The position numbers and the translations under genes are program-made. From positions 1 through 39,879 of the IMG/VR virus record IMGVR_UViG_3300017971_007923: a stretch of 39,879 bases of DNA. The stretch is one strand, 5' to 3'. A model generated the notes under the pieces. That model did no database searches. It was not told the DNA's origin and worked only from the letters and a program-made list of their open reading frames with translations. This stretch comes from a virus. Position 1 is the first letter of the stretch. Each line of letters begins with the position of its first letter. This document shows positions 1 to 39,879 of this stretch, in pieces.

Positions 1-1089
1 TTAAGGAGTGATAGAGAAGTACTTTTTTGCCTGGTTTAGCGTGGCGAGGTTGCGGTAGTGTTTGTAGAGGGTGGCTGGGGAGGTGTGCCCCAGCTCGTGG
101 GCGGTGAGAGGAGCGTCACGGTGAAGGGCGAGGTGATAGGTGGCAAAGGAATGCCTGGCAGCGTCGGTATGCCAGGTGGTTATGCCTGCGTTTGAGCGGG
201 CAGCGCGGAATTCCTTCCAGAAGCGTTTTTCCGAAAGGGACACCACAGGTCCGCGCCTGCGCCCGAACTCGCGAAGCCAGGCTTTGAGATTGGGTGTGAT
301 TGTGACGTAACGTTGGGCGCGGGTTTTTGCCACACTGGGACCGATATGTATATGTTTTGATATTGCCTGCCATTTGAGCCGGAGGATTTCGGCGGGGCGT
401 ATCCCGGCGAACAGGGCAAGGGCGAAGTATGCGGTCAGATGGGTATTTACGGAGGATCGAAGGATTTTCCGGGTTTGATCTACGGTGAGAATGCCGGGTA
501 GTTTTTGATCGATACGCGCTCGGGTGATTGCCTCAGCCGGATTGTGCGCCATATAGCCAGCTTTTTTGCACCAAGTGAAGAAGCCACGTAGTGTACGGCG
601 GTAGTTGTTGCGTGTAGTAGCGCTTATATCCATCAAGCCAAAGAGGGAAATGAGGTTAGCACCTGTGATATCGGAGATGTCTAGGCTGCCGTATTGAGCC
701 TGGAGCCTGCCGAGGTGAACGCGGAGTTCTGTCAAGGATCGGGGGCGTAGTCCGGATTGCCTTTTTTCGTCAATATACTGTTCAATGGCGGTCTGTACAG
801 AAACGGTGTGGAGAGAGTGGAGTTGTGCGAGATATTGGTTGACCACTTCGAGCAGGGAGACGTTTTCGGGGAGGCGTGCGATGGCTTCCCGGGCTTCTCT
901 GAGTTCAAAGGGGCTTAGTGGGCGGTGTTGGTTGTCTAATTCATAGACTGTGGCATCGATCCAGGTGCGCGCCTGGGGCAGTGTTTTGAGGGTTTTACGA
1001 TGGCGTTTGTAGTGGTAGTTGACTTCAGCCAAGTAGCACCCCTGGGCGGTCTTGCGGATGATACCACGATTGTATTTTTTGTGCTTCAT
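1..1089 (-). CDS. int: Tyrosine recombinase (phage integrase)
   Basis: The protein (362 aa) would integrate and excise the prophage by site-specific recombination. A SAM-like core-binding domain lies at about residues 95-185 and the catalytic domain at 200-360. I see catalytic Arg231 (FAGIRPAEIL), Lys255 (AKTRAQR), Arg312 (DAARHSFATY), His335 (ELGHTSP) and nucleophile Tyr345 (KHYR). The residue three before Arg312, usually His and sometimes Lys or Asn, is Asp309, which is unusual. The ELGHTSPATLYKHYR ending is the form I associate with integrases of PVC-group bacteria (inference). No good ribosome binding site precedes the ATG; a 7-codon mini-ORF ends on it. Its place at the window edge, pointing outward, suggests the left prophage end is close. 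Confidence 0.95.
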   Translation of the reverse strand: MKHKKYNRGIIRKTAQGCYLAEVNYHYKRHRKTLKTLPQARTWIDATVYELDNQHRPLSPFELREAREAIARLPENVSLLEVVNQYLAQLHSLHTVSVQTAIEQYIDEKRQSGLRPRSLTELRVHLGRLQAQYGSLDISDITGANLISLFGLMDISATTRNNYRRTLRGFFTWCKKAGYMAHNPAEAITRARIDQKLPGILTVDQTRKILRSSVNTHLTAYFALALFAGIRPAEILRLKWQAISKHIHIGPSVAKTRAQRYVTITPNLKAWLREFGRRRGPVVSLSEKRFWKEFRAARSNAGITTWHTDAARHSFATYHLALHRDAPLTAHELGHTSPATLYKHYRNLATLNQAKKYFSITP

Positions 1090-1109
1090 TTGAGATATTC
1101 ACGTTTCAT
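1086..1109 (-). other. Possible 7-codon leader ORF before the integrase
   Basis: On the minus strand an ATG at 1109 opens seven codons (MKREYLK), and its TGA overlaps the integrase ATG in an ATGA arrangement. The integrase has no clear Shine-Dalgarno sequence of its own, so coupling through this leader is possible. The evidence is positional only; a chance ORF of this size is easily possible. Confidence 0.25.
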
Positions 1110-1111
1110 TT

Positions 1112-1153
1112 TTTCTCTGATATAATCACATAAGAAATAAATTGCCAGAGAAA
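1112..1153. promoter_or_regulatory. Inverted repeat in the integrase upstream region
   Basis: TTTCTCTG at 1112-1119 is perfectly repeated in inverted orientation (CAGAGAAA) at 1146-1153, with AT-rich DNA between the arms. It lies between the end of the repressor gene and the integrase start. It may be an operator for integrase expression or an RNA hairpin in a repressor-integrase transcript. No T-run follows on the minus strand, so it is not a classic terminator. Confidence 0.4.
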
Positions 1154-1206
1154 CTATAATAAGCAATTTGGATTTTATTAATTATCTTCCGGAACATCTT
1201 ATTTCC

Positions 1207-1965
1207 TTAGCGCAGTGGTCGAAATAAAGCAATTGTAACCCCAAAAATCTTAATATCTTCAGGGCGAACGGCAATTGTATTATATTTGGAGTTGAGGGGC
1301 TCCAAGAGGATAATATTCTTTTTGGGATTATAGCGTTTGAAAGTGAATTCGCCGTTTTCGTCTGCGAAAATACCATAAGCATTTTTCTTGATCATATCAT
1401 AAGGGACGTTTCTCTCTATCAAAAGATGGTCCCCTTCATGGAAATCTGGTAACATCGAATCTCCAAGAACCATGACAAAAACAACAGGATTTTTTATATT
1501 ATATTTCAGGCGATGATAGAAAAATTCATCTATAACATAATCAACTTCCATTGCATCTTGAATATCCGAATAAATAGCAGTTGGTTCCCCTGCTGTCACG
1601 TGTCCAACAATAGGAATACCTGTTTTTCGAGTAGTAAAAGGTCTTTTATTTTGAGGTACAGAAGCAATTCTAGCAACACTATCTACATATTCTGATTTAG
1701 GTTCTTCTATTTTATCAGCGGTCTGAGAGCGTAAGGATTCAGGAATAGTATAAGGATTTCCTTTTCCGGTTAGAAGCCAGTTGAGATTAACCGATTCTTT
1801 TTTTGCAATTTTTTTTAACATATCTATGGATAAAAAAGTCCCTGAATTTTCTAAACGGGCATAAGCTGCCCTTTTCATTCCGAGATTAGTAGCAAATTCT
1901 TCTTGCGTTCTATTTTTTCTCACAATTTTAAGGCGTTTTAAGACAGCATTTATTGAATCATCCAT
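1207..1965 (-). CDS. CI/LexA-type prophage repressor (HTH plus S24 peptidase)
   Basis: This 252-aa protein should maintain lysogeny by binding operators in the divergent region beside it and be inactivated by RecA-stimulated self-cleavage. An HTH_3 domain covers about residues 7-65 (RTQEEFATNLGMKRAAYARLE). A C-terminal S24 peptidase domain (about 115-250) carries the Ser170 nucleophile (LGDSMLPDFHEGD) and Lys210 (FTFKRY). The likely cleavage bond is Ala125-Gly126 in GHVTAGEP, the usual LexA/CI Ala-Gly type. Length and architecture are normal for the family. It is divergent from the Ner/Cro-like gene at 2093, as expected of a lysis-lysogeny switch, so induction by the host SOS response is likely. 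Confidence 0.93.
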   Translation of the reverse strand: MDDSINAVLKRLKIVRKNRTQEEFATNLGMKRAAYARLENSGTFLSIDMLKKIAKKESVNLNWLLTGKGNPYTIPESLRSQTADKIEEPKSEYVDSVARIASVPQNKRPFTTRKTGIPIVGHVTAGEPTAIYSDIQDAMEVDYVIDEFFYHRLKYNIKNPVVFVMVLGDSMLPDFHEGDHLLIERNVPYDMIKKNAYGIFADENGEFTFKRYNPKKNIILLEPLNSKYNTIAVRPEDIKIFGVTIALFRPLR

Positions 1966-2011
1966 TATAAATTTCTTCCCTTAATAAATTTTCTACTTTT
2001 TATCACTTTTT

Positions 2012-2080
2012 CCCTTGACAGATTCTAATAATAGTAGAATAACGTTACTCATAATTGAATAAGTTCAATATCTGTCAAGG
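2012..2080. promoter_or_regulatory. Divergent lysis-lysogeny switch with nested operators
   Basis: Three nested inverted repeats lie between the repressor and the Ner/Cro-like gene. (a) CCTTGACAGAT at 2013-2023 and its exact inverse at 2070-2080; each arm contains a consensus -35 TTGACA, at 2015-2020 facing right and 2073-2078 facing left. (b) ATTCTA at 2022-2027 with TAGAAT at 2035-2040, a 19-bp near-perfect dyad. (c) ATTGAA at 2054-2059 with TTCAAT at 2064-2069. The two promoters face each other across the operators, so transcription should be mutually exclusive. The -10 hexamers are weak and I cannot fix them. The right arm also holds the AAGGA of the rightward gene. Confidence 0.7.
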
Positions 2081-2092
2081 AAAAATTACAAA

Positions 2093-2332
2093 ATGACTCC
2101 CGAGGAAATCAAGTCTAAAATTGTCTTAGAAAAGAAAACTTTACGAGAAATTGCACAAAAAGCAGGGGTTGTTCCATCAGCTGTGACAATGATTATACAG
2201 CGGAAAGGCAAGAGTCAAAGGCTTCAACAGCTGATTGCAGATGAAATCGGGATGCCATATGAAGAAGTTTGGGGGACAAAGAAAAATTTGGGGATAAAGC
2301 GGCAATCCTCTCTTCCAGGGCATGAAATTTAA
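2093..2332 (+). CDS. Ner/Cro-like small HTH regulator
   Basis: This is the first gene rightward from the switch, 79 aa, and probably the antirepressor-type regulator that favours lytic growth. A helix-turn-helix spans about residues 15-45 (LREIAQKAGVVPSAVTMIIQ), followed by a segment like the Ner/Nlp family (IADEIGMPYEEVWG at about 49-62). AAGGA at 2078-2082 sits about 10 nt before the ATG and lies inside an operator arm, so repressor binding and translation signals overlap at DNA level. The stop codon is in the loop of a terminator hairpin. The family could equally be called Cro-like; the DNA-binding role is the secure part. Confidence 0.8.
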   Translation: MTPEEIKSKIVLEKKTLREIAQKAGVVPSAVTMIIQRKGKSQRLQQLIADEIGMPYEEVWGTKKNLGIKRQSSLPGHEI

Positions 2333-2355
2333 CGTTTCATGCCCTAATTTTTTTT
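2318..2355 (+). terminator. Perfect intrinsic terminator on the stop codon of the Cro-like gene
   Basis: GGGCATGAAA (2318-2327) pairs perfectly with TTTCATGCCC (2335-2344) around a 7-nt loop, followed within three bases by eight T (2348-2355). The loop contains the TAA of the Cro-like gene. It stands between the first early gene and all replication genes, so read-through or antitermination must occur for lytic expression. Confidence 0.85.
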
Positions 2356-2369
2356 CGGAGGCATAAAAA

Positions 2370-2543
2370 TTGTTACTCACTGTTAAAGAGGCGGCTAATA
2401 TATTAAATATACCCGAAAAAGCCCTTCGCGAACTAATGAGCGCAAGGGCTTTGCCTTTTGTAAAACTATCTCCCCGGAGAACACGGATCCGGGAGGCGGA
2501 TGTTGAGGCGTTTTTGAAGAAACGAACAGTGAGACCTATTTGA
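2370..2543 (+). CDS. Excisionase/HTH_17-like DNA-binding protein (TTG start)
   Basis: A 57-codon gene starting at TTG, 9 nt after GGAG (2357-2360). The product starts LLTVKEAANILNIPEKAL, the MerR/HTH_17 pattern of an N-terminal winged helix, and continues to a typical SPRRTRIREADVEAFLKK tail at about residues 33-50. This is the standard layout of small phage excisionases and DNA-binding adaptors. It follows the terminator at once and precedes the 2558 gene by 14 nt. There is no ATG alternative in frame near the Shine-Dalgarno. It may direct excision with the integrase or act as an early transcription factor; the fold is more certain than the role. Confidence 0.75.
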   Translation: MLLTVKEAANILNIPEKALRELMSARALPFVKLSPRRTRIREADVEAFLKKRTVRPI

Positions 2544-2557
2544 AAGGAGGTGATTTC

Positions 2558-2749
2558 ATGGGTTTTATTAACCGGTCAGCAATCAAGGCGGAAGTCCATA
2601 AGCGCGGGAAGTGCATACGTAGTGCCGCTTTGGACAAAATTGAACAGGGTGTACTCGGTACGATAATCCGCGCCTGTGACCGATGCGGAAACAAGTCAAC
2701 GATTACAACTGTTGAGGTGTCCAGTTTAAGCGAATTGATAAAAAAATGA
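2558..2749 (+). CDS. Small possible histone-fold protein
   Basis: The product has 63 aa. The start is set by AAAGGAGG at 2543-2550, 7 nt before ATG 2558; an in-frame TTG at 2540 lies upstream of that site and is rejected. From about residue 20 the pattern CIRSAALDKIEQGV, then IIRACDRCGNKSTITTVEV, resembles the histone-fold series: helix 2 with small and hydrophobic positions, then a K-S-T-I-T loop and a start of helix 3. Small proteins with this layout occur in phages and bacteria. The resemblance is by eye and the C-terminal helix is short, so a different helical DNA-binding fold is possible. Cys19, Cys40 and Cys43 are present but do not form a classic zinc knuckle. Confidence 0.6.
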   Translation: MGFINRSAIKAEVHKRGKCIRSAALDKIEQGVLGTIIRACDRCGNKSTITTVEVSSLSELIKK

Positions 2750-2768
2750 TCCGGCAAAAAACCGGATC
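2748..2768 (+). other. Hairpin between early genes
   Basis: GATCCGG (2748-2754) and CCGGATC (2762-2768) form a perfect 7-bp stem around CAAAAAA, overlapping the stop codon of the 2558 gene. No T-run follows, so it is more likely an mRNA-stability or processing hairpin than a terminator. Confidence 0.4.
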
Positions 2769-2815
2769 AAACCCAAAATCTAAAAGGTTCATATAAGAAC
2801 CAGGAAGGAAAGTCA

Positions 2816-3829
2816 ATGATAAAATCTGGCAAAATCACGGAGAGACCGAAACGGTTTCTTGTGTACGGTCCGGAAGGGATCGGGAAAAGCACCCTGGGTT
2901 CTATGTTCCCGGGGGCTGTGTTTTTCGACTGTGAGGAAGGCACGAACGAACTCAATGTCAAACGAGCTGAATTTTCCAAAACGTGGGAGGATGCCCTTAA
3001 TTTTACAAAATGGCTCAGAAGCGAAAACTTCAAAACCCTGGTAATCGACACCTTTGACAAACTGGAACAAATCGCGGTTCTCAATCTATGTGAAAAGTCC
3101 GGGAAAAAGGGAATTGAGGACTTTGGCTATGGAAAAGGCTACACTTGGCAAGCGGAAATGATCTCCGCTTTTTTGGCTGAACTTGACGCGCTCAGAAATG
3201 AAAAAGGCATGAACATTGTCATTATCTCTCATTCCCAAATCAAAAAGATTGAACTACCTGAAGAATCCGGAGCGTTTGATCATTACGAGTTGTCTCTCTC
3301 AAAAAAAGTAGCTCCCCTGGTTAAGGAGTGGGTTGATGCACAAATTTTCATCAATTACCACGTGGAAGTCTTCGAAAACTCTGATAGCAAAAAAAAGGCA
3401 CACGGAGGAAAAGACCATCTGCTTTACACGACGCACACAGCTTTTTCTGATGCAAAGAACCGCTTCGGATTGCCTCAAATCATTAACGCAGGTCAAACCA
3501 TAGACAGCATGAAAGTCACGTTTGAGGAACACTTTTTGCCCCTCCTGGGTTCCAAACCACAAATAAAGAAAACCCCTCAGAAACAAAAGAAAACCCGAAA
3601 GACCACAAAACAGAACCCTAAAGAAACCCCTGAAGTTAAAGCGGTTCGCAAGAAGCTCCAGGAAGAAAACATCCCGGAGGAAAACCTTCTGAAATTCTTC
3701 TATGAGAAGAAAGTCCTTCCGGAGGGGGAACCTCTAGAGAAAGCGGATCCGAAGGCACTCAAAAAAGTTGTTAAAAAATGGGTCGTGTTGAAGGGGAATT
3801 TTGAAAAAGGAGGCAATAACAATGAGTGA
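2816..3829 (+). CDS. Sak4-like RecA-fold recombination ATPase
   Basis: The protein (337 aa) has a RecA-like core: Walker A GPEGIGKST at residues 18-26 and Walker B LVID at 75-78 (TLVIDTFDKLE), then IVIISHSQIKKIE as a sensor-type strand near 140. This fits the AAA_24/Sak4 single-strand-annealing recombinases of phages. A Lys-rich linker (about 250-275) separates a C-terminal helical domain (about 280-330). AGGAAGGAA lies 6 nt before the ATG. The next gene encodes an SSB-like protein, the usual Sak4 partner, and the start of that gene overlaps the end of this one by 8 nt. Expected role: recombination-dependent repair and replication of phage DNA. Confidence 0.85.
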   Translation: MIKSGKITERPKRFLVYGPEGIGKSTLGSMFPGAVFFDCEEGTNELNVKRAEFSKTWEDALNFTKWLRSENFKTLVIDTFDKLEQIAVLNLCEKSGKKGIEDFGYGKGYTWQAEMISAFLAELDALRNEKGMNIVIISHSQIKKIELPEESGAFDHYELSLSKKVAPLVKEWVDAQIFINYHVEVFENSDSKKKAHGGKDHLLYTTHTAFSDAKNRFGLPQIINAGQTIDSMKVTFEEHFLPLLGSKPQIKKTPQKQKKTRKTTKQNPKETPEVKAVRKKLQEENIPEENLLKFFYEKKVLPEGEPLEKADPKALKKVVKKWVVLKGNFEKGGNNNE

Positions 3830-4289
3830 AGAAAAACGGTTGGGTTGGAACGATACGATTGAACATGACGGGGAAGAATTTATGCTTCTTCCAGACGGTT
3901 CGATAGTTGAATTTAAAGTTTTGCAGCTGGAAAAATCCTCTGTTTCACAGGGTGAAATGAAGGGGTGTCCGATGGCAAAACTCAAACTGCAATGTACATG
4001 TGATGAGGGTCAAACCGTAATCACATCGGCACTGGTTTTGCATACGAAGCTTGAATGGAAACTCTGTGAATTTTTCACGGCGATCGGGCAACGGAAACAC
4101 GGGGAACGGCTGAAGCCCCGATGGAATGAAGTTGTCGGTGCAACCGGTAAAGCGCGCCTGGCTGTGGGAAAATACACAGTAAATGATGGAAAAGAACAAA
4201 AAGTTAATCGCGTTAAAAAATATCTCAATCCTGAAGATGAGGAATCTCAGGTTGAAGATAAGGAGGAAGATGATGGTTTACCCTTCTAA
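3822..4289 (+). CDS. Single-stranded DNA-binding protein-like (acidic C-terminal tail)
   Basis: A 155-aa product. AAGGAGG at 3807-3813 selects ATG 3822 rather than an upstream in-frame TTG at 3801. The body has the beta-rich look of an OB-type fold, and the end is a strongly acidic stretch closing with DDGLPF, the same kind of tip that bacterial SSB proteins use to recruit partners. The gene sits directly after the Sak4-like ATPase, where phages commonly carry an SSB or DUF669-type protein. Role: coating ssDNA during recombination and replication and docking other proteins by the tail. The exact OB family is not identifiable by eye. Confidence 0.7.
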   Translation: MSEEKRLGWNDTIEHDGEEFMLLPDGSIVEFKVLQLEKSSVSQGEMKGCPMAKLKLQCTCDEGQTVITSALVLHTKLEWKLCEFFTAIGQRKHGERLKPRWNEVVGATGKARLAVGKYTVNDGKEQKVNRVKKYLNPEDEESQVEDKEEDDGLPF

Positions 4290-4947
4290 CGGAACAGCGT
4301 TTATCAAGATTGAGACCGTTCCTCTACCTGTAAAGGAGCGGGAATTTCTAAGACCTACCCCTTCAAGTGTAAAAACAGGCAACCTCAAAGATCAGAAAAA
4401 GATAGACGCCAAAATTCAAAATGCAATCCTGGACTGGAAACATGGAGAAGGATGCTATCAGGATTCATTACAGTCGAAGATTGCATTGATCGGTATTATT
4501 CTTTTCCAGGGTGAGGAATCGAAAGAGGAAATAACCATAAAACACAAAGAGGAAGATGAAATCCTGATCGACTTTTGGGAGGTCATGACAAAACATGAAC
4601 CCCTGAGAGTAGTCGGCGATAACATCCGGGCTGAAGCCTCTCAGATTATCCACAGGAGCCTGATACACGAGGTTCCTTTCCCTGTCATGTGGCGTAATGA
4701 TCTCTTCCAATACCTACCAAAACGATGGGTTGACATAACCTATTTTTGGAGCCTGGGAGATCGCAAGGCAAAATCCCGGAGCTTGAAACACCTTTGCAAA
4801 GCCTTCAATATTCCCCTGGATGAGACCCCTTTAACGGGACATGAATTCCGTGTATGGTGGAAGTCAAATAAAAAGCAGTGCGTTGAATACAATATGAAAC
4901 ATCTACGGGCAATGCTGGAACTCTATGAAAGGATTTCCATCTCATGA
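4273..4947 (+). CDS. PolB-type 3'-5' exonuclease fold, catalytic acids missing
   Basis: This 224-aa protein has the landmarks of the predicted PolB-related exonuclease family (DNA_pol_B_exo2): IETVPLP at 13-19, SVKTGNLKDQKKI at 32-44, an HRSLIHEVPFP segment at 127-137 and SLGDRKAKSRSLKHL at 160-174. The active site is lost. The motif I Asp (normally FDIET) is Lys12, the motif II FDLPF site reads EASQI (121-125), and the motif III NDV site reads KHL (209-211). Only Glu14 remains. It is likely a non-catalytic scaffold or DNA-binding subunit of the recombination module. AGGAGG at 4261-4266 favours ATG 4273 over 4270 or the longer frame. The next gene overlaps by ATGA. Confidence 0.72.
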   Translation: MVYPSNGTAFIKIETVPLPVKEREFLRPTPSSVKTGNLKDQKKIDAKIQNAILDWKHGEGCYQDSLQSKIALIGIILFQGEESKEEITIKHKEEDEILIDFWEVMTKHEPLRVVGDNIRAEASQIIHRSLIHEVPFPVMWRNDLFQYLPKRWVDITYFWSLGDRKAKSRSLKHLCKAFNIPLDETPLTGHEFRVWWKSNKKQCVEYNMKHLRAMLELYERISIS

Positions 4948-5270
4948 GTGGAAAACGGTCTCGAAATAAAGGTAAACGGGGGGAATTGGAACTCGCAAAA
5001 TTATTATCAGCAGTTTTCCCCGTGGAATGCAGGCGAGGGCAACAATACAACGGTCTTGAGGGTGATGATGTTGTGGGGTTGCCTGGAGCGCATATTGAGT
5101 GCAAAAGGACAGAGCGGCTTCAACTTGGAGCTGCTCTGTCTCAATCCATTAAAGACGCGGGGACGAAAGTCCCGGTTGTCATGCACAGGGGGAATCGTCA
5201 ACCGTGGCTTGTTACGCTTCGAGTTGAGGATCTCCCTGCTCTAATTCATTTTTTATCGGAGGTAATATAA
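4944..5270 (+). CDS. PDDEXK nuclease, Holliday-junction-resolvase-like
   Basis: A 108-aa nuclease with a compact PDDEXK core: basic N-terminus RSRNKGKRGELELAKLL with Glu14, then GDDVVGLPG (Asp41/Asp42) and HIECKR with the Glu52-x-Lys54 pair. Length and order match small archaeal/phage Hjc-type resolvases and related endonucleases. It should cut branched recombination intermediates before packaging. It overlaps the neighbours on both sides (ATGA and TAATG) in the recombination operon, and may supply the nuclease activity that the degenerate exonuclease-fold protein lacks. Specificity (junction, flap or general) cannot be told from sequence. Confidence 0.75.
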   Translation: MSGKRSRNKGKRGELELAKLLSAVFPVECRRGQQYNGLEGDDVVGLPGAHIECKRTERLQLGAALSQSIKDAGTKVPVVMHRGNRQPWLVTLRVEDLPALIHFLSEVI

Positions 5271-6916
5271 TGAACGCCAAACCGAATGAAATCGCAAAGG
5301 GGATAACGTCTTTCATATCCTTGAAAGCGATTATCCCTTCCCCGAATAACGGGAGAATTTTTCCGAAAAAACCGAGCAAATCTCTTAAAGAATTCGCCAA
5401 ACGGCTGAAATGTGAGGGGCTTTTACAGCGTCCAATTGTCCGGAAACACCCGAAAAAAGACGGTAAGTATGAATTGCTTGCGGGTGAACGCCGATTCAGA
5501 GCTTTTCAGATTAACAAAGAAGAACTTCTACCCGTTGTCGTGGTAGATGCAAATGACAAGCAGGCTTGCAAAATTACAATGGCTGAAAATATGGATCGTG
5601 AGGATTTAAACCCGATTGAAGAAGCTTTCAGCGTTTCCGCAATGTTGAAATACATGCCGGCTGAGGAGGTCGCTGCGGAGTTTGACAAGTCCGTTTCCTG
5701 GGTACGCCGCAGGACTAAGCTCCAGGGATTAATCAAAGCCTGGAAAAACATCATGCTTTCAGATGATGAGGAAAAAAGGGGAAATTTCCTTTCCTGGAAA
5801 CCCCGGTATTTCGAGTTGATCGCACAGTTCCCTGGAGAAGTGCAAAAACGAATCCTGAAAATTTTTCAAACTGAATATGGAGCAGCTCCTGATAATTGTT
5901 CTTATCAGGAGTTAAAACGATACCTGGGAGGATTTGTACGGCTCCTTGACGGGGCGGTCTTTGACACACGATGCTGTCAAACCTGCAAGCTACGCGCCGG
6001 TTATGAACCGGATATATTTGATGTCAACACTGAAAAATCTTCAAAGGGTGACAGGTGTCTTGACCGGCCTTGCTTTGAAGCCAAAACGAATGAGCGCCTC
6101 GAGGAAATCAAAAAGCAGTTGGAAAAGGAAGGGCAAAAACCGCAATTCATAAATGACGGGGGCTGGATAGAAAAAGGAATTTATTCTTCAGAACCGGTCA
6201 GGGCTTGGGAGTTTAAAAAAGGCAAAAAGAATGATCCTGATTCCTTCCCGGGAATCTATGTGAACGGCTCAAAAATTGGAAAAGTCTCCTGGTTCAAGGA
6301 CCCGAATAAAAAGGTAACATCAAAGGGGGAACGACCCCTTAATGAACGCCTCGAGGCACTTGAGAAACGCCGCTGTCGGTATGCGATTCATCTTTTTATG
6401 GAATTGCTGAATGAAAATAAAGAAGTTACATTTCCGGATATCTTTACAGCGGCTTATTGTGCTTCAGTCTTCGGAATTGAGGGAGCCTGGTTTGACAAAA
6501 ATGGTATAGAAAAGCCAAAACATGAAGCTCCTGAAGGTTTTTTCTGGAAAGAAGCGGCTAAAATTTCAGAAACGTTTAAAAAGTGGGGGATTAAAGGATC
6601 AAATAAAACATCCCTCCAGTCTTCTGAGCCTTTTTGCAGTTTAAGATTTTCTCTCAATGAGCAAATCAAGAGGATTTTTCTAAATGCACTTAAAAATATA
6701 AACACCTATTTTTCCTCCGAAGGCTGGGAAAAAGCAAAAGGAATTATGGGAGTTTACGAAGTCAATCCGGAGAAACTTTTCCAGGAAGCTTCTGAAAAAT
6801 TCAAGCCTTCAAAGGTGCTCCAAAAACAGTTGGAGGAACAAAAGACTCAAACCCCGAAAAAACCCGCCAAAAAAGCCACAGGAGCAAAGAAAAAGGACAT
6901 GAAGGTATGCAACTAA
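5270..6916 (+). CDS. Large ParB-like protein with Cys cluster
   Basis: The 548-aa protein starts with a ParB N-terminal domain: GERRFRA at residues 72-78 and ENMDREDLNPIEEA at 106-119, the two CTP-binding motif blocks of the family, then an HTH at about 130-155 (AEEVAAEFDKSVSWVRRR). Past the HTH is a Cys-rich segment, RCCQTCKL, then RCLDRPCFEAK near residue 260, a pattern seen in large phage and plasmid ParB proteins and possibly zinc-binding. The C-terminal 40 residues are Lys/Ala rich. No ParA is adjacent, so a role in replication or DNA organisation is more likely than partition. CGGAGGT at 5257-5263 precedes ATG 5270. Confidence 0.85.
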   Translation: MNAKPNEIAKGITSFISLKAIIPSPNNGRIFPKKPSKSLKEFAKRLKCEGLLQRPIVRKHPKKDGKYELLAGERRFRAFQINKEELLPVVVVDANDKQACKITMAENMDREDLNPIEEAFSVSAMLKYMPAEEVAAEFDKSVSWVRRRTKLQGLIKAWKNIMLSDDEEKRGNFLSWKPRYFELIAQFPGEVQKRILKIFQTEYGAAPDNCSYQELKRYLGGFVRLLDGAVFDTRCCQTCKLRAGYEPDIFDVNTEKSSKGDRCLDRPCFEAKTNERLEEIKKQLEKEGQKPQFINDGGWIEKGIYSSEPVRAWEFKKGKKNDPDSFPGIYVNGSKIGKVSWFKDPNKKVTSKGERPLNERLEALEKRRCRYAIHLFMELLNENKEVTFPDIFTAAYCASVFGIEGAWFDKNGIEKPKHEAPEGFFWKEAAKISETFKKWGIKGSNKTSLQSSEPFCSLRFSLNEQIKRIFLNALKNINTYFSSEGWEKAKGIMGVYEVNPEKLFQEASEKFKPSKVLQKQLEEQKTQTPKKPAKKATGAKKKDMKVCN

Positions 6917-8451
6917 GGGACTACCAGAAAAGGGCAATACAAGGCGTTTATGCGTCTTGGGACGAATATCGAAAAACGCTCCTGGTTCTACCTACCGGAA
7001 CCGGAAAAACGATTATCTTCTCAAACATTGCAAAACGTGAGATTGAAGAAGGAAATGAAGTTCTTATCCTGGCTCACAGAAACGAGTTAATAAAGCAGGC
7101 TCAAGATAAGTTGAAACAGGCTACAGGACTTGACTCTGCTATTGAAAAAGCCGGTGACAGTTGTTTGAACTCCTTTTTTCAAGTTACTTGTGGATCCGTT
7201 CAAACACTCATGAGACAATCACGGTTGAACAGGTTTCCAAAAGACTATTTTGAAACCATTATAGTGGATGAAGCTCATCACGTTCTTTCTCTCAGTTATC
7301 AAAACATCTTAAACCATTTCAATCAAGCGAAAGTGCTCGGTGTAACGGCTACTCCTGACCGCGGAGATAAAAAGAACTTAGGAGCGTTTTTCGATGATTT
7401 AGCATTTGAATACTCTGTCAGAGATGCAATTTCTGAAGGTTGGCTTTGTCCAATTGAAGCTGAAACAATCCCGCTGAATATAGATTTACAAGGGGTTAGA
7501 GTCACAGCGGGAGACTTCAATGACAGAGACTTAGGCAATGCCCTTGACCCTTACCTTTCCCAAATTGCTGAGAATATTCCCGAAAACAGAAAAACCCTGA
7601 TTTTCCTACCCCTGATTGTAACATCTGAAAGAATGACAAATCTATTACTCCAACGGGGACTTAAAGCAGAGCATATTGACGGCACTTCAAGGGAACGCGC
7701 TGAAACCCTGGCTCGGTTCAAGTCCGGAGAAACGAAAATTATCTGTAATTCCATGCTTCTCACTGAAGGCTTTGACGAACCTTCCATTGACTGTGTGGTC
7801 TGTTTGAGACCCACAAAAATCAGGTCTTTGTTTGCTCAAATTGTAGGACGCGGTACTCGCCCCCTTCCCGGAAAAAAACTTCTGATACTCGATTTCCTAT
7901 GGCATACAGCGCGCCATGACCTTTGTCACCCGGCGTCACTCCTGGCTGAAAATGAAGAGATCGCTAAAAAGATGACAGAGATACAGGAGCAAACCGGAGG
8001 CGCGCTTGATCTCACACAACTTGAAATCGAGGCAAAAGGCAAGGTTACAAAGGAACGTGAAGAAAAACTTGCCCGGGACCTGAAAGAACACAAGGCTAAA
8101 AAGCGGAGAACCGTTAATCCCCTGGAATTTGCGCTATCCCTCCATGATGAGGCTCTTCAAACCTATGAACCTACTTTTCCCTGGGAAAAACAGCCTCCCA
8201 CGGATAACCAGTTACGGCTTTTGACAAAGTTTGGCTTTGATCAAAACGAGATACCTACAAAGGGTTTTGCTTCAATGTTAATCACCCGTTGTATTTCACG
8301 TTCAAAACGTGATCTTGCAACCCCAAAACAGGTAAAGCTCCTGGAACGCTACGATTATGAAAACGCCGGGATGTTTACCTTCCAGGAAGCCAGTCAACTG
8401 ATTGACACCCTGGCTCAAAACGGCTGGAGAAGGGAGGCAGTGGTATGTTAA
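6907..8451 (+). CDS. DEAD/DEAH-box superfamily 2 helicase
   Basis: This 514-aa SF2 enzyme has Walker A PTGTGKT (29-35), DEAHH (121-125), TATPDR (147-152) and a motif VI-like QIVGRGTRP in the second RecA domain. This is the ResIII/UvsW-like type found in phage replication modules and should unwind or remodel DNA using ATP. The C-terminal part appears to contain two related short units, PPTDNQLRLLTKFGF and ATPKQVKLLERYDY, each followed by a helix ending in a Thr/Arg or Asp/Thr segment; I read this as a duplicated small domain. It overlaps the ParB-like gene by 10 nt and the primase gene by 7 nt, so all three are translationally linked. Confidence 0.9.
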   Translation: MQLRDYQKRAIQGVYASWDEYRKTLLVLPTGTGKTIIFSNIAKREIEEGNEVLILAHRNELIKQAQDKLKQATGLDSAIEKAGDSCLNSFFQVTCGSVQTLMRQSRLNRFPKDYFETIIVDEAHHVLSLSYQNILNHFNQAKVLGVTATPDRGDKKNLGAFFDDLAFEYSVRDAISEGWLCPIEAETIPLNIDLQGVRVTAGDFNDRDLGNALDPYLSQIAENIPENRKTLIFLPLIVTSERMTNLLLQRGLKAEHIDGTSRERAETLARFKSGETKIICNSMLLTEGFDEPSIDCVVCLRPTKIRSLFAQIVGRGTRPLPGKKLLILDFLWHTARHDLCHPASLLAENEEIAKKMTEIQEQTGGALDLTQLEIEAKGKVTKEREEKLARDLKEHKAKKRRTVNPLEFALSLHDEALQTYEPTFPWEKQPPTDNQLRLLTKFGFDQNEIPTKGFASMLITRCISRSKRDLATPKQVKLLERYDYENAGMFTFQEASQLIDTLAQNGWRREAVVC

Positions 8452-10469
8452 GCGATAAAGACGTTGCCCTTCAATGTCTTAAAAAACTTCCATTGTTCCG
8501 GTGTGACGATTACGGCTCCTGGTTAACTGTTGGTATGGCTCTGAAAAGCGCGGGGCTTCCTCTGGCAACCTGGAAAAACTGGAGCAAACAAAGCGTCAAA
8601 TATCAAAAAGGGGTATGCGCGCAAAAGTGGAAATCGTTCAAAAATGGTAACAGCGGTGTCTCGGTGGGAACCCTGGTTCAATGGGTAAAAGACGCAGGAG
8701 AAAATATAGATTACCGTCAAAAAAGAACCGGCTATGTTTTAACCTGGGATTCCGAAATCGGTCCCCGAAGCATACCGGAAGCACCGAAGGGGAACACCTG
8801 GCAAGCGGAACATCTGGTCAAATACCTTGAGTCACTCTTCAAAGATGATGAAACAGTGAATTTCGTGGTCAAATCTACACAAGCGAATGACCGAAATATC
8901 CCGTATGGGTACGGTGAAAACAAAAATCGAGACCTCTTGATTAATGAACTATGGGAAAACAAGCATGACATCACCTTTGCAATAGGTGACTACAAGGAAG
9001 CCGCGGGAGCCTGGATTAGAATAAACCCGATGGACGGTAACGGGTGCAAAAACTCAAACTGTACTGAATACCGTCATGTTTTAGTTGAGTCTGATGATTT
9101 ACTCCTGGAAAAACAATTATCAATAATCCGAAAATTAAACCTACCCACGGCGGCAATCGTGCATTCAGGAAGGAAGTCAATTCATGCAATTACAAAAATT
9201 CAAGCGGGTCACAATGCCAAACTTTTCAGAGAACGCGTTGAGTTCTTATTTGAGACCCTAGAAAAGTACGGATTCAAGGTTGACCGGCAATGCTCAAACC
9301 CGGCACGACTGTCCCGGATGCCTGGTATTACCCGCGCCGGCAAAAAACAATACCTCATAAGTGTTAATGAGGGCGCGGAATCATGGGAATCCTGGGAAAA
9401 TGAGATCAGATCAGAACTCTATGAATATGACCTTATAACCCCGGAAAAAATGACATCAATCAAGGTTTCTGACAAATCCGATGCGATTTTAGGCAATCGA
9501 TTTCTTTGTCATGCCGGCTCCTGGTTAATTGTGGCTCAATCCGGAATTGGAAAAAGCGTTCTCGCGATGCAGGGGTGTTGTCACTTTGCCACAGGAAGGG
9601 CTTTATTTGGACTGCAACCTATAAGACCCCTGAAACAAATACTTATTCAGGCTGAGAACAATCTCCTTGACCTGGTAGAACCGTTTCAGTCTTTGACGGA
9701 GGCAATGGAATTTTCTAAAGAGGAACGAAGGCTCCTGAATGCAAATTTCTCAATCATAAACGAGGATTCTCAAGCCGGTGAATTCTTCGCGCCTTTTTTG
9801 GACCATGTATGCAAGCGATATGCTCCGGATGTTATCTGGCTCGATCCGTTAATGGCGTATATCGGGGACGATATTTCGAAACAAGCGGTTTGCAGTGTAT
9901 TTCTAAGGAATCAAGTCAATCCGATATTACACAGGTATAATGTTGGATTGATAGTTCTGCATCATACAGCGAAGCCTCCCAAAAACCCCGAAAAACAGGC
10001 TCAGGGGCATGATCTTTCCTACTTAGGCATTGGATCATCTGAACTCACAAACTGGGCTCGTGCGGTTTCTACGGTACTTCAATCGCCGGATTCTAAAGAT
10101 ACTTATGTCTTTGAACATTCCAAGCGTGGCGATCGTGCTGGAACATCAAAACAGATATTCCTCAAACATGCAGTAAAGGGGATATATTGGGAGAAAACAG
10201 GAGCACCGGAAAAGACAATCAAAAGCAACAATCGAAACTCAAAATATGCAGATTTTGGCTTTGATTATATGCCGCCAAAAACACACACGAAAGACCCAGT
10301 ACAGAGTGAATTGTTTGCTCATATTATAGAGATTGTTTACAGTAAAACCGGGAAAAATATCACACCAAAACAAGCAGATTATATTAAATCTGCAATCACA
10401 AAACTAAAAAATCCTTTAATAATTTACGATAAAAAGACAAATACTTGGAGGGGGAGGTTTTTTCTATGA
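8445..10469 (+). CDS. PriCT-2 / primase-like / RepA-type ATPase fusion
   Basis: A 674-aa replication protein of three parts. Residues 10-90 resemble PriCT_2 (SWLTVGMALKSAG, then WKNWSKQS and KWKSFKN). About 190-320 resembles the catalytic part of plasmid/phage primases: YRHVLVESD, AAIVHSGRKSIHAI and NPARLSRMPG. From 345 to 580 is a RepA/RecA-like ATPase (AAA_25) with Walker A AQSGIGKS (364-371), Walker B VIWLDPLM, and VLHHTAKPP. The ATPase would be the replicative helicase and the N-terminal parts the primase. It ends ATGA-overlapping a doubtful ORF, and the 11-bp repeat block starts 11 nt later, which suggests that its binding site is next to its gene. Confidence 0.85.
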   Translation: MLSDKDVALQCLKKLPLFRCDDYGSWLTVGMALKSAGLPLATWKNWSKQSVKYQKGVCAQKWKSFKNGNSGVSVGTLVQWVKDAGENIDYRQKRTGYVLTWDSEIGPRSIPEAPKGNTWQAEHLVKYLESLFKDDETVNFVVKSTQANDRNIPYGYGENKNRDLLINELWENKHDITFAIGDYKEAAGAWIRINPMDGNGCKNSNCTEYRHVLVESDDLLLEKQLSIIRKLNLPTAAIVHSGRKSIHAITKIQAGHNAKLFRERVEFLFETLEKYGFKVDRQCSNPARLSRMPGITRAGKKQYLISVNEGAESWESWENEIRSELYEYDLITPEKMTSIKVSDKSDAILGNRFLCHAGSWLIVAQSGIGKSVLAMQGCCHFATGRALFGLQPIRPLKQILIQAENNLLDLVEPFQSLTEAMEFSKEERRLLNANFSIINEDSQAGEFFAPFLDHVCKRYAPDVIWLDPLMAYIGDDISKQAVCSVFLRNQVNPILHRYNVGLIVLHHTAKPPKNPEKQAQGHDLSYLGIGSSELTNWARAVSTVLQSPDSKDTYVFEHSKRGDRAGTSKQIFLKHAVKGIYWEKTGAPEKTIKSNNRNSKYADFGFDYMPPKTHTKDPVQSELFAHIIEIVYSKTGKNITPKQADYIKSAITKLKNPLIIYDKKTNTWRGRFFL

Positions 10470-10903
10470 GAAAGCAAAAGTTCAACCTTCCTTCAACCTT
10501 CCTTCAACCTTCCCTAAGGGAAGGAGAAAGAAGGTTTTTTAATCTTCCTTCGGTTATTATAAAATCTGTCATATATGCAGGGTATTACTTTTTGCTATAT
10601 TTGATCTTCCTTCAACCTTCCTTCAACCTTCCTTCAACCTTCCTTCAGGGGTTTCTATCTTCCTTCAGGAAAGATTTTTTAGAAAAAAGCATAAAAAAGT
10701 TCAACCTTCCTTCAACCTTCCTTCAGGGGTTTCAACCTTCCCTAAGGGAACTTCGAATCTTCCTTCAGATGAGCTTCTTCCCTAAAGGGAAGGTTGATCT
10801 TCCCTATATATTATCCCCCCCTAAAGGGGGGAATAATATGGGTTCCCCCCCTTTTTTACAAGGGGGGAACCATTTATATTCCCCCCGCCTGAAGGAAGGT
10901 TGA
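10466..10903 (+). CDS. Doubtful ORF across the repeat block
   Basis: An ATG overlapping the primase stop, preceded by GGAGGGGGAGG, opens 145 codons. The translation is only the repeat read as protein (FNLPSTFLQ units; 11 bp repeated three times equals 33 nt or 11 codons) plus the C-run/G-run hairpins. The unit length, the spread of variants and the inverted copies point to DNA-level function. The strong ribosome binding site and coupled start are the only arguments for translation. Confidence 0.15.
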   Translation: MRKQKFNLPSTFLQPSLREGERRFFNLPSVIIKSVIYAGYYFLLYLIFLQPSFNLPSTFLQGFLSSFRKDFLEKSIKKFNLPSTFLQGFQPSLRELRIFLQMSFFPKGKVDLPYILSPPKGGNNMGSPPFLQGGNHLYSPRLKEG

Positions 10904-10912
10904 AGGAAGATC
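10481..10912. repeat. 11-bp iteron-like repeats and hairpins, candidate replication origin
   Basis: TTCAACCTTCC occurs nine times on this strand: 10481, 10492 and 10503; 10611, 10622 and 10633; 10700, 10711 and 10731. An exact inverted copy is at 10894-10904 and a 10/11 inverted copy at about 10788-10798. Shorter CTTCCTTC variants are scattered between. The block also holds a perfect dyad CCTTCCCTAAGGGAAGG (10508-10524), a related one near 10779-10793, and two C-run/G-run hairpins at about 10815-10832 and 10841-10872. AT-rich spacers lie between clusters. Repeats of about one helical turn beside a RepA-like ATPase gene are the classic origin layout (inference). Confidence 0.7.
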
Positions 10913-10939
10913 AAAATTCAAGAAAGGAGAAGAAAAAAG

Positions 10940-11125
10940 ATGCCATGCAAATCTACCCATAAACGAAACGCCTGGGAAAGAGAACTTCAAGGTCCCGTGA
11001 GGGTAACCCCTGATGATATCACCTGGCTGAAGAAAAACCTTCAAGAAGGACAAGTATCTGGTATGATCAAAAAGACCCGGTTTCTTCCAGGGATCCCTGA
11101 AACAAAAATTCTGGAACTGGTGTGA
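10940..11125 (+). CDS. Small hypothetical early protein
   Basis: A 61-aa basic protein not recognised, starting 10 nt after AAAGGAG at 10923-10929. The middle reads VTPDDITWLKKNLQEG, which looks like one amphipathic helix after a TPDD cap, and the C-terminus has FLPGIPETKILELV. It is the first gene after the repeat block and begins the run of small early genes. Confidence 0.6.
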   Translation: MPCKSTHKRNAWERELQGPVRVTPDDITWLKKNLQEGQVSGMIKKTRFLPGIPETKILELV

Positions 11126-11142
11126 ATAGGAGGTAAAGTTTT

Positions 11143-11166
11143 ATGATAAAGGAGCGCAAGTCATGA
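11143..11166 (+). other. Possible 7-codon leader ORF
   Basis: AGGAGGT at 11130-11136 is followed 6 nt later by ATG 11143, then seven codons (MIKERKS) whose TGA overlaps the next gene's ATG at 11163. The AAGGAG inside the mini-ORF also serves as ribosome binding site for that gene. A strong site leading into a 7-codon frame suggests coupled translation. Confidence 0.35.
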
Positions 11167-11438
11167 AAACAAGATACAGGTTTATACATTTCGTAAAGGT
11201 AGGCTCTGACTGTTGGCATTGTCTGAATAATAAGACAAAAGCTCCTCTCCTTGAGATTGAATATTATAAACCGTGGAAGCAATTTGTTTCTTCTCACTGT
11301 TCTCCACCACTTACTACAGTATTCAGTGCCGATTGTCACAGAGATATTGCTCATTTCCTTGATCAATTGAATAAGGAAAAAGTCATGAAGAGACCTGGCT
11401 CGAGCTGTAAGAACCAGGGGAAAGGAATTAAATTATGA
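11163..11438 (+). CDS. Small hypothetical early protein
   Basis: A 91-aa product not recognised. It has the look of a small beta-strand domain (RYRFIHFVKVGSDCWHCLNN, then LLEIEYYKPWKQFV) followed by a short helix (CHRDIAHFLDQLNKE). Cys17, Cys20, Cys46 and Cys58 are spaced in a way that could bind metal, but no family is evident. It starts on the stop of a 7-codon leader and ends overlapping the next start by ATGA. Confidence 0.55.
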   Translation: MKTRYRFIHFVKVGSDCWHCLNNKTKAPLLEIEYYKPWKQFVSSHCSPPLTTVFSADCHRDIAHFLDQLNKEKVMKRPGSSCKNQGKGIKL

Positions 11439-11647
11439 AATTCAAAATAACAATGGTCATGGATGTTGAACCAGAACCGAATGTCCCCTTTGATGAAGAA
11501 CGGTTTGAAAAATTTATTCCACATTTCATAAAGAAAATTAATGGCTATTATGCTGAATATGGTTTTCATGTGGGTGTGTTTACTGAAGCTATTGAAGTAA
11601 AGGAGGAAAACCATGTGTCCAATAATACCTCTTCCTCCGCCTCTTAA
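11435..11647 (+). CDS. Small hypothetical early protein
   Basis: A 70-aa product not recognised. The first 20 residues (KFKITMVMDVEPEP) look like a beta-strand leading to an acidic turn, followed by an amphipathic helix (DEERFEKFIPHFIKKINGYY) and a strand (GFHVGVFTEAIEVKEE). The short alpha-beta pattern is common in phage accessory proteins. It overlaps the preceding stop, and the next gene starts inside it with its own AAGGAGG. Confidence 0.55.
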   Translation: MKFKITMVMDVEPEPNVPFDEERFEKFIPHFIKKINGYYAEYGFHVGVFTEAIEVKEENHVSNNTSSSAS

Positions 11648-11906
11648 GAAAGAGAGCTGGAGAAGTATTAGAAAAAGTCAAATACCACAACGCGGGCAAA
11701 GGTGCATTGTTTGGCATACGAGATACAAATATCCTATATTCGCAACCTTTCACCCTGAGGAAGGAAGAGACCCTGATTCTTCCTTTTGGGAATCAGAAAG
11801 TGGAAAAAGAAAGAGATTGATGATGATTCGATTCTGGATGCCGGAACCGGAAGTACCCCTTGAATATAAAACAAGAACGATGATTCCAAAAAGGAGGAAA
11901 AAGTGA
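11613..11906 (+). CDS. DUF551-like small protein
   Basis: A 97-aa product with SWRSIRKSQIPQRGQRCIVW near the start and an IRFWMPEPEVP closing motif. The W...P..G..V.V..., then W/FWMP.P.P layout is the one seen in the phage family DUF551, although the middle (HTRYKYPIFATFHPEEG) is longer than usual. The function of that family is unknown. AAGGAGG at 11600-11606 sets ATG 11613, giving a 35-nt overlap with the gene before; the end overlaps the next start by GTGA. Confidence 0.6.
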   Translation: MCPIIPLPPPLKKESWRSIRKSQIPQRGQRCIVWHTRYKYPIFATFHPEEGRDPDSSFWESESGKRKRLMMIRFWMPEPEVPLEYKTRTMIPKRRKK

Positions 11907-12175
11907 TCTATGTAGATAACCTTAGAACCATAAGAGAAACAATAACTCCTTGCTGTATGCTGTTCGCTGATGACCCCGGAGAACTGATACAGTTCGCGTC
12001 AAAAGTGGGACTCGATCCAAGATTGATCGAACTCTCGAAAATTCCCCACTTCAAAGTTGACGGTAAAGTCCGAGCTCACTTGATCCGGCTGGGGGTTCAA
12101 CCATTGAGCAACAAAGAAATGTTGAGAAAAATAAATGAAATAGCAAGCAATAAGAAACAGCTAATAACAGGTTAG
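11903..12175 (+). CDS. DUF4031-family protein
   Basis: A 90-aa product starting at GTG 11903 after AAGGAGG (11891-11897). It opens IYVDNLR and continues CCMLFADDPGELIQFASKVG, LDPRLIELSKIPHFKVDGKV and RAHLIRLGVQPLS. This matches the DUF4031 layout: a VDD strand at the start, an H/C-M-x-AD strand, a helix, then the W/IPHYD-like segment and a final ARxxAVxxGAxxV helix. The family is small and of unknown biochemistry, often found in phages. It is the last clear early gene before a terminator-like hairpin. Confidence 0.7.
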   Translation: MIYVDNLRTIRETITPCCMLFADDPGELIQFASKVGLDPRLIELSKIPHFKVDGKVRAHLIRLGVQPLSNKEMLRKINEIASNKKQLITG

Positions 12176-12198
12176 GTTCTTTCGACGGTTATGAGGTA

Positions 12199-12227
12199 GG
12201 CAGGCTGTCAGCCATTGCCCTGTTTTT
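12199..12227 (+). terminator. Terminator-like hairpin after the early genes
   Basis: GGCA (12199-12202) pairs with TGCC (12216-12219) and GGC (12203-12205) with GCC (12211-12213), leaving a 2-nt bulge and a 5-nt loop. Five T follow at 12223-12227. It falls 24 nt after the DUF4031 stop and before the packaging genes, where an early/late boundary is expected. The bulge makes it weaker than the terminator at 2318. Confidence 0.5.
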
Positions 12228-12260
12228 ATGCAAATACAACTTTTTTCGGCGGTTTAGTGT

Positions 12261-12410
12261 ATGAAAAAATTACCTACGAAACTTTCAGGTTTGAAGGAAG
12301 CTGGAGAGGCTTTTGGTCGGCTGAAGAATTCACTTAAAATTTTTGGCGACTTGGGGGGGATTGTTTATAACAAAAGAACCAGAGCCAAACGATCTTTTGA
12401 AAAGGATTAA
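12261..12410 (+). CDS. Possible 49-aa basic protein before the terminase
   Basis: An ATG at 12261 opens 49 codons in the gap between the DUF4031 gene and the small terminase. The product is basic with a leucine/glycine-rich helix-like middle (KLSGLKEAGEAFGRLKNSL, then IFGDLGGIV) and an RTRAKR tail. There is no convincing Shine-Dalgarno, so this is a weak call. The rest of this gap (12176-12437) holds the hairpin at 12199 and otherwise nothing I recognise; a cos or pac site next to the terminase genes could lie here. Confidence 0.3.
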   Translation: MKKLPTKLSGLKEAGEAFGRLKNSLKIFGDLGGIVYNKRTRAKRSFEKD

Positions 12411-12437
12411 ATCTGAAAAAATATTGAGATTTCCTTA

Positions 12438-13013
12438 ATGAAAAAACCAGACCCCAAAATAAAACTACTGATTGAGAAACTCCTGATTCAGTCAATTAAA
12501 GGGAACCCACAAGGGCGATGGCTTGACGATCTCGTCCGGGCTGTAGGGTATATAAACCCGAAGGCGGTAAGAGGGGGGGAGCTGGCGGACTTGTATGGTA
12601 TATCACCAATGGGGGTTTCTCAATGGCACAAGCGCGATGGGTTACGGCGAAACCGGCGAGACAAAACATATAATCTGGAGGCTGTGATCAAATGGCGCGA
12701 GAAGCGACTTGGCACTCAATCTGAATCTTCCGAGAGTGATCTTGATAAAGCCGAACGACTTCTCAAGTGGGAAAAAGTAAAACTTGCAATCCTGGAAAGA
12801 GAGCTCCGGGAAGGACGGCTGTGTGAGCTGGAGCCGGTCAGGATATGGCTCGAACGAATTGCCTCCAGGCTCCGACAGGTGGGAGATACACTTCAACGCA
12901 AGTTTGGGGATGAAGCTCAACAAGTATTGAACGAAGCGATTGAGGATATAAGCAATGACGTTGAAAGTCAAATTACCGTCAACAAAGAAGGTTCTCCGGT
13001 GGTTTCTGGCTAA
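12438..13013 (+). CDS. Terminase small subunit (Nu1-like)
   Basis: This 191-aa protein should recognise the packaging site and load DNA onto the large terminase. An N-terminal winged-HTH-like region includes GGELADLYGISPMGVSQW (about residues 46-63), then KTYNLEAVIKWREKR, which is the Nu1/DNA-packaging HTH layout. A central coiled-coil-like helix (LDKAERLLKWEKVKLAILER at 101-120) and LRQVGDTLQRKFGDE follow; this is the assembly or large-subunit contact. The gene is directly ahead of the GpA-like terminase, with a 59-nt overlap, as in lambda-type packaging modules. The start ATG has only a weak upstream GAGAT site. Confidence 0.85.
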   Translation: MKKPDPKIKLLIEKLLIQSIKGNPQGRWLDDLVRAVGYINPKAVRGGELADLYGISPMGVSQWHKRDGLRRNRRDKTYNLEAVIKWREKRLGTQSESSESDLDKAERLLKWEKVKLAILERELREGRLCELEPVRIWLERIASRLRQVGDTLQRKFGDEAQQVLNEAIEDISNDVESQITVNKEGSPVVSG

Positions 13014-14973
13014 GTGTAAGTCAAAGCCTCCGCTTACCATGACAGAATTTAGCGAACGTGATATAGTAGTTGCAAAGGGACCTTTCAAAAACCAACGGTT
13101 CCGGCTAAGCCGTCAACCGTTTTTGCGTCATTGGTTCACAGCGATTGACTCTCAAAAATTCCCCCGGCACCTTCTGACTGGATGCACACAGTCAGGAAAG
13201 AGCCTTGCCGGGTGGATAATTCCTGCCACTTATCATCTTTTTCAGATGAATGAGGGGTTAATTCTGGGTACACCCACGGCGTTGATTGCAATGGAAAAGT
13301 GGAAGAAAGATTTAGAACCCATAATCAAGCGGTCAAAGTATAGAAATTTAATGCCATTAACAGGAGCGGGGAGCCGGGGCGGGGAGTTCACGTCAATTGA
13401 TTTCCGGAACGGAACGTCAATAAAAATCATGACAGGGGGGGGCGCAGGAAAGTTGGGAGATAAATCCCGCGCTCATTATGAAACCCGTGTTGCCGCAATC
13501 ACGGAAATTGACGGGTTTGATGAAGGTAGTGATCTTTCCATTGAAACCGATCCTGTTTCACAGATTGAAGCGCGAACTTTGGCACACGGGATTATGCAAA
13601 AGCGGATTTATCTTGAATGTACTTTATCCACAAAGAAGGGAAGAACATATCGCGAGTTAAAAGCGGGTACTGATAGTTATATTGTGTGTCAGTGTCCGTA
13701 TTGTAAATCTTGGGTGACACCTGAAAGGGAACATCTCAAAGGCTGGCAGGATGCGGAAACTGAAAAGGAAGCTTATCTCAAATCTTATTTTATTTGTCCG
13801 GCTTGTGCTTACCCATTGACTCAGAATGACCGGGAAAACATGAACCTAAAATGTGACATAAAACATAGGAATGACCCGGAAAAGGTTTTGACTTTTTCAA
13901 TGCGGTGGAATGCGTTCAACAATAGGATGTGGGTTCCTGGGGATATCGGGGTTGAAGAGTGGAAAAAAGAACAGTGTGAAGATGAACGAGTAAAAGATGA
14001 TATGGAGCGCAAGCTCTGTCAGTTTTATTGGTCTATACCGTATGAATCTCCGGAGGTAAATCTCACAATACTTGATTACAAAATTACAAATAAACGCCGA
14101 GGGCAAACATTAAAGGGGGAAATTCCTCAATGGTGTGATTGGATTACCGGTGGGGTGGACTTACATAAACGGTTAGGCTATTATATCCTTTTGGCTTCCC
14201 GCGCTGATGATAAGGGCGTGATTTGCAATTATGGCAAGTTTGAGATTGCAGCGGATGACTTGGGTACAGATACAGCCACACGGATTGCACTCAAAGATTT
14301 CCAGGAATTTCTTGAAACGGGGTTTCCTGTTGTGGATTCAAAAGAACGAAAGATGCCGCTTCAAGTTTGGTTCGATTCAGGCTTTGCCGATTCCCGCCAG
14401 GCTCTATATGATTTTTGCCATGAGTTTGGTACTCGATACCGTCCAATAAAGGGGTATGGTGGGATAAAAGGGAGGAACTATTTATCACCTCAAAAGATTG
14501 ACAAAAATACAATATTTGTTGGGTTGCAATATTATTTCAAATATCTGCGTTCTGATGGTATTGCGCTCGTGGAAATTGATTCTGACTACTGGAAGACTCG
14601 GTCTCATGAAGCGTTGACTATTCCGGTACTGGTTGACGGTGAGGAGCAAGCCGGGGCGATTCAACTTTATTCCTCTCCGGATAAAAATGAACATATTACC
14701 ATTACAAAACATTTTTCCGCTGAGCGGAAAACTAAGGTTGAAGTCCCTGGTAAAGGAGAAATGATAAAGTGGATTCAGGAAAGCCGGAACAATCATTTTT
14801 TCGATTGTTTATATATCTCTCTTTGTGCGAGTAATTTTTGTAAGATCATGATACAGAATAAGCAAGCCGGAGGGAGAGAGCCGGTGAGAGAACCAGAGCC
14901 TCAAGATGAGTATGATTTTGTAAAGAGTTTTCGAGATAATATTCAAAATATGGGGAGGTTTTACAATGGTTAA
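12955..14973 (+). CDS. Terminase large subunit (GpA family)
   Basis: The packaging motor and nuclease, 672 aa. Walker A is TGCTQSGKS (75-83) and the Walker B region AITEID (181-186). A zinc-binding insert has Cys245/247/250 and Cys281/284, as in lambda gpA relatives. The nuclease half begins near GGVDLHKRLGYYILLA and contains acidic FDSGFADSR. The longest start overlaps the small subunit by 59 nt; its N-terminus (KCKSKPPLTMTEF) matches the usual GpA beginning and GAGG lies upstream, so I keep it over ATG 13039. The type implies cos-like or lambda-like packaging of linear DNA. Confidence 0.92.
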   Translation: MTLKVKLPSTKKVLRWFLAKCKSKPPLTMTEFSERDIVVAKGPFKNQRFRLSRQPFLRHWFTAIDSQKFPRHLLTGCTQSGKSLAGWIIPATYHLFQMNEGLILGTPTALIAMEKWKKDLEPIIKRSKYRNLMPLTGAGSRGGEFTSIDFRNGTSIKIMTGGGAGKLGDKSRAHYETRVAAITEIDGFDEGSDLSIETDPVSQIEARTLAHGIMQKRIYLECTLSTKKGRTYRELKAGTDSYIVCQCPYCKSWVTPEREHLKGWQDAETEKEAYLKSYFICPACAYPLTQNDRENMNLKCDIKHRNDPEKVLTFSMRWNAFNNRMWVPGDIGVEEWKKEQCEDERVKDDMERKLCQFYWSIPYESPEVNLTILDYKITNKRRGQTLKGEIPQWCDWITGGVDLHKRLGYYILLASRADDKGVICNYGKFEIAADDLGTDTATRIALKDFQEFLETGFPVVDSKERKMPLQVWFDSGFADSRQALYDFCHEFGTRYRPIKGYGGIKGRNYLSPQKIDKNTIFVGLQYYFKYLRSDGIALVEIDSDYWKTRSHEALTIPVLVDGEEQAGAIQLYSSPDKNEHITITKHFSAERKTKVEVPGKGEMIKWIQESRNNHFFDCLYISLCASNFCKIMIQNKQAGGREPVREPEPQDEYDFVKSFRDNIQNMGRFYNG

Positions 14974-15220
14974 AAAGCAAGTGTCAAAAGTGACTCAAGT
15001 ATCAAAAGTGACTGTTGAAGTTCCGTTCCGGAAAGTGAAAAAAGGTGAGTATTGCGTCAGAAATGTTAACATCTCGCGGTTGTCTCTGGAGAAGGCTCAA
15101 GTACTCCGAGGAATGCTTAATGGTTTGCTGAAACAACGTAAACGGTTAGAATCCGGTGAATTAATTGATCGCCCTAATAGAGTTTTTCTGTATATACTTG
15201 AGTCATGTAAAATCAAATGA
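14966..15220 (+). CDS. Small hypothetical protein after the terminase
   Basis: An 84-aa basic product not recognised. The N-terminus repeats VSKVT (QVSKVTQVSKVT), followed by a strand-turn-strand (VPFRKVKKGEYCVRNVNI) and a helix SLEKAQVLRGMLNGLLKQRK. It starts after GGGGAGG (14952-14958) and overlaps the terminase by 8 nt. Its position between terminase and portal is where lambda carries gpW, but the sequence does not look like gpW. A structured intergenic region follows. Confidence 0.6.
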   Translation: MVKKQVSKVTQVSKVTVEVPFRKVKKGEYCVRNVNISRLSLEKAQVLRGMLNGLLKQRKRLESGELIDRPNRVFLYILESCKIK

Positions 15221-15309
15221 GTCAATGCTATTGTTATATGAGGCTCATAATCTTTTTTTGTTAGTTTGCATTTTTTATTTGACTTCTAAAAGGTGGAACA
15301 TCGATTTAT

Positions 15310-15315
15310 TATAAT
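15310..15315 (+). promoter_or_regulatory. Candidate promoter -10 (TATAAT)
   Basis: A perfect TATAAT at 15310-15315 in the 193-nt gap before the 15414 gene. No good -35 is 16-18 nt upstream; a TTGACT at 15279-15284 is 25 nt away, which is too far for a standard sigma-70 promoter. If it works, the transcript would start near 15322 and run at once into the large hairpin at 15338. Confidence 0.35.
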
Positions 15316-15337
15316 TGTTCTTTGTTATGCCTCCACT

Positions 15338-15400
15338 GAGCCTTCCAGTCGGGCTTAGGAGTGACTGGCTCCTATTTCTTCTGGAAGGCTCAAATTTTTT
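15338..15400 (+). terminator. Structured leader with intrinsic terminator and alternative stem
   Basis: GAGCCTTCCAG (15338-15348) pairs perfectly with CTGGAAGGCTC (15381-15391), then six T (15395-15400). Inside, TAGGAG (15356-15361) pairs with CTCCTA (15369-15374). A competing stem, CCAGTC (15345-15350) with GACTGG (15363-15368), uses part of the outer stem, so the two folds exclude each other. This terminator/antiterminator look precedes the 15414 gene by 13 nt and would cut the head genes off from the terminase genes unless read through. Confidence 0.7.
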
Positions 15401-15413
15401 AGAGGTGTTTTTA

Positions 15414-15707
15414 ATGGCTTCTGATCTCGAAACAGCGAAAGCGGCTTACTTAGCGAATGCTGATTATGCCACAGAACAAAACGAAACGAAATGTAAGGCG
15501 TTTGTCAATGCGTGTCGAAAACTTCTCCTTTTAATTCCTACTACATATTCTCGTGATAACGAAGCCGGAGGGGAGTCTTATGGTTTTAATCCTGATGTCA
15601 TTCGATCTGAATTAGAAAAAGCAGAGGCTTTTCTTGCGTCATTAAAAGATGTGGACTCGGGAGGCGCCGGAGTAGTGTTCATTTCAATGGAGGATTATCG
15701 AGATTAA
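15414..15707 (+). CDS. Hypothetical head-module protein (gpW position)
   Basis: A 97-aa product that starts at ATG 15414, 7 nt after AGAGGT, not at the in-frame ATG 15315, which would be translated through the terminator hairpin. It is helical: LETAKAAYLANADYATEQN, then KCKAFVNACRKLLLLIP and SELEKAEAFLASLKD. No family is recognised with certainty. The position directly before the portal (TAATG overlap) is that of gpW-like connector or small head proteins in lambda-type phages, so a structural role is likely. Confidence 0.6.
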   Translation: MASDLETAKAAYLANADYATEQNETKCKAFVNACRKLLLLIPTTYSRDNEAGGESYGFNPDVIRSELEKAEAFLASLKDVDSGGAGVVFISMEDYRD

Positions 15708-17293
15708 TGTCTGGTGAGTGGTATTTAAGCGAAAAAGGGCTGATTGAACAGTTCAATGATTTGAAGTCTGAATACCAGGTTGCAAACAATTCGCGGTTTC
15801 GCCGGAATCGGGGTGTATCCTCAACTGGAAAAACTGCTGACTATATGTTTATCGATGAGTCTAAGTTTTTTCGTGGCATGGAATATGTCCGTGACATGGA
15901 TGTCAATGATAGTTTGATTAGTCAAATCGTTAAGCGCGCTGTTGACAATACTATTAGAGACGGTTTTCCCCTACGTCCACAAACGGGTGACCCTGAAGTT
16001 GACCAATATTTAAAAAACAAATGGATTGAACATACCACTGATCCGGAAAGGGTTGATGCCTCCGGGGAATTGGATTTTCTTGAGATGCTCAAACTCTCCT
16101 TCCGTCAAATGCTGATTGATGGTGATATAATTGCCATTCCCACTACTGAGGGATCATTGCAGTTGATAGAAGCGCACAGAGTAAAAACCCCGTCAAACAC
16201 GAAAAGAAACGTTGTCCTGGGCGTTCTGTTGGATGAACGCCGAAGACGACTTGAGTACTGGGTAACGAAAGATGAGATTTCGCCGTCTTATCAAATACAA
16301 CGGGTAGGTGATGTTGAAGCTTTCAAGGTTCGTGACGATCGAGGTTTAAGACAGGTATTTCATTTATACAACCCCAAACGTGTAAGTCAAACGCGGGGAC
16401 TTTCGGCGTTCGCTTGTGTGGCTGATATTGCTGGTATGTTCGAGGATATTAATTTCGCTAAACTCGTACAGCAACAAGCGGCGTCATGCTTTGCAATCCT
16501 ACATGAACAGGGCGATATCTCACGTAAATTGACCGGGCTTCCGGGTACTGAATCGGATCTTCGTTCAACGCAAACTATGAAAAATGGAGGGACGCGGGTG
16601 CTAAAAAGCGTGGCTCCTGGTATGGAAATTTTTGGGCGCCCTGGGGAGAAAATTTCTGGTTTTTCACCGAACATTCCGAACCCGGAATATTTTTCACACG
16701 TAAAACTCTTAATAACATTGATCGGTAATGCGATCGGGATGCCGCTCATCCTGGTTTTGCTTGATGCTTCGCAAACAAATTTCTCAGGCTACCGGGGTGT
16801 AGTAGATCAGGCACGGATCGGATTTAAATCGAATCAAGGTTCTATAACAGGGAAAATTTGTCGCCCCTATTACAAATGGCTTCTGAATTTTTGGCTTGAG
16901 CAAGATTCCCCCGGATTTGATCCGAAGATCGCCGCGTATTATTTGAAGCTTCAAGATAAGCTGTTTAATCACACCTGGGGGCGTCCTCAATATCCATACA
17001 TTCAACCGCTTCAGGATGCGAAAGCGGATCAAGCGCGGCTTGATGGTGGTATGATCTCTCCCTCCCAGCTTCAACAAGAGCGATACGGAAGGGAATGGGA
17101 AGAGTTCATCAAGATAAGGACGCAGGATCGGCTTCAGGAAATACAAAAGGCGATGCAGGCAGTTCAGGATTTAAAAAAAGAATTCCCCGATATTAATGTA
17201 GATTGGCGCGAGATTATAACCGGGAAATATCAGGCTAAAGGAGGCTCAGATGTCAAACAACCTGTTGAATCTACCGAAACAGCTAAAGAATAG
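15707..17293 (+). CDS. Portal protein (lambda family)
   Basis: The 528-aa product forms the dodecameric portal through which DNA enters the head and to which the tail binds. The region QVFHLYNPKRVSQTRGLSAF (about residues 215-235) and the following helix-rich segment (VADIAGMFEDINFAKLVQQQ) match the lambda gpB/Phage_portal_2 family. IQPLQDAKADQARLDGG at about 435-451 is a typical late portal motif (xPxKEaxAxxxxixxG). It starts on the stop of the gene before (TAATG) and its last 44 nt overlap the protease gene. Length is standard. Confidence 0.9.
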   Translation: MSGEWYLSEKGLIEQFNDLKSEYQVANNSRFRRNRGVSSTGKTADYMFIDESKFFRGMEYVRDMDVNDSLISQIVKRAVDNTIRDGFPLRPQTGDPEVDQYLKNKWIEHTTDPERVDASGELDFLEMLKLSFRQMLIDGDIIAIPTTEGSLQLIEAHRVKTPSNTKRNVVLGVLLDERRRRLEYWVTKDEISPSYQIQRVGDVEAFKVRDDRGLRQVFHLYNPKRVSQTRGLSAFACVADIAGMFEDINFAKLVQQQAASCFAILHEQGDISRKLTGLPGTESDLRSTQTMKNGGTRVLKSVAPGMEIFGRPGEKISGFSPNIPNPEYFSHVKLLITLIGNAIGMPLILVLLDASQTNFSGYRGVVDQARIGFKSNQGSITGKICRPYYKWLLNFWLEQDSPGFDPKIAAYYLKLQDKLFNHTWGRPQYPYIQPLQDAKADQARLDGGMISPSQLQQERYGREWEEFIKIRTQDRLQEIQKAMQAVQDLKKEFPDINVDWREIITGKYQAKGGSDVKQPVESTETAKE

Positions 17294-18596
17294 TTTTCCG
17301 CGGATTATGGATTATTTCGGGTTGTGGGCTATTCTTCCAGATGTGATTAAATCCATGTATTCAAGCGTGAAGGATATGGATTTAATTTCTCATATAAATA
17401 GCGTGCCTAAAGCCGCTTATAATGATGACAGATATTTTAATACTTTTCCCGCGGAAGGGCAAAAAGGAAAGCGGGTCGCAGTTGTCCAGGTACAAGGGCT
17501 TCTTATGAAAGCTGAAACTTCCCTGGGTGATTCCACTTCTACGGTTCGCCTCCGGAGCGTGATTCGTTCCCTGGTGAAAAACCCTGATGTCATTTCAATT
17601 ATTTTGAATATTGATTCCCCTGGTGGAACCGTTTCTGGAATACAAGACCTGGCTGATGAGATACAGAAAGCAGCGGAGCAAAAAACCGTTTTAGCGTTCA
17701 TTGAGGACACCGGTGCTTCAGCGGCTTACTGGATTGCTTCTCAGGCTCATAAAATCTATACGAATTCAACGGCTTTGGTTGGTTCTATAGGTGTTTTCTC
17801 TGCTGTGTATGATTACTCAATGCAAGCTGCACAAATGGGGATCAAAGTTCATTTGATTACAACCGGGGACTTCAAGGGTGCGGGAACTGTTGGAACTGAA
17901 ATTTCTCCGGAACAGCTGGAGGAACTCCAAAAGGTTGTCAATTCATTCTATGATTTTTTTCTTTTCGGAGTCGCTAAGGGGCGCGGATTATCTTTGAGAG
18001 AGATTCGTCCCCTGGCTGATGGGCGCGTATGGATTGGAAAAGAAGCTCAAAAAGTCGGGCTCACTGATGGAGTAAAGACCTTCAAGGAAGTTTTGAAGGC
18101 GGCAAGTAGAAGCAAAATATCAGCTCAAATTGATATGAAAACTGATGGAAAGGAGGAAGTAATTATGAATCAGAAAGAAAAAGAGGCTCCCGTAACAGCT
18201 ACCATTGAAGAACTGGAAAGAGCGTGTCCTGGAGCGTCGTCTGATTTCGTTCTCGCTCAGGTGAAAGCGGGATCTACTGTTGTGGAGGCACAATCCGCCT
18301 TTATCGCGGCACAGCAAAAGCAGATTGAAGCGCAGGAAAAAGCGCAGGCAGAAGCGCAAAAACAAAAGCGAAGCCTTGGTTTTGACCCCGTTAGCTGTTT
18401 ACCAGGAAAGCCTGTGGGGAGAAAAACCCTGGATGAGGCTGACCCGATTTTAGCGTTCAAACATCTCCAGGGTGAATTCAAAAAACAGGGGATGTCCACA
18501 AGCGAAGCGAATCGGGCAATTGCACTCGATTACCCTGACGTTCATAAATCGTTCGTGGTCGCATTAAATCAAAAAATTCATGAAGGAAAGGAGTAA
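17250..18596 (+). CDS. S49-family head maturation protease with C-terminal scaffold region
   Basis: A 448-aa relative of lambda gpC/SppA. Ser157 (DTGASAAYW) and Lys209 (GDFKGAGT) form the expected Ser-Lys dyad; SPGGTVSG at 123-130 is the family's oxyanion-region motif. It should process capsid proteins inside the prohead. Residues after about 300 are a different, Ala/Gln-rich scaffold-like part that can be made alone from an internal start (18165). AAAGGAGG at 17237-17244 selects ATG 17250, overlapping the portal gene by 44 nt. The order portal, S49 protease, DUF2190 protein and capsid is that of lambda. Confidence 0.9.
   Translation: MSNNLLNLPKQLKNSFPRIMDYFGLWAILPDVIKSMYSSVKDMDLISHINSVPKAAYNDDRYFNTFPAEGQKGKRVAVVQVQGLLMKAETSLGDSTSTVRLRSVIRSLVKNPDVISIILNIDSPGGTVSGIQDLADEIQKAAEQKTVLAFIEDTGASAAYWIASQAHKIYTNSTALVGSIGVFSAVYDYSMQAAQMGIKVHLITTGDFKGAGTVGTEISPEQLEELQKVVNSFYDFFLFGVAKGRGLSLREIRPLADGRVWIGKEAQKVGLTDGVKTFKEVLKAASRSKISAQIDMKTDGKEEVIMNQKEKEAPVTATIEELERACPGASSDFVLAQVKAGSTVVEAQSAFIAAQQKQIEAQEKAQAEAQKQKRSLGFDPVSCLPGKPVGRKTLDEADPILAFKHLQGEFKKQGMSTSEANRAIALDYPDVHKSFVVALNQKIHEGKE
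18165..18596 (+). CDS. Nested scaffold protein (Nu3-like), in frame within the protease gene
   Basis: AAAGGAGG at 18149-18156 stands 8 nt before an in-frame ATG (codon 306 of the protease gene). The 143-aa product includes a long helix rich in Gln/Ala (AAQQKQIEAQEKAQAEAQ at about 46-63) and a basic/charged end, typical of internal scaffolds. Lambda makes Nu3 from inside gene C in just this way. The ribosome binding site is as strong as that of the main genes, and a site this good inside a coding frame is unlikely by chance. Confidence 0.7.
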   Translation: MNQKEKEAPVTATIEELERACPGASSDFVLAQVKAGSTVVEAQSAFIAAQQKQIEAQEKAQAEAQKQKRSLGFDPVSCLPGKPVGRKTLDEADPILAFKHLQGEFKKQGMSTSEANRAIALDYPDVHKSFVVALNQKIHEGKE

Positions 18597-18600
18597 ACCT

Positions 18601-18984
18601 ATGTCTCTTATAAATGCTGGAACAAGGGGATTCACAAATGGTGACACCGCAAGGGTTCGCGGTATTCGTGTAAAACTCCCTGCTGGTGTTCTTGAATTGG
18701 CGGGATTGGATGATCTTGAGATCGGTACTATTGATATTCCTGTTGCCGCTAATCAAGCAAATTCAGGCGTGATTCTTCGGAATGTTTCTGGATCTCGCCA
18801 CTTCGTTGCTTCAGGTGCAATTTCAGCTGGAAATCCTTTTTATTCCGCGGCTAACGGGAAGGTTTCTGGATCTCAAGCCACAGGTGCTTATAAGATCGGA
18901 ATTGCATTAACTTCAGCGAGCACAGATGGTGATCTTTTCGAAGGAATGTATCTGTCAGGTTATGGAATTCCAAAATCTGAATAA
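18601..18984 (+). CDS. DUF2190-family head decoration-like protein
   Basis: A 127-aa product. AAGGAG lies before ATG 18601, and the in-frame ATG 18580 lies upstream of that site. The layout GTRGFTNGDTARVRGIRVKL, then SGSRHFVASGAISAGNPF and GTIDIPVAANQANSG, resembles DUF2190 proteins, which take the place of lambda gpD between protease and capsid genes. It is likely a capsid-stabilising or decoration protein on the head exterior. A 57-nt AT-rich spacer precedes the capsid gene. Confidence 0.75.
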   Translation: MSLINAGTRGFTNGDTARVRGIRVKLPAGVLELAGLDDLEIGTIDIPVAANQANSGVILRNVSGSRHFVASGAISAGNPFYSAANGKVSGSQATGAYKIGIALTSASTDGDLFEGMYLSGYGIPKSE

Positions 18985-19041
18985 AGCATAACAAAGACGA
19001 AGGATAACAAGGAACAAAAAAAAAGAAAAGGAGTGAAAACT

Positions 19042-20028
19042 ATGTATCCTTCGCCTGGAACTACTGTCTATTCATATCGTCCCGAGTTGGGTCAAGCTTT
19101 ATCGGAGCTTGATCTGGCAATGGCACGAAATGGATTTATCGGGTTAAAGGTTGCCGTGCCTCTAGAAATGGGGTTAGCCGGGGGACCTTTCCCTATAATC
19201 CCGCTTCGGTCTCTGTTGATTAATCCTGAGGGGGGGTTAGGTCGATCTTCCCGCGGGGACTATCAAAGGGTCGCATGGGATTTTGACACGGATTCTTTCT
19301 CATGTAAGGAAACCGGGATTGAAATTCCTGTCGATGATCGCCTAAAGGCGGTGTATGCGAACTTTTTTGACGCGGAACTCGTGTCAGCTGAAATTTCCCG
19401 TGACATTGTGCTTCGTGATCGGGAAAAACAAATCGCTGACACGGTAATGGATACTGATGCAATCCAAAACGCAGCCTGCGGAGCTACCTGGAAAAATCAC
19501 ACAGATGGAGATCCTATTACCGATGTTGACAACAACAAAAAAACCATGCGGGATCGGTGCGGATACAAACCGAACTGTATGGTGGTTACCTGGAACGTGT
19601 ATTCGATGCATCTCCGCCACAATACGAAAATCATTGACCGTATCGCCTCACAGGGAGCCGGGGGAGCTGTTAAGGCTTCAGATATTACTCCGACGGTTCT
19701 GGCTCAAGTGTTTGACATTGACTATTTCTTTGTTGCCGATGCGATTCGTAACACGGCGAAGCCGGATAAGGATGTTGTCATTGCGGATATCTGGAGCAAT
19801 GAGAAGGCGTTGTTATGCCGTATCGCGCCTCCGGGAGATCGCAACCCTGCAACTCCCTCGATGGCTCGAACTCTACATTGGGCGGCTGATGGTTCAACAA
19901 TCGGCGCAACGGTGGAGAGCTACGGTTCCAATCCCGTTCGTGGGAAGGTGCTCCGTGCTCGAATGGACACGGAAATCAAGATCATGAACGCGAGTCAAGG
20001 TCAAATTATTACCGGGATTTATGCCTAA
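19042..20028 (+). CDS. Major capsid protein (gpE/HK97-fold)
   Basis: A 328-aa product and the best candidate for the shell protein, by place (after the DUF2190 gene), size and pattern: an ordered middle ETGIEIPVDDRLKAVYANFF, a long helix around SAEISRDIVLRDREKQIAD (the spine helix) and an end VRGKVLRARMDTEIKIMNAS. AAAAGGAG at 19027-19034 is 7 nt before ATG 19042; an in-frame GTG at 19033 overlaps that site and is rejected. It belongs to the gpE-like branch more than to classic HK97 gp5, since no N-terminal delta domain precedes it. Confidence 0.85.
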   Translation: MYPSPGTTVYSYRPELGQALSELDLAMARNGFIGLKVAVPLEMGLAGGPFPIIPLRSLLINPEGGLGRSSRGDYQRVAWDFDTDSFSCKETGIEIPVDDRLKAVYANFFDAELVSAEISRDIVLRDREKQIADTVMDTDAIQNAACGATWKNHTDGDPITDVDNNKKTMRDRCGYKPNCMVVTWNVYSMHLRHNTKIIDRIASQGAGGAVKASDITPTVLAQVFDIDYFFVADAIRNTAKPDKDVVIADIWSNEKALLCRIAPPGDRNPATPSMARTLHWAADGSTIGATVESYGSNPVRGKVLRARMDTEIKIMNASQGQIITGIYA

Positions 20029-20044
20029 AGGAAGGAGGGTTATT

Positions 20045-21082
20045 ATGAAAAAAATCTCGTTACTTTTAACAGCTCTCCTTTTTGTTGTGGCTGTAGTTGT
20101 CGCGTATGACACAGGGATTTACTGGAAAGTGGAAGATCGAAACACAATGTTTAAAAATGATGTTGTGATCCGTTCCACTGGAGCCTTTGAAGCCGATTGC
20201 TCCATCCAGGCAGACGGCGGGATTGTCGGTGATATAACGGGTGACATAACTGGTGACTCTTGTAGTTTTACAACTGTTACAGCAACGGCTGTTATAGGAA
20301 ATTTGACGGGGGACGTAACTGGGAATGTGACGGGAGATTTAACAGGAGACGTTACCGGAAATGTCACGGGCAATGTCACAGGAAATCTTACAGGCAATAC
20401 CAGTAACGTTACAACCTCCACAGCCACAGTTTTTATTGGAAATTTAACCGGAAATGTCACGGGCAACGTTACGGGCAATACCAGTAACGTTACAACCTCC
20501 ACAGCCACAGTTTTTATTGGAAATTTAACCGGAAATGTCACGGGCAACGTTACGGGCAACGTTACAGGGAATCTTACGGGTGATACCAGTAACGTTACGA
20601 CTTCCACGGCAACGACTTTCATAGGTGACTTGACAGGTGATGTTACGGGTAACGTCACGGGTAACTTGACCGGGGATGTCAACGGGTATGATGAAACCCG
20701 GATTTACCAAATTTCCTTTTTTGACTATGACGTTGCCGCGAGTCAAAACGCTCAACCCTGGGGAATGGATCCGAGTGCGGATAAAGGCGGAACTTCCTTC
20801 CAGGGGAATGTTGCTTCTGTGGCTGGTTCGATATACGGGATAACCGCTTATTCGTCTGAAGCGTGTACCAGTGGGAGCCTTACTCTTGACGTCACGATTG
20901 ACGGAACCCCTACTGGGCTTCAAGCTGTGATTGATCCGTCAAACCAGTATGCTGTCACATTTGTTGTGAATGACACACACACAGTTAGCGCGGGAGATGT
21001 GATCGGGATCAAAGCCACGTCAACGTCAAACTGGCTTCCTACGAGTGCGGATGTAATCGGTACCGTGTACGGAGAATATTGA
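20045..21082 (+). CDS. Secreted-type repeat protein with GNVTG repeats and beta-rich head
   Basis: A 345-aa product. AAGGAAGGAGG precedes ATG 20045. The N-terminus is a clear Sec signal peptide (Lys2-Lys3, then LLLTALLFVVAVVVA). About residues 65-215 are four-residue repeats of GNVT/GNLT/GDVT type interrupted by SNVTTSTATVFI segments, probably a beta-helix or fibrous stalk. Residues 220-345 look like a beta-sandwich knob (QISFFDYDVAASQN, SLTLDVTIDGTP). The stalk-plus-knob layout suggests a trimeric fibre on the head or a surface protein made by the lysogen. The repeat contains an exact 81-bp tandem duplication. A signal peptide in a virion gene is odd. Confidence 0.7.
   Translation: MKKISLLLTALLFVVAVVVAYDTGIYWKVEDRNTMFKNDVVIRSTGAFEADCSIQADGGIVGDITGDITGDSCSFTTVTATAVIGNLTGDVTGNVTGDLTGDVTGNVTGNVTGNLTGNTSNVTTSTATVFIGNLTGNVTGNVTGNTSNVTTSTATVFIGNLTGNVTGNVTGNVTGNLTGDTSNVTTSTATTFIGDLTGDVTGNVTGNLTGDVNGYDETRIYQISFFDYDVAASQNAQPWGMDPSADKGGTSFQGNVASVAGSIYGITAYSSEACTSGSLTLDVTIDGTPTGLQAVIDPSNQYAVTFVVNDTHTVSAGDVIGIKATSTSNWLPTSADVIGTVYGEY
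20393..20554 (+). repeat. Perfect 81-bp tandem duplication
   Basis: Positions 20393-20473 and 20474-20554 are identical (27 codons each, starting GNTSNVTTSTATVF). They sit within an older field of 12-bp GNVT-coding repeats (about 20285-20690). The exact identity, including third positions, indicates recent duplication, so the copy number probably varies. Confidence 0.92.
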
Positions 21083-21336
21083 TGTCAAGCCCTGAAAGAA
21101 ATGAGCTGTTTGGACTCTTCGGAGACGTGATCTCTGAAGATGTTCAAGTTAATTCTTGTCAAGTCTACCATCCCGCCAAAGAGCCTGACGGGATGGGAGG
21201 CTTTGACGAGGTCTTAGGGGAAGGTGTAACATTGGATTGTGATATCACGTTATTCCGTGTGGGAGGGGAAACCCTATTATCGGTTCCTCCCACGGAAGAT
21301 ATACGAATTGGTGATATTTTACAATTCCCATATTAG
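21082..21336 (+). CDS. Small connector-region protein
   Basis: An 84-aa product not recognised. It starts at ATG 21082 with TGATG coupling to the gene before; the TTG at 21079 is less likely. Content: a short helix (SPERNELFGLFGDVIS), then strands (VNSCQVYHPAKEPDGMGGFD, GVTLDCDITLFRVGGE, IRIGDILQFPY). Small beta proteins at this place between capsid and tail genes often act as head-tail connectors or completion proteins; this is inference from position. Confidence 0.5.
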   Translation: MSSPERNELFGLFGDVISEDVQVNSCQVYHPAKEPDGMGGFDEVLGEGVTLDCDITLFRVGGETLLSVPPTEDIRIGDILQFPY

Positions 21337-21345
21337 GAGGATTTT

Positions 21346-21714
21346 ATGATTCTCGAAACTGCATCTCGTAATGCAATGATTGAAGCCCTTGGAGATCTGT
21401 GTGATAATGGTTATCTGGAATTAAGAACAGCTGGGGACAATGAGGTCGCAAAATGTGCGCTCTCCGCGACGGCGTTCGGTGCTGCTGTGAATGGCGCGAT
21501 TACAGCTAATACCATTACCGATGATTCAGATGCCACGGGAGGAACCATTGACCATGCTGTTCTTCTCAAATCAGACGATTTGACAGTGGTTGCAACCTTG
21601 ACTGTTACTACAGTAGGCGGTGGCGGTGATGTTGAGGTGACGTCTCTGGTTGTCGCAGCTGGAGAGAAACAAGAGATTACCAGCCTGGTCTTAACGCAAC
21701 CTTCAGGAGAGTAA
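21346..21714 (+). CDS. Conserved phage structural protein after the capsid
   Basis: A 122-aa product after TAGGAGG (21334-21340). The pattern ASRNAMIEALGDLCDNGYLE, ALSATAFGAAVNGAITAN and SLVVAAGEKQEITSLVLTQP (helix, then short beta strands with small residues) matches a common uncharacterised structural protein encoded behind capsid genes in many siphoviruses and Mu-like phages. It is probably a minor virion component. It stands 9 nt after the gene before it and 3 nt before the next, in a tight late operon. Confidence 0.6.
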   Translation: MILETASRNAMIEALGDLCDNGYLELRTAGDNEVAKCALSATAFGAAVNGAITANTITDDSDATGGTIDHAVLLKSDDLTVVATLTVTTVGGGGDVEVTSLVVAAGEKQEITSLVLTQPSGE

Positions 21715-21717
21715 ATC

Positions 21718-22260
21718 ATGCCTGATCGTTTTTTGCAGGCAAAAACAGATGGTGGTCTCGCCTTCGCTGAATCAGGTTCCACCGATTTCGAAAGCGAGAT
21801 TTCCGGCGATAACATGCCTACCGATGATTATGAAAGTCAATCTCATATCGTATGTCTTGATGGTAACGGGAGTCCGGTAAAAGCCGTTCTTCCTAATAGA
21901 GTGAAATCTCTGTCTCTTTATCTCCCTGGTGTGCCAGAAGAAACACTCGCTGCTGATTTCAGGCTCAAAGTGCCGATGGTGCTTTTTGGGGCTTCCGTTG
22001 CCATCCTGGGGATTTTGCTTGACGCCGGGGTTTATACCGGTTTAACCGGTCAAACTACTGTGAGGGCAAGTGATGCGGTATATGAAGCCGGTGGAGCGTC
22101 TAATATAGACGCAACTCTGACAAATACCGGCTCCGGGACGGATCGAACTGTTTATGCAACTGGGTCAATTTTTATTGACACGAGTTCGGAGTATTTATAC
22201 TTGCATATTCACAGTTCAGGGGATCATGCTGATATCAATGTTGTAATTTATTTCAGATAG
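21718..22260 (+). CDS. Hypothetical structural protein
   Basis: A 180-aa product not recognised. It begins PDRFLQAKTDGGLAFAESGS, has a hydrophobic stretch near residues 85-105 (LKVPMVLFGASVAILGILL), and ends in beta-strand-like Gly/Asn/Thr segments (TNTGSGTDRTVYATGSIFID, YLYLHIHSSGD). The hydrophobic part is more like a core strand-helix than a clear membrane segment. Its place in the late operon argues for a virion or virion-assembly part. Confidence 0.5.
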   Translation: MPDRFLQAKTDGGLAFAESGSTDFESEISGDNMPTDDYESQSHIVCLDGNGSPVKAVLPNRVKSLSLYLPGVPEETLAADFRLKVPMVLFGASVAILGILLDAGVYTGLTGQTTVRASDAVYEAGGASNIDATLTNTGSGTDRTVYATGSIFIDTSSEYLYLHIHSSGDHADINVVIYFR

Positions 22261-22269
22261 GAGGAATCT

Positions 22270-24468
22270 ATGAAAAAATTTTTTCTTATTTTGATTATTT
22301 TTGCTTTGATTCAATCCGTGTGGGGTTTAACTACCTATAAGGCTAAATCCTTGAAGTTGGACGGTGATGCAGATGGAACCTTCCAGGAGTTCACGGAAAC
22401 AGATATCTCGCAGCGAGTCAACGTCACGAACTATGACACCGGGGCAACCTCTGATGTTGCTGTTTTTTCTGGTACGGGGACAAGCTGGGTATCACGTGGG
22501 CTGGCTGATGTGGGCTTGAATCCGGCAAATGTGGTGACGGTTGCAGAGAGCGGGGCGGATTATACGACGATACAGGAGGCGATTGATTCAATCAGCGATG
22601 CGGCTTCGACCAATACGTATACGGTTTTTGTTTATCCGGGAACGTATGATGAAAAGATCACATGTAAAGATTATGTTTCCCTTGTGGGCATTGATCGAAA
22701 ATCCTGTAGGATAGTATCTGATCAGACTTGGGATGAAGTAAATGCTCAAACTGGATATGTTGTGAGGATAACGAACGGGGAATTACGGAATTTTTATATT
22801 GAGAATGAAAGGAGCTCTTATCCTTCTGTTGCGGTTTATATGTCGGGGGAGGGGCTTGTTAAAAACTGTGATTTGATTTCCCATGCTCAAGATGTCCTTA
22901 TTGTTGATAACGGGTGCGTGTCTAACTGTTATATCAATACCGATTCGATAAGTTCGACGACGGATGCAATAAGTGTGAGAGGTGGAACGTCTGAAATGTT
23001 TGATTGCCTGATTGAGGTTTCTGGGGGGTGTGGTCTTTGGATGGGATCGGGAAACTCAACAACAAAAATATATAATAGTACTTTTATAACGGGGAGTTCG
23101 TATCCGGGAATGAGATCACAAGATAGCGGGCTTACTATTAACCTTTACCTTTATGGTTGTGAATTTTATAATGATAACGGAGCAGCTCCCCTATTCCAAA
23201 ATAGTGATGGATCAAATACAACGGTTTATTATAGCCAATGCGTGGGGTCGGGTGTTGGCAATAGCAACGTAACCTTTACCGAGAGAAAAACATTATCTTT
23301 GGATGTGGCTGGTGATGTCACAATCGGAGATGAATTAACCGTTATTAATGATGTTGAAATCGGAGATGTGGCAACCATTGACGAATTGTTTTTAAAGTGG
23401 ACAAGCGGTACATCCGGTAAATTAGAATTCGGCTGGCAGGAAGACGTTCCCGGGAGCCCGACATATGACACAAATCTGTACCGTGGGGCGTCTAATGTAT
23501 TGAAAACAGACGATATATTTATTGCGGATTCTCTCCGCACGGGAACCGCCAACAATCCTGCAACTGGCGGGATTAATGCGAGCGGTGACATCAACACGAG
23601 CGGCACAGTGTTGGCGGATACTGCTTATAAAATCGGTGACACAACGATTTGTGATAGCAACCAATATGGTTATTTTGCAAAACTCGGCATCGTGGAAACG
23701 GACATGGATTATCCATTACACGTGGACGGGCGAGTAGTGTTTGATATGCAAGGCGGTAGTCAATATATGTATATCAGAGACAGTGCAGAAGGTAATCTCA
23801 GCATCATTGGTAATGATTCTGATGGGGACGGTGAGCTGCTGATTTATGATTCATCCCACACAGCGAAAGTGTACTTCAGGACGGACGGGAATGTGGGATA
23901 TTGCAAAAACGATTTCGAGTTCGGCGATGGCGGGGAAACCCTGACCGTCAAGGATCGATTAATCCTAAATCCTGTAACAAGCGCAGCTACCTCAAATGGG
24001 GCAATGTACTATGACGTTGATGTTCATCATGGGTATATCTGTTGTAACGGATCATATGTGCAGATTGACAATCCCTGCATTGATCTGTTTATCGAGGAAA
24101 TCCATGAGGCTGGCAATGGGACTACTATCACGTTACGGCAGATCGGGAGCCTATGGGATAAGGCGAAAACGAAATCCGAGGTTGTATCTATACCCTTCCG
24201 GGTAAAACTAGGGAGCCTTGCCTTGAGGATTATGGCAACACAACCAGGAGAAACGGCGGTTGTTGACAAATACCAGTTATACTATAAAAGGGACGGGAAA
24301 ATTGAAAAACTGCAACCGGTTGGCATTCAAGGGGAAAGTCCTTGTCCGTTCGGAGTTTTTATCCGGCTTGAATATGACTTGCCCGAGGGAGCGGAGTGTT
24401 TAAACTTTGCGGCAAAAGGACGTCTGGAAAACGAGTTCCAGGCTTACGCAGAGGTCGATTTAGAATAA
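22270..24468 (+). CDS. Pectate-lyase-like right-handed beta-helix protein with signal peptide
   Basis: A 732-aa product. The N-terminus is a Sec-like signal (MKKFFLILIIFALIQSVWG). About residues 95-330 are a pectate-lyase-type beta-helix, starting with the hallmark ADYTTIQEAIDSI and VFVYPGTYDEKI, then SLVGIDRKSCRI and serial short strands (VAVYMSGEGLVKNC, AISVRGGTSEMF). The second half has more strands and a compact end (KYQLYYKRDGKIEKLQPVG). This resembles tail-spike depolymerases and adhesins, but the gene is between head and tail-completion genes and not at the tail-fibre end. It may be a head fibre or a cell-surface protein of the lysogen. The nucleotide composition is more G-rich in the 22.48-23.1 kb part. 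Confidence 0.75.
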   Translation: MKKFFLILIIFALIQSVWGLTTYKAKSLKLDGDADGTFQEFTETDISQRVNVTNYDTGATSDVAVFSGTGTSWVSRGLADVGLNPANVVTVAESGADYTTIQEAIDSISDAASTNTYTVFVYPGTYDEKITCKDYVSLVGIDRKSCRIVSDQTWDEVNAQTGYVVRITNGELRNFYIENERSSYPSVAVYMSGEGLVKNCDLISHAQDVLIVDNGCVSNCYINTDSISSTTDAISVRGGTSEMFDCLIEVSGGCGLWMGSGNSTTKIYNSTFITGSSYPGMRSQDSGLTINLYLYGCEFYNDNGAAPLFQNSDGSNTTVYYSQCVGSGVGNSNVTFTERKTLSLDVAGDVTIGDELTVINDVEIGDVATIDELFLKWTSGTSGKLEFGWQEDVPGSPTYDTNLYRGASNVLKTDDIFIADSLRTGTANNPATGGINASGDINTSGTVLADTAYKIGDTTICDSNQYGYFAKLGIVETDMDYPLHVDGRVVFDMQGGSQYMYIRDSAEGNLSIIGNDSDGDGELLIYDSSHTAKVYFRTDGNVGYCKNDFEFGDGGETLTVKDRLILNPVTSAATSNGAMYYDVDVHHGYICCNGSYVQIDNPCIDLFIEEIHEAGNGTTITLRQIGSLWDKAKTKSEVVSIPFRVKLGSLALRIMATQPGETAVVDKYQLYYKRDGKIEKLQPVGIQGESPCPFGVFIRLEYDLPEGAECLNFAAKGRLENEFQAYAEVDLE

Positions 24469-24544
24469 CACCTTTTTCTCGCGCGTGTTCAAAGAGGATA
24501 TTGATGAGGCATAACAGGGAACGACTTTTCCTCCTGGAGAGAAA

Positions 24545-25522
24545 ATGTCGGGACCTGTTACAACATATTTAATTGATTCCGATTCTGATAACTTACTTTC
24601 CACAGGATTGGATTATCTCATATCTGATCGATACTACTCTGTAGAGATTTCAGTATCTACCCTTCCTGCTACCTGTGCTGCTTCAGCTAAAAAAACCATT
24701 ATCAGTAATGTTGACAAAGCTGTTCCCGCGGCTACGGCTTCAGGAAGCGCAAACCGGGCTTTATCCGCGTCGGCAAGTGTCACCTGTGAGGTTGTGACAG
24801 CCTCCGGCGCGGGGGCGTCTTTCGGTGTTGTTACGGCTTCTGCTTCTGCTACTGTTTCAGTGGCGATAGCTTCCGGAAGTGGGAGGTCTTATTCGCCTGG
24901 TGTTGTGACCGCTTCCGGTTCGATTACTCTTTCCGCTTCAATCGCTTCTGGCTCCGGAAAACTTTACAAAAAATATACAGCTTCAGTTGACGCTTCAGCT
25001 CCGATTACTCAAGCAACGGCTGAAGCGATACTCACTCTGTTATGTGACGTCCTGGCTGAAACGTTGGTGGTTTTGGCTTCCGGCTCCGGAAAGAAAACGT
25101 GTGTTTCCGATAGTGATATCTCAACGGAGATTTCTGAAGCTTCCGCTTCCGGAACTTTAACCAGAAAAGCCTCCGGCAATGTTCAAACTGCTGAAACTTT
25201 AGCCTCCGGCGTGGGGGAAAATATTGCGCTTATTTCGGCTGTTATTGCCGCGTCAACCTCTCCGGCTGAAGGCTCTGGAAGTTCTGTAAAAACGGTTGTC
25301 AGTGAAGGCTCTGTATTCGCGGCTATTCCTACAGCTACAAGTCAAGGCTTTTTGACACACTTGGCAACCGTTAACGCTTCAACTCCAGCTGCCAGAGGTT
25401 ACAGTGGCGGCGGAATCCCGGTAACATCTCAACTTTTCCGGGTGACAGGAATTGAAGAGGTGGAGGGGAAACCTTTCAAATTGATTCATTTACAACCTGT
25501 AAGGAGACCGATTAACCAGTGA
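24545..25522 (+). CDS. Ala/Ser-rich repeat protein
   Basis: A 325-aa low-complexity product: about nine loose repeats of 30-35 residues, each with an ASGSG or ASGSA turn (for example TASGSITLSASIASGSGK and EASASGTLTRKASGN). The pattern of alternating Ser/Thr and Ala in strands suggests a fibrous beta-structure. The N-terminus (VTTYLIDSDSDNLLSTGLDY) and C-terminus (LFRVTGIEEVEGKPFKLIHL) are unique. No family is recognised. GGAG precedes ATG 24545. It is followed with GTGA overlap by the gp10-like gene, so it is part of the virion operon. Confidence 0.55.
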   Translation: MSGPVTTYLIDSDSDNLLSTGLDYLISDRYYSVEISVSTLPATCAASAKKTIISNVDKAVPAATASGSANRALSASASVTCEVVTASGAGASFGVVTASASATVSVAIASGSGRSYSPGVVTASGSITLSASIASGSGKLYKKYTASVDASAPITQATAEAILTLLCDVLAETLVVLASGSGKKTCVSDSDISTEISEASASGTLTRKASGNVQTAETLASGVGENIALISAVIAASTSPAEGSGSSVKTVVSEGSVFAAIPTATSQGFLTHLATVNASTPAARGYSGGGIPVTSQLFRVTGIEEVEGKPFKLIHLQPVRRPINQ

Positions 25523-25944
25523 TACAGCTCCGCAAACTAAAATTTCAGATTCTCAGGTCCAGGATATTGACTGCGGCTCAACAGGCGTCTCTTACTCCCC
25601 TGATGGAAGCTGGCTACATGACACAGCGGCAAGCAAAAAAGTCAATGCGTCCATATCGAGGGAAAGCGTCAAAGCCTGGCAAGCCTCCCAAAAGCCGAAC
25701 CAAGAAACTTAAGAAGTCTATTAGAACCGGAAGGGATCGCTCCGGTTTGGTTGTAACCGGACCCACAAGGGAAGCGTTTTACGGAAGGGCTTTAGAAAAG
25801 GGAACTTCCCGAATGGCGGCACATCCTTTCATGAAACCCGCGCTTGAAAAAGTGAGAGCGAAATTTCCGGGACTATGGAAAGGGAAATCTCTTTCAAAAA
25901 CTCCGGAAGGAAAAAAATTAAACCGTTGGAGGATGTCAAGATGA
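25519..25944 (+). CDS. HK97 gp10-like tail completion protein
   Basis: A very basic 141-aa product that starts at GTG 25519 overlapping the stop before it. The middle segment (EAFYGRALEKGTSRMAAHPF) and the following MKPALEKV are the signature of the HK97 gp10 tail-completion family. The role is to finish and join the tail to the head connector. The Lys/Arg-rich region at 40-70 (KPGKPPKSRTKKLKKSIR) is common there. It overlaps the next gene by ATGA. Confidence 0.8.
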   Translation: MIQLRKLKFQILRSRILTAAQQASLTPLMEAGYMTQRQAKKSMRPYRGKASKPGKPPKSRTKKLKKSIRTGRDRSGLVVTGPTREAFYGRALEKGTSRMAAHPFMKPALEKVRAKFPGLWKGKSLSKTPEGKKLNRWRMSR

Positions 25945-26363
25945 AAACTGTAAAAAAGGCAATTTATGACATCTTGAACACCCCTGTAATCACAAAATCC
26001 TTGTCAGTTTATACAGGAACCAATGAACCCGCGCTTTTTACACTCCCGGAACCGCCGGATGACGCGCATGAAATGTGTGTAACTATAAAATTGGACGGGG
26101 GACCAACCTTTTATGACAAGGCGAATTTCGGGGCTGATGTATCCCTTACCGTAACTTTACACACGGGGCGAAGTCAAACCCTGGCGCGGGGTGAATCTGT
26201 GGCTGTCAAGATATGGGAAACGATCAATCGAAATATGGATAATGCTTCCGTAACTGGTTATACTGTTCCCCACATCGAGGCTGAATTCCCGCGGGAGGAA
26301 CTGAACGATCTGGGGTTTGTGGATTATATAATCTCAGTAACAATGAAAATCGAAAAGGAGTAA
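25941..26363 (+). CDS. Tail completion/terminator protein (DUF3168-like)
   Basis: A 140-aa product starting at ATG 25941 (GGAGGA at 25928-25933); a longer frame from 25875 reads through the previous gene and is rejected. The beta-rich layout (YDILNTPVITKSLSVYTG, CVTIKLDGGPTFYDKANF, ADVSLTVTLHTG) and place between the gp10-like and tube genes match the U/DUF3168-type tail terminator, which caps the tube before head joining. Sequence similarity is weak, so this rests mostly on order. Confidence 0.6.
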   Translation: MKTVKKAIYDILNTPVITKSLSVYTGTNEPALFTLPEPPDDAHEMCVTIKLDGGPTFYDKANFGADVSLTVTLHTGRSQTLARGESVAVKIWETINRNMDNASVTGYTVPHIEAEFPREELNDLGFVDYIISVTMKIEKE

Positions 26364-26366
26364 AAA

Positions 26367-26753
26367 ATGGCAACGGTAAAAGGGTATGTTTGCACTCTCT
26401 CACTTGGGGGGAGTGAGCTGTTGAGGCACAAGGGCGTTGAGATAAACCGGGATAAAGAGATGAACGATGTCACAACAAAAAATTCTGGGGGAAATAAAGA
26501 GGTCGATCCTGGGTTGCACTCCTGGGAAACTAATACAATAGAGATCGTTCGAGACACGGATGACTCTATTATTCCTACCCTGAAGAGTGCATTTGCTGCG
26601 GGGACGTTGTTGGATGTGGTTTTTGTTGAAACAGGGGGAGGCGCATTGTCAGAAACTGGAACCGGATACCTGTCACAATGGCACGTATCAGTCCCGGTTG
26701 ATAACTGCGTCACGATTACCATGAAAATCACAGGATCAGGAGCGTTATCATGA
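26367..26753 (+). CDS. Major tail tube protein
   Basis: A 128-aa product starting after GGAG and 3 nt from the stop before. The pattern GYVCTLSLGGSELLRHKGVE, INRDKEMNDVTTKNSGG, VDPGLHSWETNTIEIV and LSQWHVSVPVDNCVTITMKI is that of the TP901-1/Phage_tail_2-like tube proteins with a conserved DxTTxxS-type segment. It should stack as hexameric rings around the tape measure. The position right before the G/GT chaperone pair agrees. Confidence 0.85.
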   Translation: MATVKGYVCTLSLGGSELLRHKGVEINRDKEMNDVTTKNSGGNKEVDPGLHSWETNTIEIVRDTDDSIIPTLKSAFAAGTLLDVVFVETGGGALSETGTGYLSQWHVSVPVDNCVTITMKITGSGALS

Positions 26754-27118
26754 GCGTAAAAAGTCACGAATTTAAAGATGCAACCGGTCAAACTTGGGTG
26801 TGTCGGATAAATATGTTTATTCTCCGTGATATGTGCCGGGCAAATGATCTTAAGTTGAAAGACTTTTATAATTTTACAGAGATGAATGTCGGATCAATGA
26901 TCGGGTGTTTGTGGTATTCGTGTAGGCATTTAGCACAGGCATTGAAGGTAACAGAAAAGGAATTTTATACTAATCGAGTAACAACGGAAATATTTTTTGA
27001 ATCAGCTATGGATGCCTTTATTAACGCTTTAACGGATGCCTTTCCTGAGAGTGAGGATTTTCCGCTAAACCCTCAGATACCGAACAAGACGGGAACCCCT
27101 GGTCAATCCAAGACTTGA
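26750..27118 (+). CDS. Tail assembly chaperone (G-type, zero frame)
   Basis: A 122-aa product with ATGA overlap to the tube gene. The pattern VKSHEFKDATGQTWVCRINM, FILRDMCRANDLKLKDFYN and FINALTDAFPES is helical and fits the G-like half of the siphovirus chaperone pair that keeps the tape measure soluble and recruits tube subunits. The -1 frame is open from 27052 and carries the T-like part, with a slippery AAACCCT at 27067-27073 in the right register. Its own C-terminus after the slip (QIPNKTGTPGQSKT) is low in structure, as usual for G tails. Confidence 0.75.
   Translation: MSVKSHEFKDATGQTWVCRINMFILRDMCRANDLKLKDFYNFTEMNVGSMIGCLWYSCRHLAQALKVTEKEFYTNRVTTEIFFESAMDAFINALTDAFPESEDFPLNPQIPNKTGTPGQSKT
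27067..27073 (+). promoter_or_regulatory. Programmed -1 frameshift heptamer
   Basis: The zero frame reads CTA AAC CCT, which gives A-AAC-CCT, the X-XXY-YYZ form needed for a -1 slip. The zero frame stops at 27116-27118 and the -1 frame is open from 27052 to 27303. The site falls where lambda-type G/GT shifts occur, just before the tape measure gene. No experimental proof. Confidence 0.6.
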
Positions 27119-27303
27119 TTGAGATGTCTATCTGCCTTGGTCTTGATCCGGATAACAGTCTCACACCTAAAGAGCTTTTTTTGTCGTACATGGCGAAATC
27201 TCGGGAGGACTGGGATCATACTTCAAGCATTATCGCGGCTATATCGAACCTTTTTGGAGGCGAAACAAAACCAGAGAAATTCAATCCTTTCAGGAGAGAT
27301 TAA
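27073..27303 (+). CDS. T-part of the tail chaperone, made by -1 frameshift
   Basis: The -1 frame adds 76 residues to 108 from the G frame, for a G-T fusion of 184 aa. This part has PWSIQDLIEMSICLGLDPD, LTPKELFLSYMAKSREDWDH and a closing FNPFRRD, like the T domains that bind the tape measure. The only independent starts are TTG 27115 and ATG 27124 without a ribosome binding site, and the conserved-looking PWSIQD lies upstream of both, so frameshift expression is preferred. Confidence 0.65.
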   Translation, partial: SDTEQDGNPWSIQDLIEMSICLGLDPDNSLTPKELFLSYMAKSREDWDHTSSIIAAISNLFGGETKPEKFNPFRRD

Positions 27304-28935
27304 ATGGGCTTAGCTGACGCTGTAAAAATGGGAGGGGCTTACGTACCAATAGGAGCTGATTTAAAAGGCTTAGAAACCAAATTAAAGGAGGCTCAGGGCA
27401 AGCTGTCAGCTTTTGGGGGAAAGCTCCTGAAACTGGGTGCGGGGCTTTCCGCTGCGGGGCTGGCTATCCTGGCTCCCCTGACAAAAAGCGTTCAACAATT
27501 TACGAAATACGGAGATAATATCGCAAAGATCGGAAGGCGCGCGGGAATATCCGCACAATCATTTAGCGAGCTGGGTTACGCTTCCGAGATAACCGGCGCG
27601 GGGCTGAACGCAGTAGAGCGCGCAATTAAGAAGATGCAACAGTGTATTTATGATGCTGAAAGGGGTATGAAAACATACGTTGATGCTTTGGTTGATGCTG
27701 GTGTTTCCACGGAAGATTTAAAAGGAAAAAAATCTGAAGAGCATTTTTATATAATAGCTAATGCCCTTTCAAACCTTGAGGATAAATCAAAAAAAGCCGC
27801 CCTGGCTCAAAAAATCTTTGGGCGGGCTGGAACTCACCTAGTTCCACTTTTTAACGCCGGAGCTGAATCTATCAAGAAACTTCGAAACGAATACACGTTT
27901 TTAACGGGTGATGTTGATTTTACCTTGGCTGAGGATATGCAGGATGCTTTTACCAGGTTAAAGTTTTCTCTCATGGGTGTTTCCATGACGATCGCTCAAA
28001 GATTCGCTCCTACATTAAGAAATCTCATGGATAGAGTCACAATGATAAATGTAAAACTCCGGGGGTTTCTCTCCAGACATCCCCAAATTATCACTTCCCT
28101 TGGGAAGGTGGGGGTTGCTTTGACTGCTTTGGGAGGAACCTTTATGGCGGTTGGCGTGGGTTTAATGGCGGCAACCTCCCCCTTAATCTTTACGACTGGA
28201 GTTATCACAGGACTCACGGCAACAATCGTTGTGGCAGTGGGGTCAATCCTTGATTCCTTGGGTGTGCTTGATGTCGGTGTGAATAGTACTTTGGATTCCC
28301 TGGCTAATGGCTTTACCATTTTCGACAAAACCCTGTCAGATTGGGTTTATACAATTCAGAACAGCCTTTCCCTGGGTTTTATCAGTATAATTGATTTTGT
28401 AGTTGATGGTACACACAAGGCTTTTGGCGTGATTCAAGACTGGATGAAAGGAATCATGAAATCTTTCGCTAAATTTTTTAGCGTGTTTGATCAAGGGATC
28501 GCTCAAAAGCTCAAGGGTCTTGTTGACAAGGTTCCCAAAGTGAAGGTAAAATTTTTTGACGATCTTCATGAAAAAGTTCAGGCGTTCACCTGGAATGCCT
28601 TTCAAGCAAATGAACTTTTTGAAGCAGCGATCAAGGAGCGCAACAAAGGAAAGCCGGAGCTTACCAATATCCTAAAAGATTTTATGGGTACGCTTTCCGG
28701 TATTTATTCAGGGGTTGACCTGTCAAAATATAAAATTACCCCTCCCATGCTCCCTACTGTGCCTGAAGATAAAACAAGCCGGGGTGTTGTTGGGTTCTTT
28801 GGGGGACGTATGAGTGAAATGTTAGGCGGTCCTCAAAAAATAAGCAGAGACCAACTCAAAGAGCTGAAAAAAATCTCACAATCATTGTTAAAAATTGAAA
28901 AGAATCCTGTATCTATGAAGGCGGTGTATGAATGA
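27304..28935 (+). CDS. Tape measure protein (short)
   Basis: A 543-aa product that starts directly on the stop codon of the chaperone frame. It has a Gly/Ala/Leu-rich start (KLLKLGAGLSAAGLAILAPL at about 40-59), an RRAGISAQSFSELGYASEIT motif usual in tape measures, and a hydrophobic block around 268-315 (VGVALTALGGTFMAVGVGLM). At about 1.5 angstrom per residue, a known rule for tape measures, it predicts a tail of roughly 80 nm. No lysozyme or peptidase domain is visible, unlike many longer tape measures. Confidence 0.88.
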   Translation: MGLADAVKMGGAYVPIGADLKGLETKLKEAQGKLSAFGGKLLKLGAGLSAAGLAILAPLTKSVQQFTKYGDNIAKIGRRAGISAQSFSELGYASEITGAGLNAVERAIKKMQQCIYDAERGMKTYVDALVDAGVSTEDLKGKKSEEHFYIIANALSNLEDKSKKAALAQKIFGRAGTHLVPLFNAGAESIKKLRNEYTFLTGDVDFTLAEDMQDAFTRLKFSLMGVSMTIAQRFAPTLRNLMDRVTMINVKLRGFLSRHPQIITSLGKVGVALTALGGTFMAVGVGLMAATSPLIFTTGVITGLTATIVVAVGSILDSLGVLDVGVNSTLDSLANGFTIFDKTLSDWVYTIQNSLSLGFISIIDFVVDGTHKAFGVIQDWMKGIMKSFAKFFSVFDQGIAQKLKGLVDKVPKVKVKFFDDLHEKVQAFTWNAFQANELFEAAIKERNKGKPELTNILKDFMGTLSGIYSGVDLSKYKITPPMLPTVPEDKTSRGVVGFFGGRMSEMLGGPQKISRDQLKELKKISQSLLKIEKNPVSMKAVYE

Positions 28936-29768
28936 CACTCATCTTGAAAGAGCAATATGACTCAGGGCTTTTTGAACAGACTGAGGAAGGGATCAGGATA
29001 ACGCGGGTTTTCCTGGCTGATAATCCGGTTCCGGAAGAAGTTTTGAAACAAATCGGGCTTGTGTCAACGCTTCCCGCGCCTTTTGAGTTGGGGGATCCTC
29101 ACACCACGTTTGACATGGCGAAGATCGAAGAAATAAAGGCTCAATATTACAGTACAAAATTTTCTCTCGTGACGATTGTTTATCGTTCTTCAGACATCTA
29201 CAATATAGAGAATGAACACGGTGAAACCTGGTCATGGGATTTATCAGCGCAACAAACCCATATAAACAGTGTCAGCGATCCATTATATCAAACAAACTAC
29301 GGTGTCGATGTGGGGGTTGCTATCGGTGTCAATGGTAACAACGTTGACGGGGTGGACGTTTATCGCCCTTCCATGTCCCTCAAAGTGACTCGTCATGTGG
29401 AGGATGACACACTCCTTGCAGCTCAAGCGGCGATACAAGCGCGCTTGGCTCATGTGAATTCAAAAAACTGGAAAGGTTATGCTCCAGGAGAAGTGTTATT
29501 TATCGGAGCGGCTATCAATAAAGTTCGGACAAATGACTGGTTGATTGAATATAATTTTTTGATCGGAAAAATACAGACAACCCCGGTCATTACCCTGGCT
29601 GATGGCTCTACTGTCGGACCTCTAACAATCAACCCCTGGAATTACGTATGGTTTCAACATCAAACATTAACAGCCGGTGGGGAACTGAAACGCCTGATCA
29701 AATCTGTTCATATCGCAAAAGTATATGAAGATCTGGATTTTGATTCTTTTGGATTGAAGGGACCCTAA
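28932..29768 (+). CDS. Tail protein after the tape measure (distal-tail position)
   Basis: A 278-aa product, ATGA-coupled to the tape measure. It is not recognised by family. Mixed alpha-beta content: an N-terminal region (FEQTEEGIRITRVFLADNPV), a middle with VDVGVAIGVNGNNVDGVDVY and RPSMSLKVTRHVED, and a C-terminus with WLIEYNFLIGKIQTTPVITL. In siphoviruses this slot is for distal tail or baseplate-hub proteins. The gene is TAATG-coupled to the next. Confidence 0.5.
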   Translation: MTLILKEQYDSGLFEQTEEGIRITRVFLADNPVPEEVLKQIGLVSTLPAPFELGDPHTTFDMAKIEEIKAQYYSTKFSLVTIVYRSSDIYNIENEHGETWSWDLSAQQTHINSVSDPLYQTNYGVDVGVAIGVNGNNVDGVDVYRPSMSLKVTRHVEDDTLLAAQAAIQARLAHVNSKNWKGYAPGEVLFIGAAINKVRTNDWLIEYNFLIGKIQTTPVITLADGSTVGPLTINPWNYVWFQHQTLTAGGELKRLIKSVHIAKVYEDLDFDSFGLKGP

Positions 29769-30325
29769 TGAAACGCGTAAAAAAAGGCGAAACTATAAAA
29801 GCAAAAACCATGAATGATATTATTCGCCTGGTCAATGAATCTGCTAATCTCGCCGGAGGTGCTCAATCTGAGGTACATCCGGCAATCGTTGTGTTGGCTC
29901 AAAATGTAGGAGAGACAGATTTGAACCTTCATGACGTTTGCATTGTTCGGGGGAGTTCCCTTTCTGATGGATCGAAGCAGGTTCAAACCGTCCTGGAAGT
30001 GGCTATTCCAGACGCAACAGACTGTCTTGATATAATTGCCGTCTGTCTTGAAAAAATCCCTTCAGATCAAGCGGGAAGCGTTGTTATCGCCGGTATGTGT
30101 TGGGCTGAAACAGACGGTGGCGACGGGTACTATGGAACCCTTGAGGAAGGGAACAATTTTTTGACGATCGGGGATTCTGGCTCAGTTCAAATCATTGATC
30201 GAGATGGGTCTGTTGCCCTGGTTCGCTTCCCTTGTGGGGGCGGTGGAGGTAGCGGTGAAGGAGCAACAATCACTTATCAGTTAGAAATAACAGGATTTAT
30301 TGGATTTTGTACGGATCAAGGATAA
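29768..30325 (+). CDS. Tail-module protein with Gly-rich end
   Basis: A 185-aa product not recognised. The N-terminus (RVKKGETIKAKTMNDIIRLV) is the kind of short lead-in seen in virion proteins that load onto a tail hub. The middle is beta-rich (HPAIVVLAQNVGETDLNLHD, LDIIAVCLEKIPSDQAGSVV). A six-Gly hinge (CGGGGGGSGEG) near residue 158 separates a 20-residue end. It overlaps the previous stop and stops just before ATG 30327. Confidence 0.5.
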   Translation: MKRVKKGETIKAKTMNDIIRLVNESANLAGGAQSEVHPAIVVLAQNVGETDLNLHDVCIVRGSSLSDGSKQVQTVLEVAIPDATDCLDIIAVCLEKIPSDQAGSVVIAGMCWAETDGGDGYYGTLEEGNNFLTIGDSGSVQIIDRDGSVALVRFPCGGGGGSGEGATITYQLEITGFIGFCTDQG

Positions 30326-30326
30326 C

Positions 30327-32234
30327 ATGGGAGCAGGAGACACATTTCAGGGGGATATTTTACCTTACACGAAGGTTGCCGCGTCGGAGCTTTCCGGGGG
30401 ACGGAAAAATTTTTGTTTTCCTCCCCTTTTGGATGAATTGGAACTCAAATCAAAGGTTCCTTCACTATGTGAATCTTGTGCAAAAAAGGCGACTCATGAC
30501 CCAGCTGAAAAGGTTTTTTTTACGCCTCCCCCGGAATTTCCTCCGGAACATTATATCGCGCCTCAATATAGGATTTTGACTGAGGATAATCTCCGCTTGG
30601 TCAATGCAGTGTTTATCCTGTCTCGGATATTTTACGGGGTTGAAAATCGTAATCTTCTCTACAACCGTGACTGGACGGCTGATAACGTTTCACAGGCTCA
30701 AACATATGAAATCCTTCAAACCCAACTTGATGACCCAAACTTAAACCAGAATCAGCTCCGGCTTTACGGTCCGAACCCTAAATGTTTGGAACAAGGGGTT
30801 TCTTCAATCAATCCAGACTGGATCGGGAACGGGGGGGATGAGGGGAACCGGTTGAATCTGGATTCTGCATATCATCACCTTCCCGTTGGAGCTATAGGAA
30901 CATTTGAATTCCCTAGCTGTTTACAACATAAAAATTCTCCCTGGATTGAAAAGATTGAGGACGTGGGGGAAGGCTCGAACTGTGAATTTACTGTTACCCT
31001 GTCAAAAAATTGCAGTTATGCCAAATATCCCATAGATCAAATCTATGGGGAAGGGCTGAAGTACAAAATCACTTTCTGGTACTATCGAAACGCGCCTGAA
31101 TCCTGGGCATTCATTCAGCCGACTCCGACTGTGCTTTGGGGGCGGAGTAAATTCACCTTGGAACCGGGGGATTTAACGGGGGGGAAGTGGTCAATTTCAC
31201 GGCGTGTTCTTTATCCTGGTTTGGTTGACACTGGTTCTCTGGTTCCTTTTTCCTGTGTGCTTTATAACAGCACACAAAAGCGAAATATCACCTGGTCAGA
31301 AATAACCGTAATAACAAATCAATCCCCTTCCGGTTGGGAAGTTGAGTTCGATTTTTCTTCAGTTATTTCTGAGGGGTTTGACAAAATTGAAATGTATATT
31401 TTCCTTGTTTGCGGTGATGATGATTACCCCTGTTTTTATACTCGTTGCCGTTGTGCGCACTCAAGAAAGGATTGGTCGGGAAGCTATACCCATGATTCAG
31501 AATGTTACTGTAACGCAAGAATCGGGGCTGATGGAAAAGAACGCCCTGAAATCTCAGCGGCTTTCGCGAATTTTCGAGATGACTGTTTTCAACCTGGTGT
31601 ATGTCCTTATTTTACCCTTGAACCCGCGGGGAGTTGTGTAACCGGTGATGATTTAAACCGGCTCTGGACGGCTGTTTCTCTAATCCTCATTCAGGGGCTT
31701 CCTGGGTGCGCGCATTATTCAAACTTCACTTTTTCCATGATAAACAACCCTTCCCTTCACCTCATGGCTGGCTTTTTCAACACGGAAGTTTCCTCCGGTA
31801 TTGGTCACCCAAAAAGACAGTTATGGTTTGACGCTGTATGTGGACAGCGGGAAGCAGGTGAAGCCTCTCAGTTTCTACGAAAAGGGGCTTTTTGGGGGCG
31901 TGACGGCAACGGTTATGAGTTCGACATGGCTAATATGTTAAACGCCAAAGAGGGACTTTTCCCGGCTCAAGTTCCAGGATACAAGACAAAATCGACTCCG
32001 GACGGGGGAACTTATGACGATAGTAATGACCTCACAAAAGCCCTTCGTTTGTATCCATACCGGAATATCGGGAACGTTCATTTACATGATTATACTACCG
32101 GGAATCACGGATATTGTAGAACGCAAAACAGGCAAGATGATTCTGAGTCTGTGATCGTTGGAATTTATCAAAAATCCAAGTTGACCCCGGCAAAACAAGC
32201 AGAGGTTGATGAAATCAGAGGATTGCTTTCATGA
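30327..32234 (+). CDS. Large Cys-rich tail-region protein
   Basis: A 635-aa product. ATG 30327 follows AAGGA closely; an upstream in-frame TTG at 30300 lies inside the previous gene. About 20 cysteines are spread over the chain with pairs such as CESC, CRC and CYC, which is uncommon for a cytoplasm-assembled phage protein; they could bind metal or form disulfides in the finished virion. The middle (200-370) looks like beta-sandwich material (LKYKITFWYYRNAPESWAFI). No known domain. Its place after the distal-tail slot and before the 1081-aa protein suggests tail tip or baseplate. Confidence 0.55.
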   Translation: MGAGDTFQGDILPYTKVAASELSGGRKNFCFPPLLDELELKSKVPSLCESCAKKATHDPAEKVFFTPPPEFPPEHYIAPQYRILTEDNLRLVNAVFILSRIFYGVENRNLLYNRDWTADNVSQAQTYEILQTQLDDPNLNQNQLRLYGPNPKCLEQGVSSINPDWIGNGGDEGNRLNLDSAYHHLPVGAIGTFEFPSCLQHKNSPWIEKIEDVGEGSNCEFTVTLSKNCSYAKYPIDQIYGEGLKYKITFWYYRNAPESWAFIQPTPTVLWGRSKFTLEPGDLTGGKWSISRRVLYPGLVDTGSLVPFSCVLYNSTQKRNITWSEITVITNQSPSGWEVEFDFSSVISEGFDKIEMYIFLVCGDDDYPCFYTRCRCAHSRKDWSGSYTHDSECYCNARIGADGKERPEISAAFANFRDDCFQPGVCPYFTLEPAGSCVTGDDLNRLWTAVSLILIQGLPGCAHYSNFTFSMINNPSLHLMAGFFNTEVSSGIGHPKRQLWFDAVCGQREAGEASQFLRKGAFWGRDGNGYEFDMANMLNAKEGLFPAQVPGYKTKSTPDGGTYDDSNDLTKALRLYPYRNIGNVHLHDYTTGNHGYCRTQNRQDDSESVIVGIYQKSKLTPAKQAEVDEIRGLLS

Positions 32235-35200
32235 GTTTTGGCTTTGCCACAATATTGAATCCCCCCATAAATATTAACGGGACTGATTATAGCTTGTTAA
32301 TCAGATTTTGGAATCATCCTTCCCTTCATTCTGATTCTGATCTTGTAACTGGTCAAGTGTTCTCTGTTGAGGATCTCAGCGGCGGTTATCGGAAGGTCAT
32401 TTGTGCGCGGGGGACTCGTTATTTTTCTCAAACTCACGTTTTGGGCTATGGGAATTCCTGGGAAGAGCTTGTCCCTTACCTTTCCGGAGGAAATGTCTGT
32501 ATAACTCCCGAACCGGCACGGGGTCCCGGATGTTATGCTGATCCTAATTCTCACACGGGACCGGATTCAGCGCACCGCGCTCAAATCGGAGATGTTTTTC
32601 TTTGGAATAATCAGGGTTTCCTAATCACGAAAGCACTCCCCTTTCAGGAAGCACCTCCGGAAGGGATAAACTGGCAAAATGAATCATTGAACCGGATTCA
32701 ACTGTTGACAGTGGGGCTAATTTATCCGGAAGATTATAAATGGTTCGCTTTTGACCTTTCCTCCGGAGCAAAAACAATCAAAATCGGAGAGACTTCCGGA
32801 CTGTTCGATGACGGTAATATAGCCTGGGAAGATACAGGGGTTGAACAGGGGCAAATGGTAAAAAAGACCTGGGAAAGCTCTGAAGATTATTACCCTGTTG
32901 ACGCTTGCCTGGGATTTGGGGAATTTTTTCCGGATCTCATAAAAAAGCGTTTAGTCTTTCCGTCCACGAATGTGAAAAGGGAATCTGACAATAAGTATTG
33001 GTGTGATGTCGATCGCCTTTTAATCACCTACTATGAATACAACCTCTCAGGGTATGATTTAACCCCTTCCACAGCCTTTGTTTTCGAGGGTGCGGGGTCA
33101 GGGTTATCTCATGAGGAAGATCATTTCTCCGGGGCTTTTGCGGAAATAGAACGTCCAGAGCCTTTTTCCGCACATAGTCAAAGCCTTATGGTCGGCAAGG
33201 TTGAAGGTGCTGGCGGACTTATGTGGCGAAAAGATCTTTCTTCCGGATCGCCTTTTTTTGCCTGGGATTATAATGAATCTGGAATCCTGGTTTTACGTTA
33301 TCGCCTGGAGCCGGATGGAATGATCTATTCTTCTGGCGCGGGAACGTTCCCTCCTGTTGTCACCCTGAAGCTCGAAGAATCCGCAGCGGGGGAAATGAAA
33401 GCCTGGTATAATGCCGGAGCCGGATGGATTCTACACGACACAATTTCGCTCGATTTGACCTACCGGTTTTTCGGGGGAGCCTGGGGGGCGGAAGATGCCG
33501 GTTTCCGCGGGGTTTTTACGTCAAGTTATACCGTTTCTGTCATGTCAATCGGTGAGGCTGATAACGGGATTCTTTCCATCCGCAAAGATGAGGTTGAATA
33601 TACCCCGTATCAAAATAAGTGGTACTGGGAAATTCAAAGACCCTGGAGCTCTGCAATTTTCAGCGTTTATAATTTTGACACACAACAAGAATTCACACAG
33701 GTTGAAAGCGGTCTCGATCTAAAACGAAATACCTACATGGATTTTGACGGGAAGCTGGTTTTCGCGATGGAGGCTTTCGGGGATCGCCTCCGGATAACGT
33801 ATGAAGGAGAAGACTCTTCATCGCCTCCTGGGAGAAACCCTGGCGGGGTGAAAAATTTTGGGGAAGGTGGAACTGATCCAAATCAGAATATAGGCAATTG
33901 GAGAGATGCCCTTATCATCTATGATCCTGAAGATGAAATGCAGGCTGTCAACGGCTCTGAATTTTCCGTCCGGAGAAATGCCGGGTTTGATCCGCGGGAA
34001 ACTTTTAATATATATTTCGATATTCAAAATGATGGAACTCACACCTGGACATTAATCCCTGATGAAAACTGTATCAAAAAACCTTTGATGAATTTTGTCC
34101 TGGTTGAAAAATCCTGGGTTGATGCAAATATTGATCTTTCAAAACAGTATTGCTTTCAGGGGCGTGGGAAGAAATTTTTCCAGCTGAATTCAGTATCTCC
34201 CCGATACTTCAACGAACTGGAAAAATGTATTCAGGTAATGAACACGTGCGAGATTCATCCCCAGAGGGGGGAGGGGGCGCATATTTGCGGTGAGGGGCAG
34301 ATGTATCCGGTGCCCACCACACGTTTTTGTGACGAGGAAGACAACAATGTGTGGGGAGGTTGGGCGGTTGGGATTACAGGATCACACGTTAACAGGGAAA
34401 AGACGAATGCGTATTTTCAAAAAAGGAATGGAACGAGATTGTATCAGGCACATAGTTATTTTGGGAATCGCATTCCCACGGGGGGGATTGTTTATCCCAA
34501 CGGTTGGATGGAGATATGCGGAACCCCGGAACAGGGGGATTTGTATTATACGCTGGGGGGAGTATGTCAGACATATAAGGACTTTTATGGGCAGTGCCCT
34601 GGGCTATTAATCAATGGATTAGTAAGCGGGGGCGCATTAAACCCTATATTGGGTTGGTGCGCAGACGGGTATTGTGGCGAGCCAGACGACGCATCTCCGT
34701 GGTATGAGGGGGATCGCGGGATCGCAAATGCGATGGCGACGTTTTTTGCCTGGGCGTCGACCGGGGCGCAAAATTACTGTGGTTGCAATTATTACGAGTC
34801 TTGGGCTGTGGGTCACGAGGAGATCGCGCCGGCATTTAATTTTACGCCAACTTTTTTTCAGCCGAGTCCGATCCTGAAGCGGATGCCGAGAGGCACAATT
34901 ATAAACAGTGCCTACATGGAATTTAAATTGAGTGGGGCATGGAGAAGGGTGAGGAATAAGGAATGGAATAGCGGCGTAGTTATGAACGATATTGACGGCA
35001 TAGGAGAGAGTTTTTCGTTCAGCCTTATGAAGATGAAGAAGGATTCGAGGAATTATGATCCTCCTTGTTCGTATGATCCGAAGCCGCCTTACCAGAGCGA
35101 GTTTGCTATGGTGGGGCAGGGGGGAGTGATTGGCGGGGCGATCAATCAGCAGGAGGTCAGCGGGGTGATCGACTGTACTGGGATGATCCAGGCGTTGGTT

Positions 35201-35476
35201 GATGATCATGATTCCGGATACGGGTATTATTTTTTGTTTCCGAGCCAAGGGACGGGTTTGGTGCTTGGGGAAAATCAGTTTTCCTTTTTGCGGGGGCTGC
35301 TTCCTGATAGCTATGGTGCTATGGGCGCGAACTATCTGTATTTTTCGAATATGGTGATGCAGTATTGGAGCGCGCTGTCTGTCAATAAGATTATTATAAA
35401 TTTCACCCTTCCGAGCGGGATCGAGGAGAAGATTGTGATCGAATACCATGGAAATGCACTGGAGGAAAAGTCATGA
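32231..35476 (+). CDS. Large tail-tip/receptor-binding candidate with composition shift
   Basis: A 1081-aa product, the longest in the window, ATGA-coupled on both sides. The N-terminal two thirds are beta-rich with no known motif. The last 400 residues or so hold most of the cysteines (about 13 of 20) and a beta-domain with SGVIDCTGMIQALVDDHDSG, a pattern faintly like DNRLRE-type surface domains. The nucleotide composition becomes strongly G-rich from about 34,240 to 35,460, close to the border of this C-terminal part. That is what exchange of a receptor-binding end would leave. Function is inferred from size, order and mosaic structure. Confidence 0.55.
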   Translation: MSFGFATILNPPININGTDYSLLIRFWNHPSLHSDSDLVTGQVFSVEDLSGGYRKVICARGTRYFSQTHVLGYGNSWEELVPYLSGGNVCITPEPARGPGCYADPNSHTGPDSAHRAQIGDVFLWNNQGFLITKALPFQEAPPEGINWQNESLNRIQLLTVGLIYPEDYKWFAFDLSSGAKTIKIGETSGLFDDGNIAWEDTGVEQGQMVKKTWESSEDYYPVDACLGFGEFFPDLIKKRLVFPSTNVKRESDNKYWCDVDRLLITYYEYNLSGYDLTPSTAFVFEGAGSGLSHEEDHFSGAFAEIERPEPFSAHSQSLMVGKVEGAGGLMWRKDLSSGSPFFAWDYNESGILVLRYRLEPDGMIYSSGAGTFPPVVTLKLEESAAGEMKAWYNAGAGWILHDTISLDLTYRFFGGAWGAEDAGFRGVFTSSYTVSVMSIGEADNGILSIRKDEVEYTPYQNKWYWEIQRPWSSAIFSVYNFDTQQEFTQVESGLDLKRNTYMDFDGKLVFAMEAFGDRLRITYEGEDSSSPPGRNPGGVKNFGEGGTDPNQNIGNWRDALIIYDPEDEMQAVNGSEFSVRRNAGFDPRETFNIYFDIQNDGTHTWTLIPDENCIKKPLMNFVLVEKSWVDANIDLSKQYCFQGRGKKFFQLNSVSPRYFNELEKCIQVMNTCEIHPQRGEGAHICGEGQMYPVPTTRFCDEEDNNVWGGWAVGITGSHVNREKTNAYFQKRNGTRLYQAHSYFGNRIPTGGIVYPNGWMEICGTPEQGDLYYTLGGVCQTYKDFYGQCPGLLINGLVSGGALNPILGWCADGYCGEPDDASPWYEGDRGIANAMATFFAWASTGAQNYCGCNYYESWAVGHEEIAPAFNFTPTFFQPSPILKRMPRGTIINSAYMEFKLSGAWRRVRNKEWNSGVVMNDIDGIGESFSFSLMKMKKDSRNYDPPCSYDPKPPYQSEFAMVGQGGVIGGAINQQEVSGVIDCTGMIQALVDDHDSGYGYYFLFPSQGTGLVLGENQFSFLRGLLPDSYGAMGANYLYFSNMVMQYWSALSVNKIIINFTLPSGIEEKIVIEYHGNALEEKS

Positions 35477-35757
35477 CGCTTTCAATCTATAGATGGGGAG
35501 TCGGGTGGTATGGGATTTGTCCGAAATGCCTCGGGAAAATATTCATTGCGAACTGTCTTTGTATTCAAGCCGGTCACATGGTTCAATGTAAATGTGGGAG
35601 ATTTTATCGTCTGGTTGACAGGCGTGGAAAAAGTAAACGCTGGATATGGGAGATATTAAATGAAAACCCTGGAACTTCAAAAAGAGATGAACAAAATCAA
35701 GCGGCTCACGTATCTAAACTTCAAGGAAACGCGAAAGCTCCACAAAAAGATTTTTGA
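35473..35757 (+). CDS. Small zinc-ribbon-like protein
   Basis: A 94-aa product with a compact Cys pattern in the first 42 residues: GICPKCLG, then NCLCIQAG and VQCKCGRFYRL. Two CxxC/CxC pairs about 20 residues apart are a zinc-ribbon signature. The rest is polar and possibly disordered. The last 98 nt overlap the start of the next gene. It is perhaps a small tail-tip or regulatory protein; no family is known to me. Confidence 0.55.
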   Translation: MTLSIYRWGVGWYGICPKCLGKIFIANCLCIQAGHMVQCKCGRFYRLVDRRGKSKRWIWEILNENPGTSKRDEQNQAAHVSKLQGNAKAPQKDF

Positions 35758-35938
35758 GTCCAACGGCGACTCGATTATGACCCGGATCAGGCTCCTGGAA
35801 GAAACGCAAAAAAGGTGCAATATCAAAAACGTGAAAAAGTCTCTCACTATCCTGGCTATCATTCTGATCGTCTTGATTTGTGTAACCAGCTTAACGGCTG
35901 AGGTTAATGGTATGAAGCTAATTTCATTAATATTTTAA
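35660..35938 (+). CDS. XhlA-like small membrane protein
   Basis: A 92-aa product with an N-terminal coiled-coil-like half (LELQKEMNKIKRLTYLNFKE and SIMTRIRLLEETQKR) and a C-terminal transmembrane segment (KSLTILAIILIVLICVTSL at about 60-78). This order (heptad region, then one membrane helix) is typical of XhlA-type lysis helpers and of some holin partners. GGGAGA at 35648-35653 serves ATG 35660. The reading frame overlaps the zinc-ribbon gene by 98 nt. The lysis role comes from the layout and position. Confidence 0.55.
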   Translation: MKTLELQKEMNKIKRLTYLNFKETRKLHKKIFESNGDSIMTRIRLLEETQKRCNIKNVKKSLTILAIILIVLICVTSLTAEVNGMKLISLIF

Positions 35939-35959
35939 AAAGGGAAAGGAGAAGGTACT

Positions 35960-36568
35960 ATGGAAATTTTAGCGGCTATTCTTGCAGGTATTAAAGTCGG
36001 GGTTGAAGCAGCTCCAGTAATTATTTACATTGCCACGGCGGGGTTCGGAATCTGGAAATGGATTAAAGCGCGACAATACAAAAAGGCATACATGGTCGGA
36101 GAGCAAACAGCGGCTGGATTTATTACGGTGGTGGAAACACTTCCTGATGGTCCCGCGAAAACGGCAATCAAGCAGAAAACAAAGGCGATTATGGAAGCAA
36201 TCGGAACTGAAGGCGCGGGTTTCGCTGATCTGGTTCAAGATGTATGTGGTATGTTAGATGAACTTGGGATCAAATCATCAGCTCAAGATGCGGCTGTTAT
36301 CCGTGCCGCGGAGGCAATCAAACAGGCGCGGGAAAAGCGAAAAAAGAAAACGTTGAGAACGACTGTTATTACCGGGCTGATTAGTCTGTTTTTCCTGGTT
36401 GGGTGTGCCTGTCCTATGCGATACACAACTGAAACCGTGTATCCGGGTGCAACTGTTAAAGATCCTTTGGATATTGCGGTCGAATATCCGGAAGGCGTCC
36501 AGGCTGATGAGGTTTTCATTACCACGGTGGAGGGGCGTGTGATCGCTGTCGCGCCTTATAAGCCTTAA
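35960..36568 (+). CDS. Two-segment membrane protein with internal lipobox (holin/spanin-like)
   Basis: A 202-aa product. A first hydrophobic segment (APVIIYIATAGFGIWKWI at 18-35) is followed by a charged helical middle, a Lys-rich stretch (KQAREKRKKKTLRT), and a second hydrophobic segment with a lipobox (TGLISLFFLVGCAC near 138-151). A typical lipoprotein signal with K/R, hydrophobic core and LVGC inside the chain is odd. An in-frame TTG at 36353, just before it, would give a 71-aa lipoprotein (o-spanin-like), while the first part looks like a holin. So it is either one bitopic protein or two nested products. GGAGAAGG precedes ATG 35960. Confidence 0.6.
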   Translation: MEILAAILAGIKVGVEAAPVIIYIATAGFGIWKWIKARQYKKAYMVGEQTAAGFITVVETLPDGPAKTAIKQKTKAIMEAIGTEGAGFADLVQDVCGMLDELGIKSSAQDAAVIRAAEAIKQAREKRKKKTLRTTVITGLISLFFLVGCACPMRYTTETVYPGATVKDPLDIAVEYPEGVQADEVFITTVEGRVIAVAPYKP

Positions 36569-36592
36569 ACTGCTCAAAAAGTTAATTAAAAT

Positions 36593-36624
36593 AAGGGTGC
36601 GTTTTAACGCGCCCTTTTCTTTTT
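36593..36624 (+). terminator. Late operon intrinsic terminator
   Basis: AAGGGTGCG (36593-36601) pairs with CGCGCCCTT (36608-36616) with one T-G wobble around a 6-nt loop, followed by TTCTTTTT. It lies 25 nt after the last late gene and should end the head-tail-lysis transcript. Confidence 0.8.
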
Positions 36625-36690
36625 GAAGTATAAAAATTTGAGGATTAATTTTTAGGAGTGTTTGAGCTCCAGGTCTCGTAAAAAAAACTG

Positions 36691-36705
36691 TACCTAAATT
36701 AGGTA
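36691..36705. promoter_or_regulatory. 15-bp perfect palindrome in the convergent gap
   Basis: TACCTAAATTAGGTA is a perfect dyad about a central A. It lies in the 217-nt gene-free gap (36569-36785) between the late operon and the leftward cargo operon. It could be a protein-binding site. Nothing else is seen in this gap apart from the two hairpins. Confidence 0.35.
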
Positions 36706-36726
36706 ATATATTCAATCTGAAGAGGT

Positions 36727-36768
36727 CTCCCCTCCCCATGTAAAAAAACACACGGGGAGGGGAGTTTT
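36727..36768. terminator. GC-rich hairpin between convergent operons
   Basis: CTCCCCTCCCC (36727-36737) pairs perfectly with GGGGAGGGGAG (36754-36764), followed on the plus strand by four T. The stem is strong in both directions, but only the plus strand has a T-run, so it is best read as a second stop for rightward transcripts and a hairpin protecting the leftward mRNA end. Confidence 0.6.
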
Positions 36769-36785
36769 GCGCTCACAGGCGATAA

Positions 36786-36956
36786 TCAGACAAGCATCAG
36801 TCTGATTTGCTGTCTCACCCATCCCGCGCCGCCGGAATATCCCGCATTTTTTGCCTTTTTGTCAATTTTGTCCCATTCCCGGGGTATGAATCCTACAGGA
36901 CGAAACATCAATTTATCCTTTTTTGGTTTCGGTTTTCGCCCTGGTTTCTTTTTCAT
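36786..36956 (-). CDS. Small basic protein, possible ribbon-helix-helix regulator
   Basis: A 56-codon gene on the minus strand. AAAGGAG (plus-strand 36966-36972 inverted) is 9 nt before ATG 36956. The start is very basic (MKKKPGRKPKPKKDK) and the rest (FRPVGFIPREWDKIDKKAKN, then GGAGWVRQQIRLML) has the strand-helix-helix look of Arc/MetJ-type regulators, with the conserved-type W/R positions before helix B. It is the last gene of the leftward cargo operon. Rightward ORFs over the same DNA have no ribosome binding site and are shadows. It may regulate the operon or bind its DNA target. Confidence 0.6.
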   Translation of the reverse strand: MKKKPGRKPKPKKDKLMFRPVGFIPREWDKIDKKAKNAGYSGGAGWVRQQIRLMLV

Positions 36957-37007
36957 TTTGTTTTTCTCCTTTCTAAATTTGTTAAAAAAAACCTCAAATT
37001 TTTATGC

Positions 37008-37646
37008 TTATTCCCAAGCCTCCGAAAAATCTTCATCTGAAAATAATTCTGTGAGACCTGTAATCTGTTTTAATCTTAATATTTCATCTTGATCCATGCC
37101 AAGTTCTTTTGCAATGCGCTTATCGCTCCAATTTCGCCGGGAAAGCTCTTGAACTATCTCGCTCATTCCCTCAACTAGATGTTTCCCCCTGGCTCGATTG
37201 TGCCTAATGGTAGAGGCTATTCTTGATGATCGATGGTTTTTAATAAATGTTATGGGCAAGTATCCTTTTATACGTTTTCTAATTTCTGGGTATTCCTTTC
37301 CTACACGATTCCGATGGAAACCATCAACAACTTCTACGTGATCCGGTTTTTGAAATCCAACTATAGGCTGTGTATATCCATCCTTGGTGATGGAATATTT
37401 TAATAAACGCATTTCCGGTGGAGCTACCTGATTTGGATTATAATCGTTTGCAATAACATGTTCCGATGGAATCCACAAAACGCAATCAACTGGCTCTGTA
37501 TTCAGTGGGCTTACTGCATGTAACTTTTGCCGTATATTATTAAGCGTACATATCTTATCGTTTTCATCTAGTTGTTTGATTTTGTTGCAGAGTAATCGTG
37601 TTAAATTTTCAATCTCTATTGTAACCATGTCCACCTGAGTCCCCAT
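37008..37646 (-). CDS. IbrB-type ParB-like protein
   Basis: A 212-aa product. GGAGG at 37655-37659 selects ATG 37646; the longer frame to 37730 would overlap the upstream gene by 115 nt. The ParB-like nuclease/CTPase domain has VVDGFHRNRVG (107-117) in the place of GERRxRA and TIRHNRARGKH (147-157) in the place of ENxxRxxL, then an HTH (NWSDKRIAKELGMDQDEILR at 172-191). DGFHR with RHNRARGKH is the form I know from IbrB relatives, which are encoded next to PAPS-reductase-like IbrA genes. It overlaps the upstream gene by 31 nt, so the two proteins are made together. It likely binds nucleic acid and works with the neighbour enzyme. Confidence 0.85.
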   Translation of the reverse strand: MGTQVDMVTIEIENLTRLLCNKIKQLDENDKICTLNNIRQKLHAVSPLNTEPVDCVLWIPSEHVIANDYNPNQVAPPEMRLLKYSITKDGYTQPIVGFQKPDHVEVVDGFHRNRVGKEYPEIRKRIKGYLPITFIKNHRSSRIASTIRHNRARGKHLVEGMSEIVQELSRRNWSDKRIAKELGMDQDEILRLKQITGLTELFSDEDFSEAWE

Positions 37647-38854
37647 TCTTGTCGCCTCCGTTTCATTATTTTTATATAGTTCTGATAAGATGTTGATTTC
37701 GTTTGAGAAAACGATAGTCCCTTGCACCAATAATCATTGCGTAATAGAGATTTACAGATTCTCCTCCATGAAGGAACTTTTCTAGATGCTTCCAACACAG
37801 ATTCAGCCTGATCTGGTATTCCGTTGGGGAATCCTCGATCTTCCCACCATTTTATAAAAATGGCGATTTTGTTGGCATAATGTTCTTTTGTTTTTATCGG
37901 CATACTATTGATCAACAATGTTGCGAAGGATTCCCATGTATGTCCTTCGGGTTTGGATATTTTTATATTGCCCAATATATTACTGGTTTCTTTGGCATAT
38001 AAAGCCCCGCTATTAGCCCCATTGACACGGGCAACAATACGATTCCAGGTTTCTGGTTCGAGAACATGAAACAGCCAAAGTCCTTTGCGTTGATCATCTC
38101 CATAAGGTTGGCATATCCTCATTTGATGTATTGACAATCCTGCCTTGTGCATGAGATCATAAAGGTGGTTATATGGTTTTTTGGTTTTGTAATGATATGT
38201 CCAAATATCTTTTGTTTGCCAATCATAGATTGGATAAACATTATAAACTGTACCATTACACCAAGTAGTATATTTTTTATCCTGAAAATACGTTTTTTTA
38301 TTACTAGCTATTGTACGATATCTATTAAGGCTTTCATCTGATCTAATTCCAACAAAACAGGCAGTCAGTTTAGTATCGTTTTCTGCATACCAATGACCGA
38401 AAGCAGGAACAAATTCCTCAAACTCCATAGAGTAATTATAAAACGGAAAATATTTTTGATCAGTAATGGCGAGCTTCGGCGGTTTGCGTATCCAGTCTTC
38501 TTCCCGATTTAGTTCCCAACATATCCAATGCGGTTCATACATGGATACCGCATTTCTTAGGTGTATTGGGAGAGCAACCCAAAAAGGTTCAATATGTTCT
38601 TTATATAAATTATATATATATACAATATGATCTATTGTTAATTTGTATTGTCCTTCCAAATCAATAAACAACAAACCTACCCTTCGATTACGTTTTATAG
38701 CTTCGTCCATTACAAGATAAGTCATAACGGTAGAGTCTTTACCACCGGAAAAAGATATATATATCTTCTCGAAATTGTCAAACACCCAAGAGATGCGTTT
38801 TTTTGCAACATCGTAAACATTAATGCCTAATGGTCTTTTTCCGCTTCCAACCAT
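37616..38854 (-). CDS. PAPS-reductase-like PP-loop protein (DUF3440/IbrA type)
   Basis: A 412-aa product of the adenine-nucleotide alpha-hydrolase superfamily. The PP-loop SFSGGKDST is at residues 34-42, LLFIDLEGQYKLTI at 61-74 and GIRSDESLNRY at 169-179. The C-terminal DUF3440-like part has SWRRICKSLLRNDYWCKGLSF. The family is related to PAPS reductase and DndC but is too long for simple sulfate assimilation. Known relatives pair with a ParB-like gene, as here. The catalysed reaction is not established; adenylation and sulfur transfer onto a nucleic acid or protein is an inference from the PP-loop chemistry. The DNA is more AT-rich than the phage core, a sign of separate origin. Confidence 0.88.
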   Translation of the reverse strand: MVGSGKRPLGINVYDVAKKRISWVFDNFEKIYISFSGGKDSTVMTYLVMDEAIKRNRRVGLLFIDLEGQYKLTIDHIVYIYNLYKEHIEPFWVALPIHLRNAVSMYEPHWICWELNREEDWIRKPPKLAITDQKYFPFYNYSMEFEEFVPAFGHWYAENDTKLTACFVGIRSDESLNRYRTIASNKKTYFQDKKYTTWCNGTVYNVYPIYDWQTKDIWTYHYKTKKPYNHLYDLMHKAGLSIHQMRICQPYGDDQRKGLWLFHVLEPETWNRIVARVNGANSGALYAKETSNILGNIKISKPEGHTWESFATLLINSMPIKTKEHYANKIAIFIKWWEDRGFPNGIPDQAESVLEASRKVPSWRRICKSLLRNDYWCKGLSFSQTKSTSYQNYIKIMKRRRQEWGLRWTWLQ

Positions 38855-39189
38855 CTTATCAATTCCTCTTCTGTTATTCTTTTTAATTTCCCTTCTTTTA
38901 CTTTTGCAAAATATCGATCACTCCATTTCCAACTCTGTGGTGATTTGATTTCGTATAATCCATCAGTAAGGTGATAATATTTATAGACACCTCTAGAGCC
39001 AACGCTGTTTGCATGAGAGTAATCTTTAATTCCCTTAATGAAATTTCTTTTATATATATATTTGGAATCATATCCTACAATCTTTGCTATCCATGCCCTC
39101 GATGGCAACAATTTCACCATACCCCAAGGGGTAGGATAAAAGGTCTCATTATCACCAATACACTCCAATTTGACAACTGCATATCTCAT
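38827..39189 (-). CDS. Unrecognised small protein linked to the PP-loop gene
   Basis: A 120-aa product not recognised. It starts as beta strands (RYAVVKLECIGDNETFYPTP, GMVKLLPSRAWIAKIVGYD), has a basic/aromatic middle (SKYIYKRNFIKGIKDYSH, then YKYYHLTDGLYEI) and ends in an acidic helix (KRITEEELIRWLEAEKDH). The last 28 nt overlap the start of the PP-loop gene, so it belongs to the operon. The many Tyr/Lys/Trp residues suggest nucleic-acid binding, but this is only an impression. Confidence 0.6.
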   Translation of the reverse strand: MRYAVVKLECIGDNETFYPTPWGMVKLLPSRAWIAKIVGYDSKYIYKRNFIKGIKDYSHANSVGSRGVYKYYHLTDGLYEIKSPQSWKWSDRYFAKVKEGKLKRITEEELIRWLEAEKDH

Positions 39190-39192
39190 GTA

Positions 39193-39879
39193 TTAATATC
39201 CCAAGAGCTCGTTTTCTCTTTTCTTTATATGAATTCTAATTTTATCATTCCATATTTTTACCATGTCGTTCATTATTTTGTATTCCCCCTGGGTAGGGGC
39301 ATTGGGATCATAGGGTATGCACATGATAGGCGTGTTAGGGTCATCGGAGAGGTCGGGATGTTTGTCTTCATATGTAGCCCATGCGGGCATACCTACAAAT
39401 GGTTTTGCCTCTATTTTTTCATGCCCGGGAATTTGTTCGTGGGGATAATAATTTTCCCCTTGATATAATACACACTCCGGTTGATTGTTCTTTATAACCA
39501 GCCTGGCGTCATTTCCATTGTTTAGGCTGATTTTTATTTGATCCTTGACGAGTTTGACATGTATCGTCTTCCCTGTTGGTAATATAATGTCATATTCATC
39601 AAGTATTTCATATCCCAAATGCTGTCCATCTTCTGGAAATGCTCGAGCAACTGCATTATTCCATCTAGTTACAACCTTAGACTTGGGTATATTGCCCATC
39701 TCGTCTTTATAATATAAAAAAGGGCAGATACTGCTTTTTTCTTTGATGGCAATCTTGTCTGTTGGTGCATATTCCGTATCTTGGATAATTAATACAAAAT
39801 TCAGTGGCAACATCGCTGGATCATAGATTTCTACCAATTCCCCCTTTGTACCATTCGGTATTTCTATTTTTATTTTCAT
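39193..39879 (-). CDS. Unrecognised 228-aa protein, first gene of the cargo operon in view
   Basis: The frame opens with ATG at the last bases of the window, so the start may be real (the window seems cut at gene edges) or an internal Met. No family is recognised. The N-terminal half is beta-rich (IKIEIPNGTKGELVEIYDPA, EYDIILPTGKTIHVKLVK); the second half has many Pro/Asp turns (KHPDLSDDPNTPIMCIPYDP) and an end helix (MVKIWNDKIRIHIKKREN). It stops 3 nt before the next start, a tight operon arrangement. No signal peptide or membrane segment is seen. It could be a structural or target-recognition partner of the PP-loop/ParB-like pair; this is unproven. Confidence 0.6.
   Translation of the reverse strand: MKIKIEIPNGTKGELVEIYDPAMLPLNFVLIIQDTEYAPTDKIAIKEKSSICPFLYYKDEMGNIPKSKVVTRWNNAVARAFPEDGQHLGYEILDEYDIILPTGKTIHVKLVKDQIKISLNNGNDARLVIKNNQPECVLYQGENYYPHEQIPGHEKIEAKPFVGMPAWATYEDKHPDLSDDPNTPIMCIPYDPNAPTQGEYKIMNDMVKIWNDKIRIHIKKRENELLGY

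Follow-up and report, generated by a model that had tools for sequence, protein, structure and literature searches.

The window analysed here is the whole 39,879-nt stretch of viral DNA. A block of short repeats and hairpins, approximately 450 bases long, was found at 10481-10915, directly behind a plus-strand gene (8445-10469). It begins 12 bp past the stop codon of this gene (10469) and ends approximately 25 bp short of the next start codon (10940). A preliminary description of the sequence had placed it directly behind a RepA-like primase/ATPase gene, and this location was borne out.

The primase-helicase gene and its module

The gene at 8445-10469 encodes a protein of 674 aa, the candidate initiator by its domain and fold matches. 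A PriCT_2 domain (residues 10-80, Pfam 9.5e-20) is followed by an archaeo-eukaryotic primase (AEP) core (residues about 130-310) and a RepA-like helicase (residues 354-511, Pfam AAA_25, 1.4e-11). The protein matches the PHROG 2597 primase at 3.2e-105, whilst its family profile matches RSF1010 RepA (1g8y, 1.3e-11). Its predicted structure gives fold matches to the AEP of cyanophage S-2L PrimPol and to RepA. The motif II histidine lies in a pattern, G242 x K244 S245 x H247, that is invariant in 34 sequences. Because PriCT stands ahead of the primase core, the RepA helicase behind it and the motif II histidine is present, the protein is classified from its sequence as an InversePrim-type primase-helicase (PriCT-2, AEP, RSF1010-RepA-like helicase). 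PriCT before the primase core, a RepA-family helicase, the motif II histidine and a prophage setting are the published features of InversePrim (PMC5862659).

The C-terminal end of the protein (approximately residues 615-674) forms two helices and a beta hairpin (H-H-strand-strand) in two models, with pLDDT of about 50 to 88. We read it, with moderate to low confidence, as winged-helix-like; it has no match in Pfam and cannot be aligned with the helix-turn-helix (HTH) of relatives.

Upstream of the primase lie genes for Sak4-like, DUF669-like, RusA, ParB-like and DEAD-box helicase proteins, which make up a temperate-phage replication module. Apart from the ParB and RusA proteins of the window, this module is common to the relatives (DEAD helicase in 51/54, Sak4 in 47/54, DUF669-like in 48/54). 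The ParB-family protein (5270-6916, plus strand, 548 aa) carries ParB_N, and its best match, the PRTRC ParB model, falls below the cut-off of that model. At the right end of the window, on the opposite strand, a DUF3440/PAPS-reductase protein sits next to a small ParB-like protein (37008-38854, minus strand), an arrangement which we take to resemble an IbrA/IbrB-like pair. Tandem units of 81 and 105 bp were seen at 20297-20665 (plus strand), within a protein (20021-21082) that has long TGNVTGNLTGD-type repeats. An IMG/VR contig from another sample (L018) is 100% identical to the window over 11,157 bases (its positions 1-11157, window 11814-22970); it ends at window 11814, approximately 900 bases from the repeat block, so that the block lies outside it.

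Anatomy of the repeat block

The repeat unit is the 11-mer TTCAACCTTCC. Nine exact plus-strand copies begin at 10481, 10492, 10503, 10611, 10622, 10633, 10700, 10711 and 10731, that is 12-272 bp behind the primase-helicase gene, in clusters of 3, 3, 2 and 1. On the minus strand there is one exact copy (10894-10904) and one near copy with a single mismatch (10788-10798). Exact counts thus bear out the nine direct iterons with exact and near inverted copies that had been proposed. No exact copy occurs outside the block in the whole 39.9-kb window. When the block was dinucleotide-shuffled 500 times, the commonest 11-mer reached at most 5 copies, against the 9 observed, and in 403 of the shuffles no 11-mer occurred more than once.

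As in iteron origins, the units within clusters A, B and C follow each other at 11-bp steps and so keep helical phase, and A+T-rich DNA adjoins them. Cluster A (10481-10513, plus strand) consists of three contiguous units and ends in a small dyad, CTTCCCTAAGGGAAGG (10509-10523), recognised from the sequence and its folding. An A+T-rich stretch (10530-10600, up to 72% AT per 60 bp) separates it from cluster B (10600-10643, plus strand), in which a degenerate unit at 10600 precedes three exact ones in 11-bp phase. Two exact units form cluster C (10700-10721, plus strand), and the single plus-strand iteron at 10731-10741 leads into a dyad, TTCCCTAAGGGAA. The near-exact inverted iteron (10788-10798, minus strand) overlaps a further dyad, CTTCCCTAAAGGGAAGG (10777-10793). 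Behind it comes a TA-rich core, CTATATATTAT (10804-10814), where TA content is maximal (near +306 of the scanned region); it is short, with 4 TA steps, and stands ahead of the G/C hairpins.

These two hairpins lie approximately 340-400 bp past the primase stop. Hairpin 1 (10808-10839) pairs an A/T-then-C arm with a G-then-A/T arm over 13 pairs, and hairpin 2 (10841-10871) pairs GGTTCCCCCC with GGGGGGAACC over 10 pairs. They correspond to the two C-run/G-run hairpins noted earlier, and no 80-nt windows in the 39.9 kb are more stable than the two that contain them. The block closes with an inverted end copy (10890-10915, minus strand), which repeats 10600-10625 perfectly, in inverted orientation, over 26 bp and holds the exact inverted iteron. 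Because of the inverted end copies, it is possible for the block to fold into a large stem on one strand.

No DnaA-like box (TTATNCACA, up to 1 mismatch) was found in 10440-10960, although DnaA boxes are not required by all iteron origins. Rfam gave sub-threshold chance matches only for the block, and GC skew gave no clear origin signal in the window, following the coding strand instead.

A reading frame of 145 codons also runs open through the whole block (10466-10903, plus strand), and if it were a gene the repeats would be its coding repeats. Its start is coupled to the primase stop by an ATGA overlap, with a strong ribosome-binding-like GGAGG upstream, and the 143-codon open run of the block is reached by just 0.1% of shuffles (0.2% with the iterons held fixed). 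However, since the 11-bp unit does not divide into whole codons, its copies pass through all three reading frames; the product has no Pfam or family match, and there is little sign of a conserved frame in relatives (7/53 below 0.05, window included). Given the stop-poor unit, the openness may be due to chance, and we regard a protein-coding stretch as highly improbable.

Arrays at the same position in relatives

Relatives were drawn from phage records and from 80 virus contigs with homologous primases, which, together with the window, gave 55 clusters at 80% identity. Repeated 10-mers in excess of shuffles were measured in 300-bp windows from -3.6 to about +3.2 kb around the primase stop. Excess repeat coverage was 0.27-0.29 at the stop and about 0 elsewhere over 6.6 kb, and in 50 of the 55 clusters the most repetitive 300-bp window lay at -100/0 of the stop. 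The comparison with related phages that had been suggested as a check therefore finds that nearly every cluster has an array at this position, which amounts to dozens of distantly related phages. A closer inspection of these arrays revealed direct and inverted copies mixed, as in the window. The preliminary description had called this build unusual, but direct and inverted copies together with hairpins are the usual build of this phage family.

The repeat sequences themselves vary from phage to phage. None of the viral contigs contains a relative with the identical 11-mer, and the window has no DNA-level similarity to phages. A scan of 84,980 genomes located the 22-mer tandem of TTCAACCTTCC at two unrelated sites, in neither case with an array, and it occurs in no other virus contig. 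These searches bear on whether the repeats are dispersed palindromes of host type, REP- or MITE-like, that built up in an intergenic gap. C-run/G-run palindromes of such a look are common in environmental genomes. However, the exact 11-mer and its tandem are as restricted as described, and the repeats of relatives are confined to one position, the primase stop. An origin as dispersed repeats is extremely unlikely.

The order of elements is conserved as well as their position. Iterons precede the TA core in 47/53 loci and the hairpin in 49/53, and the TA core precedes the hairpin in 40/53; in this family iterons usually come first, then a TA-rich core and then a GC-rich hairpin. In 13/53 loci the TA core contains ACTACGTA, 0-200 bp past the stop; ten other 200-bp bins lack it in every locus. 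Helical phasing is also suggested in relatives, where repeat spacing peaks at 34-38 and 43-48 bp, although distances inside one array are not independent. Three relatives whose cores are amongst the closest (L108, L109, L131) show hardly any excess of repeats, or none, immediately past the gene.

The dip in folding energy of relatives also falls at the primase stop, with hairpins 0-250 bp behind it. Several hairpins located 0-350 bases behind the stop share an apex of the form GTCGTGCG-TTAAGC-nn-CGCACGAC or GGGC-TTAAGC-nn-TGCCC (L031, L040, L041, L051, L055, L084, L024 and others). A TAAGC-like loop was counted in 35/51 loci as against 16/204 control windows, with a pattern that was picked after viewing the hairpins. 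This apex is possibly a recognition element for the primase, and we treat it as a lead only.

Hairpins at this place could instead be RNA structures of a transcription terminator or leader between the primase and the next genes, with the repeats incidental. An alternative plus-strand stem at 10826-10850, followed by CTTTTTT, has a terminator-like score, and there are 5 terminator-like sites where 1.6 are expected. By contrast, with the window and its relatives taken together, at least 5 T among the 9 bases that follow are seen for only 1/53 of the hairpins past the primase, and neither the phased repeats nor their co-variation with a DNA-binding domain (below) is explained by a terminator. We consider this reading very unlikely on its own, whilst a terminator may overlap the putative origin, by analogy with pRN1 (PMC4234260).

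Which protein reads the repeats

The primase-helicases of relatives end in an HTH, for which the Pfam matches are weak and below curated cut-offs. Similarity of the repeats follows similarity of this C-terminal HTH once the catalytic core is controlled for (partial Mantel r = 0.29-0.33, p = 0.0005, k = 5-7), in a test confined to the aligned HTH and to DNA past the stop, since the last 70 residues can overlap iterons within the gene end. With the HTH held constant, the correlation with the core was about 0.01-0.03, and control regions (flanking, coding) gave -0.04 to 0.11 in the same test. The window was left out of the test because its C-terminal end is unalignable. Binding of the repeats by the HTH would be the simplest reading of this co-variation. 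The main caveat is that adjacent stretches of DNA may have been transferred together, which could account for part of the correlation.

Four relatives (L106, L107, L111, L115) come closest to the window in their helicase part. They are without the C-terminal domain, and in each a separate HTH-like ORF, named by reading its sequence and not by a family match, overlaps the primase stop. In L106 (region 4787-5300), GGATGA repeats follow at exact 11-bp steps in and behind this ORF.

The ParB-like protein had also been put forward as a reader of the 11-mer. The array would then be a parS-like centromere, its 11-mers loading the protein at 5270-6916 for partition of a plasmid-like prophage. A ParB_N protein is indeed encoded within the same module, and some plasmid centromeres are typically arrays of short direct repeats. 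However, a homolog of this protein was detected in 0/54 relatives within the available stretch, whereas the array stands at the same place in nearly all of them, and the repeats track the HTH of the primase. Retention of the array in phages with no detected ParB speaks against a centromere; we consider it very improbable as the function of the array, and ParB to be an unlikely reader of the 11-mer. In the window phage the array could conceivably serve as both origin and centromere.

A probable replication origin behind the primase gene and its known counterparts

Taken together, the conserved position, the conserved order of elements and the co-variation of repeats with the C-terminal domain in relatives support the iteron origin beside the RepA-like gene proposed in the preliminary description. 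The block is very probably an iteron-type phage replication origin, used by the protein encoded just upstream. From the observed anatomy and this conservation we infer that binding, melting, priming and the start of replication would all take place at the block. Copies of the 8445 protein would bind the 11-mers through their winged-helix-like C-terminal end. Phased binding on clusters A-C and on the inverted end copies would then strain or open the A+T-rich DNA at 10530-10600 and 10804-10814, where the RepA-like hexameric helicase domain would load and unwind. Once single-stranded, the G/C hairpins (10808-10871) would be priming sites for the AEP primase domain, in the manner of the RSF1010 ssi hairpins and RepB', before a polymerase takes over.

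A broader proposal, to which we give an even chance, is that InversePrim phages in general initiate replication by a one-protein counterpart of the RSF1010 system. An origin in three parts (iterons, TA-rich core and a hairpin with a recurrent TAAGC-like loop) would lie directly behind the gene, an exchangeable C-terminal HTH would set which iterons are read, and initiator and origin would evolve as paired, mutually exclusive specificities. A literature search returned no description of an origin behind InversePrim genes; the kind of origin is itself known, and it is the family-wide regularity of its layout for which no description was found in the literature searched. Origins are rarely known for phages known only as sequence, and here one would be predictable from the position of a single gene, with the co-variation test proposing which domain reads it. 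Predictions of origin, initiator and incompatibility could thus be put to the test in the hundreds of InversePrim phages that databases contain. The InversePrim primase-helicase, so far classified by sequence only, would gain a concrete substrate in its own downstream iterons and hairpin.

Like the proposed origin of the window, the ori of PhiSfi21 is a noncoding origin element in the replication module of a temperate phage; the two are likened by type. We take it to be located behind the primase gene. It is given as a 302-bp noncoding element of the replication module where it is cited in PMC6356513. The window shares with the InversePrim family PriCT before the primase core, a RepA-family helicase and a prophage setting, and the passages on this family in PMC5862659 describe neither an origin nor a C-terminal HTH for it. 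The alpha protein of P4 combines winged helix, helicase and primase in a single protein and binds origin repeats (PMC4234260). It resembles the proposed initiator of the window in this one-protein build, but its primase is of the bacterial type (Toprim), unlike the AEP of the window.

In RSF1010 the iterons are bound by RepC, unwinding falls to RepA, and RepB' does the priming, at hairpins (summarised in PMC4234260). The oriV of RSF1010, like the window, has iterons and hairpins, served by a RepA-type hexameric helicase and an AEP primase, which in RSF1010 primes at the hairpins. The hairpins are likened by type, not by sequence, and their priming role in the window is predicted. Moreover, the iteron binder, helicase and primase of RSF1010 are three separate proteins, whereas the window has one fused polypeptide, so that the comparison is a claim about how the system would work only. 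In pRN1, orf904 encodes an AEP primase-helicase that carries a winged helix at its C-terminus; the origin follows this gene directly and has a stem-loop as its key element (PMC4234260). The authors of that work propose a pRN1-like origin placement for several phages. A stem-loop right behind the rep gene is likewise found in the window. However, pRN1 lacks iterons and its helicase is of the SF3 type, in contrast to the iterons and RecA/RepA-type helicase found here. By analogy, the window would appear to unite features of pRN1 and RSF1010 in one protein and one downstream region.
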